DNA from: Verrucomicrobium sp. BvORR034
GTDB taxonomy: Bacteria; Verrucomicrobiota; Verrucomicrobiia; Verrucomicrobiales; Verrucomicrobiaceae
Direction of reading: 5' to 3'
NCBI RefSeq assembly: GCF_000739635.1
Contig: NZ_BATQ01000050.1
Location: forward strand, 1-64,000
Length of the DNA: 64,000 nt
The first letter of the stretch is position 1. Each line of letters opens with the position of its first letter. Positions 1-64,000 of this stretch are shown in pieces. The notes under the pieces were generated by a model. That model did no database searches. It was given only the letters and a program-made list of their open reading frames with translations, and was not told where the DNA came from. Position numbers and translations under genes: made by a program.

Positions 1-560
1 GGCTGTCACCCCTCCGGGGTGAACGCGAGGTTGTTGCTTTCCGGGGGTATCGCTACGCTCAACCCCCGGCTAAGCGCTGGAATGCCTCCGGCATCCAATT
101 TTCCTGTCACACTGTTCCGATCATAGTCGGTTAAGCGAGTCAACGTTGGGTACCTTGCTCAGAGAATGGTCGGGTGGGGAAAGCCGACGCCATCCGCTTT
201 CCCCCCACCGCCATCAACACCTCCACGTCAGCACTCCCTGAGGTTCCTTGGCAGGCACTAGCTTCCCCGGTCTGCGATCTTTCCCCGTGGTGTGCTGCCA
301 AGTGCCCAAAGGGTGTTTCATGACCGCGAGGCGCAGCGGAATCAAACCTCCAGACTTCTACTTACCCATGAGGGGATGGCTGCGGACTGATGTGGCGATT
401 TGGCATCCCGGAGGGACGTCGAAATGGGGCGCGAAACGATTGCGGGAATCCTGCCAGCGATCGTGAGGTCCGGCGTTCCTCCGGGACGCAAATGCTATTC
501 GTGCAAGTATCCGGTGGTTGGCACCACCGGATATGGTCCAGTGTCCCTTCGAGACAGGAG
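1..560. repeat. Intergenic hairpin-mosaic repeat region
   Basis: No convincing gene lies in the first 677 bases; reading frames here have no recognisable protein. The stretch is built of short palindromes, many with a TCC(GG) tip: bases 7-21 (CACCCC-TCC-GGGGTG), 41-69 (CCGGGGGT pairing with ACCCCCGG), 79-96 (AATGC-CTCC-GGCAT) and 510-531 (TCCGGTGG pairing with CCACCGGA). Further CCCGGAGGG-like and CCTCCGGG-like pieces occur near 405 and 478. The same style recurs at 43758-44023, 59224-59320 and 61483-61600, so it looks like a dispersed non-coding repeat family. Function is unknown. Bases 561-677 hold nothing I can name. Confidence 0.6.
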
Positions 561-677
561 CTTCACGTTACCGGCCAAGGACACGTGAGCAAGGCGGATG
601 CTCCGTCACATTCAACGATTCCTGCGGTGTTCGCCCACCTCAAAACATTCCGCCTTCGCCATTCCGCATTCCCAACT

Positions 678-1346
678 CTACTCTCCCGTGCTTTCGGGGC
701 CGTAGTACTTCTCGCCCAACACGATCTTCAACCTGCCTTGGGCCAGGCGATGTTTGTTCGTATCTCGCAGGGAGTAGATGCAGCCGCAGTATTCCTGCTG
801 GTAGAAGCGTTCTTCCTTGGAGATCTCCAGCATGCGGCTGGAGCCGCCTTTCTTGCGCCAGTTGATCTCCCAGTATTTCATTCCTGGGTAGCGGGCGGAG
901 GCGCGGACGCCGCAGTCGTTGATCTGGGCCAGGTTCTTCCAGCGGGAGATGCCTAGGCAGCTTGTGATCACCGGATAGCCGTGCTCGTGAGCATAGAGCG
1001 CGGTGCGCTCAAACCGCATGTCAAAGCACGCGGTGCAGCGGGCTCCGCGCTCAGGCTCCCACTCCAGGCCCTTTACACGCTGGAACCAGTTGTCCTTGTC
1101 GTAGTCCGCATCCACAAACGGGATGGAGTGTTTCTCCGCGAACCGGATGTTCTCCTGTTTGCGCAGTTCATACTCCTCTCGAGGATGGATGTTGGGATTG
1201 TAGAAATAGATGGCAAACTCAATGCCGGAGGCGGCGATGGCCTCCATGACCTCGCCGGAGCAGGGGGCGCAGCAGGAATGCAAAAGCACCCGGCCGCCCT
1301 CGATGGGCGGCCGGAGCTTTTCACGATCTGTAAACTGCAGATCCAC
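678..1346 (-). CDS. queH: Epoxyqueuosine reductase QueH
   Basis: A 222-residue protein of the QueH (former DUF208) family. This family reduces epoxyqueuosine to queuosine, the last step of the tRNA wobble-base modification, in organisms without QueG. The N-terminal motif HSCCAPCS (about residues 24-31) and the C-terminal CGC motif (about residue 187) supply the cysteines expected to bind the iron-sulfur cluster and metal. Length and the order of cysteine motifs fit the family. The start is GTG, because no upstream ATG gives the conserved beginning. It lies 19 bases after the glyA stop on the same strand, so the two are probably co-transcribed. Cytosolic. Confidence 0.9.
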
Positions 1347-1365
1347 GCAAGGGAGGTCGTCTGGA

Positions 1366-2892
1366 CTAGGCTGCTGTGGGAGCGAAGTGCTTCTGCAGCA
1401 GGGCCAGGTCGAGGTTCGGATACACGGGGAAGCGGGAAAGCAGGGCGTGGATGCGGTCCTGGGCTTCCTTCTCAGCCTCGGGCTTGATGGTGAACTTGGC
1501 CTTGCTGCGGGTGTCGGGCTTGCCCTCGGCCTTCACGATATCGGGCTCCGTGTTGCTGAGGATGAGCTTCAGCACGGCGGCGATCTCCTTCATCTCGGCC
1601 GGGCCCATGCCCAGGGTGGTGATGGCCGGGGTGCCCACACGCAGGCCGCTGGTGTACCAGGGACCGTTGGGGTCGAAGGGGAGGGAGTTGCGGTTCAGGG
1701 TAATACCACAACGGCGCACGGCCGTCTCTGCCTGGCGGCCGGTAAGGCCCAAGGCGCGAACGTCGATGAGCAGCAGGTGGTTGTCTGTGCCGCCGGTGGG
1801 GATGGTCAAGCCTTCCGCGACCAGGGCCTCAGCAAGGGCCTGGGAGTTCTCCACGATCTTGGCGGCGTACACCTTGAACTCCGGCTGGTTGGCCTCGGTA
1901 AAGGCCACGCCCTTGGCAGCCATGACGTGGGGCAGGGGACCGCCCAGCACGAGAGGGCAGCCCTTGTCCACGTACTCGGCGAATTCCTTGGTGCACATCA
2001 CCATGCCGCCGCGGGGGCCGCGCAGGGTTTTGTGCGTGGTGGTGGTCAGCACATGGGCGAACGGGGCGGGGTTGAAGTCGCCGCTGAACACGCCACCTGC
2101 CACGAGGCCGGCGAAGTGGGCCATGTCCACCATGAAGACGGCACCGACCTTGTCGGCGATCTCACGCATGCGGCGGAAGTTGATCTTGCGCGGATAGGCG
2201 CTGTAGCCAGTGAGCAGGATGAGGGGCTTGATCTCCTCCGCCTGCTTCTCGATCGCGTCGTAGTCCAGGAGGCCGGTGGCCTTGTCCACGGCGTAGGAGT
2301 GGGCCTCAAACATCTGCGCAGAGAGGTTGTGGCGGTAGCCGTGGGTGAGGTGGCCGCCGGAGTAGTAGTCCAGGCCCAGAAGCTTCTGGTTGCCGGTGAC
2401 GGCGCGGACCTTGTTCCAGTCTTCCACGCTCAGCTTGCTCGGGTTGGGCTCGCCCATCTCGGCCAGCTTCGGGGTGACCACGCGTGCGCTCAGGATGGCC
2501 CAGTAGGCGACCATATTGGCATCGGCACCGCTGTGGGGCTGCACATAGGCGTGCTCCACGCCAAACAGCTGCTTCGCCTGCTGGCACGCGTAGTCTTCGA
2601 TCTGGTCCACGTTGTCACAGCCGGCGTAGAAGCGGGAGAACACGAAACCTTCGGCGTACTTGTCCGTGAGCAGGTTGCCCATGGTCAGCTGGGTGGCCAG
2701 GGAGCAGTAGTTCTCACTGGCGATCAGCTTCAAGTGGCTGCGCTGGTCGGCCAGCTCCTGGACGATCGAGCCAGCGAGACCCGGGGCCACCTTGGCGGTT
2801 TCTGTGAGATTGGCCAGGTAGGCCACCGTGGCGTTGTCGAGCTGGTCGGCGGGCGTCTGGGCGATGTAGTCGAGGAGCGGGCTGGTGGGCAT
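1366..2892 (-). CDS. glyA: Serine hydroxymethyltransferase
   Basis: GlyA interconverts serine and glycine using tetrahydrofolate and pyridoxal phosphate, feeding one-carbon metabolism in the cytosol. The PLP-lysine segment [14 protein letters not shown] is clear, and the N-terminal LIASENYCS substrate motif is intact. From the ATG at 2892 the protein is 508 residues, longer than the usual 415-430. The extra length includes an inserted stretch after the HSGADAN motif, a form I associate with Chlamydiae and other PVC bacteria. An ATG-initiated extension to 2979 is possible but would run into the divergent kinase gene and adds non-conserved sequence. It leads an apparent operon with queH. Confidence 0.95.
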
Positions 2893-3021
2893 AGATCGTG
2901 TGAACGGGAATAGGATTGAGGCCACGTACTCTTGCCGAACTTCGCCGAAGGGCCAATTCATATTATTGCGGGTCGGCATTCGCCGGGTTTATTGGCTGGG
3001 CCGGGAACTTCGGCGTCCAGT

Positions 3022-4272
3022 ATGACCCCTGCCCCCTCCTCTTTCTCGGCCGATGCCTTGGTGCGTCTGCGTTGGGTGGCCGTGCTGGGGCAGTTGGGGG
3101 CCCTGTTCGTAGCGCGGAGCCAGTTTGATGTGGCCATTCCTTGGGGGGCGGTCCTCGTTTTCCCGGCCGTGACGGTGCTCACCAACGGGCTGCTCATGGC
3201 CCTGCGCCGGGCGGGCAGTGGGCTGATCAATGCGGCGGTGCCCCACGTCATGGTGTGGGATACCCTGCTGCTGGCCGGGCTGCTCTACTGGACCGGGGGC
3301 ACCCAGAATCCCTTTGCCCTCTTCCTCCTGGTGAATGCCGTGCTGGCCGCCGTGACGCTCGGGCGGGTGGCGGCGTGGTTGCTTCTCGGGCTCGGACTGA
3401 TGTGCATGATGTTCCTTTTCACGCATCATCACCCGCTGCGCACGGTGCAGGGTGGGCCGCTGCCCGGGCAGGTGCTGGGGGTGGGGCGCATCACGTCATT
3501 TGTTCTGGTCAGCGGGACGCTCATCCACTTTGTGCAACGGTTGCTGCGGCAGCTACAGGCAGAGACGGACGAGCGCCGCCGCACCCATCTCCGGCTGGAG
3601 GAGGAGCGTCGATTCCACGCTGTGGCTACGCTGGCTGCCGGTGCGGCGCACGAAATGGGCACCCCGCTCTCTACCATCGCGCTGGTAAGTCGGGAACTGG
3701 AGTTGGAACTGGAGGCGACGGGGGCGGAGGACGCCGATCTGGTCCAGATGTCTCGCACGATCCGACAGGAGGTGGAGCGCTGTCGCGCCATTCTGGAGCG
3801 CCTGCGGCCGCCGGACACCTCTGGGGCACGCGAGTCCTTCACCTTGGAGGAACTTGAAGCCTCGCTTGCGGCTTCGTTGGGGACAGATGATCGGAAGCGC
3901 GTGAGGTTTCACTGGGCCCCCAAGCAGACTGTCCTCTTGCCCAAGGACGCTGTCCGCGAAGCGCTGGCCAATCTGGTGCGCAATGCCCTGCAGGCAGCGC
4001 CCGTTCCCGCGATTGTTGACATCTCCGCCACCACCGAAGCAGGGCGCATTCGGTTCGAGGTGCGCGATCATGGCCCAGGATTGCCCGCGGGTATGCGGCA
4101 CCATCTGGGGGAGCCCTTTGTCACCACGAAGTCACCCGGTCAGGGGATGGGACTGGGTCTGCACCTCGTTCGCCTGCTGGCTCATCAGATGGGGGGTAAT
4201 CTCACTGCGACCCCGGCTGACGGAGGAGGGGAGCGATTCGTTCTGGTCCTCCCGGTGGGCGAGAGAGGCTGA
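3022..4272 (+). CDS. regB: RegB/PrrB-like redox sensor histidine kinase
   Basis: A 416-residue membrane sensor kinase. The N-terminal half is a hydrophobic block of about six membrane segments. It contains GGTQNPF at residues 92-98, matching the GGxxNPF ubiquinone-binding heptapeptide of RegB/PrrB/ActS. The phospho-acceptor is His210 in AAHEMGTPLS, followed by Cys254 in ERCRAIL, roughly where RegB carries its redox-active cysteine. The C-terminal ATPase domain has DHGPGLP and GMGLGLHLV. In the family, the kinase senses the quinone pool and phosphorylates RegA to control aerobic/anaerobic energy metabolism. The ATG at 3022 is chosen over 2932 because the extra residues are non-conserved and collide with glyA. 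The regulator gene follows at 4411. Confidence 0.85.
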   Translation: MTPAPSSFSADALVRLRWVAVLGQLGALFVARSQFDVAIPWGAVLVFPAVTVLTNGLLMALRRAGSGLINAAVPHVMVWDTLLLAGLLYWTGGTQNPFALFLLVNAVLAAVTLGRVAAWLLLGLGLMCMMFLFTHHHPLRTVQGGPLPGQVLGVGRITSFVLVSGTLIHFVQRLLRQLQAETDERRRTHLRLEEERRFHAVATLAAGAAHEMGTPLSTIALVSRELELELEATGAEDADLVQMSRTIRQEVERCRAILERLRPPDTSGARESFTLEELEASLAASLGTDDRKRVRFHWAPKQTVLLPKDAVREALANLVRNALQAAPVPAIVDISATTEAGRIRFEVRDHGPGLPAGMRHHLGEPFVTTKSPGQGMGLGLHLVRLLAHQMGGNLTATPADGGGERFVLVLPVGERG

Positions 4273-4410
4273 GAATTTGGAGTTTGAAGCTTGGATTTTG
4301 AAAGTTTCGATAGGGTCGTGCTGCGGCATTTTGCCGCGAATGCGCTGCCGGACGGGGCCCCGTGAGATCGGTGCGCATAAGGTCTTGATCTTGATCCCGG
4401 AACTCGTTGA

Positions 4411-4947
4411 ATGACCCTCGCGATGAAAAACCTTCTTCTGGTGGATGACGACGAGACGTTCCGCGAGCAGCTCTCCCGCGCGCTCTTGCGTCGGGGATAT
4501 GCCTGCCAGATGGCTCCCACCGGGGAGGAAGCGGTCACGATGGCCCGGCAGCAGGCCCCGGATGTCGCCGTGGTGGATCTGCGCATGCCTGGCATGTCCG
4601 GCATTGAAACGGTGAAGGCCCTTCATCAGATCGCCCCGCGGGCCCGCCTGCTGGTGCTGACCGGGTATGGCAGCATCGCCACCGCCCTGGAGGCCGTGAG
4701 AGTGGGGGCGGCGGATTACCTCACCAAACCCGTCAACGCAGATCAGGTTGTGGCCGCCATCGAGGGCCTCCCCGCCAATGCGGAGGCCGCTCCGGCTACG
4801 GTGCCTTCCTTGGATCTCGTGGAGTGGGAGCACATCCAGCGCGTGCTCCATGACTGCGAAGGCAACATCACCAAGGCTGCCACTATTCTGGGGGTGCATC
4901 GCAGATCATTGCAACGTAAGCTGAATCGGTATGCGCCGGGAAGATAG
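4411..4947 (+). CDS. regA: RegA/PrrA-like response regulator
   Basis: A 178-residue two-component regulator. The receiver domain (residues 6-120) has the acidic pocket VDDDE, phospho-Asp in VVDLRMPG, the LTGYGS threonine and the TKP lysine. A short proline/alanine-rich linker leads to a Fis-type helix-turn-helix (about residues 135-175: CEGNITKAATILGVHRRSL), the layout of RegA/PrrA/ActR. It sits 138 bases after the RegB-like kinase on the same strand, so the pair is a RegBA system by both sequence and position. Start is ATG 4411 or the in-frame ATG 4423; neither has a convincing ribosome site. Its targets cannot be read from this window. Confidence 0.87.
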   Translation: MTLAMKNLLLVDDDETFREQLSRALLRRGYACQMAPTGEEAVTMARQQAPDVAVVDLRMPGMSGIETVKALHQIAPRARLLVLTGYGSIATALEAVRVGAADYLTKPVNADQVVAAIEGLPANAEAAPATVPSLDLVEWEHIQRVLHDCEGNITKAATILGVHRRSLQRKLNRYAPGR

Positions 4948-4996
4948 GGCGGTGGTCCGGTAATTCGGTGATTCAGTAAATCAGTAGGGCGGTGGT
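4945..4996. repeat. Octamer-phased array at regA 3' end
   Basis: Immediately at the regA stop, GT dinucleotides recur at 4960, 4968, 4976 and 4984, exactly 8 bases apart, in the context GTAATTCG / GTGATTCA / GTAAATCA. The array is flanked by a direct repeat AGGGCGGTGGT at 4946-4956 and 4986-4996. No hairpin with a T-run is visible. Confidence 0.5.
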
Positions 4997-5062
4997 AGGA
5001 GTTGAATTGCGTGAATCACTTTTTGGCGACAAGTTGGAGTAAGCTTTCACGCTTTTCAGAAC

Positions 5063-5698
5063 ATGTTTCCCACCAATTGTCTGGCAAACCTTGTGCTGAT
5101 TGCGCTTGCTGGCGTGGCTCTCGCACAGCCGGTCAGCGCACCTCCTGTTACTTGCGAAGACTCCCTCGTCGCCAAGGTCACGGTGACCCCCAAGCTGGAC
5201 TCGACCTTCTACCATCAGAGCCAGTCCTCCTATCATTGGTGGATCGTGGAAAATGAGGAGGGCAATCTGGAGGATACCTCGGATGGCGTGATTGATGCCG
5301 AAGACTTGCTTAATCTGGAGCACACGGCGAATCTTGTCTCCACCCATCAGGGGGAGCATTCGATGGAGTTCTGTGAGGCGACAGCAACGACGGACGGTGC
5401 GGTGCTGATATTCGCCGGAGGCATGCCAGCCTACGCGAGCAGTCTGACGGTTGAACTGGACTCGAAGCGGAACTTCAAATGCTCGTTCTCGGCCACCTAC
5501 CCCGGCCCAACCAACCCGCTGAGGTCGAAAATTACCAAGAAGGAGCTCAAGCTGAAGTCATCCGGTTTCACTGGTGGGACGAGGTTGTATGGTTGGATTT
5601 CGGTCACCTTTGATGAGATTGACACGGTGACTGGTGCCAGCAAGAGCCACAAGATTGAAGGCTATTTCAAGCCAGTGTTGCAGCACAAGCAGCCGTGA
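5063..5698 (+). CDS. Secreted protein of unknown function
   Basis: A 211-residue protein with a classical signal peptide (hydrophobic residues 8-19, Ala-rich cleavage region near residue 21). The mature part is rich in Ser, Thr and beta-prone residues, with three cysteines (near residues 31, 103 and 140). I recognise no domain. The start is an ATG with the signal peptide directly behind it. It stands alone after the regBA pair and before a small membrane protein. Location is predicted periplasmic or extracellular. Confidence 0.6.
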   Translation: MFPTNCLANLVLIALAGVALAQPVSAPPVTCEDSLVAKVTVTPKLDSTFYHQSQSSYHWWIVENEEGNLEDTSDGVIDAEDLLNLEHTANLVSTHQGEHSMEFCEATATTDGAVLIFAGGMPAYASSLTVELDSKRNFKCSFSATYPGPTNPLRSKITKKELKLKSSGFTGGTRLYGWISVTFDEIDTVTGASKSHKIEGYFKPVLQHKQP

Positions 5699-5856
5699 GA
5701 ATCTAGGTGCTGGGTTCTCAATGTGGTGACGCCTTCACGATTGCAGGCTTGATCCCCCCATGCTTGAATCAGGGTCGTGAAATCGTGGGGATGTCTCACC
5801 ATGTGCGATTCGGACTTGCCTTGGCAACATCTGCCTTCCACTGCCATCTCCCCCCA

Positions 5857-6162
5857 ATGAAGCCCAACCATCTGGCGCTCAGGCTTGTGGCTCTGCTGCT
5901 TTCGTGTCCAGCTCAGCTGTTGAGTTACTTCTACCTGTTGATGGCCTTGCTGATGTTTGGCAATTTCAACTTCAACAAGGCGTGGCATTGTCTCGTGTTC
6001 GGGGCCACCTTAGCGGCGCCGATTCTCTCGACAGGTGGGCTGATTGCATACTGGCGGCACAAAACTTGGGCATCCTTCATCCTAATGCTGCTGGGAGTGG
6101 CGCTTGGTGCGACGCTCTGGATGCTCTGGACGTCGCGTTTGTCCCGTGGATTGATCCACTGA
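5857..6162 (+). CDS. Small membrane protein of unknown function
   Basis: From ATG 5857 this encodes 101 residues with three predicted membrane segments (around residues 9-31, 42-60 and 70-88) and a short basic tail. The longer frame from 5707 adds 50 residues of non-hydrophobic sequence without a good start, so I prefer the shorter form. It converges with the MFS operon, ending 9 bases from the small subunit stop. No family recognised. Confidence 0.5.
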   Translation: MKPNHLALRLVALLLSCPAQLLSYFYLLMALLMFGNFNFNKAWHCLVFGATLAAPILSTGGLIAYWRHKTWASFILMLLGVALGATLWMLWTSRLSRGLIH

Positions 6163-6171
6163 CCCATTCGT

Positions 6172-6303
6172 CTATTTGGCAGCGGCCCCTTGTCCGGCCG
6201 TAAACAAAGGGCTGGCCTTCTGCACGGACTTCAGCACGCCCCAGCCCAGCGGAATGGCTACGATCAGCCAGACGATGATGACCTTTATCTGGGAGGGTTT
6301 CAT
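6172..6303 (-). CDS. MFS transporter small subunit, 43 residues
   Basis: A 43-residue single-pass protein beginning MKPSQIKVIIVWLIVAIPLG, followed by WGV and a short tail. It matches the small-subunit family found directly behind OFA-type MFS transporters: one hydrophobic helix with an IPLGWGV-type end. Its ATG overlaps the TGA of the MFS gene (6300-6303, ATGA), a strong sign of translational coupling. Presumably it packs against the transporter in the inner membrane. It is too short for most gene callers. The alternative is that it is only a tail artefact of another frame, but the overlap and composition argue against that. Confidence 0.8.
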   Translation of the reverse strand: MKPSQIKVIIVWLIVAIPLGWGVLKSVQKASPLFTAGQGAAAK

Positions 6304-7646
6304 TTTTCTGGGGGAGTGGGTTGATGATGTTTGGGATCGACCGGGCGCACCAGCAGATTGCAGACGCAGCCGAGCAGAAGCAATCCGGTCATGAGGTAAA
6401 GCGTGCTGTTGTAGGCCTCTGCCGCTGGCATGCCCGCCTTCTTGTTGGCGGTGGAGATGTAATTGATCAGCGTGGGCCCGATGACGGCGGCGGCGGACCA
6501 TGCGGTGATGAGTCGCCCATGAATGGCTCCCACCTGAGCGGTGCCGAAGAGATCTCGAAGATAAGCCGGGATGGTGGCGAAGCCGCCTCCGTACATGGAA
6601 ATAATCACCGCAGTCACGGCGACAAATACCATCTTCTGCCCGGTGTTCTGGACGAATGCGAGCGAGGCATAGAGGGCGGCACCCAATAGGAAGTAGATGC
6701 AATATACCACCTTGCGTCCAGTGAGGTCGGAGACGGAGGACCAGATGAAACGCCCACCCATGTTGAAGAGGGACAGCACGCCTACGAAGCCGGCTCCCAC
6801 TGCGACGGAGACGCCAAACATGTCCTGAAACATGAGCGAAGCCTGTCCCAGGATGCCGATGCCTGCACTGACGTTCAGGCACAGTACCATCCACAGCAGC
6901 CAGAATTGGGGAGTCTTCCAGGCTTGATCCACCCCCACGCTGGCAGTGGTGACGAGGGTCTGCGCCTTGACTGGAGGCACATAGCCTTCAGGCTTCCAGT
7001 TCGCGGCGGGCACCTTCACCAGCCAGGCTCCGAAGCTCATGAAGACCGCGTAGATCGCTGCCATGGTGAGGAAGGTGGGAGCCACACCCTGGCTGCTCAC
7101 GGGGCGGAAGTGGGTCATGAGTTCCGTGGCCAGCGGTGAGCCCACAAGAGCTCCGCCGCCGAAGCCCATGATAGCCATGCCCGTGGCCATGCCAGGGCGG
7201 TCGGGGAACCACTTCACCAAGGTGGACACGGGGCCGATGTAGCCCAGGCCCATACCGATGCCGCCCACAAACCCGTAGCCGAAAAGCACGAGCCAGAGCA
7301 AGTGCAGCTTCACGCCCAGCGCTGCCAGCAGGAGACCGCCACAGAAACAGGCTGCGCTGGCCACCATCGTCATGCGGGGACCGTTCCGCTCTACCCACTT
7401 GCCAAAGACCGCTGCGGATAGACCCAGCATAATCAGGGCGATCTGGTAGGCCCAGCCCACCTGGGGGATGGTCCAGTCCCCAGCCACCGAAGCATCGCCC
7501 CCAAGCAACTTGGTCAACGGCACATTGAAGACGCTGAATCCATACACCTGGCCGATGCACATGTGCACGGCAATGGCGGCAGGCGGCACCATCCAGCGGG
7601 AATAGCCGGGCGGGGCGACAGTGCTTTCGCGGCTGAGAAAGTTCAT
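6300..7646 (-). CDS. OFA-family MFS transporter
   Basis: A 448-residue major facilitator with 12 predicted membrane segments. The N-terminal half has HMCIGQVYGFSVFNVPL and the GMGLGYIGPVSTLVKWFPDR segment typical of the oxalate/formate antiporter (OFA) family; a large cytoplasmic loop splits the halves. OFA members exchange or import small carboxylates, but the substrate cannot be set from sequence. It is the third gene of a minus-strand unit (PQQ dehydrogenase, cupredoxin, MFS, small subunit), 42 bases downstream of the cupredoxin gene. Its stop overlaps the small-subunit start by four bases. Confidence 0.85.
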   Translation of the reverse strand: MNFLSRESTVAPPGYSRWMVPPAAIAVHMCIGQVYGFSVFNVPLTKLLGGDASVAGDWTIPQVGWAYQIALIMLGLSAAVFGKWVERNGPRMTMVASAACFCGGLLLAALGVKLHLLWLVLFGYGFVGGIGMGLGYIGPVSTLVKWFPDRPGMATGMAIMGFGGGALVGSPLATELMTHFRPVSSQGVAPTFLTMAAIYAVFMSFGAWLVKVPAANWKPEGYVPPVKAQTLVTTASVGVDQAWKTPQFWLLWMVLCLNVSAGIGILGQASLMFQDMFGVSVAVGAGFVGVLSLFNMGGRFIWSSVSDLTGRKVVYCIYFLLGAALYASLAFVQNTGQKMVFVAVTAVIISMYGGGFATIPAYLRDLFGTAQVGAIHGRLITAWSAAAVIGPTLINYISTANKKAGMPAAEAYNSTLYLMTGLLLLGCVCNLLVRPVDPKHHQPTPPEK

Positions 7647-7688
7647 GGAAATAGAGAGTGCCTCAGAATCGCGGAATTGCGTGCGGGA

Positions 7689-8300
7689 TTACTTGGAGGA
7701 GCTGGCGTCTTTGGCCGGCTCATCACCCAGCTTGAGTGTGGGCTTTTCTGCGGTGTCAGAGACCAGGAGAGTGAGCCAGTGGCCGTTCATCGTGTGACCG
7801 GGAAAGCCACAGGCGAATGCGTATTCACCGGACTCATCTGGCGTGAACTCAAAGGTGCGCTTGTCAAAGGCGATGCCCTGAAGATGTTTTTCAATGCCGG
7901 CGCCTTTGAAGTAGGGCTCCGCCACCTGGAGTTTCCGAACGTCATCTTTCTCCACCACGATCACACTGTGAGGGACCGGGCTGGGGTTGATGAAGGTGAC
8001 ATGGACCTTCCAGCCTTTGGGGATGGTGTACACGGCTGCCCCTTTGGCATAGCCGTTGAAGTTCATGCCGTAGTTGTCGTCGTTGTACACGGCCACCAGC
8101 GTGACCTCCACAGTCTTGGGCTCCTTGCCCAGCCGCAGAAAGTCGTCGGCGGTGATGTCTTTGATCAACTCGATCTTTCGTCCGCCCCCGGTAGCGGGTG
8201 CGTGGTGGTCATGGCCTGCTGGAGCCGGAGTCTGGCCGTGGACAAGGGCCATGGGTACGAGGAGTAAACCGTGAAAAAGCACGGCAAGGCTGGTTTTCAT
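7689..8300 (-). CDS. Exported blue-copper (cupredoxin) protein
   Basis: A 203-residue periplasmic electron-transfer protein resembling sulfocyanin/plastocyanin. A signal peptide covers about residues 1-22, followed by a His-rich linker (GHDHHA) that could bind metal. Type 1 copper ligands are all visible: His111 (VPHS), Cys164 (FAC), His169 (PGH) and Met171. The ATG at 8300 is chosen because it starts the signal peptide; the frame extends to 8348 without one. It lies between a PQQ sugar dehydrogenase and an MFS transporter on the same strand. A role as electron acceptor for the dehydrogenase is a reasonable inference. Confidence 0.85.
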   Translation of the reverse strand: MKTSLAVLFHGLLLVPMALVHGQTPAPAGHDHHAPATGGGRKIELIKDITADDFLRLGKEPKTVEVTLVAVYNDDNYGMNFNGYAKGAAVYTIPKGWKVHVTFINPSPVPHSVIVVEKDDVRKLQVAEPYFKGAGIEKHLQGIAFDKRTFEFTPDESGEYAFACGFPGHTMNGHWLTLLVSDTAEKPTLKLGDEPAKDASSSK

Positions 8301-8393
8301 AAATGGGGAAGGAGCGGCCTCCGCCGCATGACGTGCCGGGTCGGGCACGCTACGGCGAGGACCAAAGGGTTGAACAAGGATCTCCTGGGTTCC

Positions 8394-9734
8394 TTATTTC
8401 TTCTGCAGCGGGGCCAGGCTGGCTCCATCGGGCACGGCATCAGCCGCCACGACTTTCCACAAGGCTCCGCGCTCGCTCACGGTGGGGTCGACCGGGCCGC
8501 CGTAGTTGGCGGTGGCGTGGGTGATGTAGAGATTTCCCTCTTCATCTTCCCCACCGCTGGTTGGGCGCAGGGGCGTGTCCAGGTCCAGCAGTTCCTGCAT
8601 TTGCCACTTGTTGGCGGCATCCCGTTTCATGCCCCAGATTTTTCCACTGCCCCAGTCAGAGACAAAGTAGATGCCATTCAGGCTGGGATACTTCTTGCCG
8701 CGATACACGCCGATGCCGGTGACGCAGATGCCCTGGTCCACATGGCTGTACTCCGCCACGGGCAGGATGCCCACGCGCGGGTTGGTCGCTTCATCTTCAA
8801 TGGGGAAGGTGTGACTGCCGCCCATGAAGCTCCAGCCGTAGTTTTCACCGCCCTTGCTCGTGGCGGGCTGGAAATTGATTTCTTCCCAATGGTTCTGACC
8901 GACATCGGCGATGTAGAGGTCGCCTGTTTCACGGTCGAAGGAAAACGTCCACGGGTTGCGCAAACCGTAGGCCCAGATCTCCGGGCGGGCTTTTGGTTTG
9001 ATCTGGGAAAACTGCTTTTCTGAGATGCCAAACAGAGTCATCTGCTGCAGCGGAGTCAGGAAGGGGTTGTCCTTCGGGATTGAGTAGGCGCGATCAGGTG
9101 AGGTGTTCGCCAGATCAATCCGCAACATCTTGCCATGCAGTGTGCTCTTGTCCTGGCCGGCATCCAAGACGTCGCCTTCCCATCCGCCATCGCCCACGCC
9201 GACGTACAGGTAGCCATCCGGTCCGAAGGCAATCTTACCGCCGTGGTGGTTGGGATAGGGGAAGTCAATCTGCATGATGACCTTCGCGCTATCCAGGTCG
9301 GCCCGGTCCGGATTCTTGGCAGAGACCTTGTACTGCGTGATCAGCGTGGAGCTGTTGAACCAGAGGTCCGCATACGAGATGTAGAAGATGCCGTTCTCTT
9401 TGAACTTGGGGTGAAACTCGATGGCGTACAGACCAACTTCCAGGAAGGAGCTGATGGTCTTGTCCCGAATGTCCAGGAAAGGCTTCTCGAGCAGCTTGCC
9501 GTCTTTGTTGACGATGCGGATGATGCCATGACGCTCACACACGAAGAGGCGGCCGGTGCCGTCCTTGGGGGACGCCACATGGACCGGATCCACCAGTCCG
9601 TCAGCAACTTTGACCAGCTGGATGGCAGGATTCCCGGGAAGTTTGCCGCCGGGTTGCGCCGGTTGGACTTCTGCGGAAAGGGCGAACGGGGCCGTGAGCC
9701 CCAGCGCAAGCGCTGCAAGAGGAAGCGTTTTCAT
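8394..9734 (-). CDS. PQQ-dependent sugar dehydrogenase
   Basis: A 446-residue periplasmic beta-propeller of the soluble glucose/aldose dehydrogenase (GSDH) family, which oxidises sugars with pyrroloquinoline quinone. A signal peptide occupies about the first 20 residues after ATG 9734; the frame continues to 9773 without adding one. Family motifs include HHGGKIAFGPDGYLYVGVGD, the HGKMLRID repeat and RPEIWAYGLRNPW. No PQQ synthesis genes are in the window, so cofactor supply is unknown. It opens a minus-strand unit with the blue-copper gene 93 bases downstream. Confidence 0.87.
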   Translation of the reverse strand: MKTLPLAALALGLTAPFALSAEVQPAQPGGKLPGNPAIQLVKVADGLVDPVHVASPKDGTGRLFVCERHGIIRIVNKDGKLLEKPFLDIRDKTISSFLEVGLYAIEFHPKFKENGIFYISYADLWFNSSTLITQYKVSAKNPDRADLDSAKVIMQIDFPYPNHHGGKIAFGPDGYLYVGVGDGGWEGDVLDAGQDKSTLHGKMLRIDLANTSPDRAYSIPKDNPFLTPLQQMTLFGISEKQFSQIKPKARPEIWAYGLRNPWTFSFDRETGDLYIADVGQNHWEEINFQPATSKGGENYGWSFMGGSHTFPIEDEATNPRVGILPVAEYSHVDQGICVTGIGVYRGKKYPSLNGIYFVSDWGSGKIWGMKRDAANKWQMQELLDLDTPLRPTSGGEDEEGNLYITHATANYGGPVDPTVSERGALWKVVAADAVPDGASLAPLQKK

Positions 9735-10327
9735 GATGTTGCTACTTGGTAAAAGGACGGCTTTGCAGTCCATGCCGGACTGTGCCTCCCTTTTTATTGC
9801 ATAAGCATTGCAGATTTGTTGAGGGTCAGCAATAGCCTGGAATAATGATGACAGGGTTCTCCTGCCGGGTGGCAGCAGAGTGCCCGGTATACAAGTTGTG
9901 AGCGCACAAGGCGCTCAATTTGTAGAGTCTTACGCAGAGAAACGGCGTGCGGGACGCTTTGATTTTGGAGAGGCATACAGATTCAAGGGGGACATCGAGA
10001 AGAGCGGACGGGGCATTGGTGCGTAGGCGTGTGGAATAAATTCCGGCTGAGCGCCGGGATAGCATGGGGCTGTGCTACGCCCCATTCTGGGATGAACTTC
10101 GGCTTGGGGTTGGGGTCTCGGCGGCTAGCTCAACCTCGCGGTGGTTGGGCAAGTCTCCTCACACCATCAGTTGCGGCTGGTCCTGGAGGGATTGGCCTTG
10201 AGTTGAGGGTAGTGTTATAGGAGTTTTGAATCGAGCCAACCCCCTGCTGCCCCGCCCGCCCAATGAAACCTGAGAGCATTCTATGTATGGTTTTGACGGG
10301 TGTGCTGGCCGTCCCCCACCAGATGTC
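9735..10327. other. Intergenic region without a supported gene
   Basis: This 593-base gap separates the PQQ dehydrogenase (-) from the acetyltransferase (+). Short frames on both strands have no recognisable content or starts. It should hold the divergent promoters of both neighbours, but I could not single out convincing -35/-10 boxes. Confidence 0.5.
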
Positions 10328-10891
10328 ATGATCGAGATCCGACGGGCAAACTCATCCGATGCGACAAGCATCGCCGAAATCCAAGTCGCAGGCTGGCGGG
10401 CGGCGTATCGTGGGATTGTTCCCGACGTGCTCCTCGACGGACTCGATGTTGCCAGTCGTGTTCCTTTCTGGGAACGATTCTCCCTCGGTGCGAAGGGGGA
10501 TCTCTATGTCGCGGTTCTTGAGGGCGGAGTTGCGGGCTTTTGCCATCTCATCCCAACGCGTGATCCTGGCACCACGGGCACGGCAGAGATTGCCGCCATC
10601 TACGTGAATCCTGCAACATGGAGAAAAGGGGTGGGGCGCAAACTGTGCACGACGGCCCTTCACTCAGCCGCAGAGCGCAGCTATGTAAGGGTGACGCTCT
10701 GGGTGTTGTCCGGAAACCAGCTGGGGCGTCGTTTCTATGAGGCGATCGGCTTTGAACACGATGGTGCCGTGAAGCACGAGGTTATGAATGGGACTCAGTT
10801 GGAAGAGATGCGCTACCAGATAGCGCTGCCAGCACCATCCGGTGGGCATCTTGCAACCGATCGTGAGTCCAGCTTTTTGGTGCAAACTTGA
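10328..10891 (+). CDS. GNAT-family N-acetyltransferase
   Basis: A 187-residue acetyltransferase that would transfer acetyl from acetyl-CoA to an amine. It starts MIEIRRANSSDATSIAEI, the usual GNAT opening, and has the acetyl-CoA loop WRKGVGRKL (motif A) and the C-terminal NQLGRRFYEAIGFEHDG segment. The ATG at 10328 is preferred to the upstream 10283 start because conservation begins there. Substrate unknown: similar proteins modify ribosomal proteins, antibiotics or small amines. It stands alone. Confidence 0.85.
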   Translation: MIEIRRANSSDATSIAEIQVAGWRAAYRGIVPDVLLDGLDVASRVPFWERFSLGAKGDLYVAVLEGGVAGFCHLIPTRDPGTTGTAEIAAIYVNPATWRKGVGRKLCTTALHSAAERSYVRVTLWVLSGNQLGRRFYEAIGFEHDGAVKHEVMNGTQLEEMRYQIALPAPSGGHLATDRESSFLVQT

Positions 10892-10966
10892 TTCGAGAAA
10901 ATGAGTTGAATCGAAGTGCGTGAAAGAGAGTTTTGACGATCACTGGCCAATAGATGGCTCTTATAC

Positions 10967-11272
10967 ATGAAATCCGCGACGCTCGGCATTTTGCTTACCT
11001 CTTTGCTTGCTGGGTCGTTGCTGGTGTACTCCCAGCGCAATGCCCGGAATGACTACTTTGAGTACTGCACCACAAAGGCCTATGGTTTTCCCTACCCTTG
11101 GTTGATCGAAAACTGCCCGTGTGATGGGCGAGGCGGGCTTACTGAACATCCGATGCAGGCGAAGCTGTGGAATGCAATGGCGGTACTTGCTTTGGCGGGA
11201 GTTTTTTCGGGCTCAACCTTTCTTGTTGCCCGACAAGTGGGGCGAGCAAGAAATGGCTCCAAGACCTTTTGA
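10967..11272 (+). CDS. Small two-helix membrane protein, unknown
   Basis: A 101-residue protein: hydrophobic segment at residues 4-22 (signal anchor or signal peptide), a Tyr/Cys-containing external stretch with YCTTKAYGFPYPW and ENCPCDGRGG, and a second membrane segment at about residues 70-88. Clean ATG start. It is followed closely by another membrane unknown on the same strand. No family recognised. Confidence 0.5.
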   Translation: MKSATLGILLTSLLAGSLLVYSQRNARNDYFEYCTTKAYGFPYPWLIENCPCDGRGGLTEHPMQAKLWNAMAVLALAGVFSGSTFLVARQVGRARNGSKTF

Positions 11273-11308
11273 AGCATCCCAGTGGCGTTCCATCTGCGCC
11301 CCATTTCT

Positions 11309-11767
11309 ATGAACATGCGACGTATTCGTTACTGCTTTCATCGATTCTGCGCAGAGCCGGTAATTGTTGTCTGGATATTGGGGGCGTTGATCACTTGGGC
11401 GCCGCTCATGATTTGGCTTGCTGGGCACGGGGTGATCGATCTTTTGCATTCAGACTGGAGCGCAGTCGTTCTGCTTTTGATCTGCCTGCTTGCCATTTGG
11501 CCGGTGGGCTATGTCTTAGCGGTGGCGTTTATGGGACGGTGGGTGATGCGGGCTTGTGAACAATGCAATGGCGGACCGTACCGGCTGGGAGAACGTGTCA
11601 TGATCTTGTCCGGACCTTGGTCTGGTAAAGTGGCATCCATTCGCGAGAAATTCGTGGGGCAGGCAGGGGAATCTCTCTCCACGGTGGACTTGGGAGACGA
11701 GATCAAATATCCTGGTCAGGATCTCGTTCCGGACTATGCCTTGCTTCGTCTGTCTCCGAGGCCCTGA
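11309..11767 (+). CDS. Membrane protein with KOW-like C-terminal domain
   Basis: From ATG 11309 (or 11315) this is about 152 residues with two membrane segments (about residues 20-42 and 52-75). A soluble tail follows whose sequence YRLGERVMILSGPWSGKVAS reads like a KOW/NusG-type beta motif. That resemblance is by eye only. The frame continues to a GTG at 11282. No function can be assigned. It probably shares a transcript with the small membrane gene 36 bases upstream. Confidence 0.55.
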   Translation: MNMRRIRYCFHRFCAEPVIVVWILGALITWAPLMIWLAGHGVIDLLHSDWSAVVLLLICLLAIWPVGYVLAVAFMGRWVMRACEQCNGGPYRLGERVMILSGPWSGKVASIREKFVGQAGESLSTVDLGDEIKYPGQDLVPDYALLRLSPRP

Positions 11768-11844
11768 GGTTCCGTGCCAACGTGAGGCCGTCGGTCGGTC
11801 GAGGGAGGAGTCAATTAGTGCCGTGAAGCATCCGCGAGCTCCCC

Positions 11845-12105
11845 TCACCTCAAGCGCCGGTTCTTGTCGATGATGCCGGCGATGATGACCAGATAGGAGG
11901 CAAGTCTCACGGCGTACACCAGCGGGGCCATCTCGTTGTCCAAATTCAGCAGGGTGCGCATGATGCGCTCCATCATCATGAGCACGAAGGCGGTGCAGAA
12001 GTACAGAAAGAGCCGGTCTCGAGTGCGTTGCCAGAAACGCCAGAAGAATGCCGCGATGGTCAGGCTGGCGGCCGCAATCATTCCTGAAAGAAAAGCTCCG
12101 GACAT
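11845..12105 (-). CDS. DUF5985-like small membrane protein
   Basis: An 86-residue protein with three predicted membrane helices. It resembles the DUF5985 family of short membrane proteins that occur as adjacent pairs. The conserved-looking core is FWRFWQRTRDRLFLYFCTAF followed by ERI. It is last in a three-gene minus-strand unit, 28 bases after the second DUF5985-like gene. The pair is placed divergent to a giant soluble hybrid kinase, which suggests a signalling connection but does not show one. Function unknown; inner membrane. Confidence 0.7.
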   Translation of the reverse strand: MSGAFLSGMIAAASLTIAAFFWRFWQRTRDRLFLYFCTAFVLMMMERIMRTLLNLDNEMAPLVYAVRLASYLVIIAGIIDKNRRLR

Positions 12106-12133
12106 GGTCAGGTGGGCGGATTGCGAAGGGCGA

Positions 12134-12397
12134 CTAAGAGGTGTGAGAGTTGAAGATCAGGCCGTAAAGCTGCACGGCCATGGAGGCACCGGTGAGAAGG
12201 TTTCGCTGCAGGGAGAGATCGCCGGAGGGGTACACGATCATGTCAAAGATCAGCACCACATTGCTGGCGGCCAGCAGGGTGAAGCAGAGCGCGCTCCACA
12301 TCAGCAGGGGAAGGCGGGTCTTCCGATAGCCGCGGAAGAGGAGAATGGCGCAAACAAAGGCGGCCAGTGAGCAGAGGATGTAAACGGTCTCCACCAT
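12134..12397 (-). CDS. DUF5985-like small membrane protein
   Basis: An 87-residue, three-helix membrane protein, paralogous in layout to its downstream neighbour: YRKTRLPLLMWSALCFTLLA parallels the WQRTRDRLFLYFCTAF core of that protein. ATG start at 12397, six bases after the winged-helix-like gene, so the three are almost certainly co-transcribed. The two halves may form a heteromeric membrane unit; this is inference. Confidence 0.7.
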   Translation of the reverse strand: MVETVYILCSLAAFVCAILLFRGYRKTRLPLLMWSALCFTLLAASNVVLIFDMIVYPSGDLSLQRNLLTGASMAVQLYGLIFNSHTS

Positions 12398-12403
12398 GGC
12401 GGT

Positions 12404-12820
12404 TCAAGGATAGTGGCGAAATTTGAAAGCGTTGGCGAAAGATCGGGCGGGGTCCTGCTGGCTCTGCTGGCGTCTTCCGGGGTGGTAGATCACCTCAATC
12501 ACGCGTACCGGGTAGGCCCGATAGACCTGGGCCAGCTCCTGCATGTATTCCCCCAGTTCCGGTGTGCGGGGGGCAAACTGGTAGGTCGTCGATCCCTGGC
12601 TAGGTGATGCCTTTTTTAATGCCAGGCCATGCTCCACCGCCGTCTCGAGCCAGGCGGTGATGGAACCGCGGGAGCTCAGAATCTTGCTGTATACCTCATC
12701 CGCTGTGAAAGCCGTGTCGGGTGCCGCTTCTAGCAGCAACATCACCTCCAAATGCTCCACGGCAAATACATAGTGCTCCACGAAGTTTCGGATGCGGTCT
12801 GTGAGTGCTCCTTCTGCCAC
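12404..12820 (-). CDS. Winged-helix-like protein upstream of DUF5985 pair
   Basis: A 138-residue protein if it starts at GTG 12820; the open frame reaches another GTG at 12925, adding 35 low-complexity residues. The part around [20 protein letters not shown] and [14 protein letters not shown] reads like a winged helix-turn-helix. The C terminus is charged. It leads the unit containing the two DUF5985-like genes and lies divergent to the poly-HAMP kinase gene. It could be a DNA-binding regulator of the locus or a protein-interaction domain. No named family recognised. Confidence 0.6.
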
Positions 12821-13098
12821 GTGAAAAGCTGTCGGGTGTACGGGTGGGATTGGGGTGGGTGAACAGTTCTGAGGCTCGGAATAGCAGGGGTGATTGGACC
12901 CAGTGTTCGCAGCCCGGTCTCGCACTGGATGGGTTTATTTTGTCTGTCTTGCAAATTAAAGTGTTGGGCGACGGCGGTCGTATTGAGGTAAAGCTTTGCC
13001 CTGACCCACCAGCGCGGCGGCCAGCCGTCGCGCGATTCCGTATCCCCGCGTCTCGCTTCTTCGTCTTTTTCCCCTCATCCGCTGCCGCAAGTGTGCCC

Positions 13099-16000
13099 AT
13101 GAAGTCCGCTGCCTCAACCGAGCCCGTTGGAGTCTCCAGCCACGGAGATGAGTACCTCATCGAAATCCTGAACTCCATGCTTGCCTTGCGCAGCGGAGAC
13201 TTCTCCAAACGGCTGCCCTCAGGGTGGACGGGCATCCAGGGGAAGCTGGCGGATGCGTTCAATGAGATTTTGGGAATCAACCAGCGGCGGGTCAAGGAAA
13301 CTGCCCGCATTCGCCGGGTGGTGGGGAAGGAGGGCAAGCTCAACCAGCGTCTGCGCGTGCCCGGGCTGATCGGGGAGTGGGCAGAGGAGGTGGATGCTCT
13401 CAATGACCTGATGGATGACCTCGTGCGTCCCACTACGGAGGTGACCCGCACCATTGGTGCCGTGGCCAAAGGGGACCTAAGCCAGTCCATGGCCCTGGAG
13501 GCAGATGGTCGGGAACTTGAGGGCGAGTTCCTGCACTCTGCCCAGCTCGTGAACCGCATGATCGACCAGCTCTCGGTCTTCACTTCAGAAGTGACGCGAG
13601 TGGCCCGTGAGGTGGGTACTGAGGGTAAATTGGGAGGGCAGGCTCAGGTGAAGGGGGTGTCCGGGGTTTGGCGAGACCTCACGGAAAGTGTGAACCAGAT
13701 GGCGGGCAACCTGACCGCGCAGGTGCGAAACATTGTGGACGTGACCCTGGCTGTGGCCAACGGGGACCTCTCTAAGAAAATTACCGTGGACGTCCGTGGG
13801 GAAATTCTTCAGCTCAAGGAGGGGATTAACACCATGGTGGAGCAGCTTCGCTCCTTCGCCTCTGAAGTGACGCGCGTGGCTCGTGAAGTGGGCACCGAGG
13901 GCCGTCTGGGTGGTCAGGCGGTGGTGCCGGGTGTGGCGGGCACGTGGAAGGATCTTACTGACTCTGTGAACGCAATGGCGTCCAATCTCACGGCGCAGGT
14001 CCGCAACATTGCCGCCGTGACCACGGCTGTGGCCCGTGGGGACCTTTCGCGCAAGATCACGGTGGACGTGAAGGGGGAGATTCTGGAACTCAAGGAAACC
14101 ATCAACACGATGGTGGATCAGCTCAACGCCTTTGCCGCGGAAGTGACGCGAGTGGCCCGTGAGGTGGGTACCGAGGGCAAGCTGGGCGGTCAGGCGGAGG
14201 TGAGCGGGGTGGCGGGCACGTGGAAGGATCTCACGGACAACGTGAACTTCATGGCCAACAACCTGACGGCGCAGGTGCGCAACATTGCCGACGTGGCCAC
14301 GGCCATCGCTTTCGGCGATCTTTCGCGCAAGATCACGGTGGACGTGAAGGGTGAGATCCTCGAACTCAAGAACACCATCAACACCATGGTGGACCGCTTG
14401 AACTCCTTCGCCTCTGAGGTGAGCCGCGTGGCCCGTGAAGTGGGCACGGAAGGGGAACTGGGCGGCCAGGCGGAAGTGGGTGGCGTGGCGGGCACGTGGA
14501 AGGATCTCACGGACAATGTAAACTCCATGGCGTCCAACCTCACGGCCCAGGTTCGAAACATTGCCGATGTGGCCACGGCCGTGGCCAACGGAGACCTTTC
14601 CAAGAAGATCACGGTGGACGTGAAAGGGGAGATTCTCGAACTCAAGAACACCATCAACACGATGGTGGACCAGCTCAACGGTTTCGCTTCAGAAGTGACG
14701 CGCGTGGCGCGTGAGGTGGGTACGGAAGGCAAGCTGGGCGGTCAGGCCCAGGCGCGTGGGGTGGCAGGGACGTGGAAGGATCTTACGGACAACGTGAACT
14801 CCATGGCGTCCAACCTCACGGCGCAGGTTCGCAACATCGCGGACGTGGCCACCGCCATCGCCCGTGGGGACCTTTCCCGCAAGATCACGGTGGACGTGAA
14901 AGGGGAGATCCTGGAACTGAAGGAGACCATGAACACGATGGTGGACCAGCTCAACGGGTTCGCCTCTGAAGTGACGCGTGTGGCCCGTGAGGTGGGCACG
15001 GAAGGCAAGCTGGGCGGCCAGGCAGATGTGCAGGGGGTGGCCGGGACGTGGAAGGATCTTACGGACAACGTGAACTCCATGGCCAACAACCTGACGGCCC
15101 AGGTGCGTAACATTGCCGGAGTGACTACCGCCGTGGCGCGCGGAGACCTTTCCCGGAAGATCACGGTGGACGTGAAGGGGGAGATCCTCGAACTCAAGGA
15201 CACCATCAACACGATGGTGGACCAGCTCAATGCCTTCGCCTCTGAGGTGAGCCGCGTGGCGCGTGAGGTGGGCACGGAAGGGAAGCTGGGCGGCCAGGCG
15301 CAGGTGCCCGGGGTGGCAGGGACGTGGAAGGATCTCACGGACAACGTGAACTCCATGGCCTCCAACCTGACGGCCCAGGTGCGCAACATTGCCGAGGTGA
15401 CCATCGCCGTGGCCAACGGGGACCTTTCCAAGAAGATCACGGTGGACGTGCGAGGTGAAATCCTCGAACTCAAGGAAACCATCAACACGATGGTGGACCA
15501 GCTCAACGCCTTCGCCGCGGAAGTGAGCCGTGTGGCCCGTGAGGTGGGCACGGAAGGGAAGCTGGGCGGCCAGGCGCAGGTGCCCGGGGTGGCAGGGACG
15601 TGGAAGGATCTCACGGACAACGTGAACTCGATGGCGTCCAACCTCACCGCGCAGGTGCGCAACATCGCGGACGTGGCCACGGCCATCGCGAAAGGCGACC
15701 TTTCCAGCAAGATCACGGTGGACGTGCAAGGGGAGATCCTCCAACTCAAGGAAACCATGAACACCATGGTGGATCAGTTGAGTGCGTTCGCCTCTGAAGT
15801 GACGCGTGTGGCCCGTGAAGTGGGCACGGAAGGGAAGCTGGGCGGCCAGGCCGAGGTGCCCGGGGTGGCAGGGACATGGAAGGATCTTACGGACAACGTG
15901 AACTCCATGGCCTCCAACTTGACCGGCCAGGTGCGTAACATTGCCGAGGTGACCATCGCGGTGGCCAACGGTGACCTTTCCCGCAAGATCACGGTGGACG

Positions 16001-19000
16001 TGCGCGGGGAAATCCTCCAGCTCAAGGAAACGATCAACACCATGGTAGAGCAGCTCCGCTCTTTCGCCTCGGAGGTGACACGCGTGGCGCGTGAGGTGGG
16101 GACGGAAGGGCGGCTGGGCGTGCAGGCCGTGGTGCCGGGCGTGGCTGGGACGTGGAAGGACCTGACCGACTCCGTGAACGCGATGGGCGGCAACCTCACG
16201 GCGCAGGTGCGCAACATTGCGGAAGTGACCACAGCCGTGGCGCGCGGCGACCTTTCCCGCAAGATCACGGTGGACGTGAAGGGTGAGATCCTCGAACTCA
16301 AAAACACCATCAACACGATGGTGGACCAGCTCAACGCCTTTGCTGCGGAAGTGACGCGCGTGGCTCGTGAAGTGGGTACCGAGGGCAAACTGGGCGGTCA
16401 GGCCCGCGTGCCGGGTGTGGCGGGTACGTGGAAGGATTTGACCGACTCCGTGAACGTGATGGCGGCAAACCTGACTGACCAGGTGCGCGGGATTGTGAAA
16501 GTGGTGACCGCAGTGGCGGATGGCAACCTGCGCCAGAAGCTGACGGTGCAGGCCAAGGGGGAAGTGGCCGCACTGGCGGAGACCATCAACAACATGACGG
16601 ACACTCTGGCCACCTTCGCCGACCAGGTGACCAACGTGGCCCGTGAGGTGGGGGTGGAAGGGCGGTTGGGCGGTCAGGCCAACGTGCCGGGTGCCGCCGG
16701 GACGTGGAAGGATCTTACCGGTAACGTGAACTTGCTGGCGGCGAACTTGACCACCCAGGTGCGCGCCATCGCCGAGGTGGCGACCGCCGTGACCAAGGGG
16801 GACCTCACCCGCTCCATCCAGGTGGAGACTCGCGGCGAGGTGGCCCAGCTCAAGGACAACATCAACACGATGATCAACAACCTGCGCGAGACCACGGAGC
16901 GCAACCAGGAGCAGGACTGGCTGAAGACCAACGTGGCCAAGTTCACCCGCATGCTCCAGGGCCAGCGGGATCTGTTCACCGTGGGGCAGATGTTGCTTTC
17001 TGAGCTCGCTCCACTTGTTTCCGCGCACCAGGGGACCATTTACCAGATGGCTGGGGATGCGGACCGCTCCCTCCGGCTGCTGGCAGGATTTGCCACGCCC
17101 AAAGGACAGAGTGAGCGGCTCCAACTGGGCGAGGGGCTGGTGGGCCAGTGCGCCCTGGAGCAGCAGCGCATCCTGCTCGCGGACGTGCCTGCGCATTATT
17201 CGAATGTGCATTCCAGCCTCGGACAAGCTCTTCCAGCCAACATTGTGGTGCTGCCCGTGTTGTTCGAAGGGGAAACGAAGGCGGTGATTGAACTGGCGTC
17301 TCTGCACCGCTTCACCGCAGCGCATCTGAACTTCCTTGAACAGCTCACCCAGTCCATCGGGGTGGTGTTGAACACAATCGAGGCCACCATGCGTACCGAG
17401 GGTCTCCTCCAGCAGAGTCAGCAGCTCACTGCGGAACTCCAGTCTGGCCAGAACGAACTCCAGCAGACGAACGAAGAACTGGAGCAGAAGGCCCAGGAGC
17501 TGGCGGAACAGAATGCCGAGGTGGAACGCAAGAACCGCGAGATCGAGCAGGCCCGACGTGCTTTGGAAGACAAGGCCGCCGAGCTGGCCCTCACTTCCAA
17601 GTACAAGTCCGAATTCCTGGCCAACATGTCCCATGAGTTGCGCACCCCGCTCAACTCGATTCTCATCCTGGGGCAGCAACTTGCCGAGAACAGTGCCGGC
17701 AATCTCAGCACCAGACAGGTGGATTTTGCCCGCAACATCCACTCCGCCGGCTCGGATCTGCTCAACCTCATCAACGACATCCTGGACCTCTCCAAGATCG
17801 AATCGGGAACGGTCTCGGTGGATGCAGAGGAAATTACCTTTGCCACCCTTCGGGATTCCGTGGAGCGCAACTTCCGCCACATCGCGGAGAACAAAAACCT
17901 GCCCTTCAAGCTGGACTTTGATCCGGGGCTGCCCCGCCACTTCAGCACGGACCCCAAACGTCTCCAGCAGATCGTGAAGAACCTGCTCTCCAATGCGTTC
18001 AAGTTCACCGCCCAGGGGAGTGTGAATCTAAAGGTTGGGCTCGCTTCGGAGGGGTGGAGTCCGGATCATCCGGTGCTGAGTCGTGTGCCGAGCGTCATGA
18101 GCATCGCGATCCAGGACACGGGCATTGGCATCGTGCCCGAGAAGCAGCGCCTCATTTTCGAGGCCTTCCAACAGGCGGACGCGGGCACCTCCCGCAAGTA
18201 TGGCGGCACCGGGCTGGGGCTGGCCATCTCCCGTGAGCTCGCCACCCTGCTGGGCGGGGAGATCCGCCTCCACAGCGTGGCGGGGGAGGGCAGCACCTTC
18301 ACCCTTTATCTGCCTCTGGACTATGTCGGTCCGGCGGGCCGCGGTGAGGGTGAGTCCCGGCGGGAGATGATCAAGCGTGCCACCAGTCCGCTGAGTATAT
18401 CCTCACTCCGCGTGCAGCAGGATGAAGACCAGATCGTGGATGATCGGGACCTCGTCCTGCCGGGGGACAACGTCCTGCTCATTGTCGAGGACGATGTACA
18501 CTATGCACGGGTCCTGTTGGGACTGGCCCGGGACAAAGGCTTCAAGGGGTTGGTGGCCACTCGTGGCCAGCAGGCTCTGGCTCTGGCCCGCCAGTACCAG
18601 GTCACCGCCATCACGCTGGACATCTTCCTTCCAGACATGCTGGGGTGGACGGTGCTGAACAATCTCAAGCTTGATCCCACCACCCGGCACATCCCAGTCC
18701 AGATCATCTCATTGGATGAAGAACGGCGTCACGGGCTCTCCCATGGTGCCTTCTCCTACATGGTGAAGCCCGCCACCACGGATGACCTTGAGATTGCCTT
18801 TGACCGCATCAAGATCTTCTCCCAGCCCCGGATGAAGCGGTTGCTCGTAGTGGAGGACAACGACATAGAGCGCGAGAGCATCGAGGAGCTGCTCGGGGGC
18901 AAGGACATTCAGATCGTCACCGTGGGCCGGGGCAAGGAGGCCCTGGGACTGCTGCTGGACCAGCACTTCGACTGCGCGGTGCTGGATCTCCGGCTGCCAG

Positions 19001-19638
19001 ACATGAGCGGATTCGAGCTGCTCGAGACCATTCAGAAGGAGCCCACTCTGCAGGAGGTGCCCATCGTGGTGTATACCGGCAAGGACCTCTCTCCGGACGA
19101 GGAAAAACAACTGCGTCAGGTGGCCAAGAGCGTGGTGTTGAAGGATGTGCAGTCGCCAGAGCGTTTGCTGGATGAGACGGCACTTTTCCTCCATCGTGTG
19201 ATGACTGACCTCCCGGAATCAAAGCAGAAGATGATTGGCAGCCTCCATGAGTCCAATGAGGTGTTGCACGGTCGGAAAGTGCTGGTGGTGGACGATGATG
19301 CCCGCAACATCTTTGCACTCTCCATCCTCCTGGAAAACCATGACATGGAGGTCTTGAGCGTCACGAATGGGCGTCAGGCCGTAAAGCTTATTGAAGAGAA
19401 TCCGGACCTTTCCATGGTGTTGATGGACATCATGATGCCAGAGATGGACGGCTACCAGACCATGCGTGAGATCCGTAAAAATCCTGAATTCCGCACCCTG
19501 CCCATCATTGCCCTCACAGCAAAGGCGATGAAAGGAGACAGGGAGAAGTGTCTGGAGGCCGGTGCCAGTGACTATATCGCGAAGCCGGTGAACACGGAGC
19601 AGCTTCTCTCGCTCCTGCGTGTCTGGTTGCACCGCTGA
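13099..19638 (+). CDS. Soluble poly-HAMP hybrid histidine kinase with three REC domains
   Basis: A 2,179-residue signalling protein with no membrane segment. Order: N-terminal helical region (1-160); twelve 92-residue HAMP units (161-1264); GAF-like domain (about 1275-1430); coiled coil (about 1435-1505); HisKA with phospho-His1512 in MSHELRTPL; ATPase domain with DTGIGI and GTGLGLAIS (to about 1745); and three receivers (about 1794-1905, 1913-2030, 2058-2178), each with its phospho-Asp ([21 protein letters not shown]). The array resembles the poly-HAMP of fungal group III (Nik1/Os-1) osmosensing kinases, though with more units. The ATG at 13099 is chosen; an extension to 12805 would overlap the divergent gene. 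A second hybrid kinase follows 31 bases later. Confidence 0.92.
13579..16890 (+). repeat. Twelve tandem 276-bp HAMP-coding units
   Basis: Twelve units of exactly 276 bases (92 codons) run without insertion or deletion, starting at 13579 and every 276 bases to 16615. Each unit opens with a form of [20 protein letters not shown] and carries the [12 protein letters not shown] and [12 protein letters not shown] segments. Units 1 and 12 are the most diverged. Units 3-9 are highly similar at DNA level, which points to recent expansion or gene conversion. Confidence 0.93.
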
Positions 19639-19669
19639 TTTCACCCCTGACTGATCGACTCCTTCAAAT

Positions 19670-21292
19670 ATGGGCGACCCCATCAACATTCTCCTGGTGG
19701 ATGACGACGAGCGGAACCTCGTCGTCCTGGAGACCATTCTGAGTTCGCCAGAACACCGTCTGCTCAAAGCCACCACTGCCAACCAGGCCCTTCTGGCCCT
19801 GGTGGAGAACGAGTGCGCGGCCATCGTCATGGATGTGAAGATGCCTGATATGAGCGGCATCGAGCTGGCCCAGCTCATCAAGCAGCGCAAGAAGACCCAG
19901 CATATTCCCATCCTCTTCCTCACGGCGCACTACTTCGAAGAGGAACATGTGGTCATGGGCTATGGCGCGGGCGCGGTGGACTACATCACGAAGCCGGTCA
20001 ATCCCACGATCCTGCGTTCGAAGATCAGCGTCTTTGTGGAGCTCTTCCGCAAGTCTGCGGAGCTCGCCCGCTTGAACCAGGAACTGGCGGTGAAAAATGC
20101 CGAGCTGGAACGCAGTGCGGAGGACCGGGCCCAGCGTATCCGTGCGGAAGCCGCGCGGGCGGAGGCGGAGGCGGCGAACCAGGCCAAGGACCGCTTCCTT
20201 GCCATGTTGTCTCATGAACTCCGGGCCCCTCTCTCCCCCGTGATCCACGCTGTGACCCTCATTGAAGAGGAGAATGAGTGCAACCCCTCCGTGAAAGAGT
20301 TGCTGGATACCATTCGCCGGAATGTGAAGCTGGAGGCCAGGCTTATCGACGACCTTCTGGATGTGGCGCGCATCCGCAGCGGCAAGCTGCAACTCCATCC
20401 CGAGAATGTGGATGTGCACAACCTGGTGAGGCGAACCGTGCAGGTGTGTGAACCCGAGGCCCGCGCGCGGGAGATCATCGTACAGACGGATCTTCGTGCC
20501 ACGCAGGCCCAGGTGGTGGCGGATGGCTCGCGCATCCAGCAGATCGTGTACAACCTGCTGGGCAACGCCATCAAGTACACGGGAAGAGGCGGAGAGGTTC
20601 GGATCTCCACTGAGAACGATCCGACGGGGCGCCTGTTGGCAATCAGGGTCGAAGACTCGGGTATTGGGATAGAACCCGGGAAGCTGGAAAAGATTTTTGA
20701 TGCCTTCGAGCAGGTGCACGGTGACCGGTCAACGGGCCTTGGGTTGGGGCTGGCAATCTGCCGGGTGCTCGTGGAGTTGCATGGGGGCTCGATCCGGGCC
20801 GCGAGTCGTGGGGCGGAGCAGGGCAGTGCCTTCACTGTCTCCCTGCCACTCCGGGCGGTCAGCGTGCCTGAGGCACCAGCGGCACCGAATATACTACAGG
20901 ACACGACTCCCGCCTTGCGGCTGCTGCTCGTGGAGGATCATGAGGACACAGCGAACAGCTTGAAACGCCTTCTCCTGCGGCGAGGCTATCAGGTCACTCT
21001 GGCCACCAGCGTGGCGGGCGCGTCAGATGCCATGCGGTCTGATCGCTTTGACGTGCTCATTAGCGACATCGGCCTGCCCGATGGCCAGGGGCTGGAACTG
21101 ATGGAACCTTTTGTCGAGGTTGCCAAACCTCGAACCGTTGCAGGCATTGCCTTGAGTGGCTATGGCATGGCGGAGGATCTCCAGCGCAGCCAGATGGCGG
21201 GATTTGCCTATCACTTGACGAAGCCTGTGGATGTGGCGGAGCTCGAAAGCTGTCTCGTGGCCCTTTCTCCGCAACTCGCGGGTGCCTCCTAG
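19670..21292 (+). CDS. Hybrid sensor kinase, REC-HisKA-HATPase-REC
   Basis: A 540-residue soluble protein. It has an N-terminal receiver (about 5-120; phospho-Asp in VMDVKMPD, lysine in TKPVNP), then a helical Ala/Glu-rich linker (about 125-170). HisKA follows with His182 in MLSHELRAPL. The ATPase domain (about 290-400) has NLLGNAIKYT, DSGIGI and GLGLGLAIC. A C-terminal receiver (about 420-535) carries phospho-Asp in ISDIGLPD. Starts with ATG 31 bases after the poly-HAMP kinase, so one transcript is likely. The N-terminal receiver could accept phosphate from that kinase, making a relay; no HPt or DNA-binding output gene is adjacent. Confidence 0.9.
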   Translation: MGDPINILLVDDDERNLVVLETILSSPEHRLLKATTANQALLALVENECAAIVMDVKMPDMSGIELAQLIKQRKKTQHIPILFLTAHYFEEEHVVMGYGAGAVDYITKPVNPTILRSKISVFVELFRKSAELARLNQELAVKNAELERSAEDRAQRIRAEAARAEAEAANQAKDRFLAMLSHELRAPLSPVIHAVTLIEEENECNPSVKELLDTIRRNVKLEARLIDDLLDVARIRSGKLQLHPENVDVHNLVRRTVQVCEPEARAREIIVQTDLRATQAQVVADGSRIQQIVYNLLGNAIKYTGRGGEVRISTENDPTGRLLAIRVEDSGIGIEPGKLEKIFDAFEQVHGDRSTGLGLGLAICRVLVELHGGSIRAASRGAEQGSAFTVSLPLRAVSVPEAPAAPNILQDTTPALRLLLVEDHEDTANSLKRLLLRRGYQVTLATSVAGASDAMRSDRFDVLISDIGLPDGQGLELMEPFVEVAKPRTVAGIALSGYGMAEDLQRSQMAGFAYHLTKPVDVAELESCLVALSPQLAGAS

Positions 21293-21372
21293 GGATGAGG
21301 CGCTGCCTCTCTTTGAGGTGAAATCTCCAAAGTGGGAACTGAAAAATTCCAATCTCTGCCGTTTAGGCCCCT

Positions 21373-22281
21373 ATGCCGGTCACGCTCGCTCCTGCCACTT
21401 CCCGTCGTCGTTTTCTTGCCCAGTCCGCCGCTGCCGTGTGCTTTGGCTGGTCCTCCCGCTTTCTCGGCGCTCAATCAACTGCCGGCGCGGGAGATGTTTG
21501 GGCCCTGTTCTCAGACACTCACATCGACGCGGATCCGCTGGCTGTTTCTCGTGGCGTCACCATGACCGCCAACCTGAGGTCCTGCGTGGCGGAAGTCCTT
21601 TCCCGGACTGAACGTCCTTCTGGGCTCATCTTGAGTGGCGATTGTGCTCACCTCAAGGGAATGAAGGCCGACTACCAGACGTTGAAGCCGCTTCTTCAGC
21701 CGCTGGTCGAGGCCAAGCTGCCGGTGCACCTGCTTATGGGCAATCACGATGATCGTGTTGCCGTCACGGAGGTGCTGGATCGTCCCACTTCCCCGGCGGT
21801 ACCCAGCCGCTTCGTCTCCGTGCAAGAGACTCCCCATGCCAACTGGTTCCTTCTCGACAGTCTGGACAAAGTGAATGCCACCCCTGGGGTGCTGGGGGCG
21901 GAACAGCTTGCCTGGCTGGGCAAGGAGCTTGACGCCCGACCGGACAAGCCCGCCGTGATCGTCGTGCACCACAACATCCTCCTTCAAGAGGTCAAAACCG
22001 ATGCTCTCATGGATTCGGCCGCTTTGTTGGAGGTCCTGCGCCCTCGCAAGCAGGTGAAAGCGTGCATCTACGGGCACACGCATCGATGGAGCATCACACA
22101 GGACGAGACGGGCCTGCACTTCATCAACCTTCCGCCGGTGGCTTATGTGTTTAAGCAGGAGTTCCCCAACGGGTGGGTGCTCGCCACCTTGCGGCCAGAC
22201 GCCATTCAACTGGAACTCCGCGCTCTGGATGCGAATCATCCCCAACACGGGGAGATCAAGACGCTGAAGTGGCGGGTTTGA
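21373..22281 (+). CDS. Tat-exported metallophosphoesterase
   Basis: A 302-residue calcineurin-like phosphoesterase. The N terminus has a twin-arginine signal (SRRRFLAQSAAA), so it is exported folded. The metal-binding motifs follow in order: DTHID, GDC, GNHDD, a VHHN histidine and GHTHRW, all intact for a two-metal hydrolase. Substrate unknown; family members cleave phosphodiesters, phospholipid head groups or nucleotides. It follows the second hybrid kinase by 80 bases and converges with the deaminase gene. Confidence 0.87.
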   Translation: MPVTLAPATSRRRFLAQSAAAVCFGWSSRFLGAQSTAGAGDVWALFSDTHIDADPLAVSRGVTMTANLRSCVAEVLSRTERPSGLILSGDCAHLKGMKADYQTLKPLLQPLVEAKLPVHLLMGNHDDRVAVTEVLDRPTSPAVPSRFVSVQETPHANWFLLDSLDKVNATPGVLGAEQLAWLGKELDARPDKPAVIVVHHNILLQEVKTDALMDSAALLEVLRPRKQVKACIYGHTHRWSITQDETGLHFINLPPVAYVFKQEFPNGWVLATLRPDAIQLELRALDANHPQHGEIKTLKWRV

Positions 22282-22296
22282 GCAGGCAAACCCTGC

Positions 22297-22785
22297 CTAT
22301 CGCTTCAGCTCCTCAAACGGAGAGATGATGACCGGATAGTCCGTGAGCTGCTCAATCTGGATGCCGTATAGCTTGCAGATGGCATTTGCCTCGGACTCCG
22401 GGTAGTCGTCACGATAGTAGATCTCTTTTACTCCGTAAGCGGCGAGCATCTGGGCGCAGCTTGTGCAGGGCTTGGTGGTGCAAGCCACCAGCTTCACGGT
22501 GCCGCGGGTGAAGAGGGCGCAGAGGTTCACCTCAGCGTGCAACATGAACTTGCGCCGGATGTCGCGATCCAGCCAGAATTCGTGATCCGCATTGAACCCC
22601 GGTGCCAGCCCGTTGTAAGCGGTGCCGATCACCCGGTTGTCGAAGTCAAACGCCACTGCTCCCACCTTCCGGTACGGATCTTCAGACCGCAGGCTCGCCA
22701 CGTGGGCGAGTGCCATCGCATACTCCGGGATGCTGATGCGCGTCCGGGGCGGCGTCACGGTGGGGATGGAAGAGGCGTCGGACAT
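22297..22785 (-). CDS. dCMP/cytidine deaminase family protein
   Basis: A 162-residue zinc deaminase of the deoxycytidylate deaminase type. It carries the catalytic HAE motif (MLHAEVN) and the zinc cysteines PCTSC, with the early EDPYRKVGAV segment and the PGFNADHEFW loop seen in dCMP deaminases. It would convert dCMP to dUMP for thymidylate synthesis, in the cytosol. ATG at 22785. A ComEB-like or riboflavin-type deaminase is less likely given the length. Divergent from the exopolysaccharide locus. Confidence 0.85.
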   Translation of the reverse strand: MSDASSIPTVTPPRTRISIPEYAMALAHVASLRSEDPYRKVGAVAFDFDNRVIGTAYNGLAPGFNADHEFWLDRDIRRKFMLHAEVNLCALFTRGTVKLVACTTKPCTSCAQMLAAYGVKEIYYRDDYPESEANAICKLYGIQIEQLTDYPVIISPFEELKR

Positions 22786-22852
22786 GGCAATTGGGTGATG
22801 GCTGCAAAAATAATTTGAGTGATGAACGGGAATCGCCCGCTAGGTTCGCCGG

Positions 22853-24721
22853 ATGATGCAAGCCCCGGGCCAAGAATGCCAGTCACAAATGATCCCTCTT
22901 GGGGGAAACTCAGCTGCCCGCTGGCTGACTTGGATGCTCGCTGGAGCGGCGCTTTTGTTCTGGATCGCCGTCATCTCTACCGGGAAGGACTGGCGCGAGG
23001 CGCTGCACATTCTGGAAGGTGACGCGAAGGTGAAGTCCCAAGACCGGGTCATCGCCTACGCACACTGGGGACTTTACTGGGGGTGCTTGCTCAATGCCAT
23101 GCTCTGCACTGGTCTGGCGGCCACGGCACGCTGGTGGGCCGCTGCTGTTCGACCAGGGCAGTCGATCCAGGTCTCCCGTCTGTCCAGGATGGGATGGACC
23201 GCTTTGTTCGCCATTCTGATACTGGCTGGCACCGTGCGGTGGTTGCGTCTGGACCTCAGCCTCTACAACGACGAGGCGCACAACTTTCGGCGTTATTTCT
23301 CCGGGTACTTTCAGCAGCGCTCCGATGGCACCACCCGCTGGCGGGAGCCGTCGTGGGGTGAAACGCTCTGGCTCAACCAGGTGGGTAACAACTCCACCCC
23401 ATTCTCCGTATCGGCCCGGCTCAGTCATGCGGCGGCCCTCCGCCTCACCGGGGCCCCGGTGGGTACGGTGCATGAGGTGGGGCTGCGCTTCCCCTCATGG
23501 GTGGCGGGTCTCGTGACGTTGATGGTGGTGTGGGCGTTGCTCCGGCGGTTGTTTCCTGGCAGTGGCACCTGCTGGTGGGGGATGCTCCTACTGGGGCTGC
23601 ATCCGTGGCACGTGCGATATTCGGCAGAGGCCAGGGGGTATGCCTTCATGATGCTGGGGGTGGCCTTGTGTCTCTATTTTGCCCTGCGGGCTTGGCAGGA
23701 GAATCGCTGGCGCTGGTGGGTGGCCATGGGACTGGCCCAGTTCTTCGCCTTGTGGAGCTTTTCCGGGACTCTCTACTACCTGGTTGCTTTCAACGGGCTT
23801 TTCCTGCTCGGCTGGATCTGGCGTGTCTGGAAAGGCCGACAGGGATGGGGCCAGCTTTGGGGACCGCTGTTTGGCATGGTGGTGGGCGCGATGTGTGCCG
23901 TGCCGTTGCTGTTGCCCATGTTGCCCCAGTTGTTGAAGGCCTTGCAAACCAACGTCAGCATCCACGGCCACATGGGGTGGGGATGGTGGCAGGATCTGGC
24001 AGGTTGTCTGGTGGCTGGCGTCCGGTGGGTGGACTCTGATCCGGGGAATCCCGTGAACCTCGCTCTCGGACGCTTCCTTTCTCAGCAGCCCTGGATCTGG
24101 GCGGGCGTGGTCAGCGTTGGATTGTTGGTCATCTTGGGCAGCGTGGCCCTTGTTCGGGCGGGAGGCGTGGCCTGGGTGATCCTCGTGGCAGGCCCTCTTG
24201 CAGTCTTCGGAGGATGGCTTGCCATGGGACGACAGGGCAATTTCATCCACCTCTGGTACCTGTTGCACGTCTTGGTTGGATGGTGCGTGGTGCTGGCGGC
24301 GGCAGGCAAATTCGGCAATCAACGTCCCTGGCAGCAAGGTGTGGTGATTTTCCTCATGACCATTGTGTTGACGGGCTGGCTCTGGCTGGACCTCCGCTTT
24401 CACCATCTCGGCAAGGAGGATCTTCGTGGTGTCGCGCAAGCCGTGCCTGCTGGGGCTTTCCATGCGGCTGCTTATTCAGATGTCGATATCTACGACCGTG
24501 GAGTGGTCATCATTGAGCAGACCTCAGAACTGGATCCACTCATTGCGCGCGCCCGTCAGGAGAACCGCGTTTTCTGCATCAGTTTCAGTCGAAAAATTGC
24601 AGACCCTGAATTTGAAAAAATGTTCCACCGGATCGAACAAGGTGAGGAATTTGAAAAAATCGCCACCCTTTGGGGTCAGGAAGAGGGGCAGTTTACTCAT
24701 TATTTGTATAAATTGAAGTAA
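22853..24721 (+). CDS. GT-C (GT39-like) membrane glycosyltransferase
   Basis: A 622-residue integral membrane protein with about 11-13 hydrophobic segments. The first large external loop carries LYNDEAHNF, matching the acidic D-E catalytic motif of GT39/ArnT-type lipid-linked sugar transferases, and the mid-region has HPWHVRYSAEARGY, typical of the same superfamily. It probably moves a sugar from a lipid carrier in the inner membrane. It starts at ATG 22853 (or 22856) and heads a plus-strand run with outer-membrane barrel, Wza-like and Wzc-like genes, so a role in exopolysaccharide assembly is likely. Acceptor unknown. Confidence 0.75.
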   Translation: MMQAPGQECQSQMIPLGGNSAARWLTWMLAGAALLFWIAVISTGKDWREALHILEGDAKVKSQDRVIAYAHWGLYWGCLLNAMLCTGLAATARWWAAAVRPGQSIQVSRLSRMGWTALFAILILAGTVRWLRLDLSLYNDEAHNFRRYFSGYFQQRSDGTTRWREPSWGETLWLNQVGNNSTPFSVSARLSHAAALRLTGAPVGTVHEVGLRFPSWVAGLVTLMVVWALLRRLFPGSGTCWWGMLLLGLHPWHVRYSAEARGYAFMMLGVALCLYFALRAWQENRWRWWVAMGLAQFFALWSFSGTLYYLVAFNGLFLLGWIWRVWKGRQGWGQLWGPLFGMVVGAMCAVPLLLPMLPQLLKALQTNVSIHGHMGWGWWQDLAGCLVAGVRWVDSDPGNPVNLALGRFLSQQPWIWAGVVSVGLLVILGSVALVRAGGVAWVILVAGPLAVFGGWLAMGRQGNFIHLWYLLHVLVGWCVVLAAAGKFGNQRPWQQGVVIFLMTIVLTGWLWLDLRFHHLGKEDLRGVAQAVPAGAFHAAAYSDVDIYDRGVVIIEQTSELDPLIARARQENRVFCISFSRKIADPEFEKMFHRIEQGEEFEKIATLWGQEEGQFTHYLYKLK

Positions 24722-24765
24722 ATGAGCATTGACTGGTCTGTTCTTTTGAACACAATCCTCTTCTC

Positions 24766-24909
24766 ATGAAGAGGCGCTCCAAAGGAATTCTGGCCAGCAT
24801 GATCCAGCTGTTTTCACGTCGCGTGCGTCCCCGTCATCTGGAGCCCGACACCCGCAGCTTTCGTGCACCGCGTCGGGAGGTTCAGTTGGAATTTGAGTGG
24901 CGGAAATGA
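24766..24909 (+). CDS. Possible small basic protein, 47 residues
   Basis: An ATG-to-TGA frame of 47 codons, starting MKRRSKGILASMIQLFSRRV and ending LEFEWRK. It is strongly basic (many Arg), with a short amphipathic stretch. It lies 44 bases after the GT-C gene, in the same direction. There is no family match I know. The base content is coding-like, but chance cannot be excluded at this length. Confidence 0.35.
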   Translation: MKRRSKGILASMIQLFSRRVRPRHLEPDTRSFRAPRREVQLEFEWRK

Positions 24910-25006
24910 CACTTCGCCCGGCCTGGCCAAGGCCGTAAAAAAACAGCGTTCCCCAGGCGGGTCGGCACTGTTCATTTTGTGTTCAATTCCAAGCTTTTCC
25001 TGCAAA

Positions 25007-25037
25007 TTGACACACTTACTCAGGCAGGTGGCATAAT
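25007..25037 (+). promoter_or_regulatory. Possible sigma-70-like promoter
   Basis: TTGACA at 25007-25012 and CATAAT at 25032-25037, separated by 19 bases (longer than the usual 17). It lies about 110 bases ahead of the barrel gene start, in a locally AT-rich stretch of an otherwise GC-rich region. Confidence 0.3.
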
Positions 25038-25147
25038 TGGCGCAATTGAGGGCGTGAAAATTTGTATTTCGTCGCGAATTACTCTCGACAATGCGAAGCC
25101 GCTTTGCTTGCATGACGAGTTCGTACCCCAAATTTCTATATTTCCAT

Positions 25148-27037
25148 ATGACGTTCAAAGCGAAGACCCCATTCTCGAGAGATCTTGCTGCGCTCGCGAT
25201 GGTAATTTCCGCCGTTGCCGGAGGCGCCGCCTATGGCCAGAGCGGCGTGGCGCCATCCCAAACGGGGCTCTTCTTCGACGACCTGCGCAATCGGGCGTTC
25301 AGTTTCCGCAATGGCGCGGTGGATGAGAGCGCTCCCACTGCCAGCTCGGGAGTGTACGACTACAGCCGCGGCGAGTACTCCGGTGAGGCCGTGCTGGAGG
25401 AGGAGCGGGCTCTCGGTGAGCGTGCGGGTACGGAAGACATTTCGCGCGCCTTGGGAACTCCCAGCGTGCGCTCTGGATACTTGGGGTATTCCCGCCGCAA
25501 CGTGGGGGATTACAGCGGAGCTGCCGGGCCCTATCCTTCCTCCAGCACTTATTTTGCTCCTGCCTACATCACCGACCCTTTCCTGGCAGGCAAGCGCAAC
25601 ATCAAGCTCGGTCCGGTGAACATCGGTCTCGGTTTCGGGGCGAACGTTGAGTACAACGACAACGTCACCCGGGCCTCCAAGGACGAAATCAGCGACATGA
25701 TCGCTGGGGCGTACCTGAACATGGACGCCAATTATCCGATCACGGAGTCCAACCGTCTCTCCCTTGCCTTGGGCATCGGGATTGACCACTACTTTGACCA
25801 TCCCGAACTCTCCGCGAATGGCAATGAGTTCAACCTGAACGTGCTGCCGGGGTCCTCCCTGGCGTTCGACATTCAGGTTGGAGACATCCTTTTCGTTCTG
25901 TATGACCGCGTTTCCGTGCGGCCCGCCACGAACGACCAGTTCACGCTGGATGACAATGACATCTTTGGCGTGTTCCAGAACGACGTGGGTCTGGCCATGA
26001 ACTGGGCCATCAACTCAAAGGTGAATCTGTCTATCAACTTCAACCATTCCGACTCTCTCGCTCTTGAAGACGAAGATGAGCGTTATGACCGCACGATTGA
26101 CTCCATCTCGGGGTCTCTGGCTTGGTCGCCTTCGGGCACCTTCACTGTCGGTCTTGAAGGCAGCTTCTCCTGGATCAACTACAAAGACGATTTCCAGAAC
26201 GATGGCACCACCGCCACCGCTGGTGTGTTCTTCGTCCTGCCCATCACCCGCAGCACCATGCTGAAAGCCGCGGGCGGTGTTCAGGTGTTTGAATTTGATG
26301 ATCCGCCGAGCTTCACCCGTTCGGTCAGCGATGCTGACATCACCTCGACTCAGGCGCAGCTTGCTGCCTTGGACGCCAATGCCGCTGCGACTCTGCCGGG
26401 CATCACGGATCCGGCGGAAGCCAAGGCCCAGTCCGCTGCTTATACTGAGCAGCGTCAGCAGCTGTCCGACCTTCTTGCTGCCCAGCAGATTCAGAAGCAG
26501 GCGGACGACGATTTTGAAAGTGGCCACACTTTCGATGGCAACGACCTGAGCGACTACTACTACAACGTCACGCTCTTCAACCAGCTCAACTCCCGTATCG
26601 CCCACCAGCTCTCCTTCGGGCACGAATCGTCCCTCAACACGACGTCCAACTTCATTACGGCGGACTACATCACCTACGGGATGGGCATCATCGCCTGGCG
26701 CGGCAGCCGCATCAGCCTGGCCACCTTCTACGAGCAAGCTGAAGACTCCGGTGGCCGCCTTGCTGAGAGCACCGACCAGTGGGGCATCGACGCGTTCCTC
26801 AGCCACCGCCTGACAAACACGATGACGCTGGGCTTCGGCTACCACTACGGCAATACCGATTCCAACCTGGAAGGGCGCAGCTATGAGCAGCACGCCTTCA
26901 CGCTGGACTTGAATTACGCCGTGAATCGCAAACTTAATTTGGGCTTGGGATATCGTTTCTGGACCACTGACGCTGAAGACCCAACGCAGAGCTTCGACCA
27001 GAATCGGGTGATCATGACGGTGAACTACAACTTCTAA
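25148..27037 (+). CDS. Outer-membrane beta-barrel protein, exopolysaccharide locus
   Basis: From ATG 25148 the protein has 629 residues with a signal peptide (cleavage after AAYGQ, about residue 31). The rest shows alternating hydrophobic/polar strands such as VNIGLGFGANVEYNDN and KLNLGLGYRFWTT, and it ends in an aromatic (VNYNF), as outer-membrane barrels do. A helical insert near residues 400-460 is rich in Ala and Gln. It stands 53 bases before the Wza-like gene. It may be the outer-membrane exit or assembly partner for the polymer. The upstream start at 25091 would bury the signal peptide, so it is rejected. Confidence 0.75.
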   Translation: MTFKAKTPFSRDLAALAMVISAVAGGAAYGQSGVAPSQTGLFFDDLRNRAFSFRNGAVDESAPTASSGVYDYSRGEYSGEAVLEEERALGERAGTEDISRALGTPSVRSGYLGYSRRNVGDYSGAAGPYPSSSTYFAPAYITDPFLAGKRNIKLGPVNIGLGFGANVEYNDNVTRASKDEISDMIAGAYLNMDANYPITESNRLSLALGIGIDHYFDHPELSANGNEFNLNVLPGSSLAFDIQVGDILFVLYDRVSVRPATNDQFTLDDNDIFGVFQNDVGLAMNWAINSKVNLSINFNHSDSLALEDEDERYDRTIDSISGSLAWSPSGTFTVGLEGSFSWINYKDDFQNDGTTATAGVFFVLPITRSTMLKAAGGVQVFEFDDPPSFTRSVSDADITSTQAQLAALDANAAATLPGITDPAEAKAQSAAYTEQRQQLSDLLAAQQIQKQADDDFESGHTFDGNDLSDYYYNVTLFNQLNSRIAHQLSFGHESSLNTTSNFITADYITYGMGIIAWRGSRISLATFYEQAEDSGGRLAESTDQWGIDAFLSHRLTNTMTLGFGYHYGNTDSNLEGRSYEQHAFTLDLNYAVNRKLNLGLGYRFWTTDAEDPTQSFDQNRVIMTVNYNF

Positions 27038-27090
27038 TTCTCGAACGCGATCAATCAGTAGTTGTCTCACTGCTGTTCACCACACCAAGT

Positions 27091-27855
27091 ATGATGAAAA
27101 AAGCACTCGTGGCCGTTGTTGCCGCCTTGTTCGCCTCCGAGTATCTGCCTGCTCAAGACCCGTCTTTCCGGCCTGCGGAGCAGCCCAACGGTAGCCGTCG
27201 CAGGCCCGCAGCAGCCCAGACGAATCCTACGGAAGCCGCTCCGGCTCCGACTCGTGATGACTCCTCTGTGGCTGCGTCTCGCATCATGTCCATGCAGTCG
27301 CTGGACGATGTGCGGCCCCTCATGATTGGAGACCGCATCAGCCTCAAGATTGTGGAAGATCCTGAGAAAGTGCTTAGCTTGGACGTGCAGGATTCGGGTG
27401 ACATCCAGGCTCCCTATATTGGGTTGGTGAAGGCGTCAGGCCGCACGTGCAAACAGGTTGCTGTTTCCATGAAGTCCAAGCTGGAGGAGCAGTACTTCCA
27501 GCGCGCCACCGTGATCATCGCCTTGGAAAAGGCAGTTCGTAGCAAATTTGGCCCCAACATGGTGCAGGATGACATGGGCTACGTCACCATCTACGGACAA
27601 GTAGGACGCCAGGGCAAATACGAGTTGGCGCCGGAGGAAGATCTGACCGTCAGCCAGGCCATTCTCCGCGCAGGCGGCTTCACACAATTCGCCAAGACAA
27701 AGAAGGTGAAGGTGATCCGCAAGCGCCCTGGCCAGAACAGCGTCACCTATGAGATCAATCTGCACGACGTGATGACCAAGGGACGGTTGGAAAAAGACAT
27801 TCTGATCCGTCCCAACGATGTCATCATCGTTGACGAAAAACTCATCAACTTCTAA
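27091..27855 (+). CDS. Wza-like polysaccharide export protein
   Basis: A 254-residue exported protein: signal peptide to about residue 21, a Pro/Ala/Thr-rich linker, a polysaccharide export domain (about 75-150: MIGDRISLKIVEDPEK) and an SLBB domain (about 160-230: VTIYGQVGRQGKYELAPEED), ending IRPNDVIIVDEK. Such proteins form the export channel or periplasmic adaptor of Wza/GumB systems. There is no lipobox cysteine after the signal peptide, unlike classical Wza lipoproteins. It sits between the barrel and the tyrosine kinase, so the three probably make one envelope-spanning machine. An intrinsic terminator follows at 27897. Confidence 0.88.
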   Translation: MMKKALVAVVAALFASEYLPAQDPSFRPAEQPNGSRRRPAAAQTNPTEAAPAPTRDDSSVAASRIMSMQSLDDVRPLMIGDRISLKIVEDPEKVLSLDVQDSGDIQAPYIGLVKASGRTCKQVAVSMKSKLEEQYFQRATVIIALEKAVRSKFGPNMVQDDMGYVTIYGQVGRQGKYELAPEEDLTVSQAILRAGGFTQFAKTKKVKVIRKRPGQNSVTYEINLHDVMTKGRLEKDILIRPNDVIIVDEKLINF

Positions 27856-27896
27856 GTCCCGATTTTGGATTGTCTCTCCACAAAAGAGGTCACCAC

Positions 27897-27930
27897 AGCT
27901 CCCTTCCAGATCTGGAACGGGAGCTTTTTC
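27897..27930 (+). terminator. Intrinsic terminator after the Wza-like gene
   Basis: AGCTCCCTTCCAGA (27897-27910) pairs with TCTGGAA-C-GGGAGCT (27911-27925), one bulged base, followed by a run of five T. It would end or attenuate the upstream transcript before the tyrosine kinase gene. Confidence 0.75.
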
Positions 27931-28043
27931 GTAAACGCCATCGGTACAAATTCAGGGGCCGTAGGTACATTGTAAAAAGTACTTCCTAATCGCCCTCGAG
28001 GCGGGTAAACTCCCCACTGCCATCCATCAGTCAGATCCAAAGT

Positions 28044-30227
28044 ATGGAATCCTACGACACCCTCCAGAACCCTGCCAGCTCGCTCAACCGGTTTCACGAG
28101 ACCTCGGCGAAGTTCCAGCGGTACAAGATCCTGCTCCGCCGCCGCTGGTGGTTCTTGCTTCTCACTGCTGCCATCGCAGTTTGTGTGCAAACGCTGCGAA
28201 TCACGGGCAAACCTCTCGAATTTCGCACGATTGGCCGCATTCACGCAGGCACCATGGTCAATGCGAATGCCTCACAGAATTCCAGCACCTTGGTGAATTT
28301 CAACCTGGCGGAATTCTACGGCACCCAGATCGAAATCCTGAACGGCCCTGAACTCCGCAAGCGTGCGCTGCAAATGGTACGCACCAGGCATCCTGAACTG
28401 CCTGAGATCGATGTCGATATCCGGGTGGTCCAGACCAAGGGATCCTCCATCCTCAACGTGATCGCCACCGGCAAGGAGCGGAAGTACGTGAAGGAGTTCG
28501 CGACGGCATTGCTTCAGGAGTACATCGCATTCCGCAAGGAGATGATCGAAGACTCCAGCAGCAGGGTGATGAACAGCATCGTGGAGCAAGTGCTGCTGAA
28601 CGAAAAGAAGGTGAAGGAGGCGCAGGGAGACCTTGAGACGTTCCTCAAGGACAATGACGTGGTGATCTTTGAAGGAGACCGAAATCAGTCCGCCCTCTAC
28701 CTCGCTCAACTGAAGCAGAGCCTCAACGTGTATGAGACCGAGCTCAAGCTGATGGAGAAGATGGGTCTGGATGATTACCTGAAGAACAAGGATCGGCAGG
28801 GCACGGGCCCAACAGGCGCTCCTGCTGCCGGGACGTCCGCTCCTGGCTCGGGAGAAGGAGCGATGGCCAAGCTGGACATCCCCACGGGCACCGAACTGTT
28901 CACGGGCCTCTCCCGCTCTGAACAGGAGTATCTCAAGGCTCTCGCTGACTATAACCTTTTCATGAAGGAGCGTGATCAGCTCCTGAAGACCTTCCGTCCA
29001 GAGCATCCGGTCGTTAAGGAGCTCGACACCAAGCTCCAGACCCAGAGTTCGCTGATCTCCATTCACAAAGATGCCAGCGTGGAGGAGTGGCAGCGTCGCA
29101 TAGACGGTATCAAGACCAAAATCGACAACCTGAACGACCAGGTGAAGATTTGGGAAAACCGGGCCCGCGAGGCCAACGCGAAGATTGTGACTCACCAGTC
29201 GCACAAGAACCGGGTGGAGCAGACCAAGGCGGACAAAGAAAAGTGGGACCAGGCGCTGACGCGTGTGAATTCCAACAATTTCCTGACGACGGACCTTGTC
29301 GCCATCATGGAGCCTCCTGCGGATGCTCAGCCGGTGAAACTTGAGCTGATTGTGCCGCTGTTGGTGGCTCTCGCTGTTGGTCTTGCTGCAGGGTCCATCA
29401 TCCTCCTGCTCTTCGACCGTCTTGATGACCGCATGAATTCCTTCAGCGAGTTCCAGGCGCTCTTCCCGAACGAGCCGATTGTCGGTCAGGTGCCTGAACA
29501 GCGCAGTCGTGGCGATGTGACCCTGATTCGTCCCAGCGATGACCGCCATCTTTATGCGGAAGCTTTCCGCAACCTCCGCTCGTCCATCCTCTTCAAGAAC
29601 TGGAAGGACGGAAAACCGCCCAAGCTGATTCTCGTGACCAGTGCCGTGCCCAACGAAGGCAAAACGACCACGGTGTCCAACCTGGCCATCACCATGGCTC
29701 TGGGCGGTTCCCGTGTGCTGCTGGTGGACGGTGACCTTCGCCGTGGTGGGGTGAATGAGCTCTTCAAGCTTCCAGTGGCTCCTGGTTTCAGCAACGTTCT
29801 TACGGCTGGCATCCACTGGCGTGATGCGGTGCTGGAAAGCGGTACGAAGGGGCTGCACGTCCTGCCGCGTGGCGAAGTGTTCGACCAGACCTCCGAGCTG
29901 TTCCTCGCCCGCCTGACGGAAGAGGTGCTCAAGGAAATGGGCGATGAGTACGACTATGTGATCTTCGACAGCGCTCCGGTGCTTGTGGCGGATGACACGG
30001 CCAGCTTTGCTCCGAAGCTCGACACCGTTCTTTTCGTGGTTCGTCTCTCGTCGACCATGGCCCGTCTCAGCGCGAAGGCGATGGACCTGCTCTATGACCG
30101 TCAGGTCAATGTGGGTGGCGTCATCCTGAACCGCTCTGCCTCCAACCTCAAGGAGTACACTTACTACAACTACGCCAGCTACTACTCGGTGGGCGGTACG
30201 AAGGGACAGGCCAAGGGCAACGCCTAA
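28044..30227 (+). CDS. Wzc-like polysaccharide co-polymerase and tyrosine autokinase
   Basis: A 727-residue inner-membrane protein. The first membrane helix is near residues 35-55 (RRRWWFLLLTAA), then a Wzz-type chain-length domain and periplasmic coiled coils. The second helix is near 433-455 (IVPLLVALAVGLAAG), followed by a BY-kinase domain with Walker A SAVPNEGKTTTV (about 533) and Walker A' VLLVDGDLRRGG. The Tyr-rich tail (EYTYYNYASYY) is where these kinases autophosphorylate. It controls polymer length and export with the Wza-like protein. ATG start; its own strong terminator follows at 30256. Confidence 0.92.
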   Translation: MESYDTLQNPASSLNRFHETSAKFQRYKILLRRRWWFLLLTAAIAVCVQTLRITGKPLEFRTIGRIHAGTMVNANASQNSSTLVNFNLAEFYGTQIEILNGPELRKRALQMVRTRHPELPEIDVDIRVVQTKGSSILNVIATGKERKYVKEFATALLQEYIAFRKEMIEDSSSRVMNSIVEQVLLNEKKVKEAQGDLETFLKDNDVVIFEGDRNQSALYLAQLKQSLNVYETELKLMEKMGLDDYLKNKDRQGTGPTGAPAAGTSAPGSGEGAMAKLDIPTGTELFTGLSRSEQEYLKALADYNLFMKERDQLLKTFRPEHPVVKELDTKLQTQSSLISIHKDASVEEWQRRIDGIKTKIDNLNDQVKIWENRAREANAKIVTHQSHKNRVEQTKADKEKWDQALTRVNSNNFLTTDLVAIMEPPADAQPVKLELIVPLLVALAVGLAAGSIILLLFDRLDDRMNSFSEFQALFPNEPIVGQVPEQRSRGDVTLIRPSDDRHLYAEAFRNLRSSILFKNWKDGKPPKLILVTSAVPNEGKTTTVSNLAITMALGGSRVLLVDGDLRRGGVNELFKLPVAPGFSNVLTAGIHWRDAVLESGTKGLHVLPRGEVFDQTSELFLARLTEEVLKEMGDEYDYVIFDSAPVLVADDTASFAPKLDTVLFVVRLSSTMARLSAKAMDLLYDRQVNVGGVILNRSASNLKEYTYYNYASYYSVGGTKGQAKGNA

Positions 30228-30255
30228 GGTTCCAGGTCTCCGCGCAAATACTTGC

Positions 30256-30290
30256 AACCGGCCACCCGATCTCGGGTGGCCGGTTTTTTG
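30256..30290 (+). terminator. Strong intrinsic terminator of the exopolysaccharide locus
   Basis: AACCGGCCACCCGA (30256-30269) pairs perfectly with TCGGGTGGCCGGTT (30272-30285), and the run of T continues to 30289. It lies 28 bases after the tyrosine-kinase stop. Confidence 0.92.
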
Positions 30291-30370
30291 ATGCCCCAGT
30301 CCCTTTTCCGAACTCCTCGCATCGCTATTGCTGTTCAAGAGAACTGTGCTAGCTGTCCGCTCCCGCACCC

Positions 30371-31324
30371 ATGAACCGCATTGACCGACTTACAGGAATG
30401 ATCCTGCTTTTGCAGAGTCATCGCGTGATCACCGCTGAGCGGGTGGCTGACCACTTTGAGATCAGCGTGCGGACCGTCTATCGCGATCTTGTCGCTCTGG
30501 GAGAGGCCGGAGTGCCAATCGTCGCCGAGGCCGGAGTGGGCTATAGCCTCATGCGAGGGTACCACATGCCGCCCGTCATGTTCACGGAGGACGAAGCTGC
30601 CGCGCTTTTTGTGAGTGGCGAAGTGACCGAGCAGGTGGCGGATGACTCCCTTCGTGCCGCCCTGCGCTCGGCCCTGCTAAAGGTGCGGTCTGTGCTGCCC
30701 AAAGAACGGCACGATTTCCTAAATCGCCTGCAACCCGCTGTGGGTGTCTGGCTGAGACCGCATGCCGAGGAGGAGACGGGACGTCCTGACTGTCTCATGC
30801 CGCTCCAGCAGGCAGTCGTGAGGAAACGATGTGCCGTGTTGCATTACAATGCCGGCGCTCGTGGGGAGGTGACCACCCGTCGGGTCGAGCCGCTGGGGCT
30901 CATGTACTACGCCCGGCACTGGCATCTCATTGCCTACTGTCGTATGCGCGAGGACTTCCGCGATTTCCGGTTGGACAGGATTTCCCGGTGGGAGGTCACG
31001 ACAGACACCTTTGAAGGGCATGAAGGTTTTTCTGTGAAGGAGTTCCTAGCGGATGCCATCACCCGCCATGAGCTCACTCCGGTGCTTGCGCGTTTCTCCC
31101 CTCAGGTGATGGAGCGGGTAAAGCGGGAGATGCGCTGTGCGAGCATGGTGCCCAGCCGGGTGCGAGAAGGATGGACGGAGGTGGAGATTCTGGTGCCCTG
31201 CCTCGACTGGCTTTCGGGCTGGCTGATGGGTTTCGGTGCGGAAGCCGAGGCGATTGACCCACCGGATCTACGTGGGCGCCTTCATCGCATGGCCGTTGAA
31301 CTGGCGGCTCAATATGCACCATGA
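30371..31324 (+). CDS. WYL-domain transcriptional regulator (YafY-like)
   Basis: A 317-residue regulator. The N-terminal winged helix (about 1-60: RVADHFEISVRTVYRDLVAL) binds DNA. A middle WYL domain (about 140-210) contains VEPLGLMYYARHWHLIAYC, and a C-terminal WCX-like extension follows. WYL proteins respond to nucleic-acid or small-molecule ligands; many in this YafY group regulate a nearby gene. The VOC protein downstream on the same strand is the natural candidate. ATG start after the exopolysaccharide terminator. Confidence 0.87.
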   Translation: MNRIDRLTGMILLLQSHRVITAERVADHFEISVRTVYRDLVALGEAGVPIVAEAGVGYSLMRGYHMPPVMFTEDEAAALFVSGEVTEQVADDSLRAALRSALLKVRSVLPKERHDFLNRLQPAVGVWLRPHAEEETGRPDCLMPLQQAVVRKRCAVLHYNAGARGEVTTRRVEPLGLMYYARHWHLIAYCRMREDFRDFRLDRISRWEVTTDTFEGHEGFSVKEFLADAITRHELTPVLARFSPQVMERVKREMRCASMVPSRVREGWTEVEILVPCLDWLSGWLMGFGAEAEAIDPPDLRGRLHRMAVELAAQYAP

Positions 31325-31451
31325 GAATCCGGAGGTGTTTTTGTAAAAGGCTCCTGACATAGGGTTGTCATGAGGGTGTGGTTTGATGGGAACGTTCTCC
31401 GGAAGCTCCGGGCAACGAAGCAAAACAATCCAAACCACCCAAAATCACATC

Positions 31452-31823
31452 ATGAAAGACAATGTCCTGAACTGGTTCGAACTGGCTGTTGACGACCTTC
31501 CACGTGCCAAGGCGTTCTATGAAACCATCCTCAATGAGAAGCTTGAGGAGGTCGCCGGCTCCTCGCTGCCCATGGCCATCTTCCCTTATGATCCCATGAA
31601 GGGCGTGGGCGGCTCCCTCACGAAAATGAAGGAGATGAAGCCCGGCGCGGGCGGCACCATCATCTATTTGAATGTGGAAGGGGACCTTGACGGGGTGCTC
31701 TCCCGCATTCCGGCCGCAGGGGGAACGGTGCTCAAGGGGCGCACGGACATCCCACCGCATGGTTTCATCGGGATTTTCGAGGATTCCGAAGGAAACGTCG
31801 TCGGCCTGCACAGCATGGCCTGA
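31452..31823 (+). CDS. VOC-family protein (glyoxalase/bleomycin-resistance fold)
   Basis: A 123-residue single-domain VOC protein, from ATG 31452 (MKDNVLNWFELAVDDLPRAK). It shows the two beta-alpha-beta-beta-beta modules and the late IGIFEDSEGNVVGLHS metal-ligand segment. Possible roles are a lyase, dioxygenase or drug-binding protein; no substrate can be assigned. An extension to 31383 adds non-conserved residues. It is placed 127 bases after the WYL regulator, a common pairing, and a shared terminator follows. Confidence 0.82.
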   Translation: MKDNVLNWFELAVDDLPRAKAFYETILNEKLEEVAGSSLPMAIFPYDPMKGVGGSLTKMKEMKPGAGGTIIYLNVEGDLDGVLSRIPAAGGTVLKGRTDIPPHGFIGIFEDSEGNVVGLHSMA

Positions 31824-31868
31824 GCCGTCGGGATGACGGAAACAACTTAAAACCTCCCCAAAAACAGA

Positions 31869-31900
31869 GAAGGCAGCGCGGATGTCGCGCTGCCTTCTTT
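31869..31900. terminator. Bidirectional terminator between VOC gene and efp
   Basis: GAAGGCAGCGCG (31869-31880) and CGCGCTGCCTTC (31886-31897) form a perfect 12-bp stem with loop GATGT, followed by TTT on the plus strand and preceded by an A-rich stretch that reads as T on the minus strand. The genes converge here, so it can serve both. Confidence 0.85.
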
Positions 31901-31938
31901 GGTGATTGATGACGGAAAGGCGGGAGCCTGTCCTGGCC

Positions 31939-32505
31939 TTAGTTCGCGCGGCCGAGGTAGGAACCGTCTTCGGTCTTGACGCTGATCTTGTCGCCCGAGT
32001 TGATGAAGAGGGGCACCTGCACGGTGAGACCGGTTTCCATGACTGCGGCCTTGTACACGTTGTTGGCGGAGTCGCCCTTCACACCTTCGGGGGCTTCGGC
32101 CACGTTCATCACCAGCGAAGGGGGCAGTTCGATGCCCGCCACCACATCGTCCGTGAAGATGATCAGGTATTTCTGACCTTCCATGAGGTATTCCTTCACG
32201 TCCTTCACCAAGTCTTCACCCAGGGTGACGTCTTCGAAGGTCTCAGGGTGGAGGAAGTGGTAACCGTCGCCGTCCTTGTAGCTGTACTCGTGCGCATCCT
32301 TGTTGAGCACCACGGAGTCCAAGGACTCGTTGGAGGTCATGCGCAGATTGTGAACTTTGCCGGTAGTGATGCTACGGATCGACATCTGCACGTACGACGC
32401 CATGCGCGGCGGCGTCTTGAGTTCGGTGCCGGTGACGAGGCACACGTCGTTGTTGTAACGAACAGCGTGTCCTTTGCGGAGGTTGATGACGGGTGTCGAA
32501 GCCAT
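31939..32505 (-). CDS. efp: Translation elongation factor P
   Basis: A 188-residue EF-P: KOW-like N-terminal domain, two OB domains (GDGYHFLHPETFEDV; SLVMNVAEAPEGVKGDSANN) and the C-terminal SGDKISVKTEDGSYLGRA signature. EF-P rescues ribosomes stalled at polyproline. The tip loop reads ELKTPPRMAS, placing Arg34 where E. coli EF-P has its modified Lys34. Arg is the residue rhamnosylated by EarP in some bacteria, and also found unmodified in YeiP/EfpL-type paralogues. No modification enzyme gene is visible nearby. ATG at 32505. Confidence 0.92.
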   Translation of the reverse strand: MASTPVINLRKGHAVRYNNDVCLVTGTELKTPPRMASYVQMSIRSITTGKVHNLRMTSNESLDSVVLNKDAHEYSYKDGDGYHFLHPETFEDVTLGEDLVKDVKEYLMEGQKYLIIFTDDVVAGIELPPSLVMNVAEAPEGVKGDSANNVYKAAVMETGLTVQVPLFINSGDKISVKTEDGSYLGRAN

Positions 32506-32620
32506 GGGAGCGGGCTACTTAGAGATGAATTGTCAAATTGCAAGGACGGAGAAGCGCCGTCGGTGCCGGGTGGGAGTGGCGTCCCGTTGCAAAAACGCCC
32601 TCGTGCGCCTCCCGGTGGCC

Positions 32621-32962
32621 TCAGTCGAACACGTCCGCCTTCAGGGCGCGCTTGACCCTTTCAAGCGCCATGGCCAGTTCTACTTCTCTCATTTGCAGTT
32701 GGTTACGCAGGAGCGTGGCCCGTTCGCCCGTGGCAGATTCCATCTGCTGGCGCAGGCCTGCGATCTCCTGCATGGCGGTCACTTCTGGTGGTGCCACCGA
32801 AGCACTCTTCAATAAACCAAATCCAGAGCGCAAGGAGGAAGGGGCGGAAAAATAGCCTTCCATGTCGAGCGGTTGGCCCTTGCCGGAGAGATTGTCGAAT
32901 TCTCCAGCGTCGATAGCCTCCTTGATACGAACTTCCGCGAGCTGTGCGAAGGGCGAGGACAT
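32621..32962 (-). CDS. DUF1992 (DnaJ-homologue subfamily C-like) protein
   Basis: A 113-residue protein with the DUF1992 signature: AEVRIKEAIDAGEFDNLSGK followed by GQPLDM. A second half is predicted helical, and QQMESATGERATLLRNQLQM reads as coiled coil. The family is widespread and small; its function is unknown, with homology to part of human DNAJC28. ATG start. Divergent from the DUF1080 gene. Confidence 0.85.
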   Translation of the reverse strand: MSSPFAQLAEVRIKEAIDAGEFDNLSGKGQPLDMEGYFSAPSSLRSGFGLLKSASVAPPEVTAMQEIAGLRQQMESATGERATLLRNQLQMREVELAMALERVKRALKADVFD

Positions 32963-33060
32963 GCTTTCAGATCCTCTATAAAAGGGGCCTTTGCAAGGGC
33001 GGAGGCGGCGTCGACGTACCAGCCATCCCTCATGACATCAGAGATGTTTTTTCAAATACC

Positions 33061-34254
33061 ATGAAGCTCTCCTCACCCTCCACGCTGGCAGCTCTCTGCG
33101 CCCTGCCTCTCCTGACCACGGCTCTGCACGCCGCCGGCCCCATCGGCTCTGCCTTCTATGGTGATGCGCCAGATGCCACTCACCCTTGGTCCATCCATGA
33201 TCGCAACCGCCCGCAGCCTCCTCGTGTGGAGCCTGGCACCTTCAGCTCCCAGGAACAACCTGGGAAGCCCCCTTCAGACGCCCGCATTCTCTTTGGCGGT
33301 ACCGAAGCGGAAGTCTCCAAGTGGCAGGCTGATAAAAGCCCGGCTGAACCGACCAAATGGGTGGTGAAAGACGGAGCCCTCCAGTGTGTGCCGGGATCTG
33401 GATACATCCGCTCTGTGGAGGAGTTCGGTGATTGCCAGCTCCACATCGAGTGGTCGGCACCCAAAGAAGTAAAAGGGGATAGCCAGGGCCGTGGTAACAG
33501 CGGCGTTTTCCTGATGGGAGCTGTCGAAGTGCAGGTGTTGGACAACTACAACAACCCCACGTATGCCGATGGGTTCGCTGGCTCGGTCTATGGCGTCAAT
33601 CCGCCCATGGCCAATCCACTTTTCGCGCCCGGCGAATGGCAGACCTATGACATCATCTTCCGCCGCCCGATCTTCAAAGATGGCAAGGAACTCGACCCGG
33701 GGTCGCTGACCGTCTTTATCAATGGCGTGCTGGTGCAGGATCACACTCCGCTCGAAGGCGGGGGTGGGCATAAGGGGCGCTCCAAGCCCCGTCCCTTCCC
33801 GGAGAAGGGGCCGCTCAAGCTCCAGGACCACGGCAACCCGGTGCGCTATCGCAACATCTGGTATCGTCCGCTACCTGCCCGTTCGATTGAAGGAGGCACG
33901 GATGGCAAGCTGACCGAGGCCGCGGCCACGGCCAAGCGCAAGGAGATCGCCAAAGGCATTCGGGAGAATGCGACCAAGTCGGAAGGTCAGGCCAGGACTC
34001 TGTTGCTCATGGAGTCGCTTGTGTATGAGAATGACGCTGCCGCTGCCGCTCAGGTGAAAACTGGAGCAGATGAATATGTTGCCTCTCTGAAAGCTCTCCC
34101 GGCGGACAACTTGGAGGGCAAGAAGGGCGAGGTGTTGAGCTTCCAGGCCGCTCTGCAATACCTTGCCAAAGCGAACGCCCTACCGGCTGACTTCGCCGCC
34201 AAGGCTGAAGTGGACGCTCTGGTGAAATCCAAGGAGTGGGACAAGAAGAAGTAG
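33061..34254 (+). CDS. DUF1080 (3-keto-disaccharide hydrolase family) protein
   Basis: A 397-residue exported protein. Its signal peptide ends near residue 24 (TALHAAGP). The DUF1080/3-keto-disaccharide hydrolase domain covers about 85-285, with the jelly-roll motifs FGDCQLHIEWSAP and GNSGVFLMGAVEVQVLDNY. This family splits 3-keto-glycosides or binds glycans, and is abundant in Verrucomicrobiota and Planctomycetota. The C-terminal 100 residues form a helical extension rich in Lys and Ala. The ATG at 33061 starts the signal peptide; the frame itself opens at 32944. Confidence 0.87.
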   Translation: MKLSSPSTLAALCALPLLTTALHAAGPIGSAFYGDAPDATHPWSIHDRNRPQPPRVEPGTFSSQEQPGKPPSDARILFGGTEAEVSKWQADKSPAEPTKWVVKDGALQCVPGSGYIRSVEEFGDCQLHIEWSAPKEVKGDSQGRGNSGVFLMGAVEVQVLDNYNNPTYADGFAGSVYGVNPPMANPLFAPGEWQTYDIIFRRPIFKDGKELDPGSLTVFINGVLVQDHTPLEGGGGHKGRSKPRPFPEKGPLKLQDHGNPVRYRNIWYRPLPARSIEGGTDGKLTEAAATAKRKEIAKGIRENATKSEGQARTLLLMESLVYENDAAAAAQVKTGADEYVASLKALPADNLEGKKGEVLSFQAALQYLAKANALPADFAAKAEVDALVKSKEWDKKK

Positions 34255-34321
34255 GAAACTGTCGCTGACCGCCCAACACGGTGGTTGCGCTATTCTTTCG
34301 ATTTAAGCAAAATGGCGATGC

Positions 34322-35653
34322 ATGAAATTGCATCGTCATTTTTTTGTGTTCAGCACCTTGCTCGCGGTGGCGGTTGGGCTGCGGGCAGAGGCTGTCAAAG
34401 ACCGTGAAGGCGCGGTGCGAAAAGACCGTGCCACCTGGGAGAATGATGACCGCTGGATCTACAATGATCTTGATCGCGGGTTCGCGGAGGCAAAACGCTC
34501 CGGCAAGCCTTTGCTCGTGGTCTTGCGTTGCATCCCATGTCTGGCCTGTGCGGGTCTGGATGCCCGTGTCTTGATGGAGGAGCAGGAGTTGCAGCCCCTT
34601 CTGGACAAGTTTGTCTGTGTAAGGCTCATCAATGCCAATGCGCTGGACCTCACCGTCTTCCAGTTCGACTACGATCTCTCCTTTTCCACACTGGTTTTCA
34701 ATGGTGACGGCACGCTCTACGGCCGCTACGGATCATGGACCCATCAGAAGGATGCTTCAGACAGCTCCGTCTCAGGCTACTTGCGGATGTTGGAGGGGGC
34801 GCTGAAACTCCATGCCGGATATCCGGCCAACAAAACCAGTCTTGTCGGGAAACAGGGCAAGCCTCTGCCGTTCAAGTCGCCATTGGAGATCCCGCTGCTG
34901 GCGGGCCGATATGAGCGTGAGCTCAACTGGCAGGGAAAAGTGGTGCAGAGTTGTGTGCATTGTCATCAAATCGGGGACGCGTTCCGTGCCTGGCACCGGG
35001 ACCAGAAAAAGCCGCTCCCGGAGGAGTGGATCTACCCCATGCCGGCGGCTGAGACCGTCGGATTTCTCCTCGCCCCAGACCAGGCTGCCAGAGTGCAGTC
35101 GGTGAATCCGGGGACTTTTGCCGCCGAAGCTGGTCTGCAGGCTGGAGATGATGTGGTGACGTTCGCCGGGCAGCCGATCCTGTCGATCGCCGATGTGAGC
35201 TGGGTGCTGCACAGGGCGGGCGACACGGTGGAGTTGCCCATGGAGATTCGTCGCAATGGGCAGGAGCAGACGCTGTTTCTCAGGCTCTCTCCTGGCTGGC
35301 GGTCCCAGACCAACATCTCCGGTCGGGTGGCTGCCTGGCCCATGCGGGGCATGGTATTGGGAGGCATGGTGTTGGAAACACTGCCGTTGGGGGATCGGGT
35401 GAAGTTGGGGATCGAACCCAGTGGCATGGCTCTGCGGGTCAAGGGGCTGGGTGCCTACGGGAAACATGCCACGGCGAAGAAGGCTGGCTTTCAGAAGGAG
35501 GACATCATTCTGGAAGTGGACGGCAAAGATTCATTCGCGACTGAGAGTCTTTTGCTGGGTTACCTGCTGCAGAACCGTTTTCCGGGGGATGTGGTTCAGG
35601 TAAAACTCACGCGCGACGGCAATCGGATGGAAATCGCCCTGCCCATGCAGTAG
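34322..35653 (+). CDS. Trx7/PDZ-type exported protein with a CXXCH motif
   Basis: A 443-residue exported protein. Order: signal peptide (1-22); thioredoxin-like domain with CIPCLAC (Cys70, Cys73, Cys76); a CVHCH motif at 211-215 that could bind one c-type haem; and two PDZ domains (about 250-320, beginning FLLAPDQAARVQSVNPGT, and about 370-440). It fits the Trx7/PDZ family, some members of which carry selenocysteine in the thioredoxin motif; here the positions are Cys. Probably a periplasmic redox protein. The substrate is unknown. Starts with ATG 67 bases after the DUF1080 gene. Confidence 0.8.
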   Translation: MKLHRHFFVFSTLLAVAVGLRAEAVKDREGAVRKDRATWENDDRWIYNDLDRGFAEAKRSGKPLLVVLRCIPCLACAGLDARVLMEEQELQPLLDKFVCVRLINANALDLTVFQFDYDLSFSTLVFNGDGTLYGRYGSWTHQKDASDSSVSGYLRMLEGALKLHAGYPANKTSLVGKQGKPLPFKSPLEIPLLAGRYERELNWQGKVVQSCVHCHQIGDAFRAWHRDQKKPLPEEWIYPMPAAETVGFLLAPDQAARVQSVNPGTFAAEAGLQAGDDVVTFAGQPILSIADVSWVLHRAGDTVELPMEIRRNGQEQTLFLRLSPGWRSQTNISGRVAAWPMRGMVLGGMVLETLPLGDRVKLGIEPSGMALRVKGLGAYGKHATAKKAGFQKEDIILEVDGKDSFATESLLLGYLLQNRFPGDVVQVKLTRDGNRMEIALPMQ

Positions 35654-35802
35654 GTGCCGCACTCCGGGTGCTGTGAAGCTCTGGGGCGAGCCGTTTCCCC
35701 CTACAGGGTCCAACTCAGGGGATTGGGTGCGGATGTAGAGCTCCGAATCCCGATTCTTCGCAGCATTTGATCCCGCCGCAATCCTGTGGCACGTCTTCTC
35801 AA

Positions 35803-36282
35803 GTGAACAAGGAAGCTGTCATTCAAGAAATCATTGCCGCGCTCACCGCGCAGGTGGAGGCCTACCATCGTGCGGCGCGGGACGCCTATGCAGCGGCCAC
35901 AGATCCTGGCAGCCGGGCCGAGAACAAGTATGACACGCGCAGTCTGGAGGCTTCCTATCTGGCTCGGGGCCAGGCGATGCGGGTGGCCGAGACCGAGGAG
36001 GCGCTGGCAGCCTATCGCACTCTGAGGTGCAGGCAGTTTGAAGAAGGCGAACCTGCTGCGCTGGGGGCGCTCGTGCACCTCACGGGCCCGGAAGGGGCCT
36101 CATACTATTTCCTAGGCCCCACGGCTGGTGGGACGGAAGTGCAGCATGAAGGCAGGGAGGTCCTCGTGATCACCCCATCCTCCCCGCTGGGGCAGCTTCT
36201 CGTGGGGGCAAAGGCGGGTTCGCAGGTCGCTCTTCCCGGCGCACGGGTTGGCCAGAAGAGTCAGGTACTTGCGGTCCTCTAG
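35803..36282 (+). CDS. GreA/GreB-like transcription elongation factor
   Basis: From GTG 35803 the protein is 159 residues, the usual Gre length; the frame also opens with TTG at 35767. An N-terminal coiled coil includes the acidic tip region DPGSRAENKYDTRSLEASYL, and a C-terminal FKBP-like domain ends GAKAGSQVALPGARVGQKSQ. Gre factors insert the coiled coil into RNA polymerase to stimulate transcript cleavage. This belongs to a divergent branch and is not the housekeeping GreA. It converges with the DHFR gene, overlapping by four bases at the stops. Confidence 0.75.
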   Translation: MNKEAVIQEIIAALTAQVEAYHRAARDAYAAATDPGSRAENKYDTRSLEASYLARGQAMRVAETEEALAAYRTLRCRQFEEGEPAALGALVHLTGPEGASYYFLGPTAGGTEVQHEGREVLVITPSSPLGQLLVGAKAGSQVALPGARVGQKSQVLAVL

Positions 36283-36818
36283 GCTCCTTGCGGCTTCTCC
36301 GCCCTGCGCACGTACTCGACGAAGGCAAACGGCCACGCGTGCCGGTCATCCACAGGATGTTCCTGGCGACGCTCTTCGTCCCAGGTGTCTCCTGAGATGT
36401 GCGGGAAATACACAGGCCGGTCGCCCGGCTCAAAGGTGTGCCTGATCCGGGTGACGACCAGCCGGGTGGCGTTCGCCATGGCGGTGGCAAAGACTTGTCC
36501 ACCGCCAATGCACACCAGTTCCTCCTGGCCCGATGCTTCGGCCAGAGCCAGCGCCTGCGGCACGGAAGCCACGCCGCTACCGGGCTTGGGATCGTAGCCA
36601 CACGCCGAGGTCAGCACCAGAGGATGTTGGTCCGGCTTGAACCAGCCCGTCATTTCCTCGAACGTGCGTCGCCCCAGCAGGAGCCATTTGCCGGCGCAAT
36701 AGGCGCGGAAGTGGGCGACATCGTCGGGCAGCTTCCAGGGGATGCCCTGTGCTGTGGCCAGCAGAAGGTTCTCGTCAACGGCGGCGATCAGCGTGAGCTC
36801 TGGTTTCACGCCGGTCAA
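36279..36818 (-). CDS. folA: Dihydrofolate reductase
   Basis: A 179-residue DHFR reducing dihydrofolate with NADPH. It has the QGIPWKLPDDVAHFRAYCAG substrate segment (with the catalytic Asp), GRRTFEEM (NADPH site) and the CIGGGQVFATAM loop. The frame starts with TTG, overlapping the upstream stop as TTGA; a GTG at 36809 is the alternative. Translational coupling to the MBL-fold gene is likely. With glyA and the nearby 5-formyl-THF cyclo-ligase it belongs to folate metabolism. Confidence 0.87.
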   Translation of the reverse strand: MTGVKPELTLIAAVDENLLLATAQGIPWKLPDDVAHFRAYCAGKWLLLGRRTFEEMTGWFKPDQHPLVLTSACGYDPKPGSGVASVPQALALAEASGQEELVCIGGGQVFATAMANATRLVVTRIRHTFEPGDRPVYFPHISGDTWDEERRQEHPVDDRHAWPFAFVEYVRRAEKPQGA

Positions 36819-37828
36819 GCGAGCGAAAACACCGCCGGGTGCCCTTCATCCATGACGTGGACGAACTTGTCCCTGCCAAGCTGTTTGGCGGAGGCCAGCA
36901 GCCGGATGGAGGGTTCAGCAATGGGCTCTCCGCCAAGAGGGAAGGTACCATAGTGCATCGGGATGAGGTGCTGGGCCCCCATCATGTCCATGGCTTCCAT
37001 GGCTTCCTCGGGGTTCATGTGCACAGGCCTTCCGCTGGGGGCCTGGTACGCACCAATCGGCATGAGCGCCACGTCGATCTCGGCCCGTTTTCCGATTTCC
37101 TTAAACCCATCGAACATCGAGCTGTCCCCGCAGTGGAAGATGGTCTGGCCGCTGCCCTCGATGAGATATCCCCCGAATTTCCGGTAGGTATCGTGGATGT
37201 AGCGGGCTCCCCAGTGTTTGGTGGGGGTGAAGGTCACCTTGAGATCGCCGAAGTCGTAGGAACCCCAGTAGTCCAGCTCGATGACTTTGCTGAATGCGCA
37301 GTTTTTCACCACGCTGCCCACCCCTTCAGGGACTACCACCGGCTGACCCGCGGCGATGGAGCGCAGGCTGGGAATGTGGAGGTGGTCAAAATGGGCGTGC
37401 GTGATGAGGACCAGATCGATGTACGGCAATGCCGGTGCCAGCAGGGTGGGGTGGCGCACTCTCTTCACCGGGCCGTGCCAGAGCGCCCAGTTCGGATCCA
37501 CGAGGATGTTCTTGCCCCCCATTTGCAGGAGGAATCCTGCATGCCCCAGCCAAGTCACTCCGGTTTCATTCTTCTCCAGATGCGTCACCAGTGAGGAACT
37601 GGCACTGGGTTGCCGTGGGGAAAGGAGGGTCGGAATGAGGATGTCGCTCAGGAACTGCAAGTTGCGTTGCTGCCAACCTTTGCTGGGGAGGAGACCCACC
37701 GTGTTTCCGTTCCCATTTCCGTTGGAACTGGTACCCCGGTCAATCTCACCCCTGCCAAACCGAAACCGCGGAAGCCAACGTTCGCGGGAGGACGGGTTGA
37801 CGGTTCTGAATCGGAGGTCGTGGAGCAT
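36815..37828 (-). CDS. MBL-fold hydrolase (NAPE-PLD/UlaG-like)
   Basis: A 337-residue metallo-beta-lactamase-fold protein from ATG 37828. The metal motif ITHAHFDHL is intact, as are HCGDSS and PMHYGTFPLGGEP, with the early GVTWLGHAGFLLQMGGKN segment. It resembles the N-acylphosphatidylethanolamine phospholipase D / L-ascorbate-6-phosphate lactonase branch; the true substrate is open. The frame runs up to 38062, overlapping the divergent cyclo-ligase gene, so the shorter form is preferred. Its stop overlaps the DHFR start. Confidence 0.82.
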   Translation of the reverse strand: MLHDLRFRTVNPSSRERWLPRFRFGRGEIDRGTSSNGNGNGNTVGLLPSKGWQQRNLQFLSDILIPTLLSPRQPSASSSLVTHLEKNETGVTWLGHAGFLLQMGGKNILVDPNWALWHGPVKRVRHPTLLAPALPYIDLVLITHAHFDHLHIPSLRSIAAGQPVVVPEGVGSVVKNCAFSKVIELDYWGSYDFGDLKVTFTPTKHWGARYIHDTYRKFGGYLIEGSGQTIFHCGDSSMFDGFKEIGKRAEIDVALMPIGAYQAPSGRPVHMNPEEAMEAMDMMGAQHLIPMHYGTFPLGGEPIAEPSIRLLASAKQLGRDKFVHVMDEGHPAVFSLA

Positions 37829-37933
37829 TGGCAGGGGATTGGACGCCAAAAGGCGTCCCTCGTTTGAAAAGTTTAGATTTCTGAGGAAAGATGACAAGAC
37901 AACACTGGACTCCGGGGACGCATTTTCTGTGCC

Positions 37934-38539
37934 GTGAAAGAAGAAACGATCCAGCAAACCAAGGGCGAACTCCGCCGACGAATGAAGGATACGCTTCGCG
38001 CCACCCGCGAGGAGGACCGGAGGCGGTGGTCTGACGCAGTGTATCAACACCTTACAACCCATGAATCGTGGGCGGATTCAGCAGGGGTGGTGGCGATTTT
38101 TGGTGGAATGAAGTACGAGCCGGAGATTTTGCGGCTCCTGCCTTGGTTGGCCAAGAGAGGGTATGCGGTGGCGCTCTTTGGCATTGAAGGGGAGACCATG
38201 GCTCCGTACCGCGTGCATGGGGTGGAGGACCTGATCGTGGGGCCTTTTGGCGTGTTGGAGCCCAGACTGTCTCCAGAGAGCGCCGTACGAGTTGAGGATC
38301 TGGGGACTGTTCTGGTACCAGGTCTGGCCTTCGGTGTCGACTTGGGCAGCCGCCTCGGACGAGGCAAGGGGTACTATGACCGGATCTTGGGGCATCCTGG
38401 GTTCCGCGGCAGTCCCGTGGGAGTGGCCTTTCAGATCCAACTTCTGGATTCAGTGCCCTGCGAGCAGCATGATATCCTGCTGCCCCGGATCGTCACGGAG
38501 GCAGGGTGGCACCTTCCCGCAGGACGAAAAGGTGCCTGA
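37934..38539 (+). CDS. 5-formyltetrahydrofolate cyclo-ligase
   Basis: A 201-residue enzyme that converts 5-formyl-THF to 5,10-methenyl-THF using ATP. Typical segments are KGELRRRMKDTLR near the start, the VLVPGLAFGVDLGSRLGRGK phosphate/substrate loop followed by GYYDR, and a late LLPRIVTEAG motif. GTG start. It is divergent from the MBL-fold/DHFR unit, giving a folate-related neighbourhood. It converges with apaG. Confidence 0.9.
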   Translation: MKEETIQQTKGELRRRMKDTLRATREEDRRRWSDAVYQHLTTHESWADSAGVVAIFGGMKYEPEILRLLPWLAKRGYAVALFGIEGETMAPYRVHGVEDLIVGPFGVLEPRLSPESAVRVEDLGTVLVPGLAFGVDLGSRLGRGKGYYDRILGHPGFRGSPVGVAFQIQLLDSVPCEQHDILLPRIVTEAGWHLPAGRKGA

Positions 38540-38556
38540 TCCCAGTAGCGAGGTTC

Positions 38557-38934
38557 TCAGGGGGGCGTCATTTCGAACTCCGGCACTCTTACGTACACGG
38601 GCTGTCCGTGGTCGGTCTGGCCAAAGAAAGTGCCTGAGGCGGTGCTGGGCTCCCGCACGACATGAAAGCTGTTGTAGCTGAAGGATTGGCCCGGGTCCAG
38701 GTGGGGCTTGTGTCCCACCACGCCCTCGCCTTCCACCACCAGCACTCCGCCGTGCAGGTCCGTCACGATCCACTTGCGGCCCACGATGGTGAGGGATTCG
38801 TCGGAGCCGTTGTGAATCGAAAGATGATAGGCAAAAGGGTGGGGCCGGTCCACCGGGGCGGTCAGCTCAGGCTGATACAACACCTGATCCACCGTCACCG
38901 TCAGCCCCGGCAATTCTACAAACGTCATCGACAT
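38557..38934 (-). CDS. apaG: ApaG-family protein
   Basis: A 125-residue ApaG/FBXO3-like beta-sandwich protein from ATG 38934 (or 38928). It shows FAYHLSIHNGSDESLTIVGR followed by KW, and VGHKPHLDPGQSFSYNSF, the family signatures. Bacterial ApaG is linked to cobalt/magnesium homeostasis and diadenosine-polyphosphate effects, with biochemical function uncertain. The open frame to 39093 is a non-conserved extension into the thiD upstream region. Confidence 0.88.
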   Translation of the reverse strand: MSMTFVELPGLTVTVDQVLYQPELTAPVDRPHPFAYHLSIHNGSDESLTIVGRKWIVTDLHGGVLVVEGEGVVGHKPHLDPGQSFSYNSFHVVREPSTASGTFFGQTDHGQPVYVRVPEFEMTPP

Positions 38935-39028
38935 GGTCGAAGATGTCACACACCGGGCAGGGAAGCAAAGGAACGAGTTCAAGTTGGCAACCGCTGCGGT
39001 CGAGACATGTTGAGCGTTTCCCCCCCCT

Positions 39029-39853
39029 ATGGCATCCTTTCTTCCCGTAGTTCTCACTATCGCTGGCTCCGACTGCTCGGGCGGTGCCGGCATTCAAGCC
39101 GATCTGAAGACCTTCACCGCGCTGGGGTGCTACGGCATGACCGCCATCACCAGTGTGGTTGCGGAGACACCGGCGGTGGTGGATTCCATCCAGCTCCTGG
39201 AGCCGGATATCATCGGGGCACAGATCCGCGTTCTGGCAGAGGGAATGCCCTTGGTCGCTGCCAAGACGGGCATGCTCGGGGGGCGCAGACAGATTGAGGC
39301 GGTGGTGGAGGCCTGGCAGCCAATGGCCCAAGCAGGAGTGCCCTTGGTGGTGGATCCGGTGATGGTGGCCACCAGTGGGGGGCGACTGCTCGAGCGCGAT
39401 GCGGAGGAAACTCTCATCGGCCGCCTGCTGCCGCTGGCCAGGGTCATCACGCCCAACTTGGACGAAGCCGCGGTATTGCTGGGAGCTGCCATCACTTCGA
39501 GGGAGGAGATGCTTTCTGCCGCGCAGACTTTGGCCAAAAAGCATGGTGCCGCCGTGCTTATGAAAGGCGGTCATCTGGCCGGGGCCTCAGCGCCAGATTT
39601 ACTGGTGGATGGCTCGCTCGTGCGTTGGTACGAAGGAGAGCGCATTTCCGGAGTCCATACGCATGGCACCGGTTGCACCTACTCCGCTGCCATCACCGCT
39701 GGTTTGGGGCGTGGACTTTCGCTGGAAGAAGCGGTCGCCCTGGGCAAACAGTTCGTGACCGCCGCCATCCGCCAACACTTCCGCTGGCAGCATGGCGGCG
39801 TCGAGATTGATGCCCTGAATCATGCCCCACCCGGGGCCGCCGCTGGGCAATAG
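39029..39853 (+). CDS. thiD: Hydroxymethylpyrimidine/phosphomethylpyrimidine kinase
   Basis: A 274-residue ThiD of the ribokinase fold, phosphorylating HMP and HMP-P in thiamine synthesis. Clear motifs are VVLTIAGSDCSGGAGIQADL near the N terminus, VVDPVMVATSGG, the ITPNLDEA segment and the anion-hole HTHGTGCTYSAAI. ATG start. I looked for a TPP riboswitch in the 95 bases upstream and saw none. Divergent from apaG. Confidence 0.95.
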   Translation: MASFLPVVLTIAGSDCSGGAGIQADLKTFTALGCYGMTAITSVVAETPAVVDSIQLLEPDIIGAQIRVLAEGMPLVAAKTGMLGGRRQIEAVVEAWQPMAQAGVPLVVDPVMVATSGGRLLERDAEETLIGRLLPLARVITPNLDEAAVLLGAAITSREEMLSAAQTLAKKHGAAVLMKGGHLAGASAPDLLVDGSLVRWYEGERISGVHTHGTGCTYSAAITAGLGRGLSLEEAVALGKQFVTAAIRQHFRWQHGGVEIDALNHAPPGAAAGQ

Positions 39854-39863
39854 CAGACATTCG

Positions 39864-40445
39864 TCAGTAAGGCTGCTCGTACCCGCCCTGGCTGGAGCCG
39901 CCGTAGGTGTCATAGCGGCCCTGATCATAGCCACCGCGGTCGAAACCACGATCCTCATAAACCTGGCGGTCCGTCTGGCGATAGGAGCCGGACGGCCGTT
40001 GCCACTCGCCGTAACCGCCCCCACCGCTGGCGCGGGAAAGCTGGGACTCGAAGTCACGCAGGCACTTGTCGAAGGACTGCCGGATGAACTCCTGCCTGTG
40101 CAGGATAATGCGCGGTCCTCCCACTCGTGCGTAGGAACGCGCCACTTCGGAGCCTTCGCGGGAGAGGGTGAGATGCGTGTCCGCATTCACGGGACCGTCA
40201 TCGACATCGAACTCCAACTGGTACTCGGCTGACCGATCACGCGTGGGCCGATATCCGGCGCGGATGAGGGTGTCCTCGATCTCCGGCATGAAGCGTACCT
40301 CGTTCTGACTCAATCCAGAAGGAATGAGAACCCGCGGCGCGGGACGTGGGCCGGGACCGGCATAGTCGGGAGTTTCGCAGGAAACCAGAGCAAGGGTGAG
40401 CGCGATGGCGCATGACAAAGGGCGGAGCAGGCGTTTTAGATTCAT
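39864..40445 (-). CDS. Putative lipoprotein of unknown function
   Basis: A 193-residue protein from ATG 40445, with a lipobox LVSC (Cys23) after a hydrophobic signal. The central domain (about 35-140: IPSGLSQNEVRFMPEIEDTL, YQLEFDVDDGP) recalls DUF4136-type lipoproteins. The C terminus is a Gly/Tyr/Gln/Asp-rich disordered tail (repeats such as GYDQGRYDTYGG). The frame opens at 40499 but the signal peptide begins at 40445. Location probably the outer membrane. Confidence 0.7.
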   Translation of the reverse strand: MNLKRLLRPLSCAIALTLALVSCETPDYAGPGPRPAPRVLIPSGLSQNEVRFMPEIEDTLIRAGYRPTRDRSAEYQLEFDVDDGPVNADTHLTLSREGSEVARSYARVGGPRIILHRQEFIRQSFDKCLRDFESQLSRASGGGGYGEWQRPSGSYRQTDRQVYEDRGFDRGGYDQGRYDTYGGSSQGGYEQPY

Positions 40446-40632
40446 CTCAGGCAGGAAGGCAGAGGTTTCTTGGCCAAATATCGGGGGGAAGGATGCCACC
40501 TTGTGACGTCGCTAAGTTGGCATGAATCATCCCATTCGGAAATGGTGAAAGTTAAGTATTCTGAATGAAGGCGAAGACGGACGGATTGCGGCTTTGCACC
40601 ATGGAGGGGGCTGTGCTACCGCCCCATGGGAC

Positions 40633-42153
40633 ATGGCACTCAATCGCATTTCGTTTCACCTCTTCTATCTGACCCTGGCCGGTGCCACTTTTACGATGGG
40701 ATGGCTTTTCCAGCGATCTCCGGGGCGCGGTCATCATGCATCCGAAGAGGTTGCGATCGAGGTTCCGAGTACCAGGAGAACGCAGGAGTCTCCCGTTGAC
40801 GCCCCTACTGCTGAGGAGTTGAGGGAGCGCAAGGCGCGCATGCGGGCGTTTCCAACTGTTGTGCAGCAACTGTCAGATCCCACGAGGGTGATTGATTCTC
40901 CTTATCGTGATGCGTTGATGATGGTCAAGTGTCGCGGGCATGCCGAAGATTTTGGGGAGGAGTTTCTGGCTGCCTTCATGTGCAAGGAGTCGGGCCAGCG
41001 CACCCAGGCTGCCAATCTTCGGCAGGGCGTGCGTGTGAAGCTGGAGCGGATGCCCATGAGTGAGGCACCGCTAGGGCTGAAGAATCTGGCCACCGCAGAT
41101 GACATTCTCAACTTCGACCTGCCTGTGTATTGGGTGAAGTCATTCAGCTCTGCGGAGCCGTTGCCGGACCGGTCGGCGAATCCCGGACGAACACAATTTG
41201 CAAACCGTCCCCTCAATTCGGTCATTAAGAGCCGACTAGACGTTCCGACAGGGCCCAGCTCGGCACCCATGTACTTTTACGGTGGGGATTGGGAGCTCTA
41301 CTCGGCAGGTGCGGAGCGTAAGCTGATCTCCCGTGATCGAGGAGGGGTCAGAAGCGCGGTGCGTGGGCTTAGCGAGAAACTTGCAGCTTTGGGAATCACC
41401 CTGGTCTTTGTGCCTGCGCCGCAATCCGCGAGCTTGTATCCGGATGTGGCGATGGGTTCTAACGATGGCCGGGAGTGCAAAGGGCGGCGCAGTGGAGAGT
41501 CCGTGGGAATGTTGTTGGAAGCCCTACGGCAGGACGGCGTGAAAGTGGTGGACTTGTACCAGCATTTCTCTCTTCATCGCTTTTACGTGCATGAAGGGCG
41601 GGAGTACCCTGCCTGGCTCAACAGCGACACGCATTGGAGTTCTTGGGCCGCAGCCGAGGCCGCTGGACAGATCGCCAAAACGATCCGCTCGGTTGTGGAA
41701 CTGCCTGAGGCCAAAATCTTGCCTCACGCCTTGCCGGTTACCTGGAAGCCCATCGAGTATGATGGGGATATTCGGCGCATGGATCTGGTCACAGCCTTGG
41801 GAGTGCAGATCCCACTCTGTCCGACGGTGACCTTGCAAGTCTCGGCAGTCACCCCAGAGGCTGAAGCACTGCTCAAGAGAGATGACCTGACCGCGCAGGT
41901 CCATCTGATGGGGGACTCCTTTGTGCAAACATGGGAGGAACTGCAGGCAGGATTTGCCACCCATCTGGCCCGTGAGCTGGGTCTCCCAGTGAGGACGGTG
42001 TGGTCGATGGAAGGCGCGCAACTGGGAGCTCCCCGACAGTGGGTGCAGACCTCCAAAGGGCTTCGTCCCAAAGTGCTGGTCTGGTTGGTGGCAGAGCGGG
42101 CGTTGACGAGTTCAAACTGGCAGGGTGGGGAACTGATCCAGCCGGGACAATAG
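40633..42153 (+). CDS. AlgJ/AlgX-like SGNH-fold membrane-anchored protein
   Basis: A 506-residue protein from ATG 40633, with one N-terminal anchor (ISFHLFYLTLAGATFTMGW) and a large periplasmic domain. The sequence has LNSDTHWSSWAAAEAA, the THW motif of alginate O-acetyltransferase AlgJ/AlgX, and HLMGDSFVQ, the nucleophile-Ser GDS motif of SGNH enzymes. It may O-acetylate a cell-surface polysaccharide. No MBOAT partner (AlgI) is next to it, so the acetyl donor path is unclear. The TTG-initiated extension at 40594 is disfavoured. Confidence 0.7.
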   Translation: MALNRISFHLFYLTLAGATFTMGWLFQRSPGRGHHASEEVAIEVPSTRRTQESPVDAPTAEELRERKARMRAFPTVVQQLSDPTRVIDSPYRDALMMVKCRGHAEDFGEEFLAAFMCKESGQRTQAANLRQGVRVKLERMPMSEAPLGLKNLATADDILNFDLPVYWVKSFSSAEPLPDRSANPGRTQFANRPLNSVIKSRLDVPTGPSSAPMYFYGGDWELYSAGAERKLISRDRGGVRSAVRGLSEKLAALGITLVFVPAPQSASLYPDVAMGSNDGRECKGRRSGESVGMLLEALRQDGVKVVDLYQHFSLHRFYVHEGREYPAWLNSDTHWSSWAAAEAAGQIAKTIRSVVELPEAKILPHALPVTWKPIEYDGDIRRMDLVTALGVQIPLCPTVTLQVSAVTPEAEALLKRDDLTAQVHLMGDSFVQTWEELQAGFATHLARELGLPVRTVWSMEGAQLGAPRQWVQTSKGLRPKVLVWLVAERALTSSNWQGGELIQPGQ

Positions 42154-42208
42154 GGGCGCCTGAGAAACTCGCTGCTGGCAGGCTGCACTCTGTTGCGTAT
42201 CATGGTGC

Positions 42209-43426
42209 ATGCTGATGTCCATGCGCCTGCCCTCAACTGCCCAGCTCCTGGTCTGCGGTGGCTTGTTTGTTGCTGCGAGTCCAATTCTCACGGCGGGGCC
42301 GCTGCTGGATCAGCTGCCGCAGAACGGGGTGCAGTCGGCGTTCCAGATCCTCCGTCGGGACTACATTCGTCGCGACGATCTCACATTTGAGGAGCTCAAT
42401 CGCGCCGCGTTGCAGGGCCTGCTGGAGCGCCTCGACTTTGGGGCTTCGCTCCAGCCTGTGGTGCAGCATGCCGTCCCCACAGAGCCTAATGTGCATTCGG
42501 AATTCCTGGCACCAGACGTGGCGTACCTTCGTCCCGATACCTTTGCTCCAGGTGAAGGTGCGCTGTTTGAGAAGGCCCTCGCTGGCTTGGTGGAAAAGCA
42601 GGCCAAACAACTGATCCTCGATCTCCGTTCAGCCACCACGGCCGGGGTCTTTGACGAGGCGGCGCTCATGCTTCAGTGCTTCCTCCCAGAAGGGCAGCTC
42701 ATGTTCAAGATGAAACAGATGGGCCGGAATGAGGCGGAGTTTTTCATTTCCAAACGGGCTCCCATCTGGACCCAAGAGGTGATTGTGCTGGTGGATGATG
42801 ATGCGTGTCCTGCGGCGGAAGCAGTGGCCGCGTGCCTGAAAGCAAAGGGCCAAACCATTCTGGTAGGCTCCAAAACCCGAGGTGCCATGGTGCGCTATAC
42901 CGATGTCCGCCTGGATGACGCGACCATGCTGCGCTACGCAAGCGCCGAGTTGTTGCTGCCCGACGATACTTCCACCTTCCGCAAGGGGCTGGAACCGCAC
43001 TACTTCTTGAAGGGATCCACTGAGGACAAGCGCAAAGTGTTCGCCGGTAGCCGGGGCAAATCCATGAAGCCGTTTGTCGTGGACCGCGTGCGTCCCCGAT
43101 TCAACGAGGCGGCGCTCGTCTCGGGTGGCAATCCCGAGGTGGATGCCTACGTTCGCAAGAGCCAGGGACAGCCTCTGCCGGGAGATGAAGGGCAGCTTCG
43201 TGAGGTGGTGGTGCAGCGTGCCCTGGATCTTGTTCGATCCAGCACGACGCTCTCGGGCTTTAAGTTGAAGTGGGAAATGGACACAGCTCCGGCCACTCCC
43301 CCGACCGATCAATCCAGTGCCGAGGACATCCCGAAGGCCGTTCCCGCGAAGCCGATAGTGCCATCTGCGCCCGCGATCCCCAGCCCGACTCCAAGTCCTG
43401 CCTCTTCTCAAACTCCCAGCCGATGA
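42209..43426 (+). CDS. S41-peptidase-like protein with lost catalytic dyad
   Basis: A 405-residue exported protein (signal peptide to about residue 29). Residues 130-235 follow the CtpA/Prc tail-specific protease core: QLILDLRSATTAG, then VIVLVDDDACPAAEAVAACL, then TILVGSKTRGA. In Prc the nucleophile lies in SASASE and the lysine 25 residues later; here those positions are Pro201 and Ala226. The protein should therefore be inactive as an S41 protease. No PDZ domain is visible, and the C terminus is Pro/Ala/Ser-rich. Its TGA overlaps the next ATG (43423-43426). Alternative starts are 42215 and 42221. Confidence 0.7.
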   Translation: MLMSMRLPSTAQLLVCGGLFVAASPILTAGPLLDQLPQNGVQSAFQILRRDYIRRDDLTFEELNRAALQGLLERLDFGASLQPVVQHAVPTEPNVHSEFLAPDVAYLRPDTFAPGEGALFEKALAGLVEKQAKQLILDLRSATTAGVFDEAALMLQCFLPEGQLMFKMKQMGRNEAEFFISKRAPIWTQEVIVLVDDDACPAAEAVAACLKAKGQTILVGSKTRGAMVRYTDVRLDDATMLRYASAELLLPDDTSTFRKGLEPHYFLKGSTEDKRKVFAGSRGKSMKPFVVDRVRPRFNEAALVSGGNPEVDAYVRKSQGQPLPGDEGQLREVVVQRALDLVRSSTTLSGFKLKWEMDTAPATPPTDQSSAEDIPKAVPAKPIVPSAPAIPSPTPSPASSQTPSR

Positions 43427-43677
43427 GTGACATCCGCCTGCTTGCACCCGTGACCATTCGCGAGGTTCTTACCCACCGCACCTACCGCGCCACCCTGCCC
43501 AACGGCAAGGAGATCATCGCCTACGCGCAGGGGCTGGACGGCATTCCGCCATTGAACTCAGGCGACCACTATCATGTGCTGCTCTCGCTCTGCGATTTTG
43601 ATGAGGGGCGGTTGATTCCCGAGGATATGAAGGACGTGCAGGTGAGTCATCCGGTGATCCCGGCTTGGAGGCGGTAG
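43423..43677 (+). CDS. IF-1-like S1/OB-fold protein
   Basis: An 84-residue protein whose core RATLPNGKEIIAYAQG matches the RVELENGHEVLAHISG strand pair of initiation factor IF-1. Its later NSGDHYHVLLSLCDFDEGRL parallels the GDKVTVELSPYDLTKGRI part. The start ATG overlaps the stop of the S41-like gene (ATGA), so it escapes many gene callers that avoid overlaps. It may be a divergent infA paralogue binding RNA or the ribosome; the housekeeping infA is not in this window. Confidence 0.75.
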   Translation: MSDIRLLAPVTIREVLTHRTYRATLPNGKEIIAYAQGLDGIPPLNSGDHYHVLLSLCDFDEGRLIPEDMKDVQVSHPVIPAWRR

Positions 43678-43680
43678 GCG

Positions 43681-43739
43681 TCAGTGCGTCAGTGCGTCAG
43701 TGCGTCAGTGCGTCAGTGCGTCAGTGCGTCAGTGCGTCA
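43681..43739. repeat. Octamer tandem array, TCAGTGCG x7
   Basis: Seven perfect copies of TCAGTGCG plus TCA, directly after the stop of the IF-1-like gene (43677). Low-complexity DNA of this kind can vary in copy number by slippage. No open frame uses it sensibly. Confidence 0.95.
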
Positions 43740-43757
43740 ATTTGCGGGTTATCTCAT

Positions 43758-44023
43758 GAACCCGGAGGGTTCGCCGTGCGTAGCCATGGGTCGGCCGAGT
43801 GGAGCGAGGGCTACCCATGGAAGGTGAACAAGGTGTTGCTACCGCGGAGCGGTAGGCCTATGGCGGCCAAAGTCTGAGTGGGTGGTGTGGCGAGATTTCG
43901 TGAGGGGTTCGCGGCACGATGGGCCTACCGCTCCGCGGTAGAGTTCTTCATCTTGCTGGTCCATGGGTTGCACTCGCTACGCTCGCTTCACCCATGGCCA
44001 CTCATGGTGAACCCTCCGGGTTC
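43758..44023. repeat. Mirror-symmetric array of six hairpins
   Basis: Two inverted arms of three hairpins each. Left arm: GAACCC-GGA-GGGTTC (43758-43772), CCATGGG..CCCATGG (43784-43820), CTACCGC-GGA-GCGGTAG (43839-43855). Right arm, reversed order: CTACCGC-TCC-GCGGTAG (43925-43941), CCATGGG..CCCATGG (43961-43997), GAACCC-TCC-GGGTTC (44009-44023). It lies in the 462-base gap between two convergent transcription units, so a termination or mRNA 3'-end role is plausible. No gene is supported here. Confidence 0.85.
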
Positions 44024-44139
44024 GAGGTGAATTGGGGGCCAGCGGGTTCTTGAGAGTGGCTGCGTGCAAGGCCCAAAAAAACCACTGCCAGGGGTTCTGG
44101 CAGCGGTGTGGATTGACGGAATTGTCCGTGAGTCTGGCG

Positions 44140-47100
44140 TTACATCACTGGGACCTCTTCTGCGGGAATTTCCGCTGTGACCTCGGATCCTGCGTCGGAG
44201 GTCTCTTCGGCGGCTGGAGCAGGCTCGGTTTCCTCGGCGGTTTCGGCGGCCGCGCTCTTCTTGCCGCGGGTCTTCTTGGGCAGGGCGGAAGGCGGGGTCA
44301 GGCCCATGGCATGGGCCGCTCCACCGCGGACGGTTTCGGCCACGGTCGGGGCGTTGTCTTCCAGCGACACCTTCTCGTTGGTCATGCGCACGCCCACTGG
44401 CTTGCTCACGCCGAACTCCTGCATGGTCACCCCGTAGATCACGTCCGCCTTGGACATGGTGCGCTTGTTGTGCGTCACGATGATGAACTGGCTGGCGTTG
44501 ATGAACTTGTCCAGCATGGCGAGGAAGCGCTTGATGTTGGACTCGTCCAGCGGCGCGTCGAGTTCGTCCAGCACGCAGAAGGGGCTGGGGCGGACCATGA
44601 AGATGGAGAACAGCAGGGCCACAGCGGTCATGGAGCGCTCACCACCGGAAAGGAGGCTGATGCTCTGAAGCTTCTTGCCCGGGGGCTTGGCGATAATCTC
44701 GATGCCGCACTCCAGGGGATCATTCTCGTCCTGCAGCATGAGGTCGGCCTGGCCGCCGGCGCCGAAGAGTTCCTTGAAGTTCTCACGGAAGTTGTTCCGG
44801 ACCTGGATGAAGGTCTCGGTGAACATGGTCTGCGTGGTATCATTGATCTTCGCGATCACCTGGAGCAGCTCCTCCTTGCTCTTTACAAGGTCGCCGTGCT
44901 GGGTCTCGAGGAATGTGTGGCGTTGTTCGAGTTCCTCGAACTCCTGGATGGCGTCCAGGTTCACCGGGCCCATGCTTTCCAGACGCTGGCGCAGGTCGTT
45001 GACGATTTCCTGAACCAGATCCCAATCCGGCCCGCGCTCCAGGGCGGCGGCGTCGAAGAGGGGATTGCCCTCCATCTCACTGTCAGAGGTGGAGCTGGCG
45101 TCAGCGGATGATGCCCCTTCGTTTTCAGAGGAGGAATCGTCGTCGGAGATGCTGTCGTTGCGGGAGGACAGGGTGGCCCGACGCTTGCTGGTGCGGTCGA
45201 AAGTCTTCTTCTGCTCAGAGATGGAAAGCAGCAGGGAGTGCGGATCCGGCTCGAAGGCATCGAGACTGACCTGATAACGCTCCTGTACGTGTTTGATGAG
45301 GTTCTCCAACTTCATCTCCACGCGGGTCTGCTGGACCTCGGCGCGGCTGCGGTGGTCATTGAGCTCACCGTGGCGGGAGCGGATGGCATTGAGTTCCGTC
45401 TCCAGCGCGGTCACTCGCTCGAAGGCGGCATTGCGACGCTCCACGGATTCCCGGCCTTCATTGTCCACATTGCTCAACAGGCGGCGGGCTTCTTCGGTCT
45501 CCTCCACCAGGCGGCGGTTTTCTGCGACGGCGGAATCAATGCGCTGCTTCCAGATGAAGCACTCATTTTCGTAGCGGCTGATGCTAGACTCGAGTTCCTC
45601 AAGACGGCTGGCAAGCGGGGCCTTTTGACGCTCCACGTTCTGGAGGGCGTTTTGCTCAAGGGCCAGGGCTGTCTTGAGTTCGTTCAGGCGCTCGGTGGAC
45701 TCCACCTCACGGCGGATCACGGATTCAATCTGGGTCTCCAGGGCGCGTTCGCGCTCTTGAGTTTCCTCGATCTCGTAGAGGGCGATTTGATTGGCCTCGC
45801 GATGCTGCTGGATCTGGGCCTCGGCGGCGGAAAGGCGTTGGGCGATTTGTCCCTGCTCCCACTCGAGGGAGTCGAGTTTGGCGGTCGCCTGCTGAAGGGT
45901 TCGTTGAACGACGCTTACTTTGCCCTGGTACTGGCTCAGGGCCTCACGGTTCATCTGGGAGGCGTCCCGGGCGTTGGCCTCCTCACGCTGCTGCTCTTCC
46001 AAGGCCATGCGGAGGTCCTCGATGAGCACTTCTTTTTCTACGACCTGGATGTCGAGCGCTTCGACTTGCACCCGAAGTTCCCGCAGTTCGGTCTCGCGAC
46101 GCAGGGTGGAGGCTGCCTCTTCTTTGCCTGCCCCGCCATGCAGCACGCCGTGCTCGGTCAGGACTTCTCCCTTCAAGGTGACGAACGCCAGATCTGAGTG
46201 ATCGTGTTTCAACCGCATGGCCGTCTGCAGGTCGTCCACGATCAGGACATTTCGCAGCACGTGTTCCACGAGGGGCTGTACGTGCGGCTGGGATTTCACC
46301 TTGTCCAGTGCCCATGCGACGCCGCCGTTGGGCATGAACTGGCGTTCGGTCCCGCCGTTGCGCCACATAAGATCCTGCGGAATCACCGCTGCTTTTCCGA
46401 GGCGCTGGTCCGTGAGCTTTTGCAGCACCTCGTCAGCCAGGGAGGTGTGGTTCAGCACAATGGCCTGGAGGTGATCGCGGAGGGCTGCTTCGATGGCGGA
46501 GATGAACTGGGGCTCCACCTCAATGCCCGAGGCCACGAGGCCGCGGATGCCGCCCTTGATGCGGTCGGGATCGTCCAGGCCCTTCAGAATATTCTGCGTG
46601 CCCAGTTCCAGGCCTTCGCCCTTCTCCAGGATCTGCTGCAGCACCTCGAGGCGTGAGCGACGCTGGGTGAGCTGGCGTTGCAGATTGTTGAGTTCCTCAG
46701 AGGCAGCGTCACGTTGACGGCGCTGCTCCTGAATGGTGTTGGTCAGCTCCTTGAGCTTGTGCTCCAGCTCGGCACGGACGGTTTCCAGTTCTTCAATCTG
46801 ACGCTGGAGATGATCAAACTCCACCTGGCTGGCTTCGCGGGCCTGCATGGCGGATTGTTTGTCATGTGCCAGGGCCTCATGTCGCTGGCGGTCCGTCGCC
46901 ATCTGGTTTGTCAGGCTTTGGGCCTTGGCATCGGCCGTGGCGGCCTCGCCTTCCAGGCGGCGGAAAGATTCACGCAGGGTGCGCCGCTCCATCTCCAGCT
47001 TCTGGCGCTCTGGGATGATGGCGTTGTGCGTGATCTGGTGCTCCTCCAGAGCGTACTGGCGGCTTTCAATGGTGTTGCGGATCGAGGAGAACTGCTCATC

Positions 47101-48126
47101 TGCAGCGGCAAGTTCGCGCTGCTGACGGTCCACCATGTCCCGGTTGTTGGTCGCGTCCTCTTCGTTGCGGCGGATCCGGCCTTCCAGTTCCTCCACGCGT
47201 TCGCGGTTGAACTCGATCTTGCTCTCGGACCCCTGGATCTTGGAGCGAAACTCCTGAGACTGCTGACGCAGGCCATTGATCGTGGACTCCACCTGATGGT
47301 AGATTTCACGGGTCTCCGTGACTTCCTGCTCCTTCGCATGGACGCGCTGATGCAGGTCGTTGAGCTCCGTCATCAGGGAGATGATCTGGTTCTCCGACTC
47401 AGTCTTCTCCGCGGTGTATTCTGTGAAATGTTTGTGGCCGAGGTGCAAGTCCAGGATGCGGAGGTCCTTGTGCACCACTTGGTAGCGCTTGGCCTTCTGA
47501 GCCTGGCGGTGCAGGGTGCCCATCTGGCGCTTCACTTCCGCGATGATGTCTGCCACGCGGAGGAGGTTGGCCTCCGTGTACTCTAGCTTGCGGAGGGCTT
47601 CCTTTTTCTGGCCTTTGAACTTGGTGATGCCAGCCGCTTCTTCGAAGACAGAGCGGCGGTCTTCCGGCTTGGCACTGATGAGCATGTCGATCTTGCCTTG
47701 CTCCATCACGGAGTAGGCTGATCGGCCGATGCCCGTGCCCGCCAGAAGCTCCTGGAAGTCCTTCAAACGGCAGATGGTGCCGTTGATGCGGTACTCAGAG
47801 CGTCCATCGCGGAAGACGCGGCGGCACATGGCGACTTCATTGTAGTCCACCCCCAGGCCCTGCTCGCAGTCTGCCAGGGTCAGGATGACTTCCGCCATGC
47901 CCACAGGCTTGCGCTTGTCCGTCCCGTTGAAAATAACGTCCGCCATTTCCGCCCCACGGAGGGCCTTCGCGGAAGTTTCCCCCAGTACCCAGCGGATGGC
48001 GTCCACCACGTTTGACTTGCCGCATCCATTGGGACCCACAATGCCGGTAACGCCCGTGTGGAACTCAAACAACGTCTTGTCAGCAAAGGACTTGAAGCCG
48101 TGGATTTCGAGGGACTTGAGATACAT
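44140..48126 (-). CDS. smc: Chromosome segregation ATPase SMC
   Basis: A 1,328-residue SMC. The N-terminal head has Walker A VGPNGCGKSN (about 32-41); two long coiled-coil arms flank a hinge (about 510-660, with GLVASGIEVEPQFISAIEAA). The C-terminal head holds the LLSGGERSMTAVALL signature (about 1160) and Walker B FCVLDELDAPLDESN. Unusual parts are a Ser/Asp/Glu-rich insert at about 985-1020 (DDDSSSENEG) just before the C-terminal head, and an acidic Ala/Glu/Thr tail of about 60 residues. SMC loads on DNA with ScpAB to organise the nucleoid; scpA/scpB are not in the window. ATG at 48126. Confidence 0.96.
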   Translation of the reverse strand: MYLKSLEIHGFKSFADKTLFEFHTGVTGIVGPNGCGKSNVVDAIRWVLGETSAKALRGAEMADVIFNGTDKRKPVGMAEVILTLADCEQGLGVDYNEVAMCRRVFRDGRSEYRINGTICRLKDFQELLAGTGIGRSAYSVMEQGKIDMLISAKPEDRRSVFEEAAGITKFKGQKKEALRKLEYTEANLLRVADIIAEVKRQMGTLHRQAQKAKRYQVVHKDLRILDLHLGHKHFTEYTAEKTESENQIISLMTELNDLHQRVHAKEQEVTETREIYHQVESTINGLRQQSQEFRSKIQGSESKIEFNRERVEELEGRIRRNEEDATNNRDMVDRQQRELAAADEQFSSIRNTIESRQYALEEHQITHNAIIPERQKLEMERRTLRESFRRLEGEAATADAKAQSLTNQMATDRQRHEALAHDKQSAMQAREASQVEFDHLQRQIEELETVRAELEHKLKELTNTIQEQRRQRDAASEELNNLQRQLTQRRSRLEVLQQILEKGEGLELGTQNILKGLDDPDRIKGGIRGLVASGIEVEPQFISAIEAALRDHLQAIVLNHTSLADEVLQKLTDQRLGKAAVIPQDLMWRNGGTERQFMPNGGVAWALDKVKSQPHVQPLVEHVLRNVLIVDDLQTAMRLKHDHSDLAFVTLKGEVLTEHGVLHGGAGKEEAASTLRRETELRELRVQVEALDIQVVEKEVLIEDLRMALEEQQREEANARDASQMNREALSQYQGKVSVVQRTLQQATAKLDSLEWEQGQIAQRLSAAEAQIQQHREANQIALYEIEETQERERALETQIESVIRREVESTERLNELKTALALEQNALQNVERQKAPLASRLEELESSISRYENECFIWKQRIDSAVAENRRLVEETEEARRLLSNVDNEGRESVERRNAAFERVTALETELNAIRSRHGELNDHRSRAEVQQTRVEMKLENLIKHVQERYQVSLDAFEPDPHSLLLSISEQKKTFDRTSKRRATLSSRNDSISDDDSSSENEGASSADASSTSDSEMEGNPLFDAAALERGPDWDLVQEIVNDLRQRLESMGPVNLDAIQEFEELEQRHTFLETQHGDLVKSKEELLQVIAKINDTTQTMFTETFIQVRNNFRENFKELFGAGGQADLMLQDENDPLECGIEIIAKPPGKKLQSISLLSGGERSMTAVALLFSIFMVRPSPFCVLDELDAPLDESNIKRFLAMLDKFINASQFIIVTHNKRTMSKADVIYGVTMQEFGVSKPVGVRMTNEKVSLEDNAPTVAETVRGGAAHAMGLTPPSALPKKTRGKKSAAAETAEETEPAPAAEETSDAGSEVTAEIPAEEVPVM

Positions 48127-48493
48127 GACGGAAGCGGGAGCAGAGCGTTGAAATTGAGCGGTGAACGTGGTGCCGGGTGGAAGCGGCAGGAGATCACTTG
48201 GGGAACTTAAATCTCAGGTGACAAAAAGGGCAAGAAAGATGTGATTGCACAAGCTGTAGGGGTGCGCTCTCGTATATAGCACAAGATGTGGTCCTGTCTT
48301 GCAGGAATTTTTCACCCCGAAAAACGCTTAATATCGCTTGAAAAGTGGTCGAAAACGCTGCGTTCCCGGCGGGATGGGGAAAGAAGGAAAACGCCTCCGT
48401 CGCAACAGCTGAGTTATTCACATTTATCCCGACAGGGTTGTTCACAGCCGCATTTTTGCGCTGAGAGGCCAAGGGGTCAGGTGTGAATGGTAG
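48127..48493. other. Intergenic region upstream of smc
   Basis: A 367-base gap with no supported gene. It is noticeably more AT-rich in the middle than its flanks and must contain the smc promoter, read leftward. I could not fix promoter boxes with confidence. Confidence 0.5.
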
Positions 48494-49273
48494 TCAGTTG
48501 GCGTTCCCGATCTTCACAATGTCTCCCTCGCTCACTTTCCAGATCACTTTGTCTGGGGTGAGAACATAGAGGGGAGTTTTGTGCAGGAGGCTCAGAAACA
48601 CGTGAGTTTCCACCGGGGTGCTGCTCACGACATGTGACATTGTCACACCCACCACCTCCTTGTCTTTGGTCGCCCCGGGGTCTGGTTTCTGCAAGACGAG
48701 GAAGCTCCGGGACAGTGCGTCCACCTGTTGAACCTTGCCATCGGCGGCGACCGTGACGCGGTAGTGTCCACCCGCAACGACCTCGTTCGGATTCCGGGTG
48801 GCGGCGAGGGCATAGACAATGAACCCGCCTCCTGTCGGTGCATCGAGGACCTCGAAGTTGTACTTCTTGGTCATGAATCTCGGGATCGCCGCAAGTGCGG
48901 CTTGTCGCGCAGTGAACCGCCGTGCGACAGGCTCGGGCAAGTCGGCCCCTTTGTGATCCTCGATCTTGGGGGCAGTTTTTTCGTAGAAGGTGACGCTATA
49001 GGCCAGTGAGATCTTGGAGTCCCGCTCCTGGATGAAATAGACGCGTTGCACGTCGTTCTCGGAGTGGGTAATCCATCCCCGGACCGGGACACTGCGCGCC
49101 TCGGGCTTGGCAGCCAGGAGAGCATCGGTCGCGGCGGAGGCAATCTGATCGCGTTGATAGAGCTCTTTGCCCAGAGCCTTGATGGTGGGCAGTGGCAGCT
49201 CTTGGATGCTTTCCTCGGCACGGGAGGTGAGCGTTGAGAGCAGAAGCAGGATGACAACAACAGCGCGGTGCAT
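48494..49273 (-). CDS. Secreted protein of unknown function
   Basis: A 259-residue protein with a signal peptide (MHRAVVVILLLLSTLTSRAE). The mature protein mixes helices and strands; IPRFMTKKYNFEVLDAPTGG and GGHYRVTVAADGKVQQVDAL recall small periplasmic lipid- or cargo-binding folds, but no family is recognised. It ends with a short SH3-like stretch (VIWKVSEGDIVKIG). ATG start. Single gene on the minus strand. Confidence 0.6.
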   Translation of the reverse strand: MHRAVVVILLLLSTLTSRAEESIQELPLPTIKALGKELYQRDQIASAATDALLAAKPEARSVPVRGWITHSENDVQRVYFIQERDSKISLAYSVTFYEKTAPKIEDHKGADLPEPVARRFTARQAALAAIPRFMTKKYNFEVLDAPTGGGFIVYALAATRNPNEVVAGGHYRVTVAADGKVQQVDALSRSFLVLQKPDPGATKDKEVVGVTMSHVVSSTPVETHVFLSLLHKTPLYVLTPDKVIWKVSEGDIVKIGNAN

Positions 49274-49321
49274 GGTAGCGAAGGATGAGGGTGATCCTGT
49301 CTGAACGTTGCTGGTGAGATT

Positions 49322-49621
49322 CTATTCGCGAGTGTTTGGAGAAATATGCGGGTTTTGTCCCCAGGATGAGGGCCAGTAGAGAGCGCTCATGGGGGTGACA
49401 GAAAGACCGCTGGAAGCGACCCTGAAAAATCGGTAGGGAGGAGGGATCTGGCCTGTGCCATAGGCGACTCCCACCACAGATCCTACGGAGAGTTCCTCCG
49501 CCAGTACCACCCAAACAATGGGATCCGTGGGATGGTGCTTCTGAAAGTGCTCACGTGCGGCCTGCTGTATTTGTTGCAGGCGGCGCTTCTGCGCCAGCAA
49601 GGTTCTGCCACGCCGGATCAT
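49322..49621 (-). CDS. Small hypothetical protein
   Basis: A 99-residue frame with an ATG start. The N-terminal part is basic and helical (KRRLQQIQQAAREHFQKHHP); the middle is hydrophobic beta-like (IVWVVLAEELSVGSVVGVAY). There is no cysteine and no signal peptide. It lies between the secreted unknown and the chelatase on the same strand. Codon use appears normal for the neighbourhood, but I recognise no family. Confidence 0.45.
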   Translation of the reverse strand: MIRRGRTLLAQKRRLQQIQQAAREHFQKHHPTDPIVWVVLAEELSVGSVVGVAYGTGQIPPPYRFFRVASSGLSVTPMSALYWPSSWGQNPHISPNTRE

Positions 49622-49708
49622 GGTGGGGGAGGCTGGAAGCTAGGGGCAGTTAGAGGCGTTCGTCATCGGCGATTGACCTTCCAACGTGATTCACTTCGGC
49701 AAGAACCT

Positions 49709-51190
49709 TCAATGACTGTGGCTGTGTCCCTGCGCGTGGGCGCCGGTCACGCTGCCGCCGCGTGCGATCTCGCGAGCTGCGGAAACAATGTGGGTGCAGG
49801 CTTCCACGCAGAGCAACGGGATCTCATCTGTTGGAACGGTTTCCGGACGCTTGTTGTCCTCGATGAGTGTCAGAGGCTGTTCAGGGTTGAGCTGCCAGGT
49901 GATGCGTCGGATGCACTTGGTTTCGGCGTCACAGTGGCAGGCCACCATTTCCTGGGCCTGCTCGTCGGTGATCTTGTTGGAGAACCGGTACATTCCCGTC
50001 TGGCGGCCTAACGTCTGGCGCAACGGCACGGGCTCCAATGTGCCTGCCGCCTGATGCCGGGCGAGGCCGAGCGCTGCGGGATAGAGGAAATCAAGCGCCA
50101 GCCGGAGGGCGGCTTCATCTGCCAGCACGAGCTTCCAGCCGTGGCGCAGCGTCGGGGCGGTCTTGAGAGGGCGGAACTGCCCGGCATCATCGTAGATGCT
50201 GAGGGTGCGGGCTTCGAGCGGATCAGTGGAGACGCTCAGATCTCCAGCGCCTGCATCATCAACATGACTGAGGTGCCAACCCTGACCGTCTTCAGAGGGA
50301 ACGGCGGAGATTTGGCCCAGCTTGAACGGAGCGCGTGGAAGCGCGGGGATTGAGCTGTCACGGAGGGGGGCGGCCTCCAAAGCTGCGCCATATTTGGCTT
50401 TGAAATCCTTCACCTGATCCAGAATGACCTCGGCCATGAGGGCTTCAGTCCCAATGGCGCTGCTGTAGTACAGGCTGCGGCCATAGAGGGCATGGGGATT
50501 GTGGCGGAAAACTTCGTTCTGACTGAGGGCGGCGGTGGGCTCGCTCTCCATGCCCAGCAGGACTGGAATGTCCTGGTAGCTGTGCAAGCCGTCCGCAATG
50601 AAAAAAGGCACGACCACCACATGAGGGGCGGTGCTGAGCTCATGCCACTTGGCGACGAGCGGCTCCTCCTCCATATAGGCATCCAGTACCTCGGCAAAGC
50701 CATAGCCGCCGTCGCGGATGAGTTTCACCTGATCCTCGATCGCCTTGCGGGAGTTCTCGTTCAGGCTGGTGCCGTGACCTACGATGATGAGGCAGGTTTG
50801 GTCGCGCGGGACACCGGGAGCGACCTCCTCGGCCCGGGCCAGTAGCAGACGGGTCATGGAAGGGTGAATGCCGACGGGGTCACAGTAGGCGTAGGTGACG
50901 CCGTCTCGCACGGTGACCGGGCCGGTCAGCCGCAGTTCGCGAGGGAGCACGTCCTGACAAAAATAACCTTCGCTGATGAAGTTGGGCACCACATAAACCA
51001 AGGGCTGCGTGGTCTGGTAAAACACTTCCCGCAGGGAGGGTTCCTCCTTCCAGAAGGCACAGGCGACTTCGGCGAAAAGCCCCCGGCGGCGGATCTCATC
51101 CGCATGCTGGTGTGTGGGCGCGCTGGAGTCCGGGTTCATCGTTGAACCGTGACCCACGATCACCAATGCCGCTGCTGTGTCCGGAACCAT
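49709..51190 (-). CDS. CbiX-type sirohydrochlorin chelatase with C-terminal Cys domain
   Basis: A 493-residue protein from ATG 51190. Two CbiX-like halves (about 8-125 and 135-260) each carry VGHGS/VGHGT, the metal-chelatase histidine motif. These enzymes put cobalt, iron or nickel into sirohydrochlorin. A C-terminal region (about 300-480) of the DR2241 type has paired cysteines (CHCDAETKCIRR and LCVEACTHI) that could bind a Fe-S cluster, and the protein ends in a His-rich tail (HAQGHSHSH) suited to metal storage. It heads a minus-strand gene; no cobalamin or sirohaem genes flank it. Confidence 0.82.
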   Translation of the reverse strand: MVPDTAAALVIVGHGSTMNPDSSAPTHQHADEIRRRGLFAEVACAFWKEEPSLREVFYQTTQPLVYVVPNFISEGYFCQDVLPRELRLTGPVTVRDGVTYAYCDPVGIHPSMTRLLLARAEEVAPGVPRDQTCLIIVGHGTSLNENSRKAIEDQVKLIRDGGYGFAEVLDAYMEEEPLVAKWHELSTAPHVVVVPFFIADGLHSYQDIPVLLGMESEPTAALSQNEVFRHNPHALYGRSLYYSSAIGTEALMAEVILDQVKDFKAKYGAALEAAPLRDSSIPALPRAPFKLGQISAVPSEDGQGWHLSHVDDAGAGDLSVSTDPLEARTLSIYDDAGQFRPLKTAPTLRHGWKLVLADEAALRLALDFLYPAALGLARHQAAGTLEPVPLRQTLGRQTGMYRFSNKITDEQAQEMVACHCDAETKCIRRITWQLNPEQPLTLIEDNKRPETVPTDEIPLLCVEACTHIVSAAREIARGGSVTGAHAQGHSHSH

Positions 51191-51253
51191 GCTGTATTTA
51201 GAGAACGTGCAGAATCGGGGTGTCCTCCCCAGATTCATCCTTTTGGAGGTAGA

Positions 51254-51844
51254 TTAGCGAAGGGTCCGCGGGATGAAGACCGCTTCCATGCCAGCGGCTT
51301 TGGCTGCCTCCAGACCGCTCCGCCCGTCTTCAAAGACCAGGCATTCCTCCGGCGGTACGCCCATGCGCTCCGCAGCGAGGAGGAACATGTCTGGGGCAGG
51401 CTTGCCCCGCTCCACATTGATCGGCGTGATGATGTGAGGGAAAAGGTGGAACAAGCCGGTGTGCTTCAGGCAGGCGTGTACGATCGGCTCCTCACTGCCG
51501 GAGGCGACGGCCATGGGCAGTTTGCCGAAGGTGGAGAGAGCGAGGTCCGCGACGGGATTGACCCGTTGAATCTCCGGGATGCGCTTCTCGAACATCTCGG
51601 CCTTGATGCGCACCACCGCGTCGGGATCCACGTTGACCTTGTGCAAGCCGTTCAGGACCACCACAGTGTCGTATTCCTTCACTCCGGCGAAGTGGTAGAA
51701 CTCCTCTTCCGTAAAGGCGTACGTCGCGCCGTTGAGCCGGAGGGACTCAATCCAGCAGACATAGTGGAGCGGCATGGAGTCAACGAGCGTGCCGTCGCAG
51801 TCGAAGATGTAGGCGGAGAACTTGCGGTCAGGGAGTTGCAGCAT
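51254..51844 (-). CDS. HAD-family phosphatase (beta-phosphoglucomutase-like)
   Basis: A 196-residue HAD hydrolase. The catalytic motif FDCDGTLVDSMP (I), VASGSEEP (II), KPAPDMFLLAAE (III) and VFEDGRSGLEAAKAAGM (IV) are all present, with a small helical cap at 20-90 (EEFYHFAGVKEYDTV). It would cleave a sugar phosphate or isomerise one; the exact substrate is open. ATG at 51844. It lies 63 bases upstream of the chelatase on the same strand. Confidence 0.87.
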   Translation of the reverse strand: MLQLPDRKFSAYIFDCDGTLVDSMPLHYVCWIESLRLNGATYAFTEEEFYHFAGVKEYDTVVVLNGLHKVNVDPDAVVRIKAEMFEKRIPEIQRVNPVADLALSTFGKLPMAVASGSEEPIVHACLKHTGLFHLFPHIITPINVERGKPAPDMFLLAAERMGVPPEECLVFEDGRSGLEAAKAAGMEAVFIPRTLR

Positions 51845-51867
51845 GGGTGTCGCTCAAGATTACGAAT

Positions 51868-51895
51868 AAAAAGCCCTTCCGGGGGCCGGAAGGGC
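51868..51895 (-). terminator. Intrinsic terminator of the coiled-coil protein gene
   Basis: GCCCTTCCGG (51873-51882) pairs with CCGGAAGGGC (51886-51895) around a 3-base loop. Read on the minus strand the stem is followed by TTTTTATT, so it ends the transcript coming from 52462. Confidence 0.88.
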
Positions 51896-51949
51896 GGGGG
51901 AAAACCGACGCGAGGGCTGGTCGTTCTGTGAAACGGGTCAGGCCCGAAA

Positions 51950-52462
51950 TCAAGCAGCGGATTCCGCGTGTGTGTGATTGGTGCTCTGCGCCTTGGAGGC
52001 TGCTTCTGCAGGCAGGGCGACGGCATTGTTGCCACCCACCAGCTTGCGGAAGATGCGCTGCGGGAAGCTGTTGCCCTTTTCCTCTTCATTGAGGGAGGAC
52101 AGGGCATTGGCCTTGGCAATTTCCCAGGCGGGAGCGAAGCCGGGAGCGCTGATGTTCATCTGCTTTTCCGCACGAGCGTAGATTTCCAGCTCGCGGTTCG
52201 CGCGGTTGTCCTGGCGGTCGTTGAGCCGGGCCACCTGCAGCCGGAGGTTCTCGTTCTCACCCTTCAGCCGGTCGCGATCCTTGGTGAGGTCGGTCTGCTG
52301 CTTGGATTCAAGATCCATTTTGTCATTGAGCATCTTCTTAAAGCGGCGCAATTCGCGGGCCGTCTTCCAGTGAGACCGAAGAGCGGAGAACAAGAGGGCC
52401 AGGCCAATGAAGAGGCCAATACCAAAGGCCCAAGCGTGGGTATAGTTAAGTTGGAGGGTCAT
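51950..52462 (-). CDS. Single-pass membrane coiled-coil protein, unknown
   Basis: A 170-residue protein: one membrane helix (about 9-29: AWAFGIGLFIGLALLFSAL), then a coiled coil (about 35-90: KDRDRLKGENENLRLQVARL), then a linker with APGFAPAWEIAKANAL and a final Ala/Thr-rich part. The layout recalls LapA-like or lipid-trafficking membrane tethers, but no family is named. Clear ATG at 52462 and its own terminator. Divergent from the large ATPase gene. Confidence 0.6.
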   Translation of the reverse strand: MTLQLNYTHAWAFGIGLFIGLALLFSALRSHWKTARELRRFKKMLNDKMDLESKQQTDLTKDRDRLKGENENLRLQVARLNDRQDNRANRELEIYARAEKQMNISAPGFAPAWEIAKANALSSLNEEEKGNSFPQRIFRKLVGGNNAVALPAEAASKAQSTNHTHAESAA

Positions 52463-52708
52463 GGGGCAGGGAATCTAAGCGACGTTGCAGCCTTGGCAAA
52501 GGGCAAAGGCATGCTTCACGCTGAGGTAATGTAATACTGTTCGATCCTCGTGACTGGCAAAGTGTCAGAATCTGCGGAAGCCGCTTGCAACTTCTGGAAA
52601 TTCTAGTAAAAACAGGGTTGTGTGGAAAGACAAATATAGTATTGATTGTTCATCCCGCGAATGCGGAAACTCTCCCTTTTGCGAATCAATTTAGAACTTC
52701 GGGTTAAC

Positions 52709-55441
52709 ATGATTCCTGCCAATAACCCACATTCGGAGGCCACCGGGACTGCGAAAGCTGCGATTCATCCTGATCGGGTGGCGCTGGCCAATCTACAACC
52801 GTTCGGCAACGACATTTGTGCCACCTGGCATGAAGGGGAGGGTGAGCCAGCGGTGGCCATCCATGAGACGGCCCTGGAAGAGCTGCGAGCACTGGAAAAC
52901 GAGGGGCGTGTCATTCTGCTGAGTGCTCCCAGAGCAGGCCACGGGAAAACGCACCTGCTCGGCCGCGTGGCAGAAAAGCTGCAATCTGAGGCCGTGGTGG
53001 CAAGCCTGCCCTGGCAGACGGAGGATGGTATGACCTGGGCTGGCTGCGGACGTGGCATCGTGGCGGACCTCGCCTATTCAGGGGTGAAGCCCAATCTTTT
53101 GCAGCGCGTATGCAGCGGGGTGCATGCGGCCTTGCTCAAGCGACTCATTCAGACGGGGCGGATCCCCAGCACGGACCCCAGCCAGGCGCTGCGGGTGTTG
53201 TCTCAGGATCCGATGAACCTGTTTTCCGACAGCGGTCCCGCCAAAGTGATCGGCGAGTGGTTCAGGAAACACTACGACCAGCTGCACACGACCCTCACCG
53301 AGGTGACCTACCTGGAAGGGCGCGCGGAGGTGGCGGACTGGTTGCGGGCCATGTTTGACTACGTGGAGCAGCCCACTGCGGCCAATCTGGCGACGTTGGC
53401 GGCTGGCATGGATGTGACGGGGCCGGAGCAGCTCGTGCGATTCCTCAAGCTGGTGGTGATTTGGAAGCCGGTGGTGCTGGTGGCCGATCACATGGACGGC
53501 CTCTATCGTGACGCCGAGGCGGGAGTTTCTGTGGCGCGCATGGCGCTGGAGCTTACCTCCCTGCCCGGTGTGCGGGTGGTGCTGAGCATGAATCAGGACC
53601 TGTGGGACACCACCTTTGGCCGACAACTGCCCAGTGCGCTGGAGGACCGGCTCAACGCCCGCAATGTGTCCCTCGCTGGTCTGAATGCGGCGGAGGCGAT
53701 TGAGCTCATTGAGTTGCGAATGGCCAAGGTGGGGGTGGGGGAGCGCCATCGTGAAGAGTTTCTCGGTTATCTGGACCTGGACCGTTATTTCCTGGGTCGT
53801 CCCACTGGCAGTGTCTCCACGCGTGGCATGCTGCGGCATGCCGCCCAGGCCTGGCGCAAATGGCTGCGCTCTGCGGCTACAGAGACCGGCAAGTCCGGTC
53901 CCCTCGGTGCGGCCGATGGGGATGCTCTGCCGCTGATCCTGGAGGATGTGGGCAGCCTGCACGCTCCTTCTGCGATGTCGCCCTTCCTGCCTGAGATTGA
54001 GGAAGAGGAAGAAGAAGACCTCTCGGCCCTGGCCAAGCATTTGGCAGAAGACCAAGGGGGCGAAGTCGTGAGTCTGGCAGGATCCCCGGCACCTGCCGCT
54101 CCCGCGGGTGGGAACATTGCTCCCATCCTGCCGCAAGTGAATATCGAGCCGAGGAACTCGTTCCTGCCGCTCGTGGAACCGCCAGCGAGCGTGCCCGCCG
54201 CATTCGCTCCGGAAGTGGCGTCTGTTGCACCATCAAGCCCAGTCGCAGCGCCAGAGGAACTGCCCGCGCCGCCAGTTGCTCCTCCGTCCCCGCCGATAGA
54301 GCGGTCTCCGGCCAAGCCAGCATTCTTCTCGCCGTTTAGCCCGGACAACGGTCAGCACGCACCCGTGCCTGTACCGGCTCCTCCGGCAGAGGCGGCGCCC
54401 CAATTTGCGCCCCATCCGCCCGAAAGTGTCTCGCCGCCGCAGCAGCCGTTGACGGGACCGGAGTCGAGCACCGCCAGCCAACCAGACAGCAGCTTTACGC
54501 CCGCATCAAAACCCTCCCCGGAGGAGGCGAACTCATCGCCATCAGGCGCTTCGGCAGTCCCAGGGACCTTTGGTGGGCCTGCGCCGACCTCAGCACCAAC
54601 GCAGCCTCAGGCCGATTCGTCTGAGAACAACTTCGAGCGGCTCCGCCAACTTCTTTCGAAGGTGAGGGCAACCGCTGAGCCCACCGTTCTGCCGGATGCG
54701 GCGTCGAAGTCGCCGCAGAAGGTCAGGATCGTTCCGGCGAGTCCGGCCAAAGAGTCGCCTTCCAAGCATCGGCTGATGCCCCCGGGTGGCCCTGCCGGCG
54801 TGGCGGCGACGACCACGGCGACCGCGCAGTCCAATGGCATCGCGACGGAGTCCAAAGGCACGCTCCCTCAACAATTTAGCGCCCTGCGCCAGCAAATTCT
54901 CGGTCGAGATCAGCTTCTGAAGGTCAACTGGCCCATGATCGCCAATGTCGTGCGCGTGGCCGGGAAGCGATTCCCAGTCGTGACTTATGATGAGTTGGAA
55001 CTGCCGGGCTTGGGGGGGCGTTCTCTCTCCCGCTGGCGGTTGCAGGGGGCGGAGATGATCTTTGGGCTCGAAGACTTTGCTGACGAACGGTATTGGAAGA
55101 CGGTAACGAGCTTCGTGGTGGGCCGAGTGGCGGAACTCACCGCAGCGGCGAGTCAGATCGGGCAGCCCTCTCCGCAGATCAAGCTGCTGGTCTTTAAGGG
55201 TGACATGGAGGCCGCTCCCTTGGCGGGACTGCTTCAGCAGGACGTCATTCCTTCCGCGCTGCGGACGCATCTGGATGTTGTGCACCTCGACAACCGCAGC
55301 CTCGCCAGCCTCTATGCCATGAACCAGATCCTCACTGACACGGAGACTGCCCCAGGGGGTGGTGATCTCCATGGGGTGATGACCTCCCTGGCAGGTGAGT
55401 TGGACTTCTTCTGGAAGCGGATTACCCGTCCGCTGCGCTAG
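52709..55441 (+). CDS. Large P-loop ATPase of unknown family
   Basis: A 910-residue protein from ATG 52709. The N-terminal NTPase region (about 60-420) has a Walker A-like APRAGHGKT (residues 73-81, Ala for the first Gly) and a Walker B-like VVLVADHMD (about 258). After it come an acidic tract EIEEEEEEDLSALA (about 430), a Pro/Ala-rich disordered region (about 460-715) and a C-terminal alpha/beta domain (about 720-910: LGRDQLLKVNWPMIANVVRV; DFFWKRITRPLR). I recognise no complete family; a STAND/AAA-like regulator is one idea. It stands alone between a divergent membrane coiled-coil gene and an ABC ATPase gene. Confidence 0.7.
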   Translation: MIPANNPHSEATGTAKAAIHPDRVALANLQPFGNDICATWHEGEGEPAVAIHETALEELRALENEGRVILLSAPRAGHGKTHLLGRVAEKLQSEAVVASLPWQTEDGMTWAGCGRGIVADLAYSGVKPNLLQRVCSGVHAALLKRLIQTGRIPSTDPSQALRVLSQDPMNLFSDSGPAKVIGEWFRKHYDQLHTTLTEVTYLEGRAEVADWLRAMFDYVEQPTAANLATLAAGMDVTGPEQLVRFLKLVVIWKPVVLVADHMDGLYRDAEAGVSVARMALELTSLPGVRVVLSMNQDLWDTTFGRQLPSALEDRLNARNVSLAGLNAAEAIELIELRMAKVGVGERHREEFLGYLDLDRYFLGRPTGSVSTRGMLRHAAQAWRKWLRSAATETGKSGPLGAADGDALPLILEDVGSLHAPSAMSPFLPEIEEEEEEDLSALAKHLAEDQGGEVVSLAGSPAPAAPAGGNIAPILPQVNIEPRNSFLPLVEPPASVPAAFAPEVASVAPSSPVAAPEELPAPPVAPPSPPIERSPAKPAFFSPFSPDNGQHAPVPVPAPPAEAAPQFAPHPPESVSPPQQPLTGPESSTASQPDSSFTPASKPSPEEANSSPSGASAVPGTFGGPAPTSAPTQPQADSSENNFERLRQLLSKVRATAEPTVLPDAASKSPQKVRIVPASPAKESPSKHRLMPPGGPAGVAATTTATAQSNGIATESKGTLPQQFSALRQQILGRDQLLKVNWPMIANVVRVAGKRFPVVTYDELELPGLGGRSLSRWRLQGAEMIFGLEDFADERYWKTVTSFVVGRVAELTAAASQIGQPSPQIKLLVFKGDMEAAPLAGLLQQDVIPSALRTHLDVVHLDNRSLASLYAMNQILTDTETAPGGGDLHGVMTSLAGELDFFWKRITRPLR

Positions 55442-55529
55442 TCCCGCCTCCGGAGTGAGGCGCAAAAGAACTTTGGATTTTTGAAGTTTCCCGGTGGGGG
55501 GCATGTGCTACACTCGCCCCGCCCGGCTT

Positions 55530-56318
55530 ATGACACCTCTCGTTCGCGTCAACCAGCTCAAAATTCACTTCCCTGTGCATGCAGGGTTCCTGCGCCGCAA
55601 AGTGGATGAGATCCGTGCGGTGGACGAGGTCAGCTTCTCCATTCCTGAAGGGGGCACTCTGGGCCTCGTGGGAGAGAGCGGCAGTGGCAAGTCCACCATC
55701 GCCCGCGCGGTGCTCAAGCTCATACCCGCCACTGGCGGGGAAGTGATCTATCGGGACAAGAACATCCTGCCACTGAGCGAGGGCGAGTTTCGCCCCTATC
55801 GCAAGGAGATGCAGATGATCTTCCAGGATCCGTTTGGCTCGCTCAATCCCCGGATGACCATTGAGCAGATCATCGCGGAACCGCTGCGCATTCATTTCCG
55901 CCATCTGGACAAGGCAGGTCGCCGGGACACGGTGGCCGCATTGCTGGAGCGCGTGGGCCTGCCCGCAGAGGCCATGTGGCGCTATCCGCATGAATTCAGC
56001 GGTGGCCAGCGCCAGCGCATCGGCATCGCGAGAGCCTTGGCCGTGCAGCCCAAGTTCCTGGTGTGTGACGAGCCCGTCAGTGCCCTGGACGTGAGCGTGC
56101 AGGCCCAGATCATCAATCTTCTGCAGGACCTGCAGGAGCAGTTCAAGCTTACCTATCTCTTCATCGCCCACGACCTCGCCGTGGTGGAGCACATGAGCGA
56201 TGAGATCATTGTGATGCACCGCGGAAAAATTGTCGAACAGGGCACCGCGGAGCAGGTCTGTGAAGATCCTCATCACGAGTACACCAAAAAGCTCCTCGCG
56301 GCGGTACCTTCTCTTTAG
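55530..56318 (+). CDS. ABC ATPase, oligopeptide (OppF/DppF) type
   Basis: A 262-residue ABC transporter ATPase from ATG 55530. It has Walker [10 protein letters not shown], the signature [14 protein letters not shown], Walker [19 protein letters not shown] and the final [10 protein letters not shown] seen in DppF/OppF. The usual C-terminal oligopeptide-type extension is short or missing. No permease, binding-protein or partner ATPase genes are adjacent, so it either works with parts encoded elsewhere or has another role. The open frame from 55494 would add a non-conserved stretch. Confidence 0.87.
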
Positions 56319-56350
56319 ACGAAAGACTTGAAGACAGAAGACAAAAGACC
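56317..56350. repeat. AGAC array with 7-8 base phasing
   Basis: AGAC occurs at 56317, 56324, 56332, 56339 and 56346 (spacing 7, 8, 7, 7). The first copy overlaps the stop codon of the ABC ATPase gene. Its complement, GTCT, is phased likewise at 56426-56469 ahead of rodA, giving a long imperfect inverted repeat. Confidence 0.7.
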
Positions 56351-56425
56351 TGACCATGGCTCTGAACTGCGTTTGAGAGTTCGGAAAAGAGTGGTGGGTG
56401 ATGTCTTCGTGGATTCGCGAGGCGA

Positions 56426-56469
56426 GTCTTCATCAAGTCTTTGGTCTTTGGTCTTCCAGTCTTTTGTCT
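56426..56469. repeat. GTCT array with 7-8 base phasing, inverted partner
   Basis: GTCT at 56426, 56437, 56444, 56451, 56459 and 56466, ending five bases before the rodA start at 56474. It can pair with the AGAC array at 56317-56350, which would place rodA's start next to a large stem. Confidence 0.65.
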
Positions 56470-56473
56470 GCCA

Positions 56474-57670
56474 ATGACCCCTCTCTTTCGCAAATTTCTA
56501 GGTCTTAACTGGATCCTCGCTCTTAACATGATCGCATTGATCGTGTGGGGCGTTTGGGCCATCTACAATGCCTCTTCCTTCCGTGAGGGGATGAATCTTT
56601 CCACCATCTGGCGCAGTCAGGTGCAGTGGGGGGTACTTGGGCTGGCAGTGTTTGGAGTGGCATCGCTCATCGACTACAAGTGGGTGCGTTGGGGAGGGTG
56701 GATCCTTTATTTTGGCGGGATCCTGGGGCTGATCGCCGTGAAGATTTGGGGTATTGAGGAGAAGGGCGCAAAGAGCAAGATCCTCATTGCGGGTGTCCCC
56801 GTTCAGCCATCCCAGTTGGCCATTGTGGCGACCATTGTTTCACTCGCTGTCGTCTTGGGAGACCTGCATCGCATCGCTCCGGTCTTCAGGCACCATTGGC
56901 TGCGGCTGGGGGTGTCTGGAGTGCTGGCGGGAATTCCGATGGCGATGGTATTGAAGGAACCGGACCTCGGCTCGGCCGCAGTGTATGGTCCGGTGGTGAT
57001 TGCCATGCTGCTGGTGGGAAGTATTCCCTTCCGGTACCTCATCACACTGTTCTTGGGGGTGATGTGCATCCTTCCTGTCGCCTACTTCTTCGGTCTCAAG
57101 CCTTACCAGAAAAAGCGTGTGGAGGTGTTCGTCAACATGCTCGCCAACAAGAAGGTGGACACCCTGGGGGAAGCCTACATGGCAGACAAGGTGAAGATTG
57201 CCGTGGGCTCTGCGGGTTTTGAGGGGAAGGGGCCACTCTCCGTCAAAGTGGACGGTCGCTCGGTGCATCGCACTTTTTACACTCCTACTGAGGCGATCAA
57301 CGACTTCATCTATTCCGTGATCGTCGAGGAATTCGGGTTTCGAGGAGGGCTCTTGCAGATTGTGGTCATGGCCCTGCTTTTATTACAGTGCATCTTCGTG
57401 TCTTTCTATGCCCGGGACAATTTAGGCAGGCTGATCGTGGTGGGGATTGTGGGCATGTTGTTTGCCCACTCGATGCAAAACATGGGGATGAACATCCTCA
57501 TGATGCCCATCACCGGTCTGCCTCTTCCCTTCACCAGCTACGGCGGTACGTTCCTGATCGTTTGCATGTTCCTCATGGGCATGGTCCAGAGCGTCTGGAT
57601 CCACCGCAACATTTCCCCGATCAAGAAGACGAGTCGGCGTGATGACGAAGGGGAGCAGGACGAGTTTTGA
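56474..57670 (+). CDS. rodA: SEDS-family peptidoglycan glycosyltransferase, RodA type, copy 1
   Basis: A 398-residue membrane protein with about ten helices, of the RodA/FtsW (SEDS) family that polymerises lipid II into peptidoglycan during elongation. It carries the EPDLGSA motif, the VPVQPSQLA loop, and the catalytic aspartate in INDFIYSVIVEEFGFRGG. It ends PLPFTSYGGTF plus a charged tail. ATG at 56474 begins MTPLFRKFLGLNW; the upstream start at 56441 lies in repeat DNA. A close paralogue follows 213 bases downstream. No PBP2 or mreBCD gene is in the window. Confidence 0.9.
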   Translation: MTPLFRKFLGLNWILALNMIALIVWGVWAIYNASSFREGMNLSTIWRSQVQWGVLGLAVFGVASLIDYKWVRWGGWILYFGGILGLIAVKIWGIEEKGAKSKILIAGVPVQPSQLAIVATIVSLAVVLGDLHRIAPVFRHHWLRLGVSGVLAGIPMAMVLKEPDLGSAAVYGPVVIAMLLVGSIPFRYLITLFLGVMCILPVAYFFGLKPYQKKRVEVFVNMLANKKVDTLGEAYMADKVKIAVGSAGFEGKGPLSVKVDGRSVHRTFYTPTEAINDFIYSVIVEEFGFRGGLLQIVVMALLLLQCIFVSFYARDNLGRLIVVGIVGMLFAHSMQNMGMNILMMPITGLPLPFTSYGGTFLIVCMFLMGMVQSVWIHRNISPIKKTSRRDDEGEQDEF

Positions 57671-57685
57671 CCCGGCTTCGCGGGG

Positions 57686-57718
57686 AGACAGAAGACTTCA
57701 AGACGCAAGACCCAAGAC
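57686..57718. repeat. AGAC array with 7-8 base phasing
   Basis: AGAC at 57686, 57693, 57701, 57708 and 57715 (spacing 7, 8, 7, 7), 16 bases after the first rodA stop. Same pattern as at 56317. Confidence 0.7.
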
Positions 57719-57883
57719 TTGAACTGAAGAAAGTTCGTTTAAGACGGGTAGGGCCGATGTGGGGGGCCTGTTTGCCCATGACATTTTCAACTGATGTGAA
57801 AAGGCTTTGAGCATTCACATCGTGCTTGAGTCTGAGTTGGTCCAGTGGTGTGTGGGACGGGCTTCCGCAGCGCTGAGTTCGTC

Positions 57884-59110
57884 ATGCGTACGCTTCTTCG
57901 CAAGTTCTGCCGTCTCCATTGGCTGCTGGTCATCAACCTGTTCGCGCTGCTCGCATGGGGAGTGTGGGCGATCTACAACGCGTCTTCGTTCAGAGAGGGA
58001 CTCTATTTATCGGGGATATGGCGCACTCAATTGCAGTGGCTGGCATTCGGAATTGTGACGTTAGTGGTCACGGCCGTGATCGACTATAAGTGGCTTCGCT
58101 GGGGCGGTTGGCTTCTTTATGTGGGAGGGCTGGGATTGCTCTTTCTATCCTTTGTGAATGATCGGGGCTGCGGAGCAAGAGGCGCAATCAGTCTGGGCTT
58201 CAGCAGCCTTTCTGCTCCACAACTCGCTTTGGCGATGACGGCCGTTGCTCTCGCTGTTGGACTTGGGCATTTGCATCAAGCGGTGCCAATATTCCGGCAC
58301 CAATGGTTGCGCATCGTGCTAGCCGTGGTGCTCGCGGTGATTCCGATGAGGATGTTGTATGGGGTGCCGGATTTGGGAGCGGCTTGGACTATCGGGCTGG
58401 TATTCGTGTTGATGTTGCTGATGGCCAGCATCCCGGGACGGCATCTGGCTCTACTCCTGGCTGTTGGGATTTGCCTAGTGCCCTTGTGGTACCATTTCGG
58501 ACTCAAGTCGTACCAGAAAAAGCGGGTGGACGTCATGGTCCAGATGATGACCAGCCCGAGCTTGGAGGTGCGCGGAGAGGCCTACATGAGCGACAAGCTG
58601 AAGGTGGCGGTCGGCTCGGCTGGCTTTACAGGGAAGGGACCGCTGTCCAGCAAGGTGGAGGGGCGCTCGGTGCACCGGACCTATTTCACTCCTACCGAGT
58701 CGATCAACGACTTCATCTTTGCCGTCATCGTGGAGGAGTTTGGCCTTTTGGGAGGACTGTTGCAGATGGTGCTCTTTTTGCTTCTGTTTCTGCTGTGCAT
58801 CCATGTGGCCTACACCGCCAGAGATGAACTGGGCCGGATGCTGGTCGTGGGAGTGGTGGCAGTGTTGTTTGTCTGCTCCTTGCAAAACATGGCGATGAAC
58901 ATCTGCGTGTTTCCCATCACCGGGCAGCCTTTGCCTTTCACCAGCTTCGGAGGAATCTACCTCGTCCTCTGCATCTTCATGATGGGCTTGGTCCAGAGTG
59001 TGTGGATCCATCGTCACGATGTTGCGCCGCTGCCATCTCCGGAGTCAGATTCTGGGGAGAATTCAGTGCTTTCTTCAGAAGTGGAGCCACAGCCCCGTCT
59101 CAATGGGTGA
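57884..59110 (+). CDS. SEDS-family protein, RodA paralogue, copy 2
   Basis: A 408-residue RodA paralogue. It parallels copy 1 closely: YNASSFREG, KPYQKKRV/KSYQKKRV, GEAYMSDKLKVAVGSAGFTG, and the catalytic aspartate in INDFIFAVIVEEFGLLGG. It differs in the region where copy 1 has QPS (here LSAPQLAL) and in a Gly/Cys-containing NDRGCGARG loop, so it may have specialised. ATG at 57884. A tandem duplication is the simplest origin, and its divergence shows it is not a recent assembly artefact. Confidence 0.87.
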   Translation: MRTLLRKFCRLHWLLVINLFALLAWGVWAIYNASSFREGLYLSGIWRTQLQWLAFGIVTLVVTAVIDYKWLRWGGWLLYVGGLGLLFLSFVNDRGCGARGAISLGFSSLSAPQLALAMTAVALAVGLGHLHQAVPIFRHQWLRIVLAVVLAVIPMRMLYGVPDLGAAWTIGLVFVLMLLMASIPGRHLALLLAVGICLVPLWYHFGLKSYQKKRVDVMVQMMTSPSLEVRGEAYMSDKLKVAVGSAGFTGKGPLSSKVEGRSVHRTYFTPTESINDFIFAVIVEEFGLLGGLLQMVLFLLLFLLCIHVAYTARDELGRMLVVGVVAVLFVCSLQNMAMNICVFPITGQPLPFTSFGGIYLVLCIFMMGLVQSVWIHRHDVAPLPSPESDSGENSVLSSEVEPQPRLNG

Positions 59111-59444
59111 GTGGTAGTAAGACGTTAGACGAGCAGCGGGCAGGGGCGGACGTATTTGGGAAGATTGAGGACCCTGGAAGCCTGTTCAGCCACAGACGGT
59201 GAAGGGCGGGCCAGACCGCCACAACTCCTTCGGAGTAGCAATTCACCTTTGGTTGACCCAACGTAGACTCGCTGGAAGCTCGTCAACATTGGGCTTGTGG
59301 CCAGATCCTCTTCGAGGAAGAGCTTCGGTCCTGAGCGCAGGCATCCATGCTGTCGAACACCATCAGTTTCCCAGGTTCCCCTTTCTGACTGATTGCAATC
59401 GGTTGTCGCAACGCTTCACTCCCCGGGCGAGGCTGCCGCCACCA
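59111..59444. other. Intergenic region with hairpin repeats
   Basis: This 334-base gap between convergent genes holds small palindromes of the repeat family seen at the window start: ACTCC-TTC-GGAGT at 59224-59236 and a CCTC-TTC-GAGG near 59306. Two AGAC copies lie just after the rodA-2 stop (59116-59128). No gene is supported. Confidence 0.55.
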
Positions 59445-60905
59445 CTATCGCATCGTCGCCACGATTCGGCCGAGGGTCTTTAGGGCTCGATCGATGGTGT
59501 TGGACCAGGGATTGCCGCAGTTGAGACGGATGAAGTTTTTGAACCTCTGTTTGGCCGAGAAAATGGGGCCGGGGGCAATGCTGATCTTTTCCGTGAGGGC
59601 GCGGTGGAAGAGTTCGAGGGAATCGATGCGGCTGGGAAGTTCTACCCAGAGGACTTGGCCGCCGCTGGGGCGGGTGAGCTTGGTCTCCTCGGGGAAATAC
59701 TTGGCAATGGCCTCGCTGACCAGGTTGACCTGGTCTGCGTACACGCGCTGCACTCGCCGCAGATGGTGGGCATATCCGCCATTGGCGAGGAAGTCGGCGA
59801 TGGCCATCTGGGGAAGAGTGGCGGTGGCGATGGTGCTGACCGTCTTCAGCAGTTCGACCTTTTCCTGAAACCTTCCCGGCGCCACCCAACCCACGCGGTA
59901 ACCAGGAGCGAGGGTCTTGGAAAAGGAGTCGCAGAGGAGCACGAGGCCTTTCTTGTCGAATGCTTTGGCGGTCTTGGGGCGCTGCGGAGTGAAGGAGACA
60001 TCACCATAGATGTCGTCCTCGATGAGCGGGATTTCCCGCTCTGCCAGCATCTCTACGAGGAGACGCTTGTTCTCATCCGGCATGCAGCTGCCCAGTGGGT
60101 TGTTGAAGTTCAGGACAAAGAGGCATGCCGCGATGGGTTGGTGCTCCAAAGCATAGGCGAGTGCGTCCAGGCTCACGCCATCGCGCGGATGGGTGGGGAT
60201 CTCGAGCGCTTTCATGCCCAGAGACTCGATGCACTGAAGGATGCCAAAGTAAGTGGGGGATTCGATGGCGATGGTGTCGCCAGCCTTGGCCACGGCGCTA
60301 AGGGAGAGATGCAGCGCCTCCATGCCGCCGCAGGTGGTGACGATCTCATCCGGAGACAGGGCGCAGCCTGCATCGAGGGCGCGCCGGGCGATCTGAATGC
60401 GCAGGGCCGTGAGGCCGGGGGGCACGTCATAGCTGCTGCCGAGCTCTGGGGAGCGGCGGCCCAGAGCGGCCATGGCGCGATTCAACTGTCGGGTGGGCAG
60501 GAGTTCAGGGCTGGGGATCGCGGCACCCAGAGCCACCAAGCCGGGGTCGCGCACGGCTTTCATCACCTTCATGACCAGCTCCCCAACCGTGACCTGGGTG
60601 GCACGGGTAGCTGGGCGGGACATCTCGGGCTCTGCCGGCGGCTTCCACGATTGCACCCGCACATAGTAGCCGGATTGAGGGCGTGCCTCGATGACGCCGC
60701 GATCCTCCAGGACAGTGTAGGCCTGGAGCACCGTGGAGACGCTCACGCCCTGCTGCTCGCTCAGCCTGCGGACGGAAGGAATGCGTTCCCCAGGGCGGAG
60801 AGTGCCTTTTTCAACGAGATCCTGAATATGCCCCGCGACCCTTTCATAGAGATTGCCGACCCCTTCTGGGGGAACCAGTGGGGGTGACTTGGGGGACACG
60901 GACAT
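59445..60905 (-). CDS. MocR-type GntR/aminotransferase fusion regulator
   Basis: A 486-residue transcription regulator. The N-terminal GntR winged helix (about 18-85: LRPGERIPSVRRLSEQQGVS) is joined to a fold-type-I aminotransferase domain with the PLP lysine in CDSFSKTLAPGYRVGW. Such MocR/GabR/PdxR proteins bind PLP and an amine effector and regulate the divergent gene. Here that gene encodes a DUF2917 protein. ATG at 60905 (an alternative start lies at 60923). The target site is probably in the shared 149-base upstream region. Confidence 0.9.
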   Translation of the reverse strand: MSVSPKSPPLVPPEGVGNLYERVAGHIQDLVEKGTLRPGERIPSVRRLSEQQGVSVSTVLQAYTVLEDRGVIEARPQSGYYVRVQSWKPPAEPEMSRPATRATQVTVGELVMKVMKAVRDPGLVALGAAIPSPELLPTRQLNRAMAALGRRSPELGSSYDVPPGLTALRIQIARRALDAGCALSPDEIVTTCGGMEALHLSLSAVAKAGDTIAIESPTYFGILQCIESLGMKALEIPTHPRDGVSLDALAYALEHQPIAACLFVLNFNNPLGSCMPDENKRLLVEMLAEREIPLIEDDIYGDVSFTPQRPKTAKAFDKKGLVLLCDSFSKTLAPGYRVGWVAPGRFQEKVELLKTVSTIATATLPQMAIADFLANGGYAHHLRRVQRVYADQVNLVSEAIAKYFPEETKLTRPSGGQVLWVELPSRIDSLELFHRALTEKISIAPGPIFSAKQRFKNFIRLNCGNPWSNTIDRALKTLGRIVATMR

Positions 60906-60968
60906 GGGTGGAACCTGCCTCATCGGATGCGTGCATCACAGTAACACTTTATTGAATTGTTCACCAGC

Positions 60969-60992
60969 ACAGTTTCAGGTTGGGAGAACTGT
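60969..60992. promoter_or_regulatory. Inverted repeat in the MocR/DUF2917 intergenic region
   Basis: ACAGTT (60969-60974) and AACTGT (60987-60992) form an inverted repeat with a 12-base spacer. A second, overlapping one, GAACTG-TAC-CGGTTC, covers 60986-61000. Position and symmetry suit the operator of the divergent regulator. Confidence 0.4.
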
Positions 60993-61054
60993 ACCGGTTC
61001 AGAAAAGCAAGGGGTGAATCTGTGCTGATTCACCGGGGAGGGTACCTTGTGTCC

Positions 61055-61393
61055 ATGAACGCAAGCCGCCCGCACCCCATTCAACTTGGCAAAGTCTCTG
61101 GATTCCCCCGCGCGTGGGAAGCCGTGGTGGCGCGGCTGCCTTTTCTTCCCAAGACCCGCCGAACCTCCTCTCATGAGATGGAAGTGGAGAGCGGTGAGCT
61201 GGTGAAGTTTCAACATCCCAGCGAGGTGACACGGATCATCTGTGTGCGGGGGCTCCTCTGGATCACCCAGGAAGGGGATCAGACGGACTACGTGCTGCAT
61301 CGCGGCCAGTCCTTTGTGCCGCAGACTGCCGGACTTGTGCTGGTGGAGGGTATGCATGCGTCTCTGATCCGGCTGGTGTCACGGGAATCGTGA
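61055..61393 (+). CDS. DUF2917-like small protein
   Basis: From ATG 61055 a 112-residue protein. The last 70 residues (ESGELVKFQHPSEVTRIICV, then RGLLWITQEGD) match the DUF2917 pattern: a cupin-like beta domain with a WxTQEGD motif. Function of the family is unknown. It is divergent from, and likely controlled by, the MocR-type regulator. The frame extends upstream to 60980, but that would overlap the regulatory repeats. Confidence 0.7.
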   Translation: MNASRPHPIQLGKVSGFPRAWEAVVARLPFLPKTRRTSSHEMEVESGELVKFQHPSEVTRIICVRGLLWITQEGDQTDYVLHRGQSFVPQTAGLVLVEGMHASLIRLVSRES

Positions 61394-61413
61394 TACTGGG
61401 CCCGCTGCGCGGG

Positions 61414-61446
61414 AGACTCCAGACTAGAAGATACAAGACGCCAGAC
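61414..61446. repeat. AGAC array with 7-8 base phasing
   Basis: AGAC at 61414, 61421, 61436 and 61443, with AGAT at 61428 filling the gap, so spacing is 7, 7, 8, 7. It begins 21 bases after the DUF2917 gene stop. Confidence 0.65.
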
Positions 61447-61965
61447 TTGAATGCTGGCGCATGGCTGTGCCCGCCCTACAATGTCCACTTCAGTGGACGT
61501 GCGACTGAGCGGGGCTGGGAACCCCCGCCTCCTGTACCCGTGACCAAGTCTCAAGACTGGATGGTCGCAGAAAAAAGGAGGCGGGGTCTCCGGCCCCGCG
61601 GCCTGCTGCGTAGGCGGAGCGGGGAGGAGATCACGGGACGCATGGCGTGTGAGCCGGTTGGCACAACCGCACTACGCCAGAGGTGTGGCGAAGGAGATGT
61701 CCGGACGACTCGCTTGGGAGTATTGGTTGGTGAACCGCGACCAAGCGATGAGATGACTTCGCCGCTTACATAACCCTTACAAAGATGTGACAAGAGGCTG
61801 ACTCAAGGTGGTCGAGACAGCGGCATGATGGGAAACCTGCATTTTTCCCAAGGGCGGGGCAGCTGTAGCGTGATGCGGGTTGCCAGGCCTGTGACGTGTG
61901 ACAGCCGGGTTCTTCACCGAGAACCTTGTCATGCATCAGGGATTTTTGTAGGTTTTCAGCCAAAT

Positions 61966-61982
61966 ATGCAGGTGTCCTGCAT
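61966..61982 (+). promoter_or_regulatory. Perfect inverted repeat upstream of the last gene
   Basis: ATGCAGG (61966-61972) and CCTGCAT (61976-61982) around TGT, followed by TTT, 33 bases before the ATG at 62016. It could be an operator or a leader hairpin. Confidence 0.35.
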
Positions 61983-62015
61983 TTTGAAGTGCCCGCCGCT
62001 CCCGCCCACCCCCTC

Positions 62016-64000
62016 ATGAAGTCGCGTCGTTTCCTCCCCGTCCTGATGGCAGTTTTCACGATGGGTCGTCTTTTGACGGCTCAGGATCCTGCTCCGCCGA
62101 GCCCGGCCGTGCCGACCCCTATTCCGCCCCCGGTGGTGACGCCGCCAGCGCCTGTGCCCGTGCCGACGCCGCCCCCGGTGGTGATGCCGCCCCCCGCCCC
62201 ACCCAAGCCACCAGAGAACACTGGGGTGCCAGTTCGCGAGAGGGAACGCACGATCTACGTGCCGTACACGGAGCTGCAGAAGGTCTTCACCGATGGTGGG
62301 AAGGGCGTGTTTCTGCCGTACAAGGAGTTCCTCGAACTCTGGAATGAACTGAACCTCAAGCGGACGGAGGAGGAAACCAAACCCCCGCAGGAGGGGATTG
62401 TCTCCCGGGCAGAGTACACAGGCAAGGTGGAGGGGGATCTCCTCGCCGTGGAGGCAAAAATCACCGTGGAGTCCTTTAAGAAAGGCTGGTTGACCATTCC
62501 GCTGGCCAAAGGCGGCAAGCTCTCTGCGGTGGGCGATGCGGAGGCAGGCAAGGCGGTGCTCTCCAGCAAGCCGGACGGGTACGACGTGATTGTGCCGGAC
62601 AAAGGGGTGTATGAGCTCAAGCTCAAGTTCTATGCTCCCGTCGCGAAGGCAGGAGGAAAATTTACCGTCCCGCTGGGACTGCCGACGGCAGCCGTGTCCC
62701 GATTCACAGTGGTGGTGCCGGGAAAGGGCTGGGAGTTTGAGGTAAAGCCTGCCGCGGCCTTCACTTCCCGGCCTGTGGGTGAGGATACGGAGTTGTCCTT
62801 CTTCTTTGGCAACGGAACTCAGTTTGGGGTGACGTGGAGCAAGACCGAGGCAGCCACGGCGCTGGCACCGCTGATCCTGGCGCAGACCAAGGTGACCAGT
62901 GAGGTGCGGGGGGGATCGGTGGCCTCCAAGGCTGCAGTGGATCTGCGGATCCTGCGGGCTCCTGTGAGCGAGTTGAAATTCAGCGTGCCCGCTGGGCAGG
63001 AGGTGCTGAATGTGACGGGTACCGATGTCAAAGAGTGGAAGCTGGAGGTGAAGGGCGACCGTCAGCAGTTGATTGTTTCCACGAACGCGCCGGTCAAGGA
63101 CAAGTGGAGCGGCACCGTGGCGCTGGAGTCACCCCTGCCCAAACTGCCTTCCGACGCAGTGGTGCCGGACATCGTGGTGGAAGGAGCGGTGCAGGATCGT
63201 GGCGAGATCGCCGTTCTGGCAGAGCCCCAGTTGGACGTGACTCCCAAACCGGGAGACGGCCTTATTCAACAGACCGCTGCGGGAGCCGGAGCGGAAGGGC
63301 TCGTGAATGTGGCGGCGTACCGGTATCTCAAGCATCCCGCGAAGCTCCAGGTGGGTGTGGTGCCGGCTGTGGCTCAGGTGGATGTCGAGAGTGTGAGCCG
63401 CTTCATGGTGGACCGGGATCGCTCGAAACTGGTGACAGAGTTCGCCTACAACATCCGTCGAGTGGGCCTTTTTGAGGCGCGCGTGGCTTTGCCTGATGGA
63501 TGGACTGGCTGGGAAGTAGTAGGAGTGCCGCCGGAAAAATGGAGTGTGGAGAAGCAGCCGGTCACTGTCAATGGTGCGGCGGTGCAGAAAGACCACCTCG
63601 TGCTGCGATTCGATTCGCAGACCCTGGGGAACACCAAGTTCACCGTGCAGGGCCAGAAGCTGCGGACCTCTCCCACCGAGGACCTCGTGGTGCCGACTTA
63701 TTTCCTGAGTACACCTGGCTACCGGTATGAAGCGAAGATCGGCGTGGTGGTGCACACCAGCCTGGAGGCCACCACAAAACAGATCGGGGACCTGAGGTTG
63801 GAAGACGTCAACTTGTTGAATTTCAAAGAGACCACGGCGGAGAATCGGGAGCTGACGCTGGCCTTCCGCCACCGGGATGCGGTCAAGACTCAGGCCACGC
63901 TGGGCTTCAAACAGCGGCCGCCTCAGGTCAACGTGCAGGTGCTGACGCTGGCGCAGATCCGCGAGCAGTCCACGCTGCACCAGTGGACGCTGGCCTTTGA
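62016..64000 (+). CDS. Large exported protein, cut by the window end
   Basis: At least 661 codons are open from ATG 62016 to the window edge with no stop. Signal peptide about residues 1-23 (LMAVFTMGRLLTAQD), then a Pro/Val-rich linker of about 45 residues (repeated PTPIPPPVV-type units). Then comes a segment with IYVPYTELQKVF and GVFLPYKEFLELWNELN, a motif I associate with large planctomycete and verrucomicrobial secreted proteins. The rest is beta-rich, with many Val/Lys/Glu strands. Function unknown. The C terminus and any anchoring domain lie beyond the window. Confidence 0.75.
   Translation, partial: MKSRRFLPVLMAVFTMGRLLTAQDPAPPSPAVPTPIPPPVVTPPAPVPVPTPPPVVMPPPAPPKPPENTGVPVRERERTIYVPYTELQKVFTDGGKGVFLPYKEFLELWNELNLKRTEEETKPPQEGIVSRAEYTGKVEGDLLAVEAKITVESFKKGWLTIPLAKGGKLSAVGDAEAGKAVLSSKPDGYDVIVPDKGVYELKLKFYAPVAKAGGKFTVPLGLPTAAVSRFTVVVPGKGWEFEVKPAAAFTSRPVGEDTELSFFFGNGTQFGVTWSKTEAATALAPLILAQTKVTSEVRGGSVASKAAVDLRILRAPVSELKFSVPAGQEVLNVTGTDVKEWKLEVKGDRQQLIVSTNAPVKDKWSGTVALESPLPKLPSDAVVPDIVVEGAVQDRGEIAVLAEPQLDVTPKPGDGLIQQTAAGAGAEGLVNVAAYRYLKHPAKLQVGVVPAVAQVDVESVSRFMVDRDRSKLVTEFAYNIRRVGLFEARVALPDGWTGWEVVGVPPEKWSVEKQPVTVNGAAVQKDHLVLRFDSQTLGNTKFTVQGQKLRTSPTEDLVVPTYFLSTPGYRYEAKIGVVVHTSLEATTKQIGDLRLEDVNLLNFKETTAENRELTLAFRHRDAVKTQATLGFKQRPPQVNVQVLTLAQIREQSTLHQWTLAF

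Follow-up and report, generated by a model that had tools for sequence, protein, structure and literature searches.

A possible standalone, defence-related ATPase of the Verrucomicrobiales

The stretch of DNA analysed here (the window, 64,000 nucleotides from Verrucomicrobium sp. BvORR034) carries an ATPase gene at positions 52709..55441 of the forward strand. The reading frame begins at an ATG at 52709, from which it codes for 910 amino acids, or alternatively at a TTG at 52646, and it ends with the stop codon at 55441. Full-length orthologues were found in two of the three other genomes of the genus, with identities of 90% and 85% over residues 1–910; the third (76% complete) holds a 515-aa frame with a 41% match to residues 26–390. 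The initial annotation had described a large ATPase without family assignment, and this description holds, as the frame is real and the family libraries gave no convincing match. A divergent gene on the reverse strand (51950..52462) encodes a 170-aa membrane coiled-coil protein (A3), a possible partner. The shared intergenic region (52463..52708, 246 bp) is identical at 230 and 232 of 246 bases in two congeners. An RNA leader in this region was considered and rejected, with no Rfam match in the window and folding that did not exceed that of shuffled sequences (z 0.18).

The N-terminal domain (residues 22–400, 52772..53908, forward strand) is an AAA+ ATPase and probably belongs to the Orc/Cdc6 clade, as indicated by alignment A1, its motifs, re-alignment to PDB structures and the Pfam matches of 58 relatives. 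Before alignment, duplicates and a second L010 fragment were taken out, and 2 of 43 rows were excluded from A1 as incomplete. The motifs, all on the forward strand, stand in AAA+ order and comprise Walker A APRAGHGKTH (residues 73–82, 52925..52954), Walker B VLVADHMDG (256–264, 53474..53500), a putative sensor 1 LSMNQDLW (292–299, 53582..53605), a candidate arginine-finger motif PSALEDRLN (308–316, 53630..53656) and a putative sensor 2 VSTRGMLRH (369–377, 53813..53839), a set that is common to other AAA+ clades too. All 41 aligned family members share K80, T/S81, D260, D263, N295, R314 and R372, G77 and G79 of Walker A are likewise unchanged in every one, and R376 in sensor 2 is invariant. The roles assigned to N295 (sensor 1) and to the arginines are presumed. 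The variant Walker A that had been pointed out earlier is a family feature, the first Gly of GxxxxGK[ST] being Pro in 36 of the 41 members. In Walker B, H261 takes the position at which a catalytic Glu is usual.

Profile searches of the 58 relatives matched AAA_16 in 44 (best 4e-9) and AAA_22 in 22 at E <= 0.1, and resemblance to NACHT was found in 19. The window domain itself scored under the curated cut-offs of the NACHT and nSTAND profiles, with 12.5 bits for NACHT (cut-off 26.7), 13.2 for nSTAND1 (27.1) and 13.9 for nSTAND5 (34), and likewise for AAA_16 (15.8 bits, cut-off 32.6). When its predicted model (mean pLDDT 51) was re-aligned to PDB structures, the first 19 of 50 rows were Orc/Cdc6 proteins or ORC-containing complexes, with Z values of 7.2–5.6 over 191–221 aligned residues. 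The Foldseek search gave a best E of 0.07 and placed ORC complexes only at ranks 2, 5 and 50 among the best 50, most of the other rows being unrelated enzymes. When PDB sequences were searched using as queries the window protein and the alignments A1, A2 and A8, no Orc/Cdc6 or REase chain appeared among the matches listed, and designed helical proteins were the top matches of the N-terminal domain.

Residues 401–709 (53909..54835, forward strand) form an acidic and Pro-Ala-Ser-rich linker, which is probably disordered judging by alignment, composition and dN/dS. The acidic tract and the long Pro-rich middle of the initial annotation are both present, the former as EIEEEEEED at residues 429–437 and the latter as a low-complexity segment (residues 441–700) with 21.9% Pro, 16.5% Ala and 12.7% Ser. 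A short linker motif, FERLRQLLSKVR, is conserved at residues 642–653 (54632..54667, forward strand). The C-terminal domain (residues 710–910, 54836..55438, forward strand), which the initial annotation had called well formed, is conserved in alignment A2 (3 of 43 rows excluded as incomplete) and modelled as an alpha/beta fold with a mean pLDDT of 68.8. The best Foldseek match of this model was the nickase N.BspD6I (prob 0.96, E 0.015), which re-aligned with a Z of 6.7 (its residues 379–573) and was tied by Tdp2 (6.4) and RFC (6.0). A REase-like nuclease fold is likely from the model, and the nuclease is probably inactive: the predicted third strand (A2 columns 73–75), presumed from the model to be the catalytic strand, reads E-[IVLM]-hydrophobic instead of the (D/E)-x-K of PD-(D/E)XK nucleases. 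Column 73 is E in 36 of 40 sequences, and column 75 is L, V, I, F or W in 37 of 40. The fold matches of both domains are weak and below the level that would settle the matter; fold was therefore set aside as proof by itself, and was used only where it agreed with motifs and kinship.

With up to ten candidates scored per genome, the N-terminal domain family turned up in at least 137 of the 189 Verrucomicrobiales genomes sampled, as a single match in 129 of the 137; the 52 unmatched genomes of this order, nine of them from the window's own family, suggest that the gene is not needed everywhere. The C-terminal domain was found in at least 112 of the 189 genomes with part of the candidates scored. 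In the class sample A1 matched at least 41 of 285 genomes and A2 at least 9 of 236, and in the phylum sample A2 matched at least 7 of 288. Several whole-genome searches scored part of the first-look candidates (e.g., 13 of 64 in the source genome, G000), so that absences and copy numbers in the order, class, phylum, coiled-coil and one-TM searches are not firm. Against the two congeners, dN/dS values were 0.014 and 0.025 for the N-terminal domain, 0.044 and 0.027 for the C-terminal domain and 0.22 and 0.26 for the linker, and the low values argue that neither the reading frame nor its conserved domains are due to chance. Values for the neighbours were 0.009 (HAD), 0.007 (ABC), 0.043 (SMC) and 0.078 (first RodA). 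A plasmid or phage origin was not supported, tblastn of the window protein against plasmid and phage collections giving no match at E <= 0.01. The only relative found in IMG/VR (L059) groups in the tree with a member of the window's family (92%, long branch) and is cut by the contig end, and is for both reasons probably host DNA; a second IMG/VR scan with A2 as query gave no matches.

The pair of ATPase and C-terminal domain was also found in cassettes whose other genes encode a PD-(D/E)XK/FtsK-type motor and a multi-wHTH protein. These cassettes fit the 'HerA/FtsK capture' defence systems, which include an Orc/Cdc6 ATPase type and of which a subset features a DndG-like multi-wHTH protein, as described by Rakesh, Aravind and Krishnan (2024, PMC10853773). 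As in that description, the window protein combines an AAA+ ATPase with a downstream domain of likely nuclease fold and apparently without activity, and by profile 13 of the 19 cassette-group ATPases are homologous to it in both domains. In small local searches the window C-terminal profile matched these 13 at E <= 1e-3 (L139 7e-21, L140 2e-17, L147 2e-16, L165 7e-12, L145 6e-11 and eight weaker than L145), the other six being unmatched at that threshold. Six unfused cassette ATPases extend 77–112 residues beyond the C-terminal match; a Pfam scan of three such tails gave no match, so that their wHTH nature rests on the account in PMC10853773. The window protein, by contrast, ends 1 residue past the match (0–21 in the remaining matched rows that do not belong to the cassette group), with no room for a C-terminal wHTH, and differs further in its long Pro-rich linker and strong constraint. 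Nor is its gene flanked by cassette genes: no REase or HerA/FtsK motor was found among the nine window proteins scanned (44140 to 59110), and in the source genome the REase profile A6 (40 of 40 candidates scored) and the multi-wHTH profile A7 (21 of 21) were unmatched. Eight A6 rows and eleven A7 rows matched their own profile by construction. In a midpoint-rooted tree of 68 rows (L168 excluded as too short; A8 leaves out ten of the 68, L151 and nine f1 rows), a branch with 98% SH-aLRT sets 18 cassette-group rows apart on one side, and the ATPase of the window falls outside this group. The cassette group and the window's family are joined (88%) within the standalone rows. The tree therefore does not demonstrate a clade of standalone members, and the derived state may be that of the defence cassettes.

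The explanation considered best, given about an even chance of being right, is that of a standalone housekeeping ATPase switch bound to DNA and akin to the ATPase subunit of the HerA/FtsK-capture cassettes. In the proposed mechanism, the invariant residues of Walker A, Walker B, sensor 1, the arginine finger and sensor 2 would allow ATP-bound subunits to assemble on DNA. Hydrolysis would probably be slow because His takes the place of the usual catalytic Glu, and the assembly may then act as an ATP-timed switch or clamp on DNA and not as a motor. Docking of DNA or of a partner, for which the divergent membrane coiled-coil protein is a candidate, could fall to the probably inactive nuclease domain and a conserved linker helix. 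The job would most likely be a housekeeping chromosome function and not restriction, because the cassette nuclease, motor and multi-wHTH genes are not beside the ATPase gene and the nuclease and multi-wHTH protein were undetected in the source genome. On a more tentative note, well short of an even chance, a core chromosome protein of the order may have been recruited from a DNA-cutting defence system, where it served as the Orc/Cdc6-type ATPase, or a core ATPase may conversely have been the source of the cassettes, with the inactive nuclease kept for docking and a disordered tether added that perhaps links the chromosome to the membrane coiled-coil protein.

It is unlikely that the protein is still an immune one, a STAND-like or Orc/Cdc6-like sensor of phage or plasmid DNA acting alone or with partners encoded elsewhere. 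In its favour are the kin in defence-type cassettes (PMC10853773), the NACHT, AAA_16 and nSTAND matches, the 52 of 189 genomes of the order in which the N-terminal domain was unmatched (up to ten candidates scored per genome) and, in two genomes of genus g8, a related wHTH gene lying within a few kb of the ATPase gene. However, the very low dN/dS of the folded domains, the single match in nearly all genomes holding the family, the grouping of most standalone tree rows family by family, the lack of plasmid and phage matches at E <= 0.01 and the multi-wHTH and REase partners undetected in the source genome all speak against it. STAND/NACHT NTPases differ moreover in that the window scores stay under their cut-offs, no sensor repeats were recognised and the C-terminal domain is REase-like.

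An envelope ATPase that acts together with the membrane coiled-coil protein, for example as a secretin assembly factor or an anchor of cell-wall machinery, appears similarly improbable. The initial annotation had drawn an envelope link from the membrane coiled-coil, ABC and RodA neighbours, which was not borne out in that form. The ABC–RodA order is kept in close relatives only: the ATPase gene is immediately followed by ABC and next by RodA in 6 of 19 same-family loci (the window, L031, L032, L034, L035 and L036) and by RodA alone in L039, and the loci compared from other families show no case of this order. The one older linkage, extending over three families, is with the divergent coiled-coil gene, which adjoins the ATPase in 23 of 120 genomes holding both (hand-read coordinates; candidates partly scored). 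Co-occurrence of the two genes gave a Fisher p of 5e-11, a value that ignores the kinship of the genomes; for this reason, and because 37 genomes hold just one gene (20 the coiled-coil gene with no N-terminal match, 17 the reverse, candidates partly scored), it was not used as proof. In family f2 the relatives often neighbour a secretin gene, an arrangement that speaks for the envelope. In 7 of 13 f2 loci the relative comes after genes for a secretin-family protein and a one-TM protein on the same strand (the Pfam Secretin scan covering L131 alone), and the one-TM gene adjoins it in 9 of 23 f2 genomes with an N-terminal match (hand-read coordinates). The f2 relatives, however, lack the C-terminal domain, and seven f2 genomes hold a strong one-TM match (E <= 1e-85) with the N-terminal domain unmatched (candidates partly scored). 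The envelope reading is weak. An ordinary AAA+ ATPase of a named family (conjugation, IstB/TniB or DnaA/Hda) narrowly missed by the scans is very improbable, as Hda was matched at E 0.2, IstB at E 0.24 (by one member) and an IS5376 ATP-binding protein at E 0.029, all of them non-significant, the C-terminal domain and cassette kinship fit none of these families, and the nine window proteins scanned include no transposase or conjugation protein.

The 910-aa ATPase is therefore not a wholly new kind of protein. The initial view of a system not yet described stood in part: the family fits the Orc/Cdc6 component of the HerA/FtsK defence systems in PMC10853773, but the standalone form was not found in the literature searched, and the main texts of PMC10853773 and PMC12839542 contain no word that starts with 'verrucomicrob'. 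The reading as a standalone, defence-related ATPase would give a first functional hypothesis for a protein that is blank in the family libraries and whose N-terminal domain is so frequent in the order. As one family spans restriction-type cassettes and a conserved standalone gene, the direction and consequence of the exchange become testable in a mutagenesis-ready host, targeted mutagenesis having been reported (PMC12283558).

Among other known systems, the Orc1/Cdc6 initiators resemble the window protein in the Walker B pattern D-x-[LMI]-D (D-E-L-D in Orc1), the sensor 1 Asn, the candidate arginine finger and the sensor 2 Arg, and they gave the best re-aligned structures for the N-terminal model. 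They differ in the window protein's Pro at the first Walker A Gly, its His at the usual catalytic Glu and its REase-like domain in place of a C-terminal wHTH. The Orc/Cdc6 clade is presented in PMC10853773 as common to defence ATPases and replication initiators. The Orc/Cdc6-type ATPases BrxC and BrxD (of BREX) and DUF499, of which BrxD is described as a standalone ATPase (PMC12839542), belong to the same broad clade but carry, in that description, other accessory domains and BREX operons. In the N-terminal structure list BrxC stood low, with a Z of 5.0 and an rmsd of 12.0.

The ATPase gene (52709–55441, + strand) is a genuine ORF, encoding 910 aa counted from the ATG in an uninterrupted frame. 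Orthologues 90% and 85% identical across residues 1–910 were found in two of the three other genomes of the genus, and the third (76% complete) yielded a partial frame only, with 41% identity. The protein comprises an N-domain (residues 22–400), a linker (residues 401–709, with 21.9% Pro within residues 441–700) and a C-domain (residues 710–910); the acidic tract reported in the initial annotation lies within the linker (residues 429–437), and the Pro-rich spacer and C-terminal domain reported there are likewise present. Against two congeners, dN/dS values were 0.014 and 0.025 for the N-domain, 0.044 and 0.027 for the C-domain and 0.22 and 0.26 for the linker. The neighbouring genes gave, against the first congener, values of 0.043 (SMC), 0.009 (HAD phosphatase), 0.022 (coiled-coil protein) and 0.007 (ABC ATPase). 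The second RodA-like gene (57845–59110) was found to evolve faster than the first, with dN/dS values of 0.22 and 0.078, respectively, against the same congener. In one locus of genome G004 (L034, 9366–10910), the ATPase ORF is just 514 aa long and the C-domain was not found in it; the C-domain is present in the relative G014.

When the window protein was searched alone, it gave no match in Pfam or PHROGs (E up to 1) or among PDB sequences (E up to 5), and its matches to NCBIfam Hda (E 0.2) and PADLOC Avs2 (E 0.077) were non-significant. In individual scans of 41 N-domains (E up to 0.5), AAA_16 was matched by 27 (best 4.7e-9) and NACHT by 22 (best 2.8e-7); in a wider set of 58 (E up to 0.1), AAA_16, AAA_22 and NACHT were matched by 44, 22 and 19, respectively. 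Invariant in 41/41 N-domains are the lysine of Walker A, the two aspartates of Walker B (D-x-[LMI]-D), the Asn of sensor 1, the 'DR[LI]' Arg and, in the sensor-2 region, two Arg. The variant Walker A noticed initially was confirmed, Pro replacing the first Gly in 36 of the 41. A His directly follows the first Walker B Asp in 36/41, and D-H-L-D resembles the Orc1 pattern D-E-L-D. The AAA+ nature of the N-domain is well supported. The Foldseek list for its model, which is poor (mean pLDDT 51.2, built from three sequences), was mixed, with ORC complexes at ranks 2, 5 and 50 of 50 and most other entries unrelated. Re-alignment of the top 1000 chains placed Orc/Cdc6 or ORC-containing complexes at entries 1–19 of 50 (Z 7.2 to 5.6, 191–221 residues aligned), and a position within the Orc/Cdc6 clade is likely but not proven.

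Every Pfam family was matched by at most one of 40 C-domains. The C-domain model (mean pLDDT 68.8, pTM 0.64, from two sequences) gave the nickase N.BspD6I as its top Foldseek match (prob 0.96, E 0.015). N.BspD6I was also first in the re-alignment (Z 6.7, rmsd 5.5, 152 residues, enzyme residues 379–573), tied with the different folds of Tdp2 (Z 6.4) and RFC (Z 6.0); none of these Z values reaches 8, and they do not prove the fold. The XisH proteins (6.2, 5.9), VC1899 (5.3) and Can2 (5.0), which have REase-like folds, were also listed, together with the R.BspD6I small subunit (5.4). The C-domain is likely, but not proven, to be REase-like.

Searches of the class and order revealed a second group of ATPase relatives, comprising 19 cassette loci, of which L139–L150 and L152 belong to other families of the class, except L147, and L147 and L163–L168 lie within the order as further copies; L150 is a fragment. 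Just upstream of the ATPase, 14 of the 19 loci have a gene of ~205–300 aa with repeated winged-helix-like sequence, for which a weak TBPIP/Hop2 winged-helix match was obtained (11 are rows of the multi-wHTH profile itself, and L140, L143 and L149 were found by it). An FtsK/HerA-type motor, fused or downstream, was HMM-verified in ten loci (L141–L145, L147, L148, L152, L166 and L168), recognised by visual inspection in L165 and deduced from gene length in L146 and L149. No motor was noticed next to L139, L140, L163, L164 and L167, where neighbour genes were unscanned. The motor part was named SspH by PADLOC (E down to 8e-64). A PD-(D/E)XK nuclease was identified by Pfam in L141, L143, L144, L145 and L168, and Cas4 models detected one in L152 and, with a weak match, in L147; the motif is degenerate by alignment in L139 and L142. 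In L147, the ATPase and REase-FtsK genes are followed by a last gene (12490–13116) for an AlkB-like 2OG-Fe(II) oxygenase (E 2.6e-36). At E <= 1e-3, the window C-domain profile matched 13 of the 19 ATPases, leaving L141, L142, L148, L150, L152 and L168 unmatched. Six unfused cassette ATPases carry 77–112 residues beyond the C-domain, compared with 0–21 in matched rows outside the group. The kinship of the window ATPase with the cassette ATPases is well supported. The cassettes fit the HerA/FtsK-capture systems described by Rakesh, Aravind and Krishnan in 2024 (PMC10853773), whose main text contains no word beginning 'verrucomicrob'. Another paper reports that BREX contains Orc/Cdc6 ATPases related to these, and raises nucleotide sensing as a possible function of inactive REases (PMC12839542). 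In the further copies in L163 (6306–10739, 1477 aa) and L164 (7840–12912, 1690 aa), the ATPase part is separated from the C-terminal end by Pro/Ala-rich stretches that are many hundreds of residues long. In two genomes of genus g8, a gene for a ~240-aa protein akin to the cassette multi-wHTH protein lies within a few kb of the ATPase (L169, 6279–6992; L170, 12099–12833), the protein having a J-domain-like end by eye; the L169 copy had no Pfam match.

Neither the cassette multi-wHTH profile (21 candidates scored) nor the cassette REase profile (40 candidates scored) found a match in the window's genome; of 57 relatives, they matched 6 (two weakly) and 5 (three weakly), respectively. Within the order, the N-domain is present in 137/189 genomes, as a single match in 129 of these, and the C-domain in 112/189. 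Nine genomes of f1, the family to which the window belongs, gave no N-domain match, nor did any genome of genus g12, which is probably Akkermansia; f1 was taken as Verrucomicrobiaceae via L031 (Verrucomicrobium sp. BvORR106) and taxonomy. The C-domain had no match in f2 genomes or in 13 f2 loci. In a quick N-domain tree of 68 rows, 18 cassette-group rows lay together on one side of a branch (98% SH-aLRT), and outside it the f1 rows, the f4 rows and 12 of 13 f2 rows each clustered, with f3 rows scattered over several places with weak support. With midpoint rooting, which served only to draw the tree, the cassette group and f1 come together (88%), and therefore neither a standalone clade nor a direction of exchange is established by the tree. 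The f1 cluster includes a relative on an IMG/VR viral contig (L059, 5866–7146, running past the contig end), which is probably host DNA. Given that the window ATPase stands alone and is strongly constrained, the role best inferred for it is a housekeeping, DNA-bound one. For V. spinosum, a study of gene essentiality by transposon mutagenesis is available (PMC12283558).

The envelope link proposed from the ABC and RodA neighbours was not supported as stated: an ABC transporter ATPase followed by RodA lies downstream in 6/19 f1 loci but in no locus compared from the other families. Divergent from the ATPase gene is that of a 170-aa one-TM coiled-coil protein (51950–52462, − strand), whose family is present in 140/189 genomes. 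Both genes occur in 120 genomes, the ATPase N-domain only in 17, the coiled-coil gene only in 20 and neither in 32; by coordinates, the pair is adjacent and divergent in 23 of the 120 (ten f1, eight f3 and five f4). The intergenic region (52463–52708, 246 bp) has 230 and 232 bases identical in two congeners, far above the N-domain synonymous sites, which differ at 43% and 35%, and is therefore constrained; it is possibly a shared control region, and its RNA folding was unremarkable. In 7/13 f2 loci (L127, L129–L132, L135 and L151), a secretin-family gene (Pfam Secretin E 3.9e-26 for L131, the sole f2 locus tested) and a one-TM gene directly precede the ATPase on one strand. The one-TM protein had matches in 165/189 genomes, strong ones (E <= 1e-85) in f2 only. 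A linker motif of f1 proteins (window 54632–54667, FEKLREMLxxLR-like) resembles the C-terminal end (IDDLLRQFRERYG-like) of 10/13 f2 relatives (tails of L127–L138), which are without the C-domain, and the two may form a common docking helix. Two genes from the coiled-coil gene, the window also encodes a CbiX-type chelatase with a DR2241 stabilising domain and a 4Fe-4S domain (49709–51238).
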